Below are positions 1 to 64,000 of a DNA stretch of 64,000 nucleotides, in pieces (the first letter of the stretch is position 1; each line of letters opens with the position of its first letter). This DNA is from Spongilla lacustris (Eukaryota > Porifera > Demospongiae > Spongillida > Spongillidae): positions 4,026,757 to 4,090,756 of the forward strand of contig OX442419.1 of NCBI GenBank assembly GCA_949361645.1. The letters are read 5' to 3'. Both the position numbers and the translations under genes were made by a program. The notes beneath the pieces were generated by a model, which saw only the letters and a program-made list of their open reading frames with translations, made no database searches and was not told the DNA's origin.

Positions 1-62
1 AACTTACATGTAGAAATCTATCAGCCGGGAGGTCGCCGTGCTCTTGCTGGGTATACGTATCT

Positions 63-227
63 CACTGTGTAAAAAGGGCTGTTATACACTAGTGTATAAC
101 ATCATAACATCAATTAGTGGTGTATAACACTGCGTATTGAGACGTTATACACACGTATACATGCACAATAACGTCTGTATACACACTGTTATGCAGTAGT
201 GTATATAACAATACCTTTTACATAGTG
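63..227 (+). mobile_element. TTATAC-type MITE, copy 1
   Basis: A 165-bp element with terminal inverted repeats. The left end reads CACTGTGTAAAAAGG and the right end is the complement of CACTATGTAAAAGG. The interior is packed with GTTATAC/GTATAAC words. Copy 2 (21,702-21,852) aligns with it almost end to end in the opposite orientation. There is no coding capacity, so it must be non-autonomous. The flanks show no clear target duplication here. Confidence 0.8.
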
Positions 228-2050
228 GATCTTCCATTAGCCAATGTCCATTTGGAGCCTGATAGCTAACATCCATCATCTTCAAGCAGTTCTAACGATG
301 AACCTACAAGCGAGGAGTAGCTTGCATGCTGTCGTCCTTGTATACAACATGTATATGCTGAATACATGTGACATCAGAGGTGCAGCTTGTCAAAGATGGT
401 CCTCGATCCCCAAGGTCTGCATGTGGCACTTTCTTGTTTTACCCTTTTTGATTGTGGGGATTGAATGGCCAGAAAAGCTCGCCTTTATCAAAACGATTAT
501 CTTGGACCTTACGATTAAGACAAAGCCGGCCGAAAGCGATAACAATTTGTTAAGAACTTCAGTAGTGCATGCAATTCTTTTTGCCAGTAACTTGAAAGCC
601 TCCCTCTGGTCTTAAGTAAGAAGATATGATCTCGATGCCTCCAATAACTGCTTCAAAATCTCTTTTTACCAATGCCGGCATTACAGTAGTGTATATCACG
701 TGGGCTGTACTGAATTCAATGATTTAGAAGATGTTTCTGTTGGCGTGACTGCACTAACATGCAACTGGCTTTCATATACATGTAGTTGATGCAATATGCC
801 AATTCTTGTTCCTCCATGCAGGGTAGCTATAGGTCACTGAAATTCAGTAGACGAACATAAAATCTGGATAATTGCATGTATGCTACACATCACGCAGCTC
901 TGGCAGCTCAGACTTGATTGATGCTTGCTCTTGCAGAAGCCATGGATTAGCCGACGTTGACCATGGTGAACTCCAATCAGTCAAATCGTTGTAATGCACT
1001 GTCAAACGTTGCTGAGGAGTAATGAAAAGCTAGGGCCTGTGTCCACCGAAAAGCCAGCCCCGACCCCGTTTACAAATCAATACAAGCAGAAAACGATTCC
1101 GCTACTTGTCACTTTGCGGATTGGCTTATTCCACCGGGGGTTTCTCGACGCCTTGGAGTTCGACAGAAAAGGGTGATGTGCCCTGGTCGACCGCATTTCC
1201 AGCATCATAGAGGGCGCTTGCTCACTCCGTCTGCAGCTGGTTTATCATTCCGTATTCGTCTTGTGGTCGTATAACCGTCATTTCGCGTTTCTCCTGGCTA
1301 TCGATGCACTGCTTCGAATTCATCAAGTCTGTCATTGAGTCATTATGCCGCTATATACAGCTGAGGATCTGTTATATTGTAGTGCTTCCACCACGCTGCT
1401 GATAGTATAGTCTTGCAGTCAATGTTTTCTGACGCTTTTGTCTGACTTGGCCGGCCGTTTTGGATTTGTGCATGAGACATTCTTTTGCATTATCCTCTAA
1501 ATCCCTTGGATACGCTTGTCCGCCAACATTCTCAGACCTCATTTTTCCTGGTCTGAAATTGAGCTCGATAGCGCTCCTTCCTGCAAAGACTCCTGCAATG
1601 CTTTCTTGACTTTCTTCAAAACTGCTTCTCGGAGTATAAGGGCGGTTTGCATGGGCGCGACCAGTTAAGTGGACTTTGAACCAGCGCAACCTCATCCCAA
1701 TCATTTTCAAACTGAATTGCTGCTTCTTGCCTCTTGCATGTCTAATGGTCGACTACACCAATGAATTGATTAGGTCAGCGAACAACATGCAATGACAGCC
1801 AGTAAGTGTAGAATATTCTATAGACTAGGGGTCCATCACAATGATCACATATTCTCTTAACGAGGTTTAATAGACCAATAATAGAGTTGATTCACCCGGT
1901 TTACTTGAGCTTATGAGGCATCATAATAAACTGGAGACCTGGGACTGGCATAGATATCGATGATGGTACTAGGTTTAGCCTTTCATACATAAGTGACGTC
2001 GGAGTCGCTTATACACTGCCATGCACCCGATCGCGATATGATCCCCCTGT
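228..2050. other. No recognised gene
   Basis: Unique-looking DNA. The longest open frame (1,372-1,710, minus) has ordinary amino-acid composition, but I recognise no domain in it and see no promoter or splice context. Nothing else can be supported. Confidence 0.4.
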
Positions 2051-2053
2051 CAT

Positions 2054-2054
<1 letters not shown>

Positions 2055-2092
<38 letters not shown>
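2055..2092. repeat. (CA)n microsatellite
   Basis: An uninterrupted CA dinucleotide run. It is followed at once by CAGTGGCGGATACAGG, which resembles the terminus of a hAT-like miniature element; a matching inverted end occurs near 4,250. Confidence 0.95.
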
Positions 2093-2270
2093 AGTGGCGG
2101 ATACAGGGGGGGGCAAACCCGGCCTATGCCCCCCTAACTAATAAGGATACGCCTCCTGTCCATTGTATATGTCATCAGCGCCGCACTGTCTTAGCTCTTG
2201 CAGGCGCTAGACCTGTTGCACGTGCTAAGTATCACCCCTGACACGTGGCACTTTTTCTATTGTACTTTTG

Positions 2271-2528
2271 AGCGTTCAGTTCGTACATTCGTTCAGCGTT
2301 CAGTTCGTACATTCGTTCAGCGTTCAGTTCGTACATTCGTTCAGCGTTCAGTTCGTACATTCGTTCAGCGTTCAGTTCGTACATTCGTTCAGCGTTCAGT
2401 TCGTACATTCGTTCAGCGTTCAGTTCGTACATTCGTTCAGCGTTCAGTTCGTACATTCGTTCAGCGTTCAGTTCGTACATTCGTTCAGCGTTCAGTTCGT
2501 ACATTCGTTCAGCGTTCAGTTCGTACAT
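2271..2528. repeat. 24-bp minisatellite, about 10.7 copies
   Basis: The unit is AGCGTTCAGTTCGTACATTC plus GTTC, essentially without variation. Because 24 is divisible by three and the unit lacks stops in several frames, it stays open on both strands; the minus strand would encode an eight-residue repeat, MYELNAER. There is no promoter or flanking exon, so I treat it as non-coding. The near-perfect identity implies recent expansion. Confidence 0.95.
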
Positions 2529-2844
2529 AATTTGCGAATTTCAATTTCAATTGCCGTCAGGAAAGTGGTAGATCTGCGGATTCCGCCGTCATCCGGATCC
2601 CATGGCTAAGCGTCAGCTGACCATTGCTGAAGTGTTTGCGGCGTGCAAAAAGTGTACAATGTATGTGCCAATGAATCATTAATCATACGAGTGAGACTTA
2701 GTGAAGAAAGCAGAGCCCACTCTTGAGTGCCTAACCCTAAAAACACCAGTGGCTAGGGTTTTGGGGCGGAGATGATGGTGCTTACTGCGCTTTCCCAGAC
2801 ACCCTGGCAAGTTCGGAGGGGCACGCCCCCATTCCCCCCTATAT

Positions 2845-2940
2845 GCAGGGTTGCCGAAAGTCAGGCCGGGGTCCGGCCTGTGATCGGCCGGTCTGACAGC
2901 CCCGGCCTGTCAGGTCGGCCTGCCAGGTCGGTATTACTAA
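2845..2940. mobile_element. GGCCTG-rich small element fragment
   Basis: Contains several GGCCTGTCAGG-like words and an inverted copy of the CCTATATGC...GGGTTGCCGAA segment found near 4,200. It is a relative of the element at 4,112-4,266, with boundaries I cannot fix. Confidence 0.55.
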
Positions 2941-3089
2941 TAATTTGATCGCTTAGATTGTATGAATGGCCTTGAATGTTGTTCAGACTCATTTGTGCTG
3001 CGCACGAATCCACTTCAGGTACTCCACTTTTATCAGCTGTGCTTCCTCCAACCCCGATCTTTGCATACATAATCCAGACGAATTCGTAA

Positions 3090-3355
3090 TTACCGTAGAG
3101 TATTGGCCCCCCCCCCCCCCCCCCCCTCCAAAAAAAAAAAAAGTCCCGTGTTTAAACGAGCACATCGACGTAATCATGAACGCAGCTGCGTGAGCTGCGT
3201 GCCATACTTTAAACTCCTGCTGGAGTGCCAGTTCTTTCGTGAAATGTTTAAACGGGTACGAGGAAGTTTTATGATTACGTCGATATACGTTTGTTAAACA
3301 CGGGCCATTTTTTTTCTGTGGGGGTGGATGGGGAGGGGGATATATCGCGGTACTC
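3090..3355. mobile_element. Palindromic miniature element with C20 tract
   Basis: The left half (C-run, A-run, CCCGTGTTTAAACGAG, then CGACGTAATCATGAA) is mirrored on the right (ATGATTACGTCGATATACG, then GTTAAACACGGG, T-run, G-rich run). The pattern is a diverged inverted repeat of about 265 bp with short GC-homopolymer blocks near both ends. No reading frame of note. I did not find a target duplication. Confidence 0.65.
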
Positions 3356-4111
3356 TAAAGTATTCGTCAGGTTGGAATTCCCACTAAGTAGAAAACAAAA
3401 CGCTAACTCTACTTCCATTGTTTGGTCGCATTTCAAGGTGTACAGAGTCTATATATCTCTCATATGAAAGAACTCTAGCTGCTAAAAGCTAAAAAGCCCC
3501 CACTTGAACAGTATTTTACAATGAAGGTCCCCCATTATCTGTGTCATGCACCACTCATATTTTATGTCATCTGTTGATCACAACTCCATGCATGAGTTGC
3601 ACTTGCAACCTTGTACATGTAAGTACATGTACATTTTTGGTAATGACAACGTGAGTTTCTCATTCTCGTGCACAACTGACCATGCTAAAGAACTCCATTA
3701 TTCGCATGACTTCTCTAATGCATCATGTACATGTTAATCACTTGGAACAGGAATCTATAACCCACATCAATGAAGCTGTCCAGTACATCCCCCACCCCCA
3801 TCCCCACCCCCACCCCACTTTCACCTCCATAAAAATTGTTGGTAGTATATGTAATGTGGAACACTCGACACAGAAATATGCTTGGGCCTTTATATCTCTA
3901 TATGTGATCAGGCATGCAGTTTACATTTATGTACATGTATGTATTATTTGCACTTTCAATACTGCCAATGCCACACATGCAGAGTCAGTAATCCTTCCTA
4001 ACTGAGACAGAGCACCCTGAAATCAGTCAAAGCTGTGCATCTATATATGATCTCTGATAACACAATGCATGTAATTGCTGGCGCATGCATTGGTGTGACA
4101 ATCTACTCCCA
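3356..4111. other. No recognised gene
   Basis: AT-moderate sequence with many ACATGTA words and a short C/A-rich run near 3,790-3,815. No coding or structural feature can be supported. Confidence 0.4.
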
Positions 4112-4266
4112 CTTTGTGGGCGGATCCCGGCCTGTCAGGTGAGAGTCCGGCCTGCCAGGCCAAGCGGACAGTCCGGCCTGGCAGGCCGACCTGTCAGGCC
4201 GGGCTGGCCTTCGGCAACCCTGCCTATATGCCCCCCCTAACACAAAATCCTGTATCCGCCCCTGAG
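4112..4266. mobile_element. GGCCTG-rich miniature element
   Basis: Bounded by GGGCGGATCCCGG on the left and the inverted CCTGTATCCGCCCCTG on the right. Internally it carries repeated GGCCTGNCAGG words. It shares an inverted segment with 2,845-2,940. The terminal sequence resembles widespread hAT-type miniature elements, but that class assignment is inference. Confidence 0.6.
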
Positions 4267-5063
4267 TGCTTATCATTGGTCCCTGCAGGGCTGGTATCTA
4301 TCGCCCATCTGTGGCAGCTTGCCTGCCTGTCAGCAGTGGGCAACCATATACTACACACATATCCCAGGGAGCATTCTAGGGAAAGCATTAGAAGGTTCTG
4401 GTAAGGTAGCATATGTAAACATATGTATGTGTGAATGCTTCCTACAGGTCTGCACCTTAGCATCAATGCAGACAAGCCTTACTCCTTTGACCCCTCAAAA
4501 TGGGTCTTAAACTGCAAAAACTCCCCAACTGGTTGAGAGCAGTCTGGTCCCAGGCTCATCCAGTCATCAGCCACTACAGTACACAAGTCCCCTTGACCCA
4601 CCTCTCATATTTTAATTCAGGATTTTCCACAGGCAGGTGGCACCCTCTTGGCTTCTACCACAATTGCCATCTAAAAGGCCAGCCTCGTGGTTTGGTATGC
4701 AGGTCAACCCAATGGTAGCCAGAGCTTATCATGGGTCCCTGTTAGCTAGGTAGCATCTGCCCAGCTGTGGTAGCATCAGTGCCCTCAGTGTGCAAACAAT
4801 GTTGGCAACCCATTTACTATACAGACACACTCCAGTGAGAATTCCAGGGAAAGACTTAAGTGTATGTGTGTGTATGCATGTGTGTTTGCATGTGTGTGTA
4901 TGTGTGTGTATGTGTGTGTGCATGTGTGTGTGCATGTGTGTGTGCATGTGTGTGTGCATGTGTGTGTATGCATGTGTGTGCATGTGTGTGTGCATGTATG
5001 TGTGTGTATATGTGCGTGTGTGTATGTGTGTGTATATGTGTGTGTATATGTGTGTGTATATGT

Positions 5064-5141
<78 letters not shown>

Positions 5142-5262
5142 ACACTGTTTTTTCATAGGAACCTTGAAGAATAAGAGTTGCAATGGTAAACAATCCAGGA
5201 GGAGGACCTTATGAACTTAGCTGTCAGGTTACTCCTGATTTAAAGAGGAATGTTATACTTGT
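4256..5262. repeat. Duplicated block, copy A
   Basis: A unit beginning near GCTTATCAT..GGTCCCTG and ending near AGGAACCTTGAA..AATAAGAGTTGCAATGG recurs at 6,146-6,785 in the same orientation. Within copy A the first part (GCTTATCAT...CCATCTGTGGCAGC) occurs twice, at about 4,268 and 4,725. The TG microsatellite at 4,860-5,143 lies inside this copy and is reduced to a short TG stretch in copy B. Confidence 0.8.
4860..5143. repeat. (TG)n compound microsatellite
   Basis: About 284 bp of TG dinucleotides, interrupted by CATG and TATG in the first half and pure in the second half (about 5,058-5,136). Open frames here on both strands (CVCV or HTHT polypeptides) are products of the repeat, not genes. 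Confidence 0.97.
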
Positions 5263-6145
5263 TTTTGGAAAAAATCAGTGAAGGCCAGTCATGCACTGAA
5301 ATGTTATACATAACGAATCCCATCAAATCACTCACCAGTAATATAAAATTTTGATGCTGTGGCACCCGAGGTCTGACAAGCTTCGTAAATCAATGAATTA
5401 GTGAGGGTGTGTATAACCTTGATGACAAATGCTGCAGACCAAAACAGCTACCATTTTGGCTGGTATCAAAATGTCAGTGGGGTGCACCCTGTCTGCGCCT
5501 GGACCACCATCGATCTGGTAACTGAGTAACCGGGCCATGCCCAACCTTGCTCCTAAAGAGGTAACGTATCGTGTGCTGGGTACTAGAATATTTGTTTGCA
5601 TGTTTTATTTTTATGGCAGCAAAAGATCTAAATCAATGTACTTTAATTATAAAGTAATGCTCTTCTACATGTATATACCAGTAATGGCTGAAGTGTGGGC
5701 GTGGCTTGGATGTGGCAGCTGCAGCTATCGTTTCTATTGTGGTTATTGTATATATAATTATATAATAATATTATAATTATAATTATAATTATGTATATTT
5801 GCATTTTATAATACCTCTATGCGGTGCTAACATTCACTGGTGCGCATGTTGAAAGGCTATATTCCACATGCGGCCTTTCTGTTTGATCAGGTAGAGTGGC
5901 CAGTTGAACTCCCACAGCAGGAACAGGGGCAGCAACAGCAGCTGGCAGGGTCGGATTACCCCCAGCAATGATTCAAAACCATGGTCGAGGGCACAGTTCA
6001 GCCTTCACAGCATACAGTGTACACCCGGGACCATCAATCATCTAACCTTACTTACACACTTCGATGGCACTTCTACCCCAATATAGCCACCCGACCATGG
6101 CCAGATTAAGCCTCACGGTTTGCATGGACTGCAGGCCAAACCAAT
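5263..6145. other. No confident gene; one short coding-like patch
   Basis: Between about 5,890 and 6,095 the plus strand reads as Gln-rich coding-like sequence (ELPQQEQGQQQQLAGSDYPQQ style) interrupted by a stop near 5,970. It may be a decayed exon. The rest is AT-rich, including an ATTATAATTATAATT stretch near 5,765. I recognise nothing. Confidence 0.35.
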
Positions 6146-6785
6146 GTTATAGCCAGTGCTTATCATTGGTCCCTGCTGGCCTGGTAGCTATTACCCATCT
6201 GTGGCAGCTTGCTTGTGTAGGCAACCCATTTACTGCACATGTACATATATATTCCAGGGAGCATTCCATGCAGCTAGGGAAAGCATTAAACTAAGGTTCT
6301 GTTTGGGTTAATGTCTGTGGGAATGCTGCCTACAGGTCTACCCCTACACTAGCATCAATGCAGACTAGCCTTAATCCTCTGACCCCTCAAAAGGGATCTT
6401 AAACCACAAATCTTCCCCAACTGGCTAAGTGATTTGGTCCCAAGCTCACCCACTAAGGCACACAAGTCACCTGATACACACCTGTTATGTACGACATTTG
6501 AGTATTCCACCTTTTAATTCATGATTTCCACAGGTACATGTAGGTGGCACCCTCTGGGCATCAACCCCAACAGCCACCTAACCATTTCAGGACAACCCAA
6601 TGGTAGCCAGCACTTTTCATTGCAATCAATGTTGGCAACCCATTCGAGGGATAATTCCAGGGTAAGCATTAATATGTGTATGTGTATATGTTATTCACAC
6701 TGTTTCTCTTTTATGTTCATAGGAACCTTGAATAATAAGAGTTGCAATGGTAACAATACAGTAAGGCTGCGCCCTATTTAAAGAG
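6146..6785. repeat. Duplicated block, copy B
   Basis: Direct duplicate of 4,256-5,262 with numerous substitutions and a much shorter TG stretch, so the duplication is not recent. No open frame is shared between the copies, which argues against coding function. Confidence 0.8.
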
Positions 6786-7640
6786 GATCAAGAATATTTC
6801 TGAGTGGATGGCTTCACATAGTCCATGTAGCTCTGCATTGCCAGAACTGGGACTGTGGGTCTGTCCCATACGTATCCTGCAGCCCATGCAAGCCAGCTAG
6901 CTCATTGTTCCCTCATGCACGACACGGGTTCAACCCTGACTGCAAGGGACATTGCTGTATTTAAGGACAGCCTCATGGTGTCCATATAAGGAAGTCCAAG
7001 ACAAGACTGATAAGCAGAAGTGCAATATAACGGCTGCCTTGAGTGTAAGGCGGTCATGGGTGGTCCTGTGATCTTTCCCTAGTTGGCTTAGCATCTGTCC
7101 TAGCATCCTATTGGTAATTAGCTGACGTTTTGGTTTGAAATGGGCCATAGCATTTTTAGTGCCTTGGATGAGGCTTGCTTGATCATGGGGTTATTGCTGG
7201 CTGCATGGACTGCTGTGCCCATGGATGTGGTGCAGGTGCAATACATGTATGCCTGCAACGTGGCTCGGGTGTCATGCTAAGGTGCACGGGTGATGAACAA
7301 GGAGGGAGTGTGCTTTGAGCCTATATAGGAGCTGTTGTTGGTGAAAGGTGCTGCAAAAGGCATACCAAGTTACGGGGCATGCAGGTATCTTCTGATCGCT
7401 TTTTGGTAGGTCTTGGAAGTGTTGTTGGCCAGCGCTCTGCTGAGAAGCTGATCCATAATATGTGGTCTTTGAGGAGCAAGAACAGAGAATTCAATAGTAA
7501 CAGCTGGTTGTGCGCGATAGTACATCCACATTGATGCCTGTCTTTAGGGAGATTCCCACACACATTCACATTGAACAATGTTTACGTACGTACGCTACCT
7601 AAACAGAAAATAATAACTTTGATGTTAATTGCGCATGTTC
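6786..7640. other. No recognised gene
   Basis: Unique sequence upstream of the secreted-protein gene. Short minus-strand frames are present, but none shows a recognisable domain. Confidence 0.4.
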
Positions 7641-7645
7641 CCGGC

Positions 7646-7655
7646 TATATATAGG
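7646..7655 (+). promoter_or_regulatory. TATA box of the secreted-protein gene
   Basis: CTATATATAG lies about 40 bp upstream of the ATG at 7,692. A start site about 25-30 bp downstream would give a short leader and would make the 7,692 ATG the first usable one. Confidence 0.6.
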
Positions 7656-7691
7656 CGATGCATGCGGAGACCGCGGCGCAACATCTCTTGC

Positions 7692-8570
7692 ATGGAAATG
7701 AAGAACAGTTCGCTTTACCGGATTTTCGCCTTGTCCTTGATCTTTGTGACCGCGAACAAGCTTTATGCAAAGGCAGATGAGATATGCGAAATTGGTCAGT
7801 ATATATTCATTATTCAGTTACTGAAATATATAAGACACAGCGCTGATATAATTATGCATTGTAAGTATGAGTTGACATGCAACTTTGCAACCTTAGATGG
7901 AATTCATTATGCATGTATATAATTTGTACGGCTGGATGGTCTTCACTGATTTCTCCACGCAGCTTACAGTCGATGCAAAGCTGAAAACAAGGCACTTCTG
8001 CCTGCTAATCCAGTATTGGTTAGTGGCAATCAAATAGCTTCAATCTCTGGAACTACTGGAAACTACAGGCTTTCCTTTGAAATAGTATTGGCTGGTACCG
8101 TTGGGGGGTGGGGCAGCATTGTGCATTTTACTAATGACGGTAACTGCTGCAATTTTGGAAATCGTTCTCCTGGTATTTGGTTTTGGCCGGGTACTACTCA
8201 ACTGTTTGTCAGAATAGGCGATTCTACTGATGGAAACTGGGGTATTGAAACAACATGTGCACTACTTCTCAATACCCGTACCAATGTTACGCTCGAGTGC
8301 AAAGGAGCGGATGTGAAGCTGACTGTGGGAACGACAATAGATACTGCTAAGCAACCAACCCGTCGTTTCTCAGGTGGTGTTCTCAATGTCTATGCTGGTG
8401 ATCCTTGGCACACGGCTGCAAACGCTGCAGTATATAATCTAGACTACCAGATCTTGCCTGCAGACGGACTTAATGCCGGTAAGTGGCGGTAATGGCCATA
8501 ATGTGGGTGATAACACAATAATTAAGTAATTCCTGCTATAAACATTCCCTTAATTCCCGCTATAGGATGA
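7692..8570 (+). CDS. Secreted protein of about 207 aa with a jelly-roll (LamG/ConA-like) type domain
   Basis: A spliced gene, reconstructed from the sequence. Exon 1 is 7,692-7,794 and encodes a signal peptide: MEMKNSS, a hydrophobic core (IFALSLIFV), and a likely cleavage after residue 26 (KLYA). A phase-1 donor GTCAGT at 7,795 joins an acceptor CGCAG at 7,958-7,962. Exon 2 (7,963-8,478) adds 171 whole codons. A phase-1 donor GTAAGT follows at 8,479. The likely last exon begins at 8,566 after CTATAG and meets a stop at once; reading through the intron would also stop within four codons, so the protein ends at about residue 207 either way. The mature part is rich in alternating hydrophobic, Gly and Asn residues (SFEIVLAG, GSIVHFTND, GIWFWPG, LFVRIGD, NVTLECKGADVKLTV), which is typical of beta-sandwich ligand-binding domains. 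The jelly-roll call is inference from this pattern; the ligand is unknown. The gene lies alone between repeats. Confidence 0.75.
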
Positions 8571-8969
8571 CGAGGTGGATCTACAGGAGAACATGGGCAA
8601 ATGAACAACAGCACCTGTATTTTTTTTTTTCTTCATACCTACACATGTAATACTGATGATGCACTGACGCTCACGCATGCAGCATATTGAATACAATTTA
8701 ATCAATGGTGATTTACATGTAGGTCGATCCGGCCAGTCACGCGAAAATTGGTCAGGGTATAGCCTAAATTTGTCCAGGCGGACCATTATTAGTCGCCAAA
8801 ATTGATCCGATCAGGACTACTTTTGGTTGCCAAAATTGGTCTGGGTCGCAAAAGTGGTCCGGGTATATATCAAATTGCAGGAAACCGTTCCTTGCTTTCT
8901 GACGTTTGTGTAGGACCCATTTATATTTATAATTATAATGTAATTATATAGCCGTGCAAGCATAATTAT
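8571..8969. other. Degenerate short tandem repeats
   Basis: From about 8,715 to 8,870, variants of CCAAAATTGGTCTGGGTCGC recur roughly every 20-40 bp. A T10 run lies near 8,620. No gene can be supported. Confidence 0.45.
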
Positions 8970-9262
8970 GGGACAGTGTCCAGCAAAATCGGGCTTGAGG
9001 GGTTATAATTTTATCACTATAAAAATTGCATGTTGTACTAAACAACACATCTTCGCGACGGTACTACGTTTTCCCAGAGATAGTATCTCTATACTATCTC
9101 TGGTTTTCCTTTCAAATATCGTACACTTGTTCCCACACCATTTCTCTGTGTGAAAATCGATTTTTGTGATCTACACATTTTCCGTGCCGTGGATACAACA
9201 ATCGTTAACCCCGCGGGTTAGAATTCCTCATTTCTCCACGTACGAGTGTTGAAAACGCGTCA
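8970..9262 (+). mobile_element. Foldback element, single left arm
   Basis: Begins GGGACAGTGTCCAGC and matches the left arm of the complete foldback element (20,864 onward) up to GAAAACGCGTCA, where homology stops abruptly. The central and right arms are missing. The arm carries an extra 30-bp hairpin at 9,074-9,103. It lies 9 bp upstream of the RT-bearing insertion, so this locus has collected several insertions. Confidence 0.85.
9074..9103. repeat. 30-bp perfect hairpin insertion
   Basis: Two 13-bp arms, CCAGAGATAGTAT and its exact complement, flank a CTCT loop. The sister element at 20,864 lacks these bases, and TTTTCC-like sequence sits on both sides, so this is an insertion relative to that copy. 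Confidence 0.85.
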
Positions 9263-9271
9263 TGTAACGAT

Positions 9272-10505
9272 TGTAACGGCATCACGTGCGATAACAAGGT
9301 GATTGAGCCGTCGAATGGGCCATGGGCGTCGCCAATAGTGTTGGTAAAGAAAAAGGACGGTTCAACCAGATTTTGCGTTGATTTTCGCCAGTTAAATTCC
9401 GTCACCAGAAAAGACGCTCATCCTATTCCAAGGATTGATGAAACACTGGATGCATTGCACGGGGCAAGCTGGTTTTCAACCCTTGACCTCGCCAGCGGTT
9501 ACTGGCAAGTGGGAGTGGCACCAGAGGATCGAGAGAAAACATCATTCACTACCCCATATGGTTTGTATCAGTTTTGTGTGATGCCGTTTGGCCTGTGTAA
9601 TGCCCCCAGTACTTTCCAGAGGCTGATGGAGTTAGTTCTTGCAGGCCTTCATTGGTCTTCTTGCCTCGTATATCTGGACGACATCATAATTTACAGTCGC
9701 ACAGTCAAAGAGCACCTCACAAGGCTGGCAGAGGTACTCGAGAGGTTACAAGGAGCTGGGATGAAGCTGAAGCCAAGGAAATGCCGATTGCTCCGACGGA
9801 AGGTCAATTACCTCGGCTACGTAGTCTCCAGTGACGGAGTGCAAACGGACCCCCTAAAAGTTGACTGCATCCTCAGCTGGCCCACCCCGGCTACTCAGAA
9901 GGAGCTGAGGCAGTTTCTTGGTCTTGCCTCTTATTATCGGCGATTTGTGAAAGGTTTTGCTGGCATCGCCGCCCCTCTCAATCACCTGCTGGAGAAGGGT
10001 AAGTCATGGGAATGGACGAAGGAGTGTGAACTTGCGTTTAGTTTGTTGAAGAAAACGTTGACAACTTCTCCTATTTTGGCGTACCCGGATTTTGAATGTG
10101 AATTCACAGTTGATTGCGATGCTAGTGGGGATGGGCTGGGTGCGGTGTTGTCACAATGCATTGGGAATGCTGAAAATGTGATTTCATTTGCAAGCAGGTC
10201 TTTAACGAAAGCTGAACGGAAATATTGCGCGACCCGGAAAGAAATGCTAGCGTTGGTGTGGGCGGTTGGTCAATTCCGTCCGTATCTTTTGGGAAAACCA
10301 TTTACAGTACGGTCTGATCACAGTGCCCTTCAATGGCTCTACTCGTTCAAGGAACCTGAAGGACATGTAGCCAGGTGGCTGGAGTCGCTAGCGGAATACG
10401 AATTTAAAGTTCAACATCGCCCTGGGAAGAAGCATACCAATGCTGATGCATTGTCTCGCATGCCCTACCTGGATGTGAATGCCAACAGCACGTGATGCCG
10501 TTACA
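9272..10505 (+). mobile_element. 1,234-bp insertion with 17-bp inverted ends and CGAT target duplication
   Basis: The left end is TGTAACGGCATCACGTG (9,272-9,288) and the right end is its exact reverse complement (10,489-10,505). CGAT is present immediately outside both ends (9,268-9,271 and 10,506-10,509). A 4-bp duplication and TGT...ACA ends fit integration by a Ty3/Gypsy integrase. There are no LTRs, gag, protease or integrase: nearly the whole interior is one RT-RNase H frame. It could be an aberrant cDNA made of two LTR ends joined around part of pol, or a distinct mobile unit that has acquired an RT. Confidence 0.85.
9299..10495 (+). CDS. Ty3/Gypsy reverse transcriptase-RNase H, partial pol
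   Basis: One uninterrupted frame of 398 codons from the GTG at 9,299, with no in-frame ATG near the start; it is open leftward through the inverted end. RT motifs are in order: KKKDGSTRFCVDFR (about 17-30), STLDLASGY with the first catalytic Asp at 63, MPFGLCNAPSTFQ (about 95-107), and YLDD at 125-128. The connection (SWPTP, LRQFLGLASYYRRF) follows. RNase H has DCDAS (Asp 274), Glu 315, Asp 340 and NADALS (Asp 383). All catalytic residues are present and no stop interrupts, so decay is slight. Gag, protease and integrase are missing, and the stop codon lies inside the right inverted end. Normal pol is over 1,000 residues. Function in isolation is unknown. Confidence 0.9.
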   Translation: MIEPSNGPWASPIVLVKKKDGSTRFCVDFRQLNSVTRKDAHPIPRIDETLDALHGASWFSTLDLASGYWQVGVAPEDREKTSFTTPYGLYQFCVMPFGLCNAPSTFQRLMELVLAGLHWSSCLVYLDDIIIYSRTVKEHLTRLAEVLERLQGAGMKLKPRKCRLLRRKVNYLGYVVSSDGVQTDPLKVDCILSWPTPATQKELRQFLGLASYYRRFVKGFAGIAAPLNHLLEKGKSWEWTKECELAFSLLKKTLTTSPILAYPDFECEFTVDCDASGDGLGAVLSQCIGNAENVISFASRSLTKAERKYCATRKEMLALVWAVGQFRPYLLGKPFTVRSDHSALQWLYSFKEPEGHVARWLESLAEYEFKVQHRPGKKHTNADALSRMPYLDVNANST

Positions 10506-10639
10506 CGATCATGGCCGAACATCTGGAAAAGAGCCAGCCCCGGGTGTACCTAACTATTTGGAAACCTGCCGGCACGTAGCACGTTTGATTAACGCACATA
10601 TGTACTATACATGTACTGCTGAAATTTATCGTACCGTGC

Positions 10640-11022
10640 CAGGTCCCCAGACTAAGTGTTGATTACATCAACAATATTGCTTTTTAGCGATTTAATAACC
10701 CGTGAATTAGTAAGGCTTTGTACAGGCAGGAAAAGCAAAGGTCATATAAAAAGGGCTAATCGATTATCATTTCCTACCGATTTTTGCATATGAACATTGA
10801 CTAATCGCGACTTTGAAAAACAGAATAGGTTTCTTCGACTAAAGGAAATTATGAAATCGGTAACCTGCTATTCTACTAAATGCATAGTCGACCGAATAGG
10901 TAATCGCCTGTAAAACCTGAAAATCGGTTACACACCTTAAGCTTACTTACTAACAGGTTAATAAATCGGTAGAAAGAACCTTTGTTTATGTAATCAACGC
11001 TTAGACTTAGTCTGGGGACCTG
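10640..11022. mobile_element. Palindromic MITE
   Basis: The ends CAGGTCCCCAGACTAAG and its complement bound about 383 bp. Homology between the halves continues inward through GTTGATTACAT, CGATTTA and TAACC..AGTAAG. No coding capacity. No clear target duplication was found. Confidence 0.8.
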
Positions 11023-11639
11023 GCTGAAAGTGAGAAAGGACACAGCCTTTGAACTCTTCATTTTACAAAACCAGGGAGATCAGTGACATGTTTGGGAGGC
11101 TAAATATCACCCTGGTTAGAGCCATAGCAAGCTAGGGCCATACTGGCCAGGAATGTGGTCCCTACTGACTTTAATCAAATTTTAGTTTAGTGCATGGTGT
11201 CAAATAACAATTTTGTGTTTGGCATTTTTATAATTTTTATATTTTTATATTTGATATATTTTGTTTACTATTGTGCAACAGACAATATACATGTAGCAAG
11301 CAAGTAACAGAAAACTGTTCAAATGGGCTCAATCCTACTTAGGATGGCCAATGCTACTGATCGCACAAGATAGGTGTTTAGTCTGCCATATATATATATA
11401 GGTCGTGTGTGATGACAGACTTTTCCTTGGAGCAGATGATTGCCAGCCATGATTTTATTAATGACAGAAAATGAATAATACATAGAATAATTAATGTATT
11501 TCACTGTCCTCAAAAAACAAGGCAATCTTCACTAGCGAAGGTGCCCAGGACTGTGACAGCATTACTTCGCTGTACAGCTAAAACAAGGCATTGAAGTAGA
11601 TATGAAAAGGACTACACTTCCCCCTGGCACCTTACGAAC
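11023..11639. other. No recognised gene
   Basis: AT-rich unique sequence with a short TATATATATA run near 11,390. Nothing further is supported. Confidence 0.4.
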
Positions 11640-14004
11640 ATGACAAGCAAAATTCTCTAGGAATTCCAGAGTCTGTTTTCCAAACACACACAAGGTTTCA
11701 ATGACAGCTGGAGCAAACAGATACATATTGGGGTCCATATCTGAGTATTTGTCGGATTTCCTTCTCTCAGCTTTTCAGCCACTGCCCATGCCTCCTGTGA
11801 TGCAACTCTGCAGAAGGTGCATAGGTGTTGCATCCCATACAAGATGTTTTCTACATTTCCATGGAACCAAGGTAGGCCTCTTACCATCGGAACAAGTGAT
11901 TCCATTGGATTCAAATAGTGATGGAATCCGAGACGCCCTTAAAGCTCTGTGAATGATATCATTCAAACAACTATGATGGTGCTAACGACCTTGGCTTTAG
12001 ACACAACTAAGGCCATGGGTGGCAAAGGTGGTGACCTCAGAACCACAGTGATGGCAACAATGTGGTTTACAAAATGCCAAGCCAAGACAATCTGAAAGGT
12101 GGAGTCATCCATTCGGAGACCCAATAAAGACAATGACAGTGCATTAAGCCAAATGTTGCTAGAAGGTGACTTTTTGATGTCTAGCTCATTTGTTGCTGAG
12201 TTCAATAAAGACTTCTTTGATGGCTAGGATTGTTGGTATGTTCCATGACGTTTGGTGATAGGAAGTAATACCTTCTGGAGAAGATTGGTTACAGCTGTTG
12301 ATCCATAAGGCAAGAGCTTCCCAAAAACTGGGTAAATCAGTATCACTGAACTGTCAAGGAAGAATTTGGTGGACTAGAGTGGAAGAGGCAGCAGCTGTAG
12401 CCAAGAAGGCAGAAGGTGCCAGCTGCAAAGCACTGCTAATTCCAGGACCACCATGCCTTACCGAAGGAACAGCTGGAGTCCACACAGAATGATCATGGGA
12501 GAGGTAAGGTATTTCACATACAGCATCATATTGGTGAAGTTGTGGTGATACAAAGCATGATGCAGTGCGAAGACACTACAGTAGCTTTGGAAGGGCATTG
12601 GGTAGGCATCATGTGTTGATAGTAGTGTCAATCTCTAGCTCAGTGTGTACTGATGAAATACCAGGCACCGACATCACCTAATGGTGAACCCAGTAGAGTG
12701 GCCATAAATAGTTTTACAATTCTTGAACAAGGGGGGTTAAGTTTTAGGCCAACGTCTTTGGCTCCTTGCTTAAACATGTCTAGACCATTGGAAATATCCT
12801 CCACATCTCCACCCAGGCTGATATCATCAAGCTAGGACATTCTTAACTCTGAACTTAGAGTCAGTATTAATGTTATTATTACAATCATACATACACCATG
12901 CACTTATCATATACCATGCAAGTAATCTAACTGCTCATACTCGAATAGACATAAATTTGTTACTTTTATTTACACTAATATCATACATGCACATGTATAA
13001 CAAATACACCCAAAATGACCATATTGTGTCAATGTCAGCAGTAACTTGCAATGATCTTGCAAGGATAGCCCTAGCATTTGTTCACACCAGTATGATGCTG
13101 AGCCTGCCCTATAGATCTCCTAAAACTTGGGATTTACTGGAGAATGGCTTCTTGCATGGCTATGTAGGAGAAAGTGTTGCATGCCTCTTCACCCAAGGCT
13201 CCATAGGTTTTAACTACTAGTGGAATGCACTACCAACCAATACCTTAGCACATTGTGTCATTGTTTTAATGTTTACATGATTCTGCAGCATTACCACTTT
13301 GGAAACAATTTTGGGACTTAGCGGTGAAGTTACTGTGATGTCAAAAGCAGCAGTATCTTTAATTCTCCAGCTGGACACTAGAATATCTGCAGGCCAGGTT
13401 CTGAGTTTAATACTGCCTAAATGACATCCTGCCATAAGGCAAGCATGTAATGAAGCATGCACTTGCATTGCGAAGGCAATTGTGTCCGTTTGTAATACCG
13501 ATCACTTCCATGTTGGCATAGAGTCTAGTGCTTTTTCTGGCCACCATCTTCATGGTGAGAGGATACCAAAAAGCAATCTTGCCCTATGAGCGCATGACAT
13601 GGAATCAAATAACTGTGAAAAAGAGAAGGTCTCCAGCTTGTCAGAGAGGCTGTGTCATGTGAATTTTATTGTGCAAGCAGGATTCAATGGATATGATGTC
13701 AGAGGAGATGACAGACAGATTGAATGAGTCAATTGATGTGTGTAATCTGGGGTGCCACATTCAGAGTTGCACAGAGATGAAATATATGCAGCTGTCAAGT
13801 GATGTGAAAGTAATTGGAAACCTAGGTCTCCCCTGTGTGGGCTTATTTGAAATTGGATTCATGCAGTACACTCAGAGAAGCATTTATTTTTGATTGACAC
13901 AGAAAGGTGCTGGAGTAGGAACTGGTAGGATTGTGAGTCTCCAGTGGTTTGATGCAGACAATGGCCAAGGTCCTTAAGAAATTGTTTCAGCACCAAACTA
14001 TTGT

Positions 14005-14345
14005 TATTATTTTATTAGATCTGACATGGATACACAAATCAGCATCAATCCACAGTATTGCCTATCTCACACATACAGCACACATAATACACACTATCTA
14101 CAACAATAACATGCAGTGTTTACAGAGAGCAGGACAGCTACAGGGTGGCTCGAGAATTTGCTCTCACAAGGGCCAAATTAATGCAATAGTTACAATCTCA
14201 TAATAAATATATATGTGCACACACAAGCATATAATATAGATTATATATAGTCAAACTATTTATAACACCCTAAAATTATATACGTCATAAAAGGTTGTTG
14301 GTGGGACACATCTGGCCAAAACAGCCCTGGCATTCTGCCTCATGA
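14005..14345. repeat. Dispersed repeat, copy 1
   Basis: Shares about 180 bp with 15,580-15,770 in the same orientation, including ATCCACA, CCTATCTCACAC, CACATAATACACACT and CTCGAGAATTTGCTCTCACA. It probably belongs to the retroelement debris around it. Confidence 0.6.
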
Positions 14346-14445
14346 GGTCACAGCTGAGCAACTGTAAATGCCTAATATAAAAGGTGAACATAGCTGAGTT
14401 ACTACTATTTTAGAACTGAAGCACATTGATAGCTTCATTGACCCA

Positions 14446-14520
14446 TTCATCCTCTAAGGGCACATGCCCCATAATTTCTCGCATTCATCCTCTAAGGGCA
14501 CATGCCCCATAATTTCTTGA
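14446..14520. repeat. 37-bp tandem duplication
   Basis: The phrase CATTCATCCTCTAAGGGCAC followed by ATGCCCCATAATTTCT occurs twice back to back. Confidence 0.85.
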
Positions 14521-15178
14521 GAACTTGGCCTCCTCCTATCTCAGCAGGTTTGAGCCACTTCTGGCAATTTATAGCAGACAGAGATTGATTACCTTTCGGT
14601 CAAATGGGTGGTGGGAGAGGGGCCAATTTGACACTAGAATGTTCTGCAGGTCTAGATGTCCCCATGCAAGCATTTGTGTTGTGGTGACAAAGTGGGCATG
14701 AATGAAGTGCCATCAGGCGTAAAAGGAAAGCCAAGCCACCATTTTAGAATCACGTGCGCTTCATCAGGCATCAATACAAAACCTAACTCTCTTTAAGCCA
14801 CGCATGGGCTTGAGGTGCAGAAATAGCCTGCAATCTGGCCTTTTTTCTCAGTTGGTGGCATCTGAAAATAGCTGGGGAATATTGGCAAGGTGGAACATCT
14901 AGTACACTTTGAAATGAGATGGCATCTGGCTGACTGACCATGGCATTGTAAGCAGCAGGAAGGTGCTCCTTTGAAGTCACAGTGTAATTACATGCATCTG
15001 AAGGCACTGACATGGTTAGAGATGGGATGTATATGCAGCAGGAGCGTGGCAATGAACGCAGACCAAGACCACCATGGCTCAGGTTAAGTGTGGCCTGCTT
15101 GGCTGCTGGAAGTGTTAGCTCAGTTGCTGCTGGTAATTCAAAGCTGTGAAGAACATCATTGTCAAATTGACTAAACAC

Positions 15179-16638
15179 TGACTCAGATAGGAGGTGTTGA
15201 CCATCCGAAACTTAGCACTTGATCTCAGGATGATGACAGCAACTTGAGGGTTGCACATTTGGGGTATAGAAGTGACAATAGATGAAATGCATCATTTCTT
15301 TTGGACTCAAATGTATTGATAGTGTCTCAGCACTCCTAATGGTGGCACCTAGTAATATGAAGACAAGCTGAGCATGGAATATCACAAGAGAACGGGGAGA
15401 TTACTTGGGTACTGAATAATGGAAAATTGATGTGGTGAGCAAATGGATGTGTCATTGTTGCACGGCTGGCAAAATATCTAGAGCTCTGGATAGTGCAGCC
15501 CCATCCTCCAGATATCAGCAGTTCAGCAACATTGTATTGTGATATTACATGTATTTACATATATATATATATATATATTATTATTTTTGGATGCATAATT
15601 AAATCAACATAAATCCACAATATCACCCATCTCACACCTACTGTACACATAATACACACTCTACCTAAGGTTCAACACTAAAATGCAGAGCAGAACAGCA
15701 AGGCTCGAGAGTTTGCTCTCACAAAGACCAAACTGACTTAGGATGGCCCTGCCTCATGGACAAATGAGTGACAAGTCAGGAAAGTGCTTGAGTACCACAA
15801 CATTCATATGTCTCCACCACAAGTGGGATACAAACCCAACCAGTTCCCTGCACCTTTCTATTGTCATTAACACTACACCAAACACAAAATTAAGCTGTTA
15901 GGAAAGTGGGAGCTCACTAGCCAGGATGGCTCTGGCAATGGGCCATATTCATTCACCCACAACTCTTATAATTAGCCATGCACCACTGATGACTTGCATT
16001 GCGATGGGGGGGGGGGGGGGGGGGGGGGGGGGGAGACTACATGGTGAATGGTCAGATGAGATGCCAGTATCCTGGGCCTCTTTAATTTGCCCAATTTCCA
16101 TATGTCTCCCCTGTCATTGGAATGCAGGACCAACCTAACTCCTAGCATTTGGGTCCATTTGAGTGTAGCTTACAGGCCTCTGCTGCAAGGACAGCTGCAC
16201 CAGCTTGTAGACATGACTAACCTATGATGGCTGGGCAGAGGGGTATAATGTCCAGTGCAGCTGGTTTTGCCAGCTGATTAAGGTCTCTAGTAAGGCCATG
16301 GCCTGTCTCTAAATAAACACTCAGAATATTGATATAATTTTATTCCTATGGCTTATAAATATAATATACCTAACTATGCAGCACGTGTTATTATAAATTG
16401 GCAAAATTGGAGAGTGCGACAATGACTCAGCCTGGGCTCAAATCACGAATGATTGTATCAGTACATGTAGTTATATTACATGTACATGTACATGGAACCG
16501 GAAGGTGCAAGAAGGATCCTGTTTTATCGATCACATCACGAGACTTTGGGCTGAGCAATATACTAATCTAATTAACTCCTTTCCTTTGGAATGCTCATCA
16601 TAGTTGTCACTTGAAATGCCACACAGGTGACACCAAAA
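15179..16638. other. Intergenic with dispersed repeat copy 2 and a G28 tract
   Basis: 15,580-15,770 is the second copy of the 14,005 repeat. A (TA)n run lies near 15,560. G28 occupies 16,006-16,033. From about 16,300 the sequence is AT-rich and leads to the GPCR start at 16,639. No promoter element is decisive. Confidence 0.6.
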
Positions 16639-17718
16639 ATGGCCGGCAACTCCCAGCCCAACTGTAGCGTGTCGGACATCGAGCTCAAGCTAACCGCCTT
16701 ATTCGTCCTTAGTTCGACGGGAGGGGCAGCCGCCCTAGTATGCCTGCTAGCCGCCGTGTTGGTCATCGTCGCGAGGCTGCACAAGCTCTTCGCCTACCGC
16801 CTTGCCCTCTACCACGTGTTTATCGGACTGGTGAGTGGGACTGTCTGTGCGTGCGAGTTGCTCTCCGTTTTGTACTACGACGATCCGGTTTCGGTTCATA
16901 ATCCATGCACTGCAATAGCTTTTTTGATGCAGTACTCCCTGTGGATGAAGTTGTGTTTCACGGGCTGGGTGACCATCCATCTCTTCTGCTCCGCCATCTG
17001 CAACCGAGACCTCAAGAAACTCGAGATCCTGTGCATTTTCGCGTCTCTATTGATACCGGCGGTGATGTCCATCGTTCCCGTGGCATCACCCTCGTCCTCG
17101 TACGGGCTAGCCGGCGCGTGGTGCTGGATTAAGAGCATGAACGAGTGTTCTTCGAATGCCCAGTCAGAGGGCGTCGCCGCGCAGCTGACGCTCTGGCACG
17201 GCCCCGCGGCGGGAATGCTGGTCCTTGTTACTGTAACCCTCCTCACTGTGGTCGTTACTCTGGCTTGCAGAATGTATGCGGAGAAGGTGGACCGGGACAG
17301 GGCCGTTCTAGTCATCAGAAGGCCGACTTACACGAGTGACCTAAATCAGTTACTGCCTCTACTTGCTTACCCGGTCACGTGGTGTCTCATGGTAATTCCT
17401 TCCTTGCTGGAAGGTGTCTACCGCGCTTACTCCATTCCCAGGTGGGGCTTCGTGTTAGCTAACGCATTCTGCACCCCCGCCTGGAGTCTGGCTGCAGGCG
17501 TAACCATGGTGATTCATGTTCTACTTGTGCTGGGCAACAGAGCGTCAAAGACCCTCGGGGAAAGACGTGCACGGTATGGGTCCATTGAGGACTTTGGGAG
17601 CAGTGCTGCATATTACAGTACGGAGTCAGTGAATTGGAGCAGCTCGTTTCGGTCCTCCACCTCTTGCGAGCTAGCCAATAGGAATACAGGTACTTATTAC
17701 CCAGGACATCAGAACTAG
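16639..17718 (+). CDS. Seven-transmembrane receptor, cAMP-receptor/GPR157-like, paralogue 1
   Basis: A single-exon gene for 359 aa. I start it at the ATG at 16,639 (AAAATGG context) rather than an upstream in-frame GTG. Seven hydrophobic segments are visible at about 18-46, 50-78, 92-117, 127-149, 187-212, 236-262 and 270-299. The N-terminus is short with a glycosylation site (NCS, residue 8). Cys 90 at the top of TM3 and Cys 162 in extracellular loop 2 (AWCWI) are placed for the conserved disulfide; the WCWI loop is characteristic of cAMP-like and GPR157-like receptors. The C-terminal tail (about 300-359) is rich in Ser, Thr and Tyr, suitable for phosphorylation. It presumably signals through G proteins at the plasma membrane; the ligand is unknown. 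A paralogue lies at 24,919-25,968 in the opposite orientation, and they share AYRLALYH, YPVTWCL and ANAFCT.AWSLAAG. Confidence 0.88.
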   Translation: MAGNSQPNCSVSDIELKLTALFVLSSTGGAAALVCLLAAVLVIVARLHKLFAYRLALYHVFIGLVSGTVCACELLSVLYYDDPVSVHNPCTAIAFLMQYSLWMKLCFTGWVTIHLFCSAICNRDLKKLEILCIFASLLIPAVMSIVPVASPSSSYGLAGAWCWIKSMNECSSNAQSEGVAAQLTLWHGPAAGMLVLVTVTLLTVVVTLACRMYAEKVDRDRAVLVIRRPTYTSDLNQLLPLLAYPVTWCLMVIPSLLEGVYRAYSIPRWGFVLANAFCTPAWSLAAGVTMVIHVLLVLGNRASKTLGERRARYGSIEDFGSSAAYYSTESVNWSSSFRSSTSCELANRNTGTYYPGHQN

Positions 17719-18390
17719 AGTCATTTGAGGTGTTTAATTGATGCGTTGTAGTACGCAGCGCGCAGATGAAACATCAGGCAGATATTAAATACATAGTCAC
17801 GTGGTAAGGAATAAATAATACGTTTCCTATAATCCCATGCATTTTAATGCTACCCTTATTAATTCGACACAGCACTTTTTAGTCCGCTTCCATTTTCAGC
17901 GCAGTTTTTTCTACCCACTATACATTAACACAACTCCGTAGACGTAGACTTCAGCTGTGATAATGTGGGAACCCGACACGTGTGGCTAAACACGTCACTT
18001 TTTATCTATACTGTTAATTATTATCCATCTCAACATCTGGCCGCCATGGCCTTTCACACATCATTTCGTCACCCAGACCCTAAAATGTATGGATTCCATC
18101 ACCACTGTAACAGTATGATACATGTACGTGACTTGACCGCACTTACATTCATATATTAACGTTTACCGGTTACGGCGGACTCGATTTCTAGCTGATCCCA
18201 TGTACGTACGTAACGTATGCTAACGTGAGTGAATCTGGGAACAAGACTATGTTTGTCCATGAGCCTATAAAAGCTTTTTAATGTTCATGTGTACATGTAC
18301 CATTATATATACATGTACCAGGGTGTTGCATGCGGTACATGTCACAGGACCGTTTTAGTACTACGAAGGGAAAGATCGGAGCTTTGTAGA
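17719..18390. other. Intergenic with first copy of a direct repeat
   Basis: About 18,190-18,320 (GCTAACGTGAGTGAATCTGG, then AACAAGACTATGTTT, AAAGCTTTTTAATGTTCATG) recurs at about 19,260-19,395 on the other side of the hAT element. The 19,255 copy also has inverted ends around TTCCCAGACTCAC, so this is a miniature element family. No gene seen. Confidence 0.6.
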
Positions 18391-18398
18391 CTAAGAAC

Positions 18399-19134
18399 CA
18401 GTGTTGCCGCGAAATAGCCTTCATCTATAATCGTCTATATCGCGATATATCGCGATATGAGCGATATAAATATCGCGATATATTAAATTATTCATGATCA
18501 ATTATAGCTCGGTTATTAAATGTTGCGGTGAATAGTTATGGTTACCATGAAGGATATGGTACATATACGTGTATATAAGCTAAATGTACTTGCTACCACA
18601 GACGATTTTATGAGCGTTAATCGCAAAGCCTTCAAAACTGCCGTATGGGAGGCTTTGGATAGCACAAAAAAATCTTGCGCAATGTACGTTCCCAAGCAGC
18701 CTGTCAGCAGAATTAAATCAATTTCAGAAAATATGATCCATATTGTTGTGGTGGAGGAATCATGAGTCATACGTCCCTACCACAGCTAAACCAGCAAGCA
18801 AGTACTTGTGCATTTTTGCTTAGGTATTTTCCTTGAGAAGAAAAGGTTGCGCCCGTAGGGGCGTGGCATCTTGCTGCATTGGCAAACGTATATTTCTAAG
18901 GCAAAATTCAAACTGAACTGGTTTTATTTTCATTGATATACCTAAATGTATACTTATTCTCTGCTCGTTTCTAAATTTTCTTTCTGTATATCTTTGTTTA
19001 CGTCCGTACACGTTTATTTCGCGATATGACTAAAGATTAATCGCGATATATCGCCTTTCGCGATATATCGCCTTTCGCGATATAAACATTTAATCGCGAT
19101 ATATCGCCTTTCGCGATATATCGCGGCAACACTG
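18399..19134 (+). mobile_element. hAT-type non-autonomous element, 736 bp
   Basis: The ends CAGTGTTGCCGCG and CGCGGCAACACTG are exact complements, and CTAAGAAC is duplicated directly outside (18,391-18,398 and 19,135-19,142). An 8-bp duplication with CAGTG...CACTG ends is the hAT signature. Both subterminal regions hold clustered TATCGCGATA palindromes, about 18,435-18,485 and 19,018-19,125, which are plausible transposase-binding repeats. An interior frame of 75 codons (18,538-18,765) has no recognised domain and is not a transposase. Confidence 0.92.
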
Positions 19135-20361
19135 CTAAGAACTATGCCCGCATGCTCCTGGCGTAACACTCATGACCTCAAACAAAGGTTTTTAATCGCC
19201 TCCTCTTAATTGCAGACTGCTTGTATCACTGAACTTTCAATTTTTCCTAGTTTCGTTCCCAGACTCACTTGCGTAAGCGTTATCACATGCATATAACGAT
19301 GCTAACGTACGTGAGTGCGGAATCTGGGAACAAGACTATGTTTCCCATAAGCCTATGAAAGCTTTTTAATGTTCATGTATACATGCACCATTCTGGTTGT
19401 GGTACAGTTAACTGATTAAAACGTTCGAGAACATTTTGCACGGATTTTCCTAGCTTAGAGGTGATGTAATGGCATACACATGCGCGTATAGTGCATGCGT
19501 GTGCGTGTGCGTATGCAGCGTGTGTGTGTGTGAGTGCAGAGAATATTGGATATGTATTATAGTAAATGGGAAGTTCATTTATTTACTGACATGGTTTTAA
19601 CAAAATTAGATATATAAGAATTAATTAAACCCTGTGCATCCACATGTAACGATGTGTAAGCACTGCTTGTGTTAATACAGCCGTTTTTTATACACTGCAT
19701 GTAGTTAGGATTATAGGAATTTAATCAATATGTTACGATGCAGACCTAACTGAATTTGGCAATTAAATAGGGCTGCATTGCATTCCATGCAGGCTTTATT
19801 TCCAGCCTAAATCGAAACTACCCATAGCGATAGCGGCATTGCTACAGCCACCGCAGGCGCTCACTGGAGTTGTATAATCAGCTAGCCTATATAGCAAGGT
19901 GCCGAAAGAAATTTTTCGAAAGCTAAACTCAGCAAAGTTGCCGAATGGAGCAAAATGAATGCTTGAAAACAATGTTTTTACCAAGCGTAAGGCATATACT
20001 TGGTAATTATTTTAAAATGTAGTTTCTCATCAGCATCAAAGTAAAGTGCCACAGCAAAAAGCATTTTCCAAACACAGTACAGCAATTGTAATAGCCACCA
20101 TTAATAATCATTTGTACGCGTTAGTACAATTTGTAGTAGAGCTTCGCAATCACGCTAGCAACTGAAAGACACTTCCCTGACACGCGCGCGGACGTCAACT
20201 TATATGCTCATTAATTGCATAGGTTTATCAGTTTACCTCAGTGACTCCAATGTGAGATTATTGATAGTTTTAATACCGATTAAGGCGCGTGAAAAGCAAG
20301 CATGAAACACACGTGCACACTTGCGCGCGCCCACACGCACACATGCACACACACACGCACG

Positions 20362-20424
<63 letters not shown>

Positions 20425-20863
20425 CAAACATGATAGGCAGAATTGGTTTAACTCCGCTTAACGTACGCGGCGCACGTGAGGCTATAGGCATTCAATTTCG
20501 ACCCCATGTATTGCATTATTAGCCGCGCCACATAAACGTTGTACGTATAGCTCCATCTCATTTCTAAACAATGGGCCTGCATGCTGTTGCTCAAAAAACC
20601 GTTTAGCATATCGTATTCGTGACGAGTCAGCTAAAGCCAGGGGCAGCACCGAGTTAACTGACGATTAGTTCCTGCAGAGATGGTGCCGGTGATAATTCAC
20701 CCGTGGAGTTTGGGGGTTTGGACCCTCCTCTAATGCAACTTTTGAGAACCTGCATGGCTGTTTCGATCGCTAGATTCCCACTTCGAAAATGATCTTATAT
20801 ATAATCCGTAAAAACATACAAGCCGAGTAATAGCTTTGACATACATGTACATCATATTTATTT
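19135..20863. other. No recognised gene; CA microsatellite
   Basis: Holds the second copy of the direct repeat (about 19,260-19,395), a TG/CG-rich patch near 19,490-19,535 and a CA microsatellite at 20,338-20,422. The remainder is unique with no supported gene. Confidence 0.5.
20338..20422. repeat. (CA)n microsatellite
   Basis: CA repeat with a CACG-interrupted start and a pure run from about 20,366. Confidence 0.95.
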
Positions 20864-21682
20864 GGGACAGTGTCCAGCAAAATCGGGCTTGTGGGGTTAT
20901 AATTTTATCACTATAAAAATTGCACGTTGTACTAAACAACACATCTACGCAACGGTACTACCTTTTCCTTTCAAATTTCGTACACTTGTTCCCACACCAT
21001 TTCTCTGTGTGAAAATCGATTTTTGTGATCTACACCTTTTCCGTGCCGTGGATACAACAATCGTTAACCCGGCGGGTTAGAAATCCACATTTCTCCACGT
21101 ACGAGTGTTGAAAACGCGTCAAATTCGGAGTGTGCATAGAGGAGTTCTGTAGCTATTGATTTGTTCTGTTCGTTAGTTTCTGTATTATCCGTTACGGAGA
21201 TACAGTTGAGCAAATTACAGGCACATTTTCCCGCTTGATTCGCGCCAATGATACAATCACCGCCTTCCCATTCACTGAGCGGGACTCGATTTGCCAAAAT
21301 CATTGGCGCGAATCAAGCGGGAAAACGTGCCCGTAGTTTGTTCAATTGTATCTCCGTTACGGATAATATAGAAATTAACGAACAGAACAAATCAATAGCT
21401 ACAGGACACCTCTATGTACAACCCGAATTTGATCAACACTCGTACGTGGAGAAATGAGGAATTCTAACCCGCGGGGTTAACGATTGTTGTATCCACGGCA
21501 CGGAAAAGGTGTAGATCACAAATATCAATCTTCACACAGAGAAATGGTGTAGGAACAAGTGTACGAAATTTGAAAGGAAAGCGTAGTACCGTCGCGAAGA
21601 TGTGTTGTATAGTACAACGTGCAATTTTTATAGTGATAAAATTATAAACCCACAAAAGCCCGATCTTGCTGAACACTGTCCC
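20864..21682. mobile_element. Complete foldback element, 819 bp
   Basis: Long inverted arms of roughly 385 bp each flank a loop of about 45 bp (about 21,253-21,298). Termini read GGGACAGTGTCCAGC and its near complement. An exact 8-bp duplication, ATTTATTT, flanks it (20,856-20,863 and 21,683-21,690). The arms differ at scattered positions, so it has had time to diverge. There is no transposase. The class is open: hAT and P superfamilies both make 8-bp duplications. Relatives lie at 8,970 and at the right end of the window. Confidence 0.92.
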
Positions 21683-21701
21683 ATTTATTTATTCGCGTAC
21701 T

Positions 21702-21852
21702 CACTATGAAAAAGGTATTGTTATACACTTCTGTATAACAGTGTGTATATAGACGTTATTGCGTATACGTGTGTATAACGTCTCAATACGCAGTGTTATA
21801 CACAACTAATTGATGTTATACACTAGTGTATAACAACCCTTTTTACACAGTG
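21702..21852 (-). mobile_element. TTATAC-type MITE, copy 2
   Basis: A 151-bp element, the reverse complement of copy 1 with a few small indels. ACT flanks both ends, a possible 3-bp target duplication. It lies 19 bp from the foldback element. Confidence 0.85.
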
Positions 21853-22079
21853 ACTGATACATGTATAATAATTTGCTTTTTTTTAATTGAGAAGGTTCGC
21901 GCGAGGAGCCATTTGTTATGGACTGCATGCATAAGCGATGCATGCGATCAGTTCATTTTACGAAGTGTACATGTGTAGCCTGGAGAAACAGTTGTGCCGT
22001 TTTTTTTTAGGACACTGCATGTGTTACTTTTCTGTAAACACCAATGCAAGTCAACGATCCAAAATGCTCAGAACTATAG

Positions 22080-22320
22080 GATCGGTATTTGTCCCTACGG
22101 TGGATGAAATTTATGGGGCCTGGGGAAAGGAAGCCACTGCCATCATCTCCTCAGTAGCCTCCAGACTTGCCGGCGTTGCCGCCACCATGCATGTGCCGGC
22201 CAAAGCCCTTTGTACTCAATGAGATCAATGGTTGGTTGAACCTCTACCTTGTCTGTGCCAATGCAACAGCTGTTCTCTCTAGGATAGCTCCTTTAGAATG
22301 TCAACTTGATGCTACTTCTA
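22080..22320 (+). pseudogene. Retroelement C-terminus fragment
   Basis: Reads VFVPTVDEIYGAWGKEA then SSVASRLAG. A frameshift near 22,205 brings in NEINGWLNLYLVCANATAVL. The EIYGAWGKEA block and the ...EINGxLNL block are the last part of the same retroelement family as the 11.6-15.2 kb pseudogene. No upstream RT is present. Confidence 0.65.
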
Positions 22321-24216
22321 AATAGCCACAGATACTCCGAGTCAGAATGGGGATTAGCTACAACCGATAGATGTTTGCATGGGATCATTTAATATGTACA
22401 AATTAAGCTTTAAAAAAAGGGATATGCCACTTGAAAACCTGTTTTGGAAGGGTACTGAAAACTGCAGTGAATAAATGCCATTTGGAAAAATTTGACGCTC
22501 CAAAAAAACAACTTCTAAGGCATATTTATACTTACATTAGAATCGATTGCATTTGTTCATAAGATAAAATCATGAGCTCCGACTTGACTTGAGTAAATAC
22601 AAGTTATTACATGGGAAAATGACATCAAATTGAAAACCATATGCAATATATGTTTCATTGTTCATGCTGTTAATTTTATTGAACTTATATTACACATATA
22701 ATTCTTCCTTGTTGATTGTGTTGAAGATTTATCACTCAGTTACAAGTATAAAACAATTATTGAAAGTGCACAATTTATAAATCAATTTCCACATTTAGCT
22801 GGTTTTCAAAGGATTCTCTCAAGGATTGGTAAGGATCATTACAGGAAGGTACATTGCCGTGTGTGTTGTTGCACAGGTGTTGCTTAAAACTGGCCATGAC
22901 CACTGGGTGACCATCAGCTACCTGGAGGAGCTAGAGGTCCAGCTATACATAACGTCAATTATTGTCTGTCTCAGATAATAAGACAGTTAGGAAAAGCTAT
23001 ATTGATGAAAAAATTACTGCAAAAGACACCAAAATGGATGCAGATTGAAAGTTATTAATAAGTTTCAATTCAAAAAAAGTATTGTGGTTTGTGATGTAAA
23101 ATGATAATTAGACTGAAGCATACAAATAAACATTGTCCATCCCCCCAAAATGCCCCCAAAACGTGTAGTACCGCAAAATGTCTACTTGATGTTCTCAAAC
23201 CTATAACTCAGCAATAGTTTATTGAAACTGAAACGAAAAGAAGATATGAATAACCACATTACTTTTGAACATGGATTTCAATTTTGACGCTTTGGAGATA
23301 AAAGAATCAGGAGTTACATGTACGTGTAGATATTAAGCTCAAATATCGTAAAAACTTGATATCTGCCAGAGAAATTTTTATATCTTCGGTATCTAGCATA
23401 CCTTGGACCACCCAAAAAGTGATATTTAGTGACAAGTGACAGGTTTATATGTGTATAAATTAGCATGAGACTATTTCATACCACTGACAAGAAACAAAGC
23501 TCCAAATTAGCAGCATACAACTCTCTTAGTACTTGAGACAGACAAATAAGTTAGATATAAATTATAGGGAGGGGGACTGGCCGGTCAAGCTGGATTGGTC
23601 TTTAGGAAGAATGCCACTTCCTTTATCAATTTTTAGGGAAAAGTAGGCTTGTAGCAGAAATAACCAGCGCAGTCTCTCTAGATCTGAGCTGGTTGGGTCT
23701 GGTTAATAATAATATCATAAGCAGTAGAATAATAAGACCTGGCTGTCATTTCACCGCTCAATGCAAACATTTTTAATGCAGCGGGTGTGACGCTGGTGCA
23801 GCAGCTAAGACTACAGAGGTGAGAAAGCACACAGCCAATGGCCAGAAGTGTGTCGATTTGGGATGGTCCTGTGTACCTCTTGCTGCCCATGCATATTAGT
23901 CCTTTCCACACGACAACTAGATTGATTGCTAAAGCAATCCCTTTGATATCATCTTGACATTGGAATACTGTTTATGTATCCGTGAGTTTCTGGGGCTCTG
24001 CCTCAGACCCAGGCAATCACTATGCTCGCCTGACAACTTTACAACTGCTTCCTATGTGTCTGTTATATGATCGTCTTAGCATGATTCTGTATTTATAATA
24101 ATATCGTTTTGTATTAATACTAACATTATAGTTTTGGTTACAATAATACTGTTGTATCTCAATAACTGTACTAATGTATAGATGTATATACTAAATAATA
24201 ATAATGATAATTATAC
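22321..24216. other. No recognised gene
   Basis: AT-rich sequence without long frames, repeats or promoter context that I can identify. Confidence 0.45.
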
Positions 24217-24400
24217 CCTAGCTATGGTGGTTGAAACTTATATGGGAAAGGAAGCATCTCCTCAGCTGCCTCCAGAGTCCAGACTTGCCCAGCCAAAGCC
24301 CATGATACTCGATGAGATCAATGGCCAGTTGAATCTCAATCTTCAGAACATAGTCAGTGTGAATGCTACAGCTACATACCCTTTCTAAGATAGCTCCAAG
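24217..24400 (+). pseudogene. Second retroelement C-terminus fragment
   Basis: VVETYMGKEA, SRLAQPKPMILDEINGQLNL align by eye with the 22,080-22,320 fragment in the same orientation, so two decayed copies of one 3' end lie 2 kb apart. Confidence 0.6.
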
Positions 24401-24833
24401 TTGGATTATAGGTCTATATCATACTGTTTTGTATTATTTAAAAATATAATGCAACATAATAAAACATTATAAAATAACTGATAAACAATGAAGAGATACA
24501 AATGTATATATCCATAGATGTTTTGCTAAAAATCTAATACCATATACATGTATGGCGTTATGTTACATGTACATGTATACCTGTAATCACAAACTGCACT
24601 GAATACTGTAATAAAATGTACACCATGGGCTTGGACACTTGGACATATCAGAACAGTGGCATGCACCATATGCTACATTCAAATCAGATAAATCAAATCA
24701 AAATGAACTCAATTTTTACATTCTGCCTGCAAACACATGCATTGATTCACAGGCACACACACACACATGCACTGATTCACAGATTAAAACACAAGCAAAA
24801 ACACCCATGCACACACATGCATGTGCACACCCA

Positions 24834-24868
<35 letters not shown>

Positions 24869-24918
24869 GGACACACACACAAGGGCACACACACATGCTG
24901 AGATGCAACATAAATCAG
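24401..24918. repeat. AT-rich spacer with CA compound microsatellite
   Basis: CA-rich compound repeat at about 24,750-24,897, with interspersed CATGCA. TACATGTACATGTATAC occurs near 24,563. No gene. Confidence 0.8.
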
Positions 24919-25968
24919 CTACGTGCGCTCAAATTCTGATGCTTGTGCTCCCTTGCGTTTCGCCTCATCCATAGGTACTGTGCCACTTGTACCATAATTA
25001 CTAGTCCAGTATAGGGCGGAATCCGCACTATGTCTGTCATTGGTGGAGAGGGTAGGATGGCTCGATTCCTGCCCGCCTTTTCTTGTGCCCGTTGAAACCA
25101 AAATGATGTGCACGACAAGTGCCAATCCGGCTGCAAGGCTCCAGGCGGAGGTGCAGAAGGCGTTGGCCACCGTAAGACCGTCGTTACGCGTATTCATCGC
25201 ATCGTATACGCGATCCACGAGAGGAGGGATGGACAGTAGGCACCACGTGACCGGATAGACCAGCAGCGGGAGGAGCTGCTTCAGAGCTGACTGTTGGAGC
25301 GGCCTCTTCATGACCAACAGCGCCTCTTTCCTGCCCTTCCTTTCCACGAACGTCCTGCATGACAGCACGGCCACCATCACCACAACAACGACGCAGTCGA
25401 GGAAGAGAAGGACGATCGAGGGGACGTACCACAGTGCAAACTGCTCGATTACGCCTGCTTTATTTTCCTCTGAGCCGCTTGTGCAAGTTTGTATCCAGCA
25501 CCACGACCCGGCTAAACCGTAGGAGCCCGTAGTGAATGGAATGATAGAAACAACTGCCGGTACCAGCAGTGCCGTCAAAACGTACACAAGTTCAAACTTC
25601 TTGAGGTTCTTGTAGAAGACGGCGTAGGAGAAGAGGTGAAAGGTCACCCAGAAGGTGAAGCACAGCTTCATCCAAACTAAGTATTGAATGGTGAAAGCAA
25701 CGGCGATACAGGCTGTTGGCGGGTAGTCGCTGCTGGGGGGATAGTACAGCAATGACAGCGCCTCTAAGACGCAAGCCGCCCCGCTTAACAGCCCGGTTAC
25801 CACATGGTAGAGCGCTAGTCGGTAGGCGAAGAGTTCGTAGAGTCTCTTAGCCACGACGAGGATAACGGCAAGCAGGCAAATCAGCACGGCCGCACCCCCG
25901 GTCCCACTCAACACTATAAGGGCTGGCTTATAAACAGCCCTCAGTGTTGCGTTGCACGGATTGTCCAT
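24919..25968 (-). CDS. Seven-transmembrane receptor, cAMP-receptor/GPR157-like, paralogue 2
   Basis: A single-exon gene for 349 aa. I start at the Met at 25,968 (MDNPCNATLR), because residues upstream in frame look non-coding and the paralogue begins at the equivalent point. The N-terminus has a glycosylation site (NAT, residue 6). Hydrophobic segments lie at about 13-41, 46-75, 86-116, 126-146, 180-205, 229-255 and 264-293. Cys 87 and Cys 157 (SWCWI) are the likely disulfide pair. Intracellular loop 3 is basic (ERKGRKEALLVMKRP). The tail is hydrophilic and Ser/Thr rich. It is convergent with the 16.6-kb paralogue, 7.2 kb apart. The ligand is unknown. Confidence 0.88.
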   Translation of the reverse strand: MDNPCNATLRAVYKPALIVLSGTGGAAVLICLLAVILVVAKRLYELFAYRLALYHVVTGLLSGAACVLEALSLLYYPPSSDYPPTACIAVAFTIQYLVWMKLCFTFWVTFHLFSYAVFYKNLKKFELVYVLTALLVPAVVSIIPFTTGSYGLAGSWCWIQTCTSGSEENKAGVIEQFALWYVPSIVLLFLDCVVVVVMVAVLSCRTFVERKGRKEALLVMKRPLQQSALKQLLPLLVYPVTWCLLSIPPLVDRVYDAMNTRNDGLTVANAFCTSAWSLAAGLALVVHIILVSTGTRKGGQESSHPTLSTNDRHSADSALYWTSNYGTSGTVPMDEAKRKGAQASEFERT

Positions 25969-26043
25969 GTACAGCAATTGGCACACCCTCGGGCACACCC
26001 ACTTGGCATCACGTGCATGAACATACATGATATGTACGTTCAT

Positions 26044-26566
26044 GTTTTTTTTCTTTTTTTTTGTCCGTAACTGGGAAGGGTTTTAAAAACTTGAAGTAAC
26101 TGCACAACATTCACTAAATAATTGTATCATGCAGATCATGAGGGTTCGAACGTTCACAAATTACATCACTTATTGTTACGCCAACGGTTGACGTCGCGTG
26201 TATTGTTTATTACGCATAACTTTGCATGTTGCTATGACACGTACATAAATCTTTTACGTTGTTAGTTCCCGTCCGGTTATTGTATACCTTACCCAACCCT
26301 GCGTACGCATGATTGCCATGGCTGTATATCCATGGTGTGGAGAACCCCACCAGTTTAGCTTCGGGCGTTGGTAATAAGCATGCATGTGCCTACTCTGTAC
26401 AACATGGTTACCTCTTCACTTAAATTTGTAATGTACTTGAGCCATGCAGTTAGTTTTATATAATTCAACATTAGCACAAGATATAAAAATTTAATTAAAA
26501 TAAAATTGGTGATATAGGATTTGCAGACGGCAATTGAGTAAAAAGTAAGGAAACAAGGAATTACGG
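26044..26566. other. GPCR 2 upstream region with a dispersed repeat
   Basis: A T-rich run lies at 26,044-26,062. About 26,480-26,566 (GGTGATATAGGATTTGCAGA, then CAATTGAGTAAAAAGTAAGG, ATTACGG) is an inverted match to about 31,579-31,668; in both places it adjoins a TTATAC MITE, so both may be parts of one larger element. Confidence 0.55.
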
Positions 26567-26735
26567 CACTGTGTAAAAAGGTTGTTATACTCGCCTGTAT
26601 AACATTGTTATACAAGTATAGTTATACAGTACCTGTTATACACATTGCGTATAATAGTGTATAACTGTGTGCTGATCAAAAAACCACAGTTGTTATACAC
26701 ATTTTGTATAACTGTGTATAACTATGCTAATTACA
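26567..26735 (+). mobile_element. TTATAC-type MITE, copy 3 (diverged)
   Basis: Begins CACTGTGTAAAAAGG followed by GTTATAC words, with GTGTATAAC repeats through about 26,730. The right terminus is not clear. Confidence 0.65.
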
Positions 26736-29444
26736 TTCTACCGATCCGAGGGCGTAATTCGTTGCACATATGCACACAATATATACTAGCTATTTTTAAT
26801 AATAGGCTACTAATTCTAAAAGATGCCTACGTGTTCCGAAGCTCCAAACAAGCAGAGGGATAGCGTATCTGGTTGGTCGGAGGTCTGGCTAAAATGTACG
26901 TTCACACGTGCTAGAAAAAATAGAGCTCTAGCGACGAATTGCGCACATTTGAACCTGAATCATCTATACAGTTTCAGTGCATGTTGACGTGTGCAGCCAA
27001 AAAGCCGCAAGTTATGTAGACGTCGCGTGGGATGGAGCCACCACTGCAAGATAAGCCAATGCAGTTTTGCTATACAGTATATTAAAATAATTTGTGGTTG
27101 TATACTGAATTTTTAGTACTAAACTTTTCTGATCTGATCGTAAGTAGTAGACGCCCAGGGTCAGGCTACATGCTGCGTGTGTATGTGTGTGTCAGACTGT
27201 GTGTGTGTGCATGTGTGTGTGTGCGTGTGTGTGCGTGTGTGCGTGTGCGTGTGTAAGGTTTCTGTTTTTCAAATTGTGTGTGTGTGCGCGCGCGCGTGTG
27301 TGTGTGTGCGTGTTTGTCAGTGTGTCAGAACATGTATGTGTGCATTTGGTTCATGAGTTCATTATATGCATGTATGTATTCATATGTATATGCGTGCATG
27401 TATACATGTGTACACAACATATATATGTTTTTGGGCCCTTCCATAATGACCTTGTCGGGGTCTCAGATCAAGGTGTGCATATTCTAGATCACTGGTTCTA
27501 TATCAAGCATGCAGGATCTGTGCTTGACACATGACCAGATGGTTTAGTATTTAACGTTCCTACTCACCCTAACACCAACTCCATCACCTACTAAACACTC
27601 ATCATGCACACACACACACACAGGCACGCACATGTTTACACTCACATACACACACACTAACACACACATGTGTACACACAATGCACACACACTAACACAT
27701 ACTCTAATGCACACATGTGTACACACATACACACACATGCACACGTGTACACACATACACACATGTGTACACACATGCACACACTAACACACACACACAC
27801 ATGTGTACACACATGCACACACTAACACACACACTAACCCATTATTTACCAAGCCTACTAAATTCCCCAGGCTAAGTAGGTGTATGCACCCAGCCCCTAG
27901 CTCCTCAGCTACAATTGCTTCTGTCCAACACATCTCAGTTCACTGATTGGCGAGAATAGGGGGCCAGAGCGTGAACCCCTCTGAGCTGTGACCCTGCCAA
28001 CCCTGACCTGTTGGCCGTGGGTAGCTCCCGTAGATCACCAGTTGGGAGTCCCTGTGGCCAAGCCATGCGTCATGTGGGGGGAGACTTGGGGAGACAAGCA
28101 CCAGTTGGTGGCACTCATGGCCACCATCTGGGTGACCTGCGTACCAAGCCAGGACGCTGGCCCAGGCTTGGGTCCCTGAGTTAGAAGGTTAAGCCCGGAA
28201 GGAACCCGCCCTGGCTGTATTTTATATGAATGGGCATGATGGCAGTAAGTAAGAAATACACAGAAAGGGTACGAAGGTGACGCAGGGGTGGAGGGTGGGT
28301 GATGCAAACAGACAAGCTCTCCTGAAGCACCAGTGGACTGCTGGGAGGCTGCCCATGTGTGCATATAGTCTCATAAGCCGGCCATGGTGCACAAAGGGTA
28401 ATAATAGGGAGGATGAGGCTCCCATCCACCTAAGACCATGAGCCTATGTAACCACAAGCCTCTGCCCACAAATGCTGATAGAGAGTTACCAGAGCCCCAT
28501 TAAACTCTGTTTAGCTCCCTAAACAGTACCCTAACCCTAACACACACTTAAACACACATACACACACTAAGACACATACATATGTACACACACACATACA
28601 CACACTTTCATCAAGAAGTTCTAACATACATTAGGGTTGCAAAGGGGTGCTGTGATCAAGCTGGCCAACCATAGCTCTTCTGGTTATTGGTACATATATG
28701 TCGCTGTACATATGTGTTTGTGCTTTTTGTGCATGTGTGTGCACATGTATTACAGGTGCATTTTTATGTGGTATGCACGTGCATACATTTTAGTGTCGTG
28801 CTTCTATGCATGTGTGCATGCAGCTACAGCATTTTGTACACACTGTACAGTATGTGCATGTGCATCCGCATATATTTACCTTTGTCTGTGTGTGCTTATT
28901 TCTGTGCGAGTAGGACCAGGCAGAAGAATGGAGCTTGAAGATGCTCAGAATCAGGTTATTGGTTTGAAAGGGGCCAATGTACATTGTAATTTTGGAGCAT
29001 TCAGAAAAAAAATATGGCAGAGGGTTTAGCTAGAGGCCTGGCAGCTTCCATGGAGGTGGCACTGAAGTATTACTGCCATCAAGTGGCTGTGTGCCCAAAG
29101 AATCTATCCTTCTCACTAGTCTTCAGCAAAATTGTATATATGGTATGTTTGCATGATCATGATGTGATGTCTTAATATACTTTTATCCCGATAGAATCAA
29201 GCTTTACATTGATGGAAACTGGGAGAACTTATATTTGGTGTATTGTTACATCTGTACATGTACATGTTGTGTAATATTCAATCTGCACTGGTTGTACACT
29301 CTTTTCCATCCATGTACATGTCATGTTAATAGATGTCTTACATAAAGGGGTGTGGTCACATATGAACTTTGTAAAAAAGCAAGTTTGTGAGTACTTATAG
29401 CAATGAACACAGTACACTTCTTCTATACATCATGCTATCACCAA
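26736..29444. other. Microsatellite-rich region without a supported gene
   Basis: TG-rich tracts lie at about 27,176-27,320 and CA-rich compound tracts at about 27,606-27,835 and 28,540-28,605. The section 27,870-28,440 is more GC-balanced and has internal near-repeats (ACCAGTTGG..GT, GCCAAGCCA) but no coherent frame. Confidence 0.5.
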
Positions 29445-30050
29445 TCCCTGGTGTGCATCTTTTAGAGTGATGTGCATCAAATGGAATCAGGATAGTGGCT
29501 CATCAGATTGAATCTGCATCAATTAAATCAGGCTATCCTGGTCACTACCAAGACTCTATTACATTGAAGTGAATAAGATTCAATTTGATGCACATCGGCC
29601 AGGTCAGGTCGCTAACATGTTTCTATTTGGTGCTCACCAGGGTCAGCTGGTCGATACCACAAACCTAGCAGCTGCACACCAGGGACTGGCCAATTCCAAT
29701 AGCATGACTTTATTTGTTGCACACCGGGTCTGGCCGCTAATATGATTCTATCTGATGCACACCTCTACAATGACTGGATTGCCGCTAGCATGACTATAGC
29801 TAAAACTACAAATCAAATCATGCTAGTGGTAGTCCCTGGTGGGCATTAGATAGAATCATGTTAGCGACCACACCTAGTGTGCTTCAAATAGAATCAAGAT
29901 AGTGGCCAGACCCAGGTTTGTATTGAATTGGATAAATGAAGTGGCAGTCCCTGGTGTGCATTTAATAGAGTCATGGTCGCTGGTATGCATCAAATAGAAT
30001 TATTTTCGTGGCCAGACCCTATATTCCTGTGTGCATCAAATATATTTACT
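29445..30050. repeat. Degenerate satellite of about 40-55 bp units in both orientations
   Basis: Variants of GGTGTGCATCAAATAGAATC followed by ATGATAGTGGCCAGACCC recur. Units near 29,580-29,770 are in the reverse orientation and those near 29,830-30,050 are forward, making a loose inverted repeat centred near 29,800. Confidence 0.7.
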
Positions 30051-31224
30051 TTTGCTTTTGAAACTCCTCTTTGAACAGAACAAATACAGCGCGTACGAGG
30101 CTTCCATTTGAAATGGAATGTAACGCGCATGCGTAGACTCTTCAAAGCCACATGATTGCATTTATGGCGCTATCGTCGGGAAATCTAATACTGGAACTAA
30201 CCGTACGTTCCTTATCAGCCAGAAGAAGTATCTTAGGTGGGTTATCAAGTAAATTGAGGGACTAGTGGCTAATTCCAAAGTTTATCCTCGAACATGCAGG
30301 TTCCTGAGCAACGATCAATTCATGTCACAGTAGTACCATGACGAAGAACACCGCGCCGAACCTTGGGTCCTAGGCAGCATGGCGATGCTGTTTGCACTAC
30401 TCCAGCAGGAGAATCATTTTCAGCAGCGGATGTTTACAACTATTAGTAAGCGAGGTTGCGACCAAAACTGTCTCTGTAACACCAACTCGAGAGAGTAGAA
30501 CATCACTTTCTGTGCAGGTACAGTAACTTTATATCAGCTTCTTTTTTCCCCTTCCTACTAGAGAATCAGCTGAAGTCTCAAGAAGCGTAAGCAGTGTGGC
30601 TTTGTATTGGTAACGAGAATTCTTTGTTCTCAGACCCTCAAGCGTCCATAATGCTAAAGTGATGTCTCGGATATCAGCGAAGAAGGGGTTGAAGGTATAC
30701 TTGTTGTCTGTTAAAGGTGTGAGTCCTTTCATTTTTGCTAATGTAGTTGGCATAGCGAATTACAACCTAACTCTGAAACGCATTCTGAAGCCGATTCAAA
30801 AGAAGGGCATCCAATCCGAGCACAACTAGGTAAGCGCTTGAATTAAAAAATGTTGTCTAGTATTAATTATATACACTATAGCTATGGGAGCGGCGATCCG
30901 AACAAGTAACAGATCATGCAAGAAAGGGATGTACTTAACGCGTCGGAAGAGGAAGAACTGGACAATGGGACGATGATAAGAGGAGATCATAGGAACTAAA
31001 CGCGTTTCTGGACTCAGGCGCCATGGAAGGAGCCCACCGCGCTTGGAACTTTCCTGATGGCCTTTCCACCTGCTGGATGCTTCACTGTCGCCGAATGAAC
31101 TCGTTCTCTGTTGTTTTTTGTTGTTGTTGTTCCATGCATGTACTTATGTACTTGCTTGTATCATAATATTTATAGAAGAGGCCTGGAAACGAGCGACTAA
31201 TTAAAAATTCATTAGTATGTTATA
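30051..31224. other. Spacer with short coding-like frames of unknown status
   Basis: Contains two brief plus-strand frames with ATG (30,379, about 39 codons; about 30,916, about 27 codons) with normal composition, plus the minus-strand frame listed separately. None is recognised and no splice chain connects them convincingly. Confidence 0.3.
30529..30753 (-). CDS. Hypothetical 74-aa open frame
   Basis: Starts at an ATG (MPTTLAKMKG) and has protein-like composition (FNPFFADIRDITLALWTLEG, TLLTLLETSADS) with no low complexity. I recognise no family. It could be one exon of a split gene or a retroelement remnant. There is no supporting promoter or splice signal. Confidence 0.25.
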   Translation of the reverse strand: MPTTLAKMKGLTPLTDNKYTFNPFFADIRDITLALWTLEGLRTKNSRYQYKATLLTLLETSADSLVGRGKKKLI

Positions 31225-31444
31225 CGCTGTGTTTTCTATTGTTATACATATTGTTATACATTGTTATACAAAATGTTATACAGAAGTTATACACAGTGTT
31301 ATACTATAGTTGTTATACGCAACTGTGTATAGAGTATCCATACGCAAAGTTATATACACATGCGGATAACACGTGTATAACGTGTGCATAACACATGAAT
31401 ACACGCGTTATACAGTACTGTATAACAACCCTTTTTACACAGTG
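31225..31444 (-). mobile_element. TTATAC-type MITE, copy 4
   Basis: About 220 bp, longer than copies 1 and 2 through extra GTTATACA units in its left half. The right end, CCTTTTTACACAGTG, is the canonical terminus. It abuts the 134-bp MITE directly. Confidence 0.75.
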
Positions 31445-31578
31445 CGGATATTATGCATTCATTTTAAAAATATAAATTATAAATGTTACAGACCTACATT
31501 TGTTTAGCAAATCTACCTGCCTGAAATTGAGTGCTAAATGTAGGTATGCAATTTATTTTAATGAATGCATAATATCCG
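31445..31578. mobile_element. 134-bp palindromic MITE
   Basis: The ends CGGATATTATGCATTCATT and its exact complement flank an AT-rich core with an inner CCTACATTT...AAATGTAGG palindrome. Comparison with 26,560-26,567, where the same neighbours are joined almost directly, shows it inserted between the TTATAC MITE and the flanking repeat. Confidence 0.8.
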
Positions 31579-32794
31579 TAATTCCTTGCCGGTTTCCTTA
31601 CTTTTTACTCAATTGCTGTCTGTAAATCCTACATCACCAATTTTATTTTTTTAAATTTTTATATCTTGTTTCACTCATTTTTATGCGCTGCATGCATGAG
31701 AACATGGATTCATACAGGAAGTGTTAGTTCTGCAAAGCATAAATCTCTTACACAAATTGATAGCTCTTAAAAGAGCTGCATGTACTTGGTTCCAGCTGAA
31801 ATGTGCATGCATGTTTTAGCAGCCATTGAAGCTACATGTATGACATATGACAACCACACACACTGGGCCACCATACATGTATATGATATGGTATTCATAT
31901 ATACGGGCTTGTGGTTTTATGGATGTAAAGATGCAAGATAAAATGTATAAAAGTTGCCGGACACAGAGTAACTAGGTACTAGACACAGAAACATATATAT
32001 GTTCACATACCGTGCAGACAGCAATATATTAAATTGCATGCAAACACATGCATGGGAAGGAGGCAGGTCTATTTTTAAGAGCAGTTTTGGATAGAGAACT
32101 GATATAAGGATAGGATTCTGGGTTATGATTGTGTGAACTCATAAGCCTCTTTTAATTCGGGGTGAGGGCCTACATGCATAGATAGAGCTACTTGGTACCA
32201 TTGGCCATTTGATAATCCTAGGCCTGCAAAGCATAAATCTCTTAGATAGATTGGTAATTGGTTCCAGATGATGTACTGGAGAACCCAGGGAAGGATTGTT
32301 CCATGTTCAGGTTTGCAGCCATAGTATATGTGTCAAAGCTTAAGACCACATGCTGGGACACCACACATGCATGGATTCATACAGGAAGTGTTAGTCCTGC
32401 CGGCATGCATATCTCTTAGACAAATTCATACATGTGTAGCTCTTAAAAGAGCTGCAAATAGGTTCCAGCTGAAAACAGGAGAACATCATGGAGGATTGGA
32501 GGTCCATGTGCATGTTTTAGCAGCCATAGAAGCTAGATGTATGACAAGGTTTACATGTAAGACCAAATTGAACACCATATATAGTATGCATAGGCAGACG
32601 AATAGTAAACGCACACGATATACTCTAACCGGTCCCTTGCCAGTTGCGCGTGAATAAAAATTGTATTATGGCTAAATAGTGTATGCAGTTTAAACGTACA
32701 TGTACTAGCAGTACTACGGATGTAGTATAAAAACTTGTATTTGGCCGATCTCAGAGGGAACCCCCCCGCTCGTATTTGGCCAATCTCAAGGGGG

Positions 32795-32796
<2 letters not shown>
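31579..32796. repeat. Spacer with three diverged direct copies of a unit of about 110-190 bp
   Basis: Phrases such as GGATTCATACAGGAAGTGTT, AAATCTCTTA, AGCTCTTAAAAGAGCTGCA and GTTTTAGCAGCCAT recur at about 31,690-31,860 and 32,366-32,555, with a partial copy at 32,216-32,330. No gene. Confidence 0.65.

Positions 32797-32828
<32 letters not shown>
32797..32828. repeat. C32 homopolymer
   Basis: Thirty-two consecutive C. It is preceded by a tandem phrase in which TCGTATTTGGCC..TCTCA and G/C runs repeat. Confidence 0.95.
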
Positions 32829-32829
<1 letters not shown>

Positions 32830-32899
32830 CTCGTATTGTCAGGGCCTACGTGGCCCCCAAACGATATGTTACCCCGGGCCTCACCACGGCTCTCACCGG

Positions 32900-33405
32900 C
32901 CCTGACGGTATACATTGCAAACTCTCCTAACTCGTAGAATTTCTTTTCCTGAAGCTGTTTATCCTTGAGATATCTCTCTTGGCCTGAATCAATATTGATC
33001 TGCTAAAATCAGTTCTCGATTTTTGATCGTTGTAGGCCTTTCCTACTCTCAGGATTGGCTTTGTATAGCAATTCCTTTCGTAAGCCTTCTTTTTTTTTTC
33101 ACGCGCTTCATGAAAACTGTCACGCTCCTCACATTCAATATCTTGCGACTCGTCAGCACAACTGTCATCATTTAACTTGGCAATCTTCTAGATATGAATT
33201 CTTTACTCTTCACTGACGATCGACATGACGGCATTTTAGACGCGTCAAGCATTTGGGAGAAACGTGACTAAAATAAAGTAACTATATAGAACGTGTTCAA
33301 CCACAAGCAAGGGTTTACTAACCTAATTTTTATGTCTTCCACGGGCCGATAAAATCTGTTGTGGGCTATTGCTAAGTTGCTAATGATTGAAATTGTGTCA
33401 AGCAT
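32900..33405 (-). pseudogene. Broken coding-like segments of an unrecognised gene
   Basis: Three protein-like stretches lie in order on the minus strand. 33,405-33,323 reads MLDTISIISNLAIAH... to EDIKI and ends at a GTTAGT donor-like site. About 33,191-33,050 reads KIAKLNDDSCADESQDIE, then EARE, with a frame slip at an A9 run into LRKELLYKANPESRKG. About 33,020-32,902 reads QINIDSGQERYLKDKQ then KKFYELGEFAMYTVRA, ending at a GTGAGA donor-like site. Intron phases do not fit between them, and stops lie between the second and third, so this is either a decayed gene or one with microexons I cannot see. No domain recognised. Confidence 0.35.
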
Positions 33406-33908
33406 AACTCCCCTTACGAAAATAATAACCCAATTCGATCGGCAGTAAGTTTGTTACTTGTTGGTTCTAGTGCTTCCGCACATTACGCTTCAATCGTGAC
33501 AAAGATACAGCGCAATAAACCTCTTATCCGAGCGAATCTTATCTTATCAGATCCAGATGGAGAAACTTTTTTTAGGTTCGAGTGTGGGAACGAGTGAGCG
33601 TTTCTCTGTTGTCTGAGATTTCTAAGCGTCGAAAGTTTTACTAAGTTGTAGATACTCCACTGCAGAGCTGCTGTATCCAAATACGCTCGCTAAAGTCCAA
33701 CTGATTCTACGGCACTTCGGCAATAGTGGAATCGGGTATTTGCTAATCGTATTCATCACACTTCAAACCAGAGATCATATATAGATGGTCTCTGATAGGA
33801 CCTACTAACGTAGATCAGTTGACAGCCCAGTTTGCTTTGAAAAGTCATTCTACAATGCTCATGCAGGTACTATCTGTCAGGCTATTTACAGTTATGAAGG
33901 AGGTTGTA

Positions 33909-34458
33909 GCGTGTGATGATGGAAGGCGGTGTGTGTGTTAGTTGTGTTGTATGAGTGTTTGTGGATGAGACTTTGGGATAAGTGCAGTTGTGTATGGGAG
34001 GTTGCATGTATGTAGGTGCCTAAGAGGAATGTGCAATGACAGGAGGTGGTCGATTGAAGTGCTGTGTGATTTGTGAGTGGGTGTTATATATACGTATGTG
34101 TATATGTATATCTGTGTGGTGGAATGTGTGATTGTTGTTTGGGATGATATGAATGCAGATAAGAGTGCTGTGTTGGATGTTTGGTCAATAGACCACTTGT
34201 ATATATACACTTCTTCCAGTTACATGCATTGCATGGCTCAATGCTGTTGCCAGTGCGATGATGGAAGGCGGTGTGCGCGTGTTAGTTGTATTGTATGAGT
34301 GTTTGTGGATGAGACTTTGGGATGGTGTATGGAGGATAAGCATGCATGTATGTAGGTGTAAGTTGGAGGTGGTCGATTGAAGTGTTGTGTGTTTCACATG
34401 TGAGTGGGGGATTATGCTATATAAGTACATGTATGTAATAATATATATCTATTATATA
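33909..34458. repeat. Tandem duplication, about 345-bp period, interrupted by the giant element
   Basis: GATGATGGAAGGCGGTGTG and the following bases (GAGTGTTTGTGGATGAGACT, then TTGGGAT) occur at 33,915 and 34,257. The second unit runs into the mariner insertion at 34,459 and resumes after 49,603 (GTGTGATTG..TGGGATGA..GGATGATATGA), matching unit 1 at about 34,125-34,155. GGCTCAATGCTGTTGCCA at 34,236 recurs at 49,675. Confidence 0.75.
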
Positions 34459-35865
34459 CAGGGTGATCCAAAAGTCGCGCAAAATGTTTGAATTGCTATA
34501 ACTCCAGAACTGAACATTGTAAAATTATGCTGTTTGAAGTAAAAATCATGCCAATGACTAACTTAAAGCTATTAATATGTAGTTATTAAAATTTATTATT
34601 AAGTTTATTTAATACATGCCAATGCATTGATCAACAAGCAACAACCCCCAGAGAGTATGTAAAAATTAATTTTTATAGCTATTAATATTACTTATCACGT
34701 GATCTACCTTATCTAAGGTTTTTGCGGGAAAACCCCCGCTCAAAGTCAAGCTATAGCATATAAATCACCAATATCGCGGTAAATCTATGCAAAGGAGCAT
34801 CCAATAATCGTGCCAATAAACAGTTTACCATCTTGCCTGGTGCCTAACGAAGCCAAATGTTTAAAACGAAATTTATTAATTTCCGTTAATTAGACTTGTG
34901 AAAAGCAGAGTTTGAATTATTAGACCCGTAGAGGAAGTCATACTCAAATTGTGGAACTAATAATTGCATTGATTCGTGTTTTGGAAGCAGAGTTTAAAGC
35001 TGTTGAAGTTAGGCAGCGCTTACGCATGCGCGGTATCCATATAAAATAATGTTAGGTCCGAGAACGAGAGTTCCTCACGTGAACATAATTGAATAATTAT
35101 CGCCTTCACGTGATACATTGCCACAACACAGCCCCACCCTCCTAAACTTTGCATCTCTGCAACATCATATTGCGGGCACTTTGCATTCACCTATCCGAAT
35201 AGTCATCGTGGCCCATGCAGATGCAGGAGCAAATATTGTAAAACCCAGTGTTTTTACCATCAATGACCCCAAGCCGTTCAATAAGTTGTTTCCCAGGCAG
35301 TGCTTCAGTGCTTTAAAAACACAGCATCTTTATAGAACCCAAATCGTGCCAAACCGCGCCGTTTGTAACAGCAGTAACGGTTTTAATAACAAACCAAACT
35401 CGGTGGGCATCATTTCAATTCGATCCATCGATCCGGCAAGTACGCGCGTACAGCACTGCAGCTACACGGGTGCATGTAACCACGTAGAGCAGAACGTGAT
35501 TCATCAAAGACGCTATGGTATACGCGAATAGGTAAGCATCGTTTCAGAATGTAAGCCTACGTACTACGCACGACGCATTCGTTTCCTGTTACAGACAGTA
35601 TTCAGAGAAAACAGCGTCGTTTAGAGCAGAACCAACCCAACAACATGCAACTCGCTGAAACAGCTCGCACTGTAACGTCCCACCACGCTAAGGTACATGT
35701 ACGTGTGCCTCAGGGGAGCAAGAGCCAAAGTAGACTCCCAATGGTGCACACATTATTAATTAAGAGATGACCCAATGACATTAAAGGGGGTTCCAATGGT
35801 TCACACATTAGAGGGGTCCCAATGGTCTGGACATCAAAGGAAATAAGAGGGTCTCTATCTCTTAA
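34459..35865 (+). repeat. Left arm tip of the giant element
   Basis: The outer 1.4 kb. It is the inverse of 48,197-49,603, with only isolated mismatches seen (for example near 34,962 and in the TTCACACATT phrase near 35,800). A 137-codon open frame at 35,118-35,531 is present in both arms but has no ATG (it opens at TTG). A CCAATGGT..CACA minisatellite lies at about 35,740-35,830. Confidence 0.9.
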
Positions 35866-38800
35866 GTAGGACAGTGTCCAGTGTCACAGAATGTGCATAG
35901 GGTGACTGCAGATGGAGCGAATGAGCTTCCACTGCATGCCTTGTTGACATGTCTACAGGAATGGTAGGGGTGATTAGAAAAATTCTTAGCTGATACCTCA
36001 CTAGTGAGAAATGTGTGGGGAACACCCCTGGTGTATTTTTGGTGTAATTTCTGGGACTCTATCAAGTGTCACAGAATGCATAGGGTGACTGCAGATGGAG
36101 CGCATGTGCTTCCACTGCATACCTTGTTGACACATGTATAGGGAGGGTAGGGGTGGTTAGAAAATGTTTAGCTGAGTCTCCACTAGTGAGACATGTGTGT
36201 GGTACACCACTGTTGAGTTGGTGTAATTTCTGGGACACTGTCAAGTGCCACATAATGCATTGGGTGACTGCAGAATGGAGCAAATTTGTTTGCCCACTGG
36301 ATGCCTTGTTGAGCCATGTACAGGAAGGGTAGGGGTGGTTAGAAAAATGTTTAGCTGAGTCCCCACTAGTGAGACATGTGTGATTAACACCCCTGGTGTA
36401 TGTTTGTAATTTCTGGGACTCTATCAAGTGTCACAGAATGCATAGGATGACTGCAGATGGAGCGAATGCACTTCCACTGCATGCCTTGTGGGACACATGT
36501 ATAGGGAGGGTAGGGGTGAATAGAAAAATGTTTAGCTGAGTCGCCACTAGTAAAACATGTGTGTGGTACACCAATGTTGAGTTGGTGTAATTTCTGGGAC
36601 ACTGTCAAGTGTCACAGAATGCATTGGGTGACTGCAGATGTGCTTCCACTGCATGCCTTGTTGACACATTTACAGGAAGGGTAGTGGTTGTTTGAAAAAT
36701 GTTTAGCTGAGTCCACACTAGTGAGACATGTGAGGGGAAGACCCCTGGTGTATTTTTGTAAATTCTGGGACACTATCAAGTGTCACAGAATGCATAGAGT
36801 GACTGCAGAATGGAGCGAATTGTGTCCAGTGCATACCTTGTTAAGCCATGTACAGGAAGGGTAGGGGTGGTTAGAAAAATGTTTAGCTGAGTCCCCACTA
36901 GTGAGACATGTGTGGGGAAGACCCCTGGTGTGTTTTTGTAAATTCTGGGACTCTATCAAGTGTCACAGAATGCATAGGATGACTGCAGATGGAGTGAATG
37001 CACGTCCACTGCATGCCTTGTTGACACATGTATAGGGAGGGTAGGGGTGGTTAGAAAATGTTTAGCTGAGTCCCCACTAGTGAGACATGTGTGTGGTACA
37101 CCACTGTTGAGTTGGTGTAATTTCTGGGACACTGTCAAGTGCCACATAATGCATTGGGTGACTGCAGAATGGAGCAAATGTATTTCCACTGGATGCCTTG
37201 TTGAGCCATGTACAGGAAGGTTAGGGGTGGTTAGAAAAATGTTTAGTTGAGTCCCCACTAGTGTCACAGAATGCATTGGGTGACTGCAGAATGGAGTGAA
37301 TGTGTTTCCACTGCATGCCTTGTTGACACATGTACATGAAGGGTAGCGGTGGTAAGAAAAATGTTTAGCTGAGTCCCTACTAGTGAGACATATGTGGGGA
37401 ACACAACTGGTGTATTTTTGTAATTTCTTGGACTTTATCAAGTGTCACAGAATGCATAGGGTGATTGCAGATGAAGTGAATGTGCTTCCACTGCATGCCT
37501 TGTTGACACATGTATAGGGAGGGTAGGGGTGATTGGGAAAATGTTTAGTTGAGTCCCCACTAGTAAGTCAAGTGTGGGATACAACACTGTTGAGTTGGGG
37601 TAATTTCTGGGACACTGTGAAGTGTCACAGAATGCATTGGGTGACTGCAGAATGGAGTGAATGTGCTTCCACTGCATGCCTTGTTGACACATGTATAGGG
37701 AGGGTAGGAGTGGTTAGAAAAATGTTTAGTTGAGTTCCCACTAGTAAGACAGGTGTGTGATACACCACTGTTGAGTTGGTGTACTTTCTGGGACACTGTC
37801 AAGGCATTGGGTGACTGCAACATGGAGCAAATGTGTTTCCACTGCATGCCTTGTTGAGCCATGTACAGGAAGGGTAGGGGTGGTAAGAAAATGTTTAGCT
37901 GAGTCCTTAATCTGTGGGGAACACCCCTTGTGTATTTTTGTAATTTCTGGGACTCTATCAAGTGTCACAGATTGAATAGGGAGACTGCAGATGTGCTTCC
38001 ACTGCATGCCTTGTTGACACATTTACAGGAAGGGTAGGGGTGGTTAGAAAAATGTTTAGCTGAGTCCCCACTAGTGAGACATGTGTGATGAACACCCCTG
38101 GTGTATGTTTGTAATTTCTGGGACACTATCAAGTGTCACAGAATGCATAGAGTGACTGCAGAATGGAGTGAATGGGTGGTTAGAAAAATGTTTAGCTGAG
38201 TCCCCACTAGTGAGACATGTGTGGGGAAGACCCCTGGTGTGTTTTTGTAAATTCTGGGACTCTATCAAGTGTTACAGAATGCATAGGATGACTGCAGATG
38301 GAGTGAATGCACTTCCACTGCATGCCTTGTTGACACATGTATAGGGAGGGTAGGGGTGGTTAGAAAAATGTTTAGCTGAGTCCGCACTAGTGAGACATGT
38401 GTGTGGTACACCAATGTTGAGTTGGTGTAATTTCTGAGACACTGTCAAGTGTCACAGAATGCATTGGGTGACTGCAGATGTGCTTCCACTGCATGCCTTG
38501 TTGACACATTTACAGGAAGGGTAGGGGTGGTTAGAAAAATGTTAAGCTGAGTCCCCACTAGTGAGACATGTGTGATGAACACCCCTGGTGTATGTTTGTA
38601 ATTTCTGGGACTCTATCAAGTGTCACAGAATGCATAGGTTGACTGCAGAGGGAGCGAATGTGCTTCCACTGCATGCCTTGTTGCCACATGTATAGGGAGG
38701 GTAGGGGTGAATAGAAAAATGTTTAGCTGAGTCCCCACTAGTGAAACATGTGTGTGGTACACCAATTTTCAGTTGGTGTAATTTCTGGAACACTGTCAAG

Positions 38801-40980
38801 TGTCACAGGATGCATTGGGTGACTGCAGATGTGCTTCCACTGCATGCCTTGTTGACAAATTTACAGGAAGGGTAGGGGTGGTTAGAAAAATGTTTAGCTG
38901 AGTCCCCACTAGTGAGACATGTGTGATGAACACCCCTGGTGTATGTTTGTAATTTCTGGGACACTATCAAGTGTCACAGAATGCATAGAGTGACTGCAGA
39001 ATGGAGCGAATGTGTGTCCAGTACATACCTAGTTAAGCCATGTACAGGAAGGATAGGGGTGGTTAGAAGAATGTTTAGCTGAGTCCCCACTAGTGAGACA
39101 TGTGTGGGGAAGACCCCTGGTGTATGTTTGTAATTTCTGGGACTCTATCAAGTGTCACAGAATGAATTGGGTGACTGCAGATGTGCTTCCACTGCATGCC
39201 TTGTTGACACATTTACAGGAAGGGTAGGGGTGGTTAGAAAAATGTTAAGCTGAGTCCCCACTACTGAGACATGTGTGATTAACACCCCTGGTGTATGTTT
39301 GTAATTTCTGGGACTCTATCAAGTGTCACAGAATGCATAGGTTGACTGCAGAGGGAGCGAATGTGCTTCCACTGCATGCCTTGTCGCCACATGTATAGGG
39401 AGGGTAGGGGTGAATAGAAAAATGTTTAGCTGAGTCCCCACTAGTGACACATGTGTGTGGTACACCAATGTTCAGTTGGTGTAATTTCTGGAACACTGTC
39501 AAGTGTCACTGGATGCATTGGGTGACTGTAGATGTGCTTCCACTGCATGCCTTGTTGACACATTTACAGGAAGGGTAGGGGTGGTTAGAATAATGTTTAG
39601 CTGAGTCCCCACTAGTGAGACATGTGTGATGAACACCCCTGGTGTATGTTTGTAATTTCTGGGACACTATCAAGTGTCACAGAATGCATAGAGTGACTGC
39701 AGATGGAGTGAATGCACTTCCACTGCATGCCTTGTTGACACATGTATAGGGAGGGTAGGGGTGGTTAGAAAAATGTTTAGCTGAGTCCGCACTAGTGAGA
39801 CATGTGTGTGGTACACCAATGTTGAGTTGGTGTAATTTCTGGGACACTGTCAAGTGTCACAGAATGCATTGGGTGACTGCAGATGTGCTTCCACTGCATG
39901 CCTTGTTGACACATTTACAGGAAGGGTAGGGGTGGTTAGAAAAATGTTAAGCTGAGTCCCCACTAGTGAGACATGTGTGGGGAAGACCCCTGGTGTGTTT
40001 TTGTAAATTCTGGGACTCTATCAAGTGTTACAGAATGCATAGGATGACTGCAGATGGAGTGAATGCACTTCCACTGCATGCCTTGTTGACACATGTATAG
40101 GGAGGGTAGGGGTGGTTAGAAAAATGTTTAGCTGAGTCCGCACTAGTGAGACATGTGTGTGGTACACCAATGTTGAGTTGGTGTAATTTCTGGGACACTG
40201 TCAAGTGTCACAGAATGCATTGGGTGACTGCAGATGTGCTTCCACTGCATGCCTTGTTGACACATTTACAGGAAGGGTAGGGGTGGTTAGAAAAATGTTA
40301 AGCTGAGTCCCCACTAGTGAGACATGTGTGATGAACACCCCTGGTGTATGTTTGTAATTTCTGGGACACTATCAAGTGTCACAGAATGCATAGAGTGATA
40401 GCAGGTATGCTTCCACTGCATGCCTTGTTGACACATGTACAGGAAGGGTAGGGGTGGTTAGAAAAATGTTAAGCTGAGTCCCCACTAGTAAGACAAGTGT
40501 GTGATACACCACTGTTGAGTTGGTGTACTTTCTGGGACACTGTCAAGACATTGGGTGACTGCAGAATGGAGGAAATGTGTTTCCACTGCATGCCTTGTTG
40601 AGCCATGTATAGGAAGGGTAGGGGTTGTTTGAAAAATGTTTAGCTGAGTCCCCACTAGTGAGACATGTGTGGGGAAGACCCCTGGTGTGTTTTTGTAATT
40701 TCTGGGACTTTATCAAGTGTCACAGAATGCATAGGGTGACTGCAGATGGAGCGAATGTGCTTCCACTACATGCCTTGTTGACACATGTATAGGAATGGTA
40801 GGGGTTGTTTGAAAAATGCTTACCTGAGTTCTTACTAGTGAGACATGTGTTTGCTACACCCCTGTTTAGTTGGTGTAATTTTTGGGTCACTATCATGTGT
40901 CATAGAATGCATTGGGTGACTGCAGAATGGAGTGAATGTGTTTCCACTGCATGCTTTGTTGACACATTTATATAAAGGGA
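35866..40980 (+). repeat. Left arm satellite array, about 28 monomers of about 180 bp
   Basis: A typical monomer runs GGGACACTGTCAAGTGTCAC, AGAATGCAT, GTGACTGCAGA, CCACTGCATGCCTTGTTGAC, GGAAGGGTAGGGGTGGTTAG, TTTAGCTGAGTCCCCACTAG and then a hairpin. Two hairpin types exist: type A, ACACCA...TGGTGT with a 9-base loop, and type B, ACACC..GGTGT with a 3-base loop. They alternate in many places, giving dimers of about 355 bp. Minus-strand open frames here (GDSAKHFSNHPYP style) follow the repeat and are not genes. Confidence 0.92.
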
Positions 40981-40998
40981 AAAGTACAGAACCAGTTC

Positions 40999-41480
40999 AG
41001 CACTGCAGCTACACGGGTGCATGTAACCACATAGAGCAGAGCATTATTGATCATAGACGGTATGTTGTACATGAATAAGTAATCATCAGTTCAGAATGTA
41101 AGCCCCGCGCATTTGCTTCCTGTTACAGACATTATTAAGAGAAAACAGCGTCACTTCGAGCAGAACCAGCCCAACAACATGCAACTCACTGAAACAGCTC
41201 GCACTGTAACGTCCCACCACGCTAAGGTACGTGTGCCTCAGGGGAGCAAGGGCCTAATAGGGGTCCCAATGGTGTACACATAAGAGGGGTCCCAATGGTG
41301 CACACATAAGAGGGGTCTCAATGGTGCACACATAAGAGGGGTCCCAATGGTGGACACATAAGAGAGGTCCTGTTCACGCACACATTAAAAGTTTTAATGC
41401 TGTACACAAAAGGGGGGTCCCACTGTTGTGTGTTCCCTATAGTGCAAACATTAGAGGGGTCCCAATGGTACACAAAATGG
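40999..41480 (+). repeat. Diverged internal copy of arm segment with 26-bp minisatellite
   Basis: 40,999-41,250 is a direct, diverged copy of 35,449-35,725 (CAGCACTGCAGCTACACGGG, then AACATGCAACTC.CTGAAACA and CACGCTAAGGTAC). It is followed, as in the arm tip, by AGGGGTCCCAATGGTGCACA units of about 26 bp, here about eight. Thus the same segment brackets the left array on both sides. Confidence 0.85.
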
Positions 41481-43310
41481 GGTCCCAATGGTGATATACA
41501 TGTACATTGTAGGTCACTCTGCAAACTAAATGAGGGATATCTTTACCCATTCTTACTACCAGCTATGCAGAGAGCTTCCTCTCCATTTGGTCACGTGTCT
41601 CTAAATTGCTGCTAAATTGATAGGTAAAAAATTTTGCCTTACACTTAAAAGTATGTCCCATGTGACATACACTGCCTTTTCTTTCACTACCAGTAAGGCA
41701 TTTAGATGCCTCACTTGGGACTTCTCATACATTTGCACCATTGGTACCCCTCTTATTTGTAATGACTTTGTTATCTTGTAATTTGGCGGTGGAAAAAGTA
41801 TAAGGTGAGTATGGAGGCAGAGTAGCAGAACAGATTGGAGACAGAGAGATGAAGATATTCCTTCCAGTATATTTATACATGAGTGGTTTACATGTGTGTG
41901 TATGTGTGTGTGTTTGTGTTTTCTTAAGACTAGTATTTTGTTTCTACTCAGTCTTCACGCTTCATGTGTGCCGGCACAGTTGTTACTTGCAGCTAAAGAG
42001 GCAAACATTGAGACTTTGGAGAGGTAAATTAAAAAAGAAACAAGACTTCTGGTAAAGGTATGTCTCCTCAAGTACATAAGTATGTGTCTGCATGTCTTTA
42101 TGTTCTCCACACTAGGACCGTTCTTCTTTGGATGAAGTAACAACTGGAGATACCGATTAATCCTTTCCTACTGCATAATGGAAATTTGTCTTAGTGACAT
42201 GACTATCTGTTTTTGTTTTGTGTAGTGTATTTATTGCAAATATCAATGTTTAGAAGCTTGATGTGGTAATATGTATCGTGTGTACAAAAAAGCATAGAAG
42301 AGAGTGTGTGTGTGTGTGTGTAGCTATTTCACTATTAATCAACTAAACTCATGGTCCAGGAAACAGAACTGCCACTCTCTGTTTTGGAAGCTGAGAGACC
42401 TCTTTTCAACTGCCTAAAATAGGTACCTTTCTCTCTATCACTGAGGCAGATGACACAGTGGAACCTTTCTGTAACTGAGACTTCTGTGCAACAGAGGAAT
42501 TACTCCCCACTGCTTGTGCAACCATAGGACCTTTATCTGTGCATATGCATGTTGGACAGAGGAACCTTTCTTTCTGCTTTCATGAATATGTGTGAGATAG
42601 GATGGGTAGGAGGATTGTGGGAGGTTGCAGGTGTCATAATCAATGCAAATTATTCATAGAGGTCATGGGGAGGTGTTTTAAGCTCCTCTTACTGCACTAC
42701 TAGACATCAAAGGAATACAGAAACATAACATTCTGTTTGCTTTCTCATGCTCCTATTGGCCTGCAGGTACATGTGATACAGTTCATAAGGTCAGATACTC
42801 CCAAGAAAAAGGCTCTTCTACACCACACACATGCACTCCCAAAGGATACATGTAACAGCCAGCAACTTCATTCGTTCACACTCCTATCCCATCCTCACCA
42901 TACATCTATCTGTCACCTTTCTACAACTTTATCTCCCTGTCTCCCATCTCCCTATGCTAAGAAACTACATTTAGGTCTGGTGAGTTATTCTATGCTCCCA
43001 TGCACGTGACCACACAAGTGTGTGTGCAGTTAAACCTAACCATGTTCTCACAATTACACAAATAAAAAAGGTACTGTTAAAAATAGACTGAATTTTAAAA
43101 TCACAGTCTCACATATTTACATGTACATATGCAAACACACACAATAATACATTGACACTAATACAGATAACATATAAGATAATATGGTACCTATGTTAAT
43201 ATCCTCCATCAGATTGAATACATTTTGATGTAGGACTAAAAAGCAATAAACCTCAATATCACGTGCCTGTGAGAAAGTACAGGAAATAAGGATCAATTAG
43301 CTGTAGTGCA
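41481..43310. other. Central region left of the transposase
   Basis: Single-copy within the window. Short coding-like patches on the plus strand (about 41,513-41,605 KLNEGYLYPFLLPAMQ; about 41,951-42,025 CVPAQLLLAAKEANIETLE after a CTCAG acceptor-like site) suggest captured or decayed exons, but intron phases do not join. TG runs lie near 41,893 and 42,306. Confidence 0.4.
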
Positions 43311-43422
43311 TTTTGGCGGGAACCAATAGAAACACTCCACTGTGATTGGGCGGGAACCAATAGAATCACTCCAGCACTGTGATTGGCGGGAACCAATAGA
43401 ATTGCTCCACTGCACTATAAAA
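43311..43422 (+). promoter_or_regulatory. Transposase promoter: three E2F/CCAAT modules and TATA
   Basis: Three copies of a GGCGGGAACCAATAGAA module lie at 43,311-43,331, 43,345-43,365 and 43,381-43,401. The first reads TTTTGGCGGGAACCAAT, which contains an E2F-type site fused to a CCAAT box. A TATA box (TATAAAA, 43,416-43,422) follows, 46 bp before the ATG. E2F plus NF-Y sites are typical of genes expressed in dividing cells; regulation in this organism is inference. Confidence 0.75.
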
Positions 43423-43467
43423 GCACTGCAGGAAAAAAAACTACATACTGAAGTCATTTTGTACAGC

Positions 43468-44541
43468 ATGTCTGGAGCAAAGCTTACAAAGGATCAGAGA
43501 GTGACTATTGTGATGCTTTATGCAGAAACGAGAAATGCAAGTGAAACAGTTAGACAGTTCAAGGTGAAGTATCCTGGACTTGGCACTCTAAGCCCATCCA
43601 CTGTGCTAAGGACAGTGAAACGATTCTATGACACTGGTGGCACAGATGATCGTAAGCGTTCAGGGAGGAGGAGAAGTGGAAGAAGTCCAGTCAACATACA
43701 GGCTATAGATAGGAAAATCAATGATGACCCTGAGTTATCATTGAGGCGAATATCATGTGCCACAGATATACCATATAGCACAGTACGAACAATTGTCAGA
43801 AAAGACTTGAAGATGAAAGCTTACAGGAGCAGAATGGTTCAGGAACTGAAAGAAGGAGACCACGAGAAAAGAGTGGAATGGGCAGAGGAATGGTTGGAGA
43901 AGGTCGAGTACAACAATGAATATGAGGAGAATATTTTGTGGACGGATGAGGCAATATTTAAATTAAATGGTAAAGTAAACATCCATAATGCCATCACATG
44001 GGCCAAAACCAATCCTCGAAAAACAGTTGACAGGGCATATAAAAAGGAAGGCATCATGGTCTGGTGTGGACTCCTTAATGATGAAATCATAGGACCATAC
44101 TTTTTTGAACAGGGCACAGTGACAGGAAAGTCATATCTAGGAATGTTAAAACGCCTTTGGCCATATCTCCAATCATCTCTTGATGAGGACAAAATTGAGG
44201 AAATAATATTTCAACAAGATGGAGCACCATCTCACTATTTTCATGAAGTCACAGAATGGCTAAACAACACCTTCGAGGACAGATGGATGGGCCGTGGAGG
44301 GCCAATTCCATGGCCTGCAAGAAGTCCGGATCTGACACCTTTGGATTTTTGGCTTTGGGGTTACCTGAAAGGAATTGTGTACGCACAGAGCCCCAAAACT
44401 ATCCCGGACCTCAAACAAGCCATATCAGATGCCATCAGTGATATACCAAACCAAATGGTTAAAAATGCTACTAAATGTGTAACTAAAAGAGCACAAAAGA
44501 TTGTTGAAGTTTTAGGACTACATATAGAAAACTACTTTTAG
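43468..44541 (+). CDS. Mariner-family transposase, DD41D, 357 aa
   Basis: Intact single frame starting at MSGAKLTKDQ; in-frame residues further upstream (from a GTG at 43,342) overlap the promoter and TATA and are rejected. An N-terminal paired helix-turn-helix region covers about 5-115, with a basic linker RKRSGRRRSGR at 63-72 between the two subdomains. The catalytic triad is WTDEA (Asp 160), QQDGAPSH (Asp 251) and SPDLTPLDFWLWG (Asp 293); 41 residues separate the second and third Asp, giving DD41D, the spacing described for the rosa group. The WPARSPDLTPLDF motif is classic for mariner relatives. It should cut and paste at TA sites in the nucleus by binding the element ends. No stop, frameshift or missing catalytic residue is seen, so it may be active. 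Confidence 0.93.
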   Translation: MSGAKLTKDQRVTIVMLYAETRNASETVRQFKVKYPGLGTLSPSTVLRTVKRFYDTGGTDDRKRSGRRRSGRSPVNIQAIDRKINDDPELSLRRISCATDIPYSTVRTIVRKDLKMKAYRSRMVQELKEGDHEKRVEWAEEWLEKVEYNNEYEENILWTDEAIFKLNGKVNIHNAITWAKTNPRKTVDRAYKKEGIMVWCGLLNDEIIGPYFFEQGTVTGKSYLGMLKRLWPYLQSSLDEDKIEEIIFQQDGAPSHYFHEVTEWLNNTFEDRWMGRGGPIPWPARSPDLTPLDFWLWGYLKGIVYAQSPKTIPDLKQAISDAISDIPNQMVKNATKCVTKRAQKIVEVLGLHIENYF

Positions 44542-45431
44542 AACTTATTTGTGCAAGCTATTATGTCAATATTGTAATCCAAGTGCATATTATTGTAACT
44601 GCGAGTTAATTTGTATTAACAGTACAGTGATCCATAGTCACTTGCCATTCAAACTTGCACAACCATAACCCTCTCTCCCAGAACAAGTTACAGTAGCTCC
44701 CTCTGTCAATGTGCATTGCCCTATTGTGGGTGGAGCTCATTATAACTACATAGAATTCCACAAATGCACATAACTCCCTTCATATTTGCCTTTTTATCAT
44801 GTTATTTCTAAAAACTGTACATACAGGTCTTTACACACAAAAACACAAAATGGGAGTCATGTGACCTTGACAATTCTTTATCATGTAGTACACTTGAAGA
44901 TGGAGGTAAAGGATTGGTATATCCAGTTCTTTATTCCTCCATCACTGGGGACAGTGCATGGTCCAGGCCATAAAGACAAGTGCATAGAGACGTACTTGAG
45001 GCAGCACAACTCTACTCTGCAGGTACATTATGTACACCACATACCACTGATTCCTGAAATAGAAGGGGTAGCATAAGGCTCAAGCACTCAGTACTAGTGT
45101 AAAAAATGAGCACTAATGCACAAACACGTTAGAACCTTCACTGTAAGTTAGACACAGACACCATTATCCACTATTTAGACAGTTAGACCCCTTTGTACAA
45201 AGCTGACAATTTATACCAGTCATGGTGAGAGACAACCCATTCATACCAGAGAGGCAGAGAGACCTTTATCCACACAGCAACACCTACGTCATAATGAGAT
45301 AGAGAGATTTCTCTCAACCAGGACACACAAGCCACTTTTAGCAGTCAGAAAGAGAGAAAAATATCTATCAGTAACAGTCTGAAATACCCCACTGTTCCTG
45401 TGACTGAGAACCAGACACAATCCACAAACAC
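44542..45431. other. Central region right of the transposase
   Basis: One coding-like patch at about 44,897-45,022 (MEVKDWYIQFF, PGHKDKCIETYLRQHNSTLQ) ends exactly at a GTACAT donor-like site. Otherwise AT-rich without recognised features. It may be a captured exon; no family recognised. Confidence 0.4.
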
Positions 45432-48196
45432 ACCCCTAGTGTTCAACACCCATGTTTGACTACTGGGGACCGAGCCAGTAGGGACTCAGCTAAACAGTTT
45501 TCAAACCACCCATACCCTTCCTATAGATCTGTCAACAAGGCATGCAGTGGAAGCACATTCGAACCATTCTGCAGTCACCCAATGCATTATGTGACACTTG
45601 ACAGTGTCCCAGAAATTACACCAACTCAACAGTGGTGTACCACACACATGTTTCACTAGTGGGGACTCAGCTAAACATTTTTCTAACCACCCCTACCCTC
45701 CCCATACATGTGTCAACATGGCATGCAGTGGAAGCACAACTGCAGTCACCTTATGCATTCTGTGACATTTGATAGAGTCCCAGAAATTACAAAAATACAC
45801 AAGGGGTGTTCCCACACATTAAGGACTCCGCTAAACATTTTTCTTACCACCCCTACCCTTCCTGTACATGGCTCAACAAGGCATGCAGTGGAAGCATATC
45901 TGCAATCACCCTATGCATTCTGTGACACTTGATAGTGCCCCAGAAATTACAAAAATACACCAGGGGTGTTCCCCACACATGTCTCACTAGTGGGGACTCA
46001 GCTAAACACTTTTCTAACCACCCCTACCCTTCCTGTACATGGCTCAACAAGGCATACAGTGGAAACACATTTGCTCCATTCTGCAGTCACCCAATGCCTT
46101 GACAGTGTCCCAGAAAGTACACCAACTCAACAGTGGTGTATCACACACCTGTCTTACTAGTGGGGACTCAACTAAACATTTTTCTAACCACTCCTACCCT
46201 CCCTATACATGTGTCAACAAGGCATGCAGTGGAAGCACATTCACTCCATTCTGCAGTCACCCAATGCATTCTGTGACACTTCACAGTGTCCCAGAAATTA
46301 CCCCAACTCAACAGTGTTGTATCCCACACTTGACTTACTAGTGGGGACTCAACTAAACATTTTCCCAACCACCCCTACCCTCCCTATACATGTGTCAACA
46401 AGGCATGCAGTGGAAGCACATTCACTTCATCTGCAATCACCCTATGCATTCTGTGACACTTGATAAAGTCCAAGAAATTACAAAAATACACCAGTTGTGT
46501 TCCCCACATATGTCTCACTAGTAGGGACTCAGCTAAACATTTTTCTACCCACCCCTACCCTTCCTGTAAATGTGTCAACAAGGTATGCAGTGGAAGCACA
46601 TCTGCAGTCACCCTATACATTCTGTGACACTTGATAGCATCCCAGAAACTACAAAAATACACAATGGCTGTTCCCCACACATTAAGGACTCAGCTAAACA
46701 TTTTTCTTACCACCGCTACCCTTCATGTACATGTGTCAACAAGGCATGCAGTGGAAACACATTCACTCCATTCTGCAGTCACCCAATGCATTCTGTGACA
46801 CTAGTGGGGACTCAACTAAACATTTTTCTAACCACCCCTAACCTTCCTGTACATGGCTCAACAAGGCATCCAGTGGAAATACATTTGCTCCATTCTGCAG
46901 TCACCCAATGCATTATGTGGCACTTGACAGTGTCCCAGAAATTACACCAACTCAACAGTGGTGTACCACACACATGTCTCACTAGTGGGGACTCAGCTAA
47001 ACATTTTCTAACCACCCCTACCCTCCCTATACATGTGTCAACAAGGCATGCAGTGGACGTGCATTCACTCCATCTGCAGTCATCCTATGCATTCTGTGAC
47101 ACTTGATAGAGTCCCAGAATTTACAAAAACACACCAGGGGTCTTCCCCACACATGTCTCACTAGTGGGGACTCAGCTAAACATTTTTCTAACCACCCCTA
47201 CCCTTCCTGTACATGGCTTAACAAGGTATGCACTGGACACAATTCGCTCCATTCTGCAGTCACTCTATGCATTCTGTGACACTTGATAGTGTCCCAGAAT
47301 TTACAAAAATACACCAGGGGTCTTCCCCTCACATGTCTCACTAGTGTGGACTCAGCTAAACATTTTTCAAACAACCACTACCCTTCCTGTAAATGTGTCA
47401 ACAAGGCATGCAGTGGAAGCACATCTGCAGTCACCCAATGCATTCTGTGACACTTGACAGTGTCCCAGAAATTACACCAACTCAACATTGGTGTACCACA
47501 CACATGTTTTACTAGTGGTGACTCAGCTAAACATTTTTCTATTCACCCCTACCCTCCCTATACATGTGTCCCACAAGGCATGCAGTGGAAGTGCATTCGC
47601 TCCATCTGCAGTCATCCTATGCATTCTGTGACACTTGATAGAGTCCCAGAAATTACAAACATACACCAGGGGTGTTAATCACACATGTCTCACTAGTGGG
47701 GACTCAGCTAAACATTTTTCTAACCACCCCTACCCTTCCTGTACATGGCTCAACAAGGCATCCAGTGGGCAAACAAATTTGCTCCATTCTGCAGTCACCC
47801 AATGCATTATGTGGCACTTGACAGTGTCCCAGAAATTACACCAACTCAACAGTGGTGTACCACACACATGTCTCACTAGTGGAGACTCAGCTAAACATTT
47901 TCTAACCACCCCTACCCTCCCTATACATGTGTCAACAAGGTATGCAGTGGAAGCACATGCGCTCCATCTGCAGTCACCCTATGCATTCTGTGACACTTGA
48001 TAGAGTCCCAGAAATTACACCAAAAATACACCAGGGGTGTTCCCCACACATTTCTCACTAGTGAGGTATCAGCTAAGAATTTTTCTAATCACCCCTACCA
48101 TTCCTGTAGACATGTCAACAAGGCATGCAGTGGAAGCTCATTCGCTCCATCTGCAGTCACCCTATGCACATTCTGTGACACTGGACACTGTCCTAC
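45432..48196 (-). repeat. Right arm satellite array, about 15 monomers
   Basis: The same monomers of about 180 bp as the left array, in reverse orientation. From 48,196 down to about 46,812 it matches the left array base for base in register; between about 46,812 and 46,470 it has one extra monomer-sized block (161 bp). It is about half the length of the left array. Confidence 0.92.
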
Positions 48197-49603
48197 TTAA
48201 GAGATAGAGACCCTCTTATTTCCTTTGATGTCCAGACCATTGGGACCCCTCTAATGGGTGAACCATTGGAACCCCCTTTAATGTCATTGGGTCATCTCTT
48301 AATTAATAATGTGTGCACCATTGGGAGTCTACTTTGGCTCTTGCTCCCCTGAGGCACACGTACATGTACCTTAGCGTCGTGGGACGTTACAGTGCGAGCT
48401 GTTTCAGCGAGTTGCATGTTGTTGGGTTGGTTCTGCTCTAAACGACGCTGTTTTCTCTGAATACTGTCTGTAACAGGAAACGAATGCGTCGTGCGTAGTA
48501 CGTAGGCTTACATTCTGAAACGATGCTTACCTATTCGCGTATACCATAGCGTCTTTGATGAATCACGTTCTGCTCTACGTGGTTACATGCACCCGTGTAG
48601 CTGCAGTGCTGTACGCGCGTACTTGCCGGATCGATGGATCGAATTGAAATGATGCCCACCGAGTTTGGTTTGTTATTAAAACCGTTACTGCTGTTACAAA
48701 CGGCGCGGTTTGGCACGATTTGGGTTCTATAAAGATGCTGTGTTTTTAAAGCACTGAAGCACTGCCTGGGAAACAACTTATTGAACGGCTTGGGGTCATT
48801 GATGGTAAAAACACTGGGTTTTACAATATTTGCTCCTGCATCTGCATGGGCCACGATGACTATTCGGATAGGTGAATGCAAAGTGCCCGCAATATGATGT
48901 TGCAGAGATGCAAAGTTTAGGAGGGTGGGGCTGTGTTGTGGCAATGTATCACGTGAAGGCGATAATTATTCAATTATGTTCACGTGAGGAACTCTCGTTC
49001 TCGGACCTAACATTATTTTATATGGATACCGCGCATGCGTAAGCGCTGCCTAACTTCAACAGCTTTAAACTCTGCTTCCAAAACACGAATCAATGCAATT
49101 GTTAGTTCCACAATTTGAGTATGACTTCCTCTACGGGTCTAATAATTCAAACTCTGCTTTTCACAAGTCTAATTAACGGAAATTAATAAATTTCGTTTTA
49201 AACATTTGGCTTCGTTAGGCACCAGGCAAGATGGTAAACTGTTTATTGGCACGATTATTGGATGCTCCTTTGCATAGATTTACCGCGATATTGGTGATTT
49301 ATATGCTATAGCTTGACTTTGAGCGGGGGTTTTCCCGCAAAAACCTTAGATAAGGTAGATCACGTGATAAGTAATATTAATAGCTATAAAAATTAATTTT
49401 TACATACTCTCTGGGGGTTGTTGCTTGTTGATCAATGCATTGGCATGTATTAAATAAACTTAATAATAAATTTTAATAACTACATATTAATAGCTTTAAG
49501 TTAGTCATTGGCATGATTTTTACTTCAAACAGCATAATTTTACAATGTTCAGTTCTGGAGTTATAGCAATTCAAACATTTTGCGCGACTTTTGGATCACC
49601 CTG
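48197..49603 (-). repeat. Right arm tip of the giant element
   Basis: Inverse of 34,459-35,865. The 137-codon frame is unchanged in translation between the arms. Ends GGATCACCCTG at the TA target. Confidence 0.9.
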
Positions 49604-49605
49604 TA

Positions 49606-51526
49606 TATGTGGTCAAATGCATGTGTGATTGCATGGGATGAATAAGGATGATATGAGGTGGAGATATGCATTGGCTCAATGCTGTTGCCATGCATCACTC
49701 CGCATCAGTATAAAGTCATTGTTCACCACTCCAGCTTCATCCGCTTTGTCATGTCTAATTATTTTAGTAGGAACCGTATCGACCCCGCCTCTGACTTTTT
49801 AACTGACCATGAATCCGTGATTTTCTAGGTTTTTATAATGCAAACTGATAAGCCGCCATCTAGCTTTGTCATTTCTAACATATTATGCGTCGCAGATAAG
49901 CGTACACGGTTACTAATGGTACATTGTTATATAGATGCAAATTAAATATCTTATTGAGTCACATATGCGCCGGCGTCTAAGCTATAGCTATGGTTGTTAA
50001 TTAAACATCGTCAATTTCGTGCATGACGCGTGTGAGCGTATGCGCGAAAGCATTTATGCGAGTTATTAAAACTAGCTCTGACGCATTTGACAAAGGATAG
50101 ACTCATAGTGGTGCCGGTGCGTTTTTGAATCTGGATTACACACGTAAGCTAAATTGCAGGTGTGTTAGTCCATACCCCAAGCGGTTTTGTATGCTTGCTA
50201 TATGCTTGTACAATGCAATAATCCCTACATACACATGTACATGTATATGTTATCTAATAACGAACAACATGTATATCAGCTTGCATGTATCCACTGCCCA
50301 TGCATCAATTCATTAATATCTTTTCCCTGGTGTAAAGGAGGAAGCGCGGGCTGTTGTTGTTATGCACATGCAGGGATTCACAGGGAATAACTTAACCGTG
50401 ATCCAGTTTTAAAAAGGTGCGAACTTCCGAAAACTGCGATGCAGTGTATCCACGTTTGAAGAGGTACAAAGAAGACATGCCAATCAAAACGGCGCGTCTG
50501 TACAAAGCGCACACTCACGTGACAATGTGGAGGAGGAATATGGTACATGCATAAACTAATCATAGACAAGTACTATAACTCTTCAAATTTCAGCAACACT
50601 ACAAAAACCGTTACCAGTGCATCCCACAGGTCATATGCTTAGGTGCGCACATTTTTGATGTGGGAGAAATTAACGCAAGTAGTTACCAGCAATTGACAGT
50701 TTGTGGAGCAAATCATATACATGTACAGTACTAGAGTGACATGCGGCCGCAAACATTATGTGGTACAATTTACATGCACAAGGTATACCATGTACATATT
50801 ATTATACACATCTGCCACCCAAAGAGATAATGATTGCATACGCGTACGAATGATATGGGCGCACAGCGTAGGCAGCCTTCGGGAAAGCGGGAGGGGGGGG
50901 GGGGGAGGCGACCAAAGAGGTCATAGAATTAGAGGTATTCCCATGAATGGCTAAACGAGTGGCTACTTGTGAGAAAGCCTTTAAAGCCTCCGGACCCCAT
51001 GCACCATAACACTATAATGCCTATATTTTTAATTATTATTATACATTATTATTGTCATAATTGTAATTTTTATATTTCTAATTAGTACTCTATAATAACA
51101 TGCACTGGGCAATACATATACAAGGACCTATACCACCGACATTTTTAAATCAGTCAGTGATAGTTTGTGTGTTTCCACCGGCTGTGTGTTGAATGGGTGT
51201 ATGTGTGCGGTTTAGAGATGTGTTTAATGATCAGCGTAATTGTATAACATAATTATGTATTTGATGGTATTTTTAAGCGAGCCATAGCATCGCCTACATG
51301 AAAGCTTGCGGTGGTGCATCCCATGCCGCCCCCTTCTTATAAACCACTACCACTGATGCATGTGTTACATGTGCGTGATGCATTAGAGCAGTCATCCGAA
51401 TAATGGAATTCTTTGGCATGCCTGGTTGTGCACAGGACTGAGAAACTCTCTTTACAGTAACCAAATATAGTTGCCAGTGCAGCTCTCAGTTGCAAGGAGT
51501 TGTGAACCACTGACACAGGATTTACA
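49606..51526. other. No recognised gene
   Basis: Begins with the continuation of the interrupted tandem repeat. A G13 run lies at 50,893-50,905. No other structure or coding region can be supported. Confidence 0.45.
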
Positions 51527-51735
51527 GTACCGCTCACGAGAAAGGTAACAAACCTCGCGAGACGCTCGCGCGACACACGCGAGACGCTCGCATGCCAAAA
51601 TGCACTCCTCGCGAGAGAACACTCGCGTGCCCTCGAAAGTACTCGCAACAGTAAATGGGTCACTCGCACTCGCACACTCGCGAGCATTTACTACTCGCAG
51701 GAAGTTATAGTTGCCTCGCGAGTACATACTCGCGT
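51527..51735. repeat. CTCGCGAG-rich repeat, copy 1
   Basis: About ten CTCGCGAG, ACTCGC or CGAGACGCTCGC words in 200 bp. The first 70 bp (AGTACCGCTCACGAGAAAGG, then CTCGCGAGACGCTCGCGCGA) is the inverse of 63,105-63,188, so this is a dispersed family. Confidence 0.8.
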
Positions 51736-52558
51736 ATTGTTATGGATCTACATATTTTTTAATTCCAATCCTTACGCGAGGGTGTGGCTACATACCCCAC
51801 ACCGCAGCTGCGCAGATGCGAGTTTGGGTCTGGGTGCGATACACCCCCTCCGATCGCTCCCCTTGGAGCCAATGTCGATGGGATTTGACCATTATATGCC
51901 TCAGGGCACGGCTGTTTGCGACTACCGGTAGGCATTAGGTTTAACAATTATAGATGTGTACCTGCCGTAAATCGCAAGGAAATATACGTGCAAGCCTCAT
52001 TATAAATGCTGTATCTTTAGCGAGCAATATCGTGCTCGTTTTTTTAAGTCCAACATACGAGAAAATACTTCCCTCGCTAACCCTATGCATGTAGTTACTA
52101 ATAGTCCACATACGCAATCGGTTTATTACGTTTCCTATATTAAGGTCAGTATGCATCACCACAGAGAAGAGGCCTATACGTACGTATTCATAAAAGCCAA
52201 ACAGGGTAAATGAAAAGGGTATTTTACCCATGCTCTGAATTTGCAGCACAGCTCTTTTCTGTATTCAGTACTACATGTACATACGTAACAATGTACCATG
52301 CACCCCACCCTTCATCAAACAAACTCAAGATCATCTTCTTGTATACAAGAGGCCCACTATTATCTTTCAGTGGACAGCACATGCAGAAGAGGGATTCAAG
52401 GTATTGTAGAAATGTACATGCATGCATACCTATAGATCTGCCTTCTAAAGAGGAAAGTAAATTAAAAATCAGATCCACATTCAAGAGGCGGCTCCAAATG
52501 TACAATTGCTACACATACATGTAGCTGTAATGCTACAATTATCACCTGATTAAAAGGA
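51736..52558. other. No recognised gene
   Basis: Short overlapping frames only, with no domain, splice chain or repeat identified. Confidence 0.4.
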
Positions 52559-53005
52559 ATGACCCTTTGCATGAAAGATCGGACCAGTTGCCTAGAAACA
52601 TTGTTACATGTTCGCGGACCTTTGCGTAATAAAATGGCAACGCTCGGAGTTTTTCCTTCCCGCTCGGACAGTGATCCTTCGGCCGATCCAGTTCAGGGTC
52701 AAACTATGCTGCCAACAGTAAGCTCGACAGAGTCTGACATACCCAGAGCCTTTTAAAATGGATGGCTTTAAAAAGGCTCCGAATATGTCAGACTCGGTCA
52801 AACTTACTGTTGGCAGCATAGTTTGTTCAGGAACTGGATCGGCCGAAGGATCACTGTCCGAGCGGGAAGGAATCACTCCGAGCGTTGCCATTTTATTACG
52901 CAAACGTCCGCGAACGTGACACGATGTCTCTAGGCAACTGCTGTGGTTTTTACTCCAGACTGTGACATTTATCGTACTTCTGGTCTTTCATGCAAAGGGT
53001 CCATT
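52559..53005. repeat. 447-bp palindrome of two inverted coding-like copies
   Basis: The arms meet at about 52,763 (CCTTTTAAAA..CTTTAAAAAGG). Each arm, read toward the centre, contains ATGGCAACGCTCGG and an open frame: MATLG, PSRSDSDPSADPV, QTMLPTVS, TESDI, AF. Plus-strand start 52,634; minus-strand start 52,891. Arm differences inside the frame are substitutions only, without indels. GTTGCCTAG(A/G)(A/G)AC lies upstream of each ATG, resembling an RFX X-box half. The right arm has about 45 bp absent from the left outer part. The frame is not recognised. Confidence 0.8.
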
Positions 53006-53140
53006 GCACAACCACAGGTACACACCAGCTGGTATTTCAATTGATAACTTGGAGCAGCTGCATTGCCCAATCTCCTCTAGAGCTCCCATGTAGGGCACCT
53101 CTATGAACCACTTGCACAGTGAAATGGTTTACTATGTTAA

Positions 53141-53886
53141 TGTGGACGTGTGTAGAGGTGAAGTGTGTTCACATGTGTAGAAGTGAAGTGTGTCCACGTG
53201 TGTAGAGGTGAAGTGTCCACGTGTGTAGAAGTGAAGTGTCCACGTGTGTAGAGGTGAAGTGTGTCCACGTGCGTAGAAGGGAAGTGTGTCCACGTGTGTA
53301 GAGGTGAAGTGTCCATGTGTGTAGAGGTGAAGTGTGTCCACGTGTGTAGAAGTGAAGTGTGTCCACGTGTGTAGAGGTGAAGCGTCCACGTGTGTAGAGG
53401 TGAAGTGTGTCCATGTGTAGAAGAGAAGTGTGTCCATGTGTGTAGAGGTGAAGTGTCCACGTGTGTAGAAGAGAAGTGTGTCCACGTGTGTAGAAGTGGT
53501 GTGTCCACGTGTGTAGAGATGAAGTGTCCACGTGTGTAGAAGTGAAGTGTCCACGTGTGTAGAGATGAAGTGTGTCCACGTGTGTAGAAGGGAAGTGTGT
53601 CCATGTGTGTAGAGGTGAAGTTTCCACGTGTGTAGAAGTGAAGTGTGTCCACGTGTGTAGAAGTGAAGTGTGTCCACGTGTGTAGAGGTGAAGTTTTCAC
53701 GTGTGTAGAAGGGGTGTGTCCACGTGTGTAGAGGTGAAGTGTCCACGTGTGTAGAAGTGAAGTGTGTCCACGTGTGTAGAGGTGAAGTGTGTCCACGTGT
53801 GTAGAGGTGAAGTTTCCACGTGTGTAGAAGTGAAGTGTGTCCACATCTGTACAGGTGAAGTGTCCACATGTGTAGAGGTGAAGTGT
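53141..53886. repeat. E-box minisatellite, about 30 units of 23-27 bp
   Basis: The unit is GTCCACGTGTGTAGA(A/G)GTGAAGTGT with GT-dinucleotide length variation. Most units contain the palindrome CACGTG. Long minus-strand frames (THVDTSPLHTWTHF style) are products of the repeat. Confidence 0.93.
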
Positions 53887-54490
53887 TCATGCTGCTGCAC
53901 ACAGTTGAAGCCAGCAGAACTTAAGCCAGCACCTCAGCTGACTGCTGAAGGACGTTATGGTCCACTGCATAGCCTGCAAACAGGATGTAAAAGCTTACCA
54001 CACACATGCAGAGCGCAGTACTTCACCAACAAAGGGTGAGGGGCTTGTTCTGAGTAGGTTGGCTGACACCAGTCCTAGCTGAAAATGTAATACAATCTCT
54101 ATACCCTATAACCCAGCCCTTAATTTGGCCTTTCCTCTCCACCCCCTAACCATACCTCAGTGACTTTCAGCACCTCAGAATGTGGTACGTGTAGCTATTC
54201 CTCCCCCGGCCAAGCGAACAAAAAATGTACTAGGCCTAGTAATTGTACCGCTACGATTTCAATACTTTCGCACACCACTTCTAGCGCGTCTAGCATACTG
54301 CCCAATCAATATGGCAAAACATTTACTCGACAGTATGTAAGTACCTTCTGTCTTCGTTAGTGTCCTGCTTTCAGTTTGCTGACAAAAATTGTCTCGTCTT
54401 ATGAAGTTAAACGGTCCTTTCCATGGTACTAGTAGCCGCTTTCGACCCTAGAGTTCACAACGGAGACACAACCTTATGCCATGCGATTGG
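53887..54490. other. No recognised gene
   Basis: Unique sequence between the minisatellite and a TATA-like site. Nothing supported. Confidence 0.4.
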
Positions 54491-54493
54491 GGC

Positions 54494-54674
54494 TATAAAT
54501 AGAACAATAGTACCTTTGCATTACATGGCTTGTAAAATGGCGATGGAACTTGTCAGGCCAGGTCCTTACGCTTCACAGGTCAAGTCACGTCAGTGGTTGT
54601 CAAGGCTCGTTGCTAAGGCATTACGATATCATTACGGAGGTGGGAGGCCTACTGTCCACAATAAGAATTTATAG
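54494..54674 (+). CDS. Possible short first exon behind a TATA box
   Basis: TATAAAT at 54,494-54,500, with an ATTGG (inverted CCAAT) just upstream, precedes ATG codons at 54,525 and about 54,537 (MACKMAMELVRPGPYAS, then KSRQWLSRLVAKALRYHYGG). The frame stops at 54,674 but a donor-like GAG|GTGGG lies near 54,641. Composition is protein-like. No family recognised; it may be chance. Confidence 0.3.
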
Positions 54675-54797
54675 GGCCAGTGTTGGGGATTAATAACCAG
54701 ACAAATTCCCCCGGCGATCTCCGATCCGCCTCTAGACGAACGAAAGAACCACAATCCAATTTGCGGTGTCAAATCCCGACATTGGCCCCAATGCGTG
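54673..54797. mobile_element. Small inverted-repeat element
   Basis: GGGCCAGTGTTGGG at the left and the complement of GGGGCCAATGTCGGG at the right delimit about 120 bp. Small, no frame, no clear target duplication. Confidence 0.5.
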
Positions 54798-54810
54798 GGA
54801 GGAAGGGGTT

Positions 54811-54836
54811 GGGGGGGGGGGGGGGGGGGGGGGGGG
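54811..54836. repeat. G26 homopolymer
   Basis: Twenty-six consecutive G, directly downstream of the small inverted-repeat element. Confidence 0.95.
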
Positions 54837-57059
54837 AGGCACAGGCTCATTACTACATGTAGTCGGCGTTTTAATACGATAAGGCAGACGCGTACAGCAA
54901 TAACACGGTATACCAGGTCTACCAGATCTAGAGATTCTTTTAGTCCGTGGAGCGGCCCGGCCCCCTGATGTATTCCTGATCCCATCCGTCAGAGATTATC
55001 TCTGCATGTATGTACTAAAGTAAAATCCGCACACGACAACTGAAACGAGATTGCACAGAATACACATGCATGCACAGCTGAGCAGTATTTGGTTTGTCCT
55101 TCATGCCTTGGTACGGTGTTGTGATTTTACTTATTAAGGAGGCGGGGCATCATAACACCGATGCCGATAAGCGAGCATATACCCAAAGCTCAAAGTACTA
55201 TGGAGCGTAATTATAACATTTGCCATTAGACTACATGCATGTATGGAAACTACGATCGAGTAATTATATTGTTGCATTTAACATATGACTTGTACAATGT
55301 GTATTATCCATAGGTAAATATGCTTGCAACTGATTCATTTACCGTAATTGAGTACTAGTGAGTGTCTTCAGAATGAAGCTTACGAGAGGAGGCAATGGTA
55401 CGTCGGGGTGAGTAGGGAGGTCATGCCAACTATTAAAAGTTTCGATTTCCCTTCCCCAAGTGCCACATATACAGATCCGGAATAGATGACAAGAGAAACA
55501 CTTTCTGTAGAGTATAATATAATTTAATATAATATAACAATTGCATATTAATTCGTTGTTATTTAAGAAACGTAAGTAGATTTTTTTAAAAGGTTAGGTT
55601 CATACCTTTTAATTTGATGGTACCATATCAGTACTATATATATGTATATAGACCAATAAACCGCATTTCTGTGCCTTGGGGCCACCCTTGGCCTGCATTG
55701 TATATGTACAGATATCATGCAATACATGCTGCAGTAACTGATTGTCATGCAGGTGCATCAAACAACTCCGCATGTTGCACAAAGACATCCATGCATGCAT
55801 AGGATACCTGCTTTAATAAGCATTGCCCCCCCCCCCCCCCCCCCCCCCCCCCATGACCCATACATATAGGCACTGTTGTAGCCATCTAAGCCATGTCCCC
55901 AAGTAGGGGAAGCACTTCACTGGAGTCAGATAATAGTAAAAGTCATTTGGCATTTACTCCTCCCTACTACATACCACATCATAACCTACCATCACACCTC
56001 CACATCATCTCACCCACACCCCGAGGCACACCTTTCACACAACTTAACCCTCCTTATTATCACACCCCTACTAGGATGTCATCTTTCCCTTACATCAATA
56101 CCATCATATACCACACCACGTTCCATTTTCACCCTCTCCACCTCACATCATACCTACCATCACACCACTCCCTAGCTACCCACCCCTCATCTACGATGAG
56201 GTGTTCATGTGATGGTATCACTATGGAGTAAGTAGAGTGGTAGGGAGAGGTGCTGCATAGCTACATTGCCATTGTGCTCAAACGCAGATACTGTTCAACG
56301 TGTGTCCCAGATTGAGACATTCACTGTCCATGCATGGTTTTATATAAAATACATTTTAAAGTGGTACAGGATATGCCTCTCCCGGGCCCCTTAAAGTTAC
56401 CATTTACCTCCATAAGAATTTTTTAAAAATAAAAGTGATGTGGTTTTTATCAATAGTTGGCATATGCCCCTCCCCATAAAGTTGTTGTAGCTAATGATGT
56501 GCATATAACATCTTAGTGTGCTTCATGATTTTAATATATACAAATACAACGTACTGACTGTATAAATAAGAGTGTTAATAGCGATTCAGTACAAGTACAT
56601 CACAGGAAGGCATAAGAATCCAACTACTATTATCAGGATAGTTTCACAATGCAAACACTCATCAATATTGCTTCTAATGACAGCTGCATAGGATTTCTCA
56701 AATGTTGGAATCTGTTGAATGGGAGGGGAGGAGAGAGAGGATAATACAACATGTACATTCTCAATACATGTAATGGACAGGTTTTCAGTGGCATAAGTGC
56801 CACTCCATTATCCCAGCTTCCACTACACTTTGCAGGCATATCATAATAGTCAAGGTTCTGCATGACCACATTAGATGGACGAAGAGACGTAATTATGGAG
56901 GACACACACGTATCCAGTTGTTGGCATGGTACTCATGTTTAGCACACTTAATGTGCCAGCAGGCCTATTTATTTAACCTATATACATGTATGTAGAACTC
57001 TGCATCTTACATCTGATAAAGGTACAGCTAAAACACACAGGTACAATAGGAAACCCTTC
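54837..57059. other. No recognised gene; C27 tract
   Basis: C27 lies at 55,826-55,852. About 55,955-56,185 is pyrimidine-rich, with repeated ACCATCA/CACCTC-type words. No coding feature is supported. Confidence 0.5.
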
Positions 57060-57062
57060 CCT

Positions 57063-57096
<34 letters not shown>

Positions 57097-58262
57097 TGTG
57101 GTGTGTGAAGGCAAGAAAGGGTGGTGTGTATGGTCAACAATGGTGCAGAAAGGGGTGGTAGGGATAAAAGTGGCATGGGTGTCAACACATCATAATAAGT
57201 ATGCCACATCATTGTATCATCAATCACCCCCACCTACATGTACAGGGCCAGTGAGAGCACCCCCCCCCCCCCCCCCCCCCCCCTTGAGACTGGGAGATTT
57301 TACACATCCCTTAGTACATGTACGTTTAAACTGCATACCACTGTCTAGCCATAATACAATACAAATTTGGACCACTGGGCAGTGGGCCAGTCAGTACACT
57401 GTACGCTTTTACATCTCCTAGCAAAGCAGATGATACTGTACCATATTTTTTATCAGATAAAAGTCAATGTACATGTACATGTGCAGCTGCATAAAAACCC
57501 ACGTATGTGTACATAGGCACACATATGAATATGGCAACATCCTGGAAAAACATTAACACAATTTTATTCTGGCAAGCCTACTTACACAGTTCATGTCTCT
57601 AAGCCATTGGCCAAAACCCCAGGCTACATTATAGATGTAAACTGTACAGTCACTGGGAAATAATACATTGTGTGCCAAGGGGTGTGTGTGCATGTGTGTG
57701 TGGTGTGAAGGGTGGTGTGTATGGTGCAGAAAGGGGTGTAGGGAGAAAAGTGGCATGGGTGTCAACACATCATAATAAGTATGCCACATCATTGTATCAT
57801 CACACAGGGTAGTGGGCCAGTCAGTACATTAGCTTACTGTAAGCTTTTACATCTTCTAGCAAAGCAGATACACCATTTATACCTCCCTGTTGAGACTGTA
57901 CCATATTTTGAATCAGATAAAAGGTACAAGGGCAGCTGCAAAACTAATACACAACCACATATGTACATAGCTGCACATATGAATATGGTATTAACACAAT
58001 GTCCATTAACAAAATTTTATTCTGGATCTCTAGCAAGCCCACTTACTACATGTCATCTCTCTAAGTCATTGGCCACAACCCCTAGATTATAGCTGTAAAC
58101 TATAAAGTTAACACTGTGGGAAATAATACATTGTGTGCCAAGTGTTAAGATACCAGCTCAAAGTGTGTGTGTGTGTGTGTGTGTGATGCGTGTGTGTGTG
58201 TGTGCATAAGTGTGTGTGTGTGTGCATGTGTGTGTGCATGTGTGTGTGCATAAGTGTGTGTG
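57060..58262. repeat. Diverged tandem duplication with TG microsatellites
   Basis: AGTGGCATGGGTGTCAACAC and ATCATAATAAGTATGCCACA occur at about 57,168 and 57,750. TGGGCCAGTCAGTACA and CTAGCAAAGCAGAT follow at about 57,380 and 57,812, and ATAATACATTGTGTGCCAAG occurs at 57,660 and 58,125. TG runs lie at 57,064-57,104 and 58,163-58,260, and C24 at 57,260-57,283. Confidence 0.75.
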
Positions 58263-58574
58263 GACTGATGGATAAAAGGGATAAGTACAAAATGACCACC
58301 TGTGAAGTTAATAAACCTCTAAGTGGAAGATCTCCTTACATGTACCTTAGAACATATTTCCAATAACCCAGTACACTCTCAACCTACGACCACACTCGCA
58401 GAGTGAGTTCAAACTGAAACAATAGACATGACCAAGTCATTTTAAAAAAGCAAACCTGCAAATACATGTGTGGAGTTATAGGGAGATAATTCATAAGGCT
58501 TCTGAACATGTTGACCGGACATGTCATTGCCATATATGGTTTCCTTTACATGACCTAAGTTGCTACAGGTCTCA

Positions 58575-61500
58575 GCTATGTTCCTTAACCCTTCACACTC
58601 TTACAAAGACCACACCAACAGGGCATGTTGCGGCTAAGCTGATTAACCCTTCACACTCATACAATGACCCACAGGACAATTTTTGCGGCCAATTGTTTAA
58701 CCCTTCAAAGAGGGCACTATTTGCTGCTAAGCCGATTAACCCTTCACACTGTTACCAAGACCACACCCACAGGGCACTTTTTGCAGCTAAGCGGATTAAC
58801 TCTTCACACTGTTACAAAGACCACACCCAAAGAGGGCAGTATTTGCTGCTAAGCCGATTAACCCTTCACACCGTTACAAAGACCACACCTACAGGACACT
58901 TTTGCGGCTAATTATTTAACCCTTCACACTCTACAAAGCCACACCCACAGGGCACCTTTTGCGGCTAAGTTGATTAACCCTTCAAAGAGGACACTTTTTG
59001 CAGAAAAGTTCATTAACCCTTCACTCTCTTACATATACCACACCCACAGGGCACTTTTTGCGGCCAATTGTTTAACCCTTCAAAGAGGGCACTATTTGCT
59101 GCTAAGCCGATTAACCCTTCACACTGTTACCAAGACCACACCCACAGGGCACTTTTTGCGGCTAAGCAGATTAACTCTTCACACTGTTACAAAGACCACA
59201 CCCAAAGAGGGCAGTATTTGCTGCTAAGCCGATTAACCCTTCACACTGTTACAAAGACCACACCTACAGGACACTTTTGCGGCTAAGTTGATTAACCCAA
59301 AGAGGACACTTTTTGCAGAAAGTTCATTAACCCTTCACTCTCTTACATATACCACACCCACAGGGCACTTTTTGCGGCTAAATTGATTAACCCTTCAAAC
59401 TCTTACATAGACCACACCCACAGGACAATTTTTGCGGCCAATTGTTTAACCCTTCAAAGAGGGCACTATTTGCTGCTAAGCCGATTAACCCTTCACACTG
59501 TTACCAAGACCACACCCACAGGGCACTTTTTGCGGCTAAGCGGATTAACCCTTCACACCGTTACAAAGACCACACCCAAAGAGGGCAGTATTTGCTGCTA
59601 AGCCGATTAACCCTTCACACCGTTACAAAGACCACACCTACAGGACACTTTTGCGGCTTATTATTTAACCCTTCACACTCTACAAAGCCACACCCACAGG
59701 GCACCTTTTGCGGCTAAGTTGATTAACCCTTCAAAGAGGACACTTTTTGCAGAAAGTTCATTAACCCTTCACTCTCTTACATATACCACACCCACAGGGC
59801 ACTTTTTGCGGCTAAATTGATTAACCCTTCAAACTCTTACATAGACCACACCCACAGGACAATTTTTGTGGCCAATTGTTTAACCCTTCAAAGAGGGCAC
59901 TATTTGCTGCTAAGCCGATTAACCCTTCACACTGTTACCAAGACCACACCCACAGGGCACTTTTTGCGGCTAAGCGGATTAACCCTTCACACCGTTACAA
60001 AGACCACACCCAAAGAGGGCAGTATTTGCTGCTAAGCCGATTAACCCTTCACACCGTTACAAAGACCACACCTACAGGACACTTTTGCGGCTTATTATTT
60101 AACCCTTCACACTCTACAAAGCCACACCCACAGGGCACCTTTTGCGGCTAAGTTGATTAACCCTTCAAAGAGGACACTTTTTGAAGAAAAGTTCATTAAC
60201 CCTTCACTCTCTTACATATACCACACCCACAGGGCACTAAATTGATTAACCCTTCAAACTCTTACATAGACCACACCCACAGGACAATTTTTGCGGCCAA
60301 TTGTTTAACCCTTCAAAGAGGGCACTATTTGCTGCTAAGTCGATTAACCCTTCACACTCTACAAAGATCACTCACTTTTTGCAGAAATGTTCATTAACCC
60401 TTCACTCTCTTACATATACCACACCCACAGGGCACTTTTTGCGGCTAAATTGATTAACCCTTCAAACTCTTACATAGACCACACCCACAGGACAATTTTT
60501 GCGGCCAATTGTTTAACCCTTCAAAGAGGGCACTATTTGCTGCTAAGCCGATTAACCCTTCACACTGTTACCAAGACCACACCCACAGGGCACTTTTTGC
60601 GGCTAAGCGGATTAACCCTTCACACCGTTACAAAGACCACACCCAAAGAGGGCAGTATTTGCTGCTAAGCCGATTAACCCTTCACACCGTTACAAAGACC
60701 ACACCTACAGGACACTTTTGCGGCTTATTATTTAACCCTTCACACTCTACAAAGCCACACCCACAGGGCACCTTTTGCGGCTAAGTTGATTAACCCTTCA
60801 AAGAGGACACTTTTTGAAGAAAAGTTCATTAACCCTTCACTCTCTTACATATACCACACCCACAGGGCACTAAATTGATTAACCCTTCAAACTCTTACAT
60901 AGACCACACCCACAGGACAATTTTTGCGGCCAATTGTTTAACCCTTCAAAGAGGGCACTATTTGCTGCTAAGTCGATTAACCCTTCACACTCTACAAAGA
61001 TCACTCACTTTTTGCAGAAATGTTCATTAACCCTTCACTCTCTTACATATACCACACCCACAGGGCACTTTTTGCGGCTAAATTGATTAACCCTTCAAAC
61101 TCTTACATAGACCACACCCACAGGACAATTTTTGCGGCCAATTGTTTAACCCTTCAAAGAGGGCACTATTTGCTGCTAAGCCGATTAACCCTTCACACTG
61201 TTACCAAGACCACACCCACAGGGCACTTTTTGCGGCTAAGCGGATTAACCCTTCACACCGTTACAAAGACCACACCCAAAGAGGGCAGTATTTGCTGCTA
61301 AGCCGATTAACCCTTCACACCGTTACAAAGACCACACCTACAGGACACTTTTGCGGCTTATTATTTAACCCTTCACACTCTACAAAGCCACACCCACAGG
61401 GCACCTTTTGCGGCTAAGTTGATTAACCCTTCAAAGAGGACACTTTTTGAAGAAAAGTTCATTAACCCTTCACTCTCTTACATATACCACACCCACAGGG

Positions 61501-61915
61501 CACTAAATTGATTAACCCTTCAAACTCTTACATAGACCACACCCAAAGGACAATTTTTGCGGCTAATTGTTTAACCCTTCAAAGAGGGCAGTATTTGCTG
61601 CTAAGCCGATTAACCCTTCACACCGTTACAAAGACCACACCTACAGGACACTTTTGCGGCTAATTATTTCACTCTACAAAGCCACACCTACAGGGCACCT
61701 TTTGCGGCTAAGTTGATTAACCCTTCAAAGAGGACACTTTTTGCAGAAAAGTTCATTAACCCTACATATACCACACCCACAGGACACTTTTTGTGATTAA
61801 CCCTTCACACTTTTACAAAGACCACACCCACAGGGCACTTTTTGCTTAACCCTTCACACTCTTAAAAGACCACACCCACAGGGCTCCTTTTGCAGCTATG
61901 TTGATTAACCCATCA
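58575..61915. repeat. 58-60 bp satellite with higher-order units
   Basis: Monomers read TTAACCCTTCACACTGTTAC, AAAGACCACACCCACAGGGC, ACTTTTTGCGGCTAAG. A marker variant (TTGTTTAACCCTTCAAAGAG) starts higher-order units at 58,693, 59,068, 59,442, 59,876, 60,509 and 61,142, giving steps of 375, 374, 434, 633 and 633 bp. The two 633-bp units appear virtually identical. Overlapping open frames repeat with the same steps and are not genes. Each monomer carries a CCACACCC (KLF/Sp-type) box. Confidence 0.93.
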
Positions 61916-62017
61916 AGCTCTTTTAAAAAAAAAACCCACCTGCTGGGCTCTTTTGATGGTTAAGTTGCTAAAAACTCTCACACTCTCTTGCAAAGGCATG
62001 TTGGGCGTAGCCCGACC

Positions 62018-62069
62018 TTCGCGTTTTGGCGGCAACGTGGTACCTGGAACGTTTTCGCCAAAACGCGAA
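62018..62069. repeat. Inverted repeat, 14-bp arms
   Basis: TTCGCGTTTTGGCG and its exact complement are separated by 24 bp. Each arm contains an E2F-like TTTTGGCG word. Function unknown. Confidence 0.75.
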
Positions 62070-62985
62070 GATAACAACCTCCACACTTGCGCAATGTAGG
62101 CCACACCAACACGACAAATTGCCTTTTGTTTCACAACCAGAGCACCCTAGCAAACCAAACAACGCATACGCATTCACTTGACAACTTACGCAATACGGAG
62201 CGGGAGGTTTCTAGCTCGAAGCCGAGTATAATTTATAAATTTGAACTTCGAACGGACAATTTATTAATAACGTATTGCGTCGCGTGACATGCGTATGTTG
62301 GATTTAGGTTTGAGAGCTACAACTGAGATCCTTTAGCAACCAAAGGACAGGACTTTTTATTAGCTACTTACTATGAGGGGTTCGTAAAAATAACGTCTTG
62401 TTGCAAATAATGTTTATTAAGTACACGTATACGGTGTGTTATTTCATGCATGTATTTCTAACGTTTTAAATACCAACCCTTTATGAGGATGTTGAGGTCG
62501 TAGTTTCAGTTTTCTAAGCTGACCAATCTTCACAAAAGCACTGCAGCCTACTGTGGTAATCGATCTCTGCGCGTCCTCAACCGTTCATTGTTGACCAATT
62601 TATTATTTGGCAGTACATGGGTTTAGATAGCGCCCAACAAAGATGCTTTCTTGCTGGCTTCACCATTGAAAGCGAAATACGTAAACGGTTGGGCCACTCT
62701 TTTAACTGACCAGCATATCTTTGAACATTTTAGAAGTTATCATTCGTTGCATGTCATCGCCTTGTCAATATAAGCTTACATGTATTGTTCATTGGACAAA
62801 CCACTTGAATGGCCGTTTTGCCGTTAACTTGCTTCGGATCCTTTGCATGTTGTGGCAGTCTTGAGCTTTTTAAGCCTCTCATAAAGCCTAGTTTTCAGCT
62901 TGCAGCCCGGGTCTTTCCTATATACCTATGCAAACTTTCAGCGAGGATAGCCACAGGCCGGGTAATATGAGACTGGCATGCATAT
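62070..62985. other. No recognised gene
   Basis: Unique sequence; small frames only. Confidence 0.4.
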
Positions 62986-63190
62986 CGAGATTGCTCCCTC
63001 GCGAGCAAAGCTGCTTAGCCCGCGAGGCACAACTCTCGAGTTGTATTGTCTCGCGAGTACCGATATTAGACTCTCGAGAGCTCGAGAGCCCTCTCGAGCG
63101 ATCACATTAAGGCAATCCCTCGCGAGACGCTCGCGTGTGTCGCGCGAGCGTCTCGCGAGTTTTGTTACCTTTCTCGTGAGCGGTACTGTA
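62986..63190. repeat. CTCGCGAG-rich repeat, copy 2
   Basis: Dense CTCGCGAG and CTCGAGAG palindromes. The last 80 bp is the inverse of 51,527-51,600. Confidence 0.8.
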
Positions 63191-63304
63191 CTTCTGCTGC
63201 ATGATCCTTGCAGCAATGTATTTGAACACTATCCTATATGGAACAGGACTTCAGCTATAAATGAAGTACAAAATGCTAATTCAATGGTTGGGAATTCCAA
63301 TTCA

Positions 63305-63331
63305 CCCCCCCCCCCCCCCCCCCCCCCCCCC
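63305..63331. repeat. C27 homopolymer
   Basis: Twenty-seven consecutive C, in otherwise unremarkable DNA. Confidence 0.95.
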
Positions 63332-63529
63332 TTTTACTGACCTCAATAAAAGAGTATAGGGTGCTGCAACAATACTGATGCACCAGGATAACTGAGACAG
63401 AAATGTGCTTGCATGGGCTTACAATAAGCAATTTACATTTACACATGCATGCTGCATGTACACTTAAACGTAACTAAATGGGAAAGTTTACGAGAAAAGG
63501 GACCTAGCTAGCGTGTATTATAAAAAAGT

Positions 63530-64000
63530 ATATTAAAAATGCATTACGTTTGATTTGCTATAACTTCCGAACAGTTAACGCTATCAACTTCCTATTTTCA
63601 ACACTTCATACTACACCATTTCTCTACGGTAAAATACATTTTGGAGTCTTGAACTTGCTCCGTGTCAGTATTGCAACGTTCGATACCCCACTGGGTTCAA
63701 ACCCGCCATAACTTTTGGTAGGAGTAATCAATTCGCTTCAAATTTGGTTTGTAGGTAGAGAGATCCTATACCTATCGATTTGTTCTGTTCGTTGATTTTT
63801 ATGCCATCCATTACGGAGATACAGTTGAACAAACTACGTGCCCATTTTCGCGCTCGATTCGCGCCAATGATTTGGGCAAATTGCGTTCCGCTCAATGTAT
63901 GGGGAGGCGGGGATTATAACATTGGCGCGAATCAAGCGGGAAAACGTGCACGTAGTTTGTTCAACTGTATCTCCGTAACGGATGGCATAAAAAATAACGA
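63530..64000. mobile_element. Foldback-family relative, truncated by window end
   Basis: Bases about 63,780-63,870 (GATTTGTTCTGTTCGTT, TTACGGAGATACAGTTGA, GATTCGCGCCAATGAT) match the inner left arm of the 20,864 element. After a loop of about 50 bp the arm reappears inverted (ATTGGCGCGAATCAAGCGGG onward) and runs off the window. The outer part is recognisable but much more diverged (CACCATTTCTCT, CGTTCGATACCCC). Confidence 0.75.

What the first reader, a model, noticed from the sequence alone, without database searches (positions are those of the whole stretch)
34459..49603. A 15-kb mariner element with multi-kilobase inverted arms built largely of satellite DNA
Seen directly: mariner-type ends, TA flanks, an intact transposase, and inverted arms made of a 1.4-kb tip plus a tandem array of monomers of about 180 bp. 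Tc1/mariner elements are normally 1.3-2.5 kb with short inverted repeats, so this architecture is far outside the usual range. It suggests a mobile unit that disperses satellite arrays, or arrays recruited as subterminal transposase-binding or heterochromatin platforms.
Basis: partly seen in the sequence, partly recalled or inferred. Interest (0 to 1): 0.9.

Follow-up and report, generated by a model that had tools for sequence, protein, structure and literature searches.

The report
Giant mariner transposon with satellite arms
A jumping gene of a normally tiny kind has grown about tenfold in this animal genome by building long mirror-image arms out of tandem repeats, and it has still spread to many places, so it can show how such DNA grows and moves.

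Summary
Positions 34459-49603 hold one complete element: TA on both sides, a 31-bp mariner-like end, 1.4-kb tips, inverted arrays of about 180-bp monomers (30 and 16), and one 357-aa transposase with DD41D spacing and a predicted Mos1-like fold. It belongs to a mobile family. The same genome holds 25 convergent end pairs of this family, 5.0-25.9 kb long, 22 with a transposase. A second family of 28 pairs, 11.5-17.5 kb, has nearly the same end but a 27-bp array not detectably related and no such transposase. A copy 6 Mb away differs at 15 bases in 15 kb; another copy sits in the centre of a palindromic repeat whose uninterrupted form is present. In most copies read, the two arms are almost identical for the outer 2-3.5 kb and then diverge, as expected if arms copy each other. 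Tips keep CpG (observed/expected about 1); arrays have almost none (0.06-0.14). The monomer does not look like a free satellite: 97 of 100 listed hits lie in or near these elements. It is a new architecture within a known superfamily; what the arrays do is unproven.

The parts
34457..34458 (.). TA target-site duplication, left
34459..34489 (+). 31-bp terminal inverted repeat, left
34459..35868 (+). left tip, about 1.41 kb, CpG-rich (o/e 0.96); ends in a degenerate 26-bp minisatellite at 35777-35840
35869..40979 (+). left tandem array, about 30 monomers of about 180 bp, CpG o/e 0.06
40995..41356 (+). diverged direct copy (80%) of the inner tip, at the inner edge of the left array
41255..41385 (+). 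26-bp minisatellite; in sister copy E08 related repeats fill about 8.5 kb of the core
43313..43412 (+). about three copies of a 34-36-bp repeat with E2F-like GGCGGGAA and CCAAT motifs (motif names recalled), upstream of a TATAAA at 43416
43468..44541 (+). transposase gene, 357 aa, D160-D251-D293 (41 residues between the last two), Mos1-like model
45477..48193 (-). right tandem array, about 16 monomers in inverted orientation, CpG o/e 0.06
48194..49603 (-). right tip, 3 mismatches in 1400 to the left tip
49573..49603 (-). 31-bp terminal inverted repeat, right
49604..49605 (.). TA target-site duplication, right

Best explanation
This is an autonomous-looking, recently spread DNA transposon of the Tc1/mariner superfamily, DD41D type, that has grown to 15-26 kb. 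Shown: one transposase gene, TA on both sides, many dispersed copies with their arms, near-identical siblings at different loci, and a second family with nearly the same end but no such transposase. Inferred: the transposase cuts at the conserved outer ends and moves the whole unit by cut-and-paste, and it also moves the second family in trans. Inferred from pattern: the tandem arrays grow inside the element by local tandem expansion, and the two arms repeatedly copy each other (gene conversion or template switching between inverted arms, perhaps during gap repair in S phase), which keeps the outer 2-3.5 kb the same on both sides. The array sequence itself is probably not what the transposase reads. 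If the arrays do anything, it is independent of their sequence, for example as a spacer or silenced platform between CpG-rich tips and the core.
Against: No movement was observed; activity is inferred from sequence. The junction letters of the uninterrupted palindromic repeats were not read. Mean monomer identity is the same within an arm, between arms and between elements (0.834-0.836), so homogenisation affects only the outer part; sibling copies are both counted there. Tips of E10 and E05 do not pair by element in the tree, and their arm profiles are irregular. Coding changes between five copies (E01, E03, E07, E09, E10) give no clear sign of purifying selection: synonymous/nonsynonymous from 4/0 to 4/11. 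The transposase is uninterrupted with its stop in place in 5 of 9 copies read. That family A moves family B is inferred from the shared end only.
Confidence: 0.87

Rival explanations
1. The arrays are functional and selected: a sequence-independent chromatin or spacing platform (for example silenced, nucleosome-length repeats) that protects or pairs the CpG-rich tips.
For: Two families with arrays not detectably related share the position, the arm size and the contrast between CpG-rich tips (o/e 0.94-1.03) and CpG-poor arrays (0.06-0.14). Among the ends listed no convergent pair under 5 kb was found, and 134 of 138 exact 22-mer ends are the two families' 31-mers. Monomers of 171/180 bp are of nucleosome length (comparison recalled).
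Against: Three derivatives without a transposase have TA flanks and an array on one side only, one of them with 3-4 monomers. CpG-rich stretches are common here: 16% of 1.4-kb stretches outside the element reach 0.96. In family B GpC is also low (0.19-0.20) and TpG is not raised, so its CpG poverty may be plain composition. No methylation or chromatin data.
Confidence: 0.3
2. The arrays are passive by-products: tandem repeats at the inner tip edge expand by slippage and unequal exchange, and the transposase tolerates the length.
For: A 26-bp minisatellite at that kind of edge also expanded to about 8.5 kb inside the core of E08. Monomer numbers differ between arms and copies, 14-46 in full-length copies.
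Against: It does not by itself explain why arrays sit in both arms of all nine full-length family A copies read and of both family B copies read, or the lack of small derivatives among the ends listed.
Confidence: 0.5
3. The arrays are accessory transposase-binding sites, as in Galileo or Sleeping Beauty.
For: [quoted passage not shown]
Against: End versus monomer alignment is no better than shuffles (p 0.23), the tip shares no 10-mer with the monomer consensus (three 9-mers are shared), and the monomer profile finds nothing in the family B arrays.
Confidence: 0.1
4. Assembly artefact.
For: B02 is embedded in a perfect inverted repeat that covers all 1,100 bp of flank read on both sides, which an assembler can create at palindromes. 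No reads were seen.
Against: 12 of the 14 copies read have flanks that are not mirrored (E10 is partly mirrored because its target is a palindrome), and 13 have TA on both sides. The uninterrupted target repeat exists.
Confidence: 0.05
5. A mobile unit that captured and spreads a pre-existing genomic satellite.
For: The arrays look like satellite DNA and go with the element.
Against: 97 of 100 listed monomer hits lie in or near elements; the other 3 form one cluster on C17.
Confidence: 0.05

Closest known systems
DD41D Tc1/mariner families: rosa (Crmar2-like) and DD41D/VS (VISITOR; full name recalled)
   Same: D-D-41-D triad and about 360-aa transposase; end of similar form (aphid rosa AAGGGTGTCTCAAAAAGAACGC, here CAGGGTGATCCAAAAGTCGCGC) (PMC5490172, passages; PMC8472432, passages)
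   Different: aphid rosa elements listed are 1.3 kb with TIRs of 27-32 bp, complete-ORF DD41D/VS of bees 1.0-2.3 kb; here 15-26 kb with multi-kilobase repetitive arms. Placement on a tree with named members was not done.
LTIR-like DD40/41D elements (Lsra) of aphids
   Same: DD41D transposase with long TIRs
   Different: 2.3-2.4 kb in all with TIRs of about 460 bp; no tandem array is mentioned in the passages seen
Galileo (P superfamily)
   Same: Long TIRs; in one subfamily internal tandem repeats of about 210 bp whose number differs between the two TIRs of a copy (PMC3573991, passages)
   Different: Other superfamily; TIRs up to about 1.26 kb with up to three repeats; its longest TIRs are in copies without the transposase ORF, whereas here transposase-bearing copies carry the arrays
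Tetris (foldback, suggested Mutator superfamily)
   Same: TIR = terminal domain + about 220-bp tandem repeats + inner domain; fibre-FISH indicated expanded internal arrays (PMC4079207, outline and part 1 of its Discussion)
   Different: 8-10-bp TSD, no transposase found, and its repeats also form free satellite arrays; here TA, own transposase, and no such free array among the hits listed
Sleeping Beauty / Bari elements
   Same: Tc1/mariner elements with secondary binding sites as repeats in bipartite TIRs (as stated in PMC3688188)
   Different: Sleeping Beauty integration is negatively affected by length (start of abstract of PMC4229213 in the listing); here the natural size is 15-26 kb

Membership tests
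Tc1/mariner superfamily | insertion at TA with TA duplication | tested here: met
   13 of 14 copies read; E03 lost the last bases of its right end
Tc1/mariner superfamily | terminal inverted repeats | tested here: met
   31-bp end on both sides, part of long arms
Tc1/mariner superfamily | HTH DNA-binding region plus DDE/D catalytic domain of the mariner fold | tested here: met
Tc1/mariner superfamily | usual length of 1-5 kb (customary, not defining) | tested here: not met
   15,145 bp here; pairs 5.0-25.9 kb; usual length from PMC5490172
DD41D (rosa / VISITOR) family | 41 residues between the second and third catalytic D | tested here: met
   D251 and D293 invariant in 52 sequences
DD41D (rosa / VISITOR) family | groups with named DD41D members on a tree | not tested
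   no named reference transposase was aligned
LTIR-like DD41D (Lsra) | about 2.3-kb element with TIRs of about 460 bp | tested here: not met
   inverted arm matches of 3.7-7.3 kb in the nine full-length copies
Foldback-type elements (Galileo, Tetris) | long TIRs with internal tandem repeats | tested here: met
Foldback-type elements (Galileo, Tetris) | P- or Mutator-type transposase and 7-10-bp target duplication | tested here: not met
   mariner-type transposase and TA; the expected values for Tetris from PMC4079207, for Galileo target length recalled
Free satellite DNA | large arrays outside mobile elements | tested here: inconclusive
   97 of 100 listed hits of one 34-mer in or near elements, 3 in one cluster elsewhere; 17 of 117 hits were not listed, and monomers that lack this 34-mer were not searched

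The most novel reading that the evidence does not exclude
A new kind of mariner in which multi-kilobase inverted tandem arrays are a maintained working part: CpG-rich tips that stay accessible are separated from a CpG-poor core by long arrays whose sequence does not matter, two families filled the same slot with unrelated repeats, and copying between the arms keeps both ends identical. Such elements would be natural factories of new satellite DNA.
Probability: 0.3. Interest if true: 0.9.

Novelty: new variant of a known kind. Interest (0 to 1): 0.8.

Why it matters
Mariner elements are textbook examples of tiny transposons, and in Sleeping Beauty integration falls with length. A family that has spread at 15-26 kb with one gene breaks that picture. 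It offers a natural system for asking how tandem repeats are born inside transposons, how inverted arms are kept identical, and how end accessibility is protected. Dozens of related copies with very different array lengths make these questions measurable.

Tried and rejected
A Pfam family search of the own genome with Transposase_1 rang nowhere, not even in controls, and says nothing. Viral or Polinton-type cargo: in the ten copies E01-E10 the ORFs of 130 codons or more are the transposase and repeat readings of the arrays or of the E08 minisatellite. Transposase-binding sites in the monomer: no signal. Common origin of the 26-bp minisatellite of family A and the 27-bp array of family B: suggestive alignment, p 0.09, not accepted; likewise 27-bp unit against monomer, p 0.09. 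Promoter-like block: E2F-like and CCAAT motifs in 8 of 9 transposase-bearing copies, E08 lacks them; kept as a remark only. A relative's whole locus in another species was not fetched. Literature searches for a giant or array-bearing Tc1/mariner: held no paper; some searches returned papers, of which at most 20 per call were listed, and I recognised none of that kind in the titles and abstract starts (open-access PMC library only, no preprints). The protein search for further DD41D families in this genome did not complete.

Counts and limits: the tip search scored 40 of 176 candidates, the transposase DNA search 40 of 87, the flank search 40 of 3,727; the 3-mismatch end search listed 100 of 159 hits, so older or smaller derivatives with changed ends may be missed. 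Pairing used a 30-kb limit and hand-copied coordinates; 12 ends of A and 20 of B stayed unpaired. Of the 25 A pairs 12 were read in full (E01-E10, D1, D2), of the 28 B pairs 2. In the monomer comparison 465 of 484 monomers were used; those with fewer than 140 letters were dropped, and copies E01/E02 and E05/E06/E07 were not compared with each other. The left tip of E04 was left out of the tip tree, and E04 out of the arm profiles and the CpG table.
Full report
What is there. Window 34459-49603 is one complete element of 15,145 bp with TA on both sides. From the left: a 31-bp end, a 1.41-kb tip, an array of about 30 monomers of about 180 bp, a 4.5-kb core, then 16 monomers and the tip in inverted orientation. 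The core holds one gene, a 357-aa transposase at 43468-44541; the only other ORF of 150 codons or more in the element is a reading of the right array. A diverged copy of the inner tip (80%) with a 26-bp minisatellite lies at the inner edge of the left array.

A dispersed family. The genome (248.6 Mb, 51 contigs) holds 57 exact copies of TA plus the first 28 bases, control 0, and 159 copies of the 31-base end with up to 3 mismatches, control 0, 58 of them exact. A one-base variant defines family B, 76 exact copies. Pairing convergent ends within 30 kb gives 25 family A pairs of 5.0-25.9 kb (median 17.4) and 28 family B pairs of 11.5-17.5 kb (median 16.2), together 0.35% of the genome; 12 ends of A and 20 of B stay unpaired. 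Of 30 transposase matches of 880 bases or more (40 of 87 candidates scored), 22 lie inside family A pairs, in 22 of the 25 pairs, 8 outside any pair, and none in a family B pair. The 22-base end occurs 138 times exactly, only 4 more than the exact 31-mers of the two families together (58 + 76). Among the ends listed no convergent pair is shorter than 5 kb.

Copies read in full. Ten family A copies (E01 = window, E02-E10), two short derivatives (D1 = L050, D2 = L051) and two family B copies were read. Thirteen of these 14 have TA on both sides; E03 has lost the last bases of its right end. All nine full-length family A copies have arrays of 14-46 monomers in both arms. E04 (6.4 kb), D1 (5.0 kb) and D2 (7.6 kb) lack the transposase and carry an array on one side, of 21, 3-4 and 27 monomers. 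The transposase is uninterrupted with its stop in place in 5 of 9 copies; E09 is open but reads past the usual stop, E05 and E06 stop at codon 307, E08 at 332. Synonymous against nonsynonymous differences between five of these copies range from 4/0 to 4/11 and show no clear purifying selection. E01 and E02, 6 Mb apart, differ by 15 mismatches and 2 gaps of 48 bases in all. E10 lies in the centre of a 398-bp palindromic repeat: the genome search with its two flanks joined matched end to end, within 2 bases, at each of the 40 places scored (of 3,727 candidates), up to 95% identical, and the left flanks of E03 and D2 match the same repeat. This shows insertion into a pre-existing sequence; the junction letters of the uninterrupted copies were not read.

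Family B. Its outer tip is 94% like that of family A in the first 50 bases and decays inwards, 65% over the whole aligned tip. Its arms consist of a 27-bp repeat that the family A monomer profile does not match; unit-to-monomer and unit-to-minisatellite alignments reach p 0.09 each, so a distant relation is not excluded. B02 is 16,972 bp with arms of over 7 kb and no transposase match. Thus the same slot is filled by different tandem repeats in two families with nearly the same end. Movement of B by the family A transposase is inferred from the shared end.

Arms copy each other. Tips of one copy differ by 0-9 of about 1,400 bases, tips of different groups by 6-26 (E04, whose left tip is rearranged, excepted). 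In the tip tree left and right arms are mixed (8 label changes) and both arms of E03, of E09 and of the E01/E02 group fall together with strong support; those of E08 are identical; E05 and E10 do not pair by element. In 7 of the 9 family A copies profiled the arms have 0-3 mismatches per 500 bases over the outer 2-3.5 kb, then rise within 0.5-1.5 kb to about 5-15%, at a different point in each group; E05 and E10 are irregular. B02 keeps 0-3 per 500 for 5.5 kb and then jumps to 92 of 471; B01 is diverged throughout. Among 465 monomers, 131 have a nearest relative over 99.5% identical: 95 in the opposite arm, 28 in the same arm, 8 in another element, although the opposite arm offers 5.7% of the candidates; 91 of 145 opposite-arm nearest relatives lie at the same rank counted from the tip (sibling copies are both counted). 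Mean identities within arms, between arms and between elements are equal (0.834-0.836), so inner monomers are not homogenised. The simplest reading is gene conversion or template switching between the inverted arms, with tracts that end inside the arrays. In B02 the mirror continues perfectly through all 1,100 bp of flank read on both sides, either a copying event that ran past the end or an assembly error.

CpG pattern. In nine family A copies (E04 left out) CpG observed/expected is 0.94-0.99 in tips, 0.06-0.08 in arrays and 0.14-0.27 in cores; in two family B copies 0.96 and 1.03 in tips, 0.14 and 0.10 in arrays. The rest of the window has 0.63; 1.4-kb stretches outside the element average 0.61 (sd 0.33), 16% of them reach 0.96 and none falls to 0.06, so the arrays are the unusual part. 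In E01 the step is sharp, from 1.33 at 1001-1250 to 0.08 at 1251-1500. Raised TpG and CpA in family A arrays (about 1.7) fit decay by methylation; in family B they are not raised and GpC is low too, so composition may suffice there. Methylation itself was not measured.

Not a genomic satellite, as far as seen. A 34-base monomer pattern has 117 exact hits; of the 100 listed, 74 lie inside family A pairs, 23 within 15 kb of a family A end or transposase, 3 in one cluster elsewhere, and none in a family B pair.

Comparison. The transposase has the DD41D spacing; aphid rosa elements are 1.3 kb with TIRs of 27-32 bp, the aphid LTIR group 2.3-2.4 kb with TIRs of about 460 bp (PMC5490172, passages), and DD41D/VS elements of bees with complete ORFs 1.0-2.3 kb (PMC8472432, passages). 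Long TIRs with tandem repeats are known from Galileo (P superfamily; PMC3573991 and PMC3688188, passages), with up to three repeats, and from Tetris (suggested Mutator; PMC4079207, outline and part of the Discussion), with alleles of three and four repeats and longer internal arrays indicated by fibre-FISH. Neither is Tc1/mariner. No paper on a Tc1/mariner with such arms was recognised in the searches named under Tried and rejected; the library lacks most subscription papers and preprints.

Mechanism. Shown by sequence: complete elements, TA on both sides, dispersal, shared ends, arm identity. Inferred: cut-and-paste by the encoded transposase; mobilisation of family B in trans; in-place growth of arrays; copying between arms. 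E2F-like and CCAAT motifs and a TATAAA upstream of the gene in 8 of 9 copies (motif names recalled) would suit expression in S phase, when a sister copy is available for gap repair; this is a guess. Whether arrays are passengers or a working part is open: the lack of short copies and the different arrays in two families favour a role; derivatives with few monomers and arrays of very different length favour tolerance.

Verdict. Observation confirmed. Interpretation partly supported: mobile family yes, dispersal of a genomic satellite not supported, binding sites unsupported, chromatin platform possible. New variant of a known kind.

Noticed in passing
L054-L057 (C1:8145940-8165111): Family B copy B02 lies at the centre of a perfect inverted repeat that covers all 1,100 bp of flank read on both sides: a copying event past the element end, or an assembly error at a palindrome.
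   Followed up: partly
L043-L045, element E08 (C3:2913564-2935545): A 26-bp minisatellite of the core has expanded to about 8.5 kb, giving open reading frames of up to 2,223 codons that are plain repeats.
   Followed up: partly
C22:2362893-2382541 flanks (L047, L049); query: A 398-bp palindromic TA-rich repeat with at least 40 copies (3,727 first-look candidates) holds E10; the left flanks of E03 and D2 match it too.
   Followed up: partly
window 43313-43421: Transposase promoter region with about three E2F-like/CCAAT repeats and a TATAAA box; such motifs are kept in 8 of 9 copies.
   Followed up: partly
C19:44730 (L008) and C16:368636 (L009): Two left ends on different contigs have the same 30-bp flank, perhaps a duplicated segment.
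   Followed up: no
window 58711-61893 and 53146-53886: Other tandem arrays (60-bp and 25-bp units) near the element; not compared with it in detail.
   Followed up: no
window 16639-17718 and 24919-26043: Two single-ORF genes that look like seven-helix receptors (a guess; no Pfam match for the first, PF05462 on some relatives); the only named relative found is from Ephydatia muelleri.
   Followed up: partly
window 9581-10495: Fragment of a Ty3-type reverse transcriptase and RNase H (Ty3 label is my reading of the Pfam domains).
   Followed up: no
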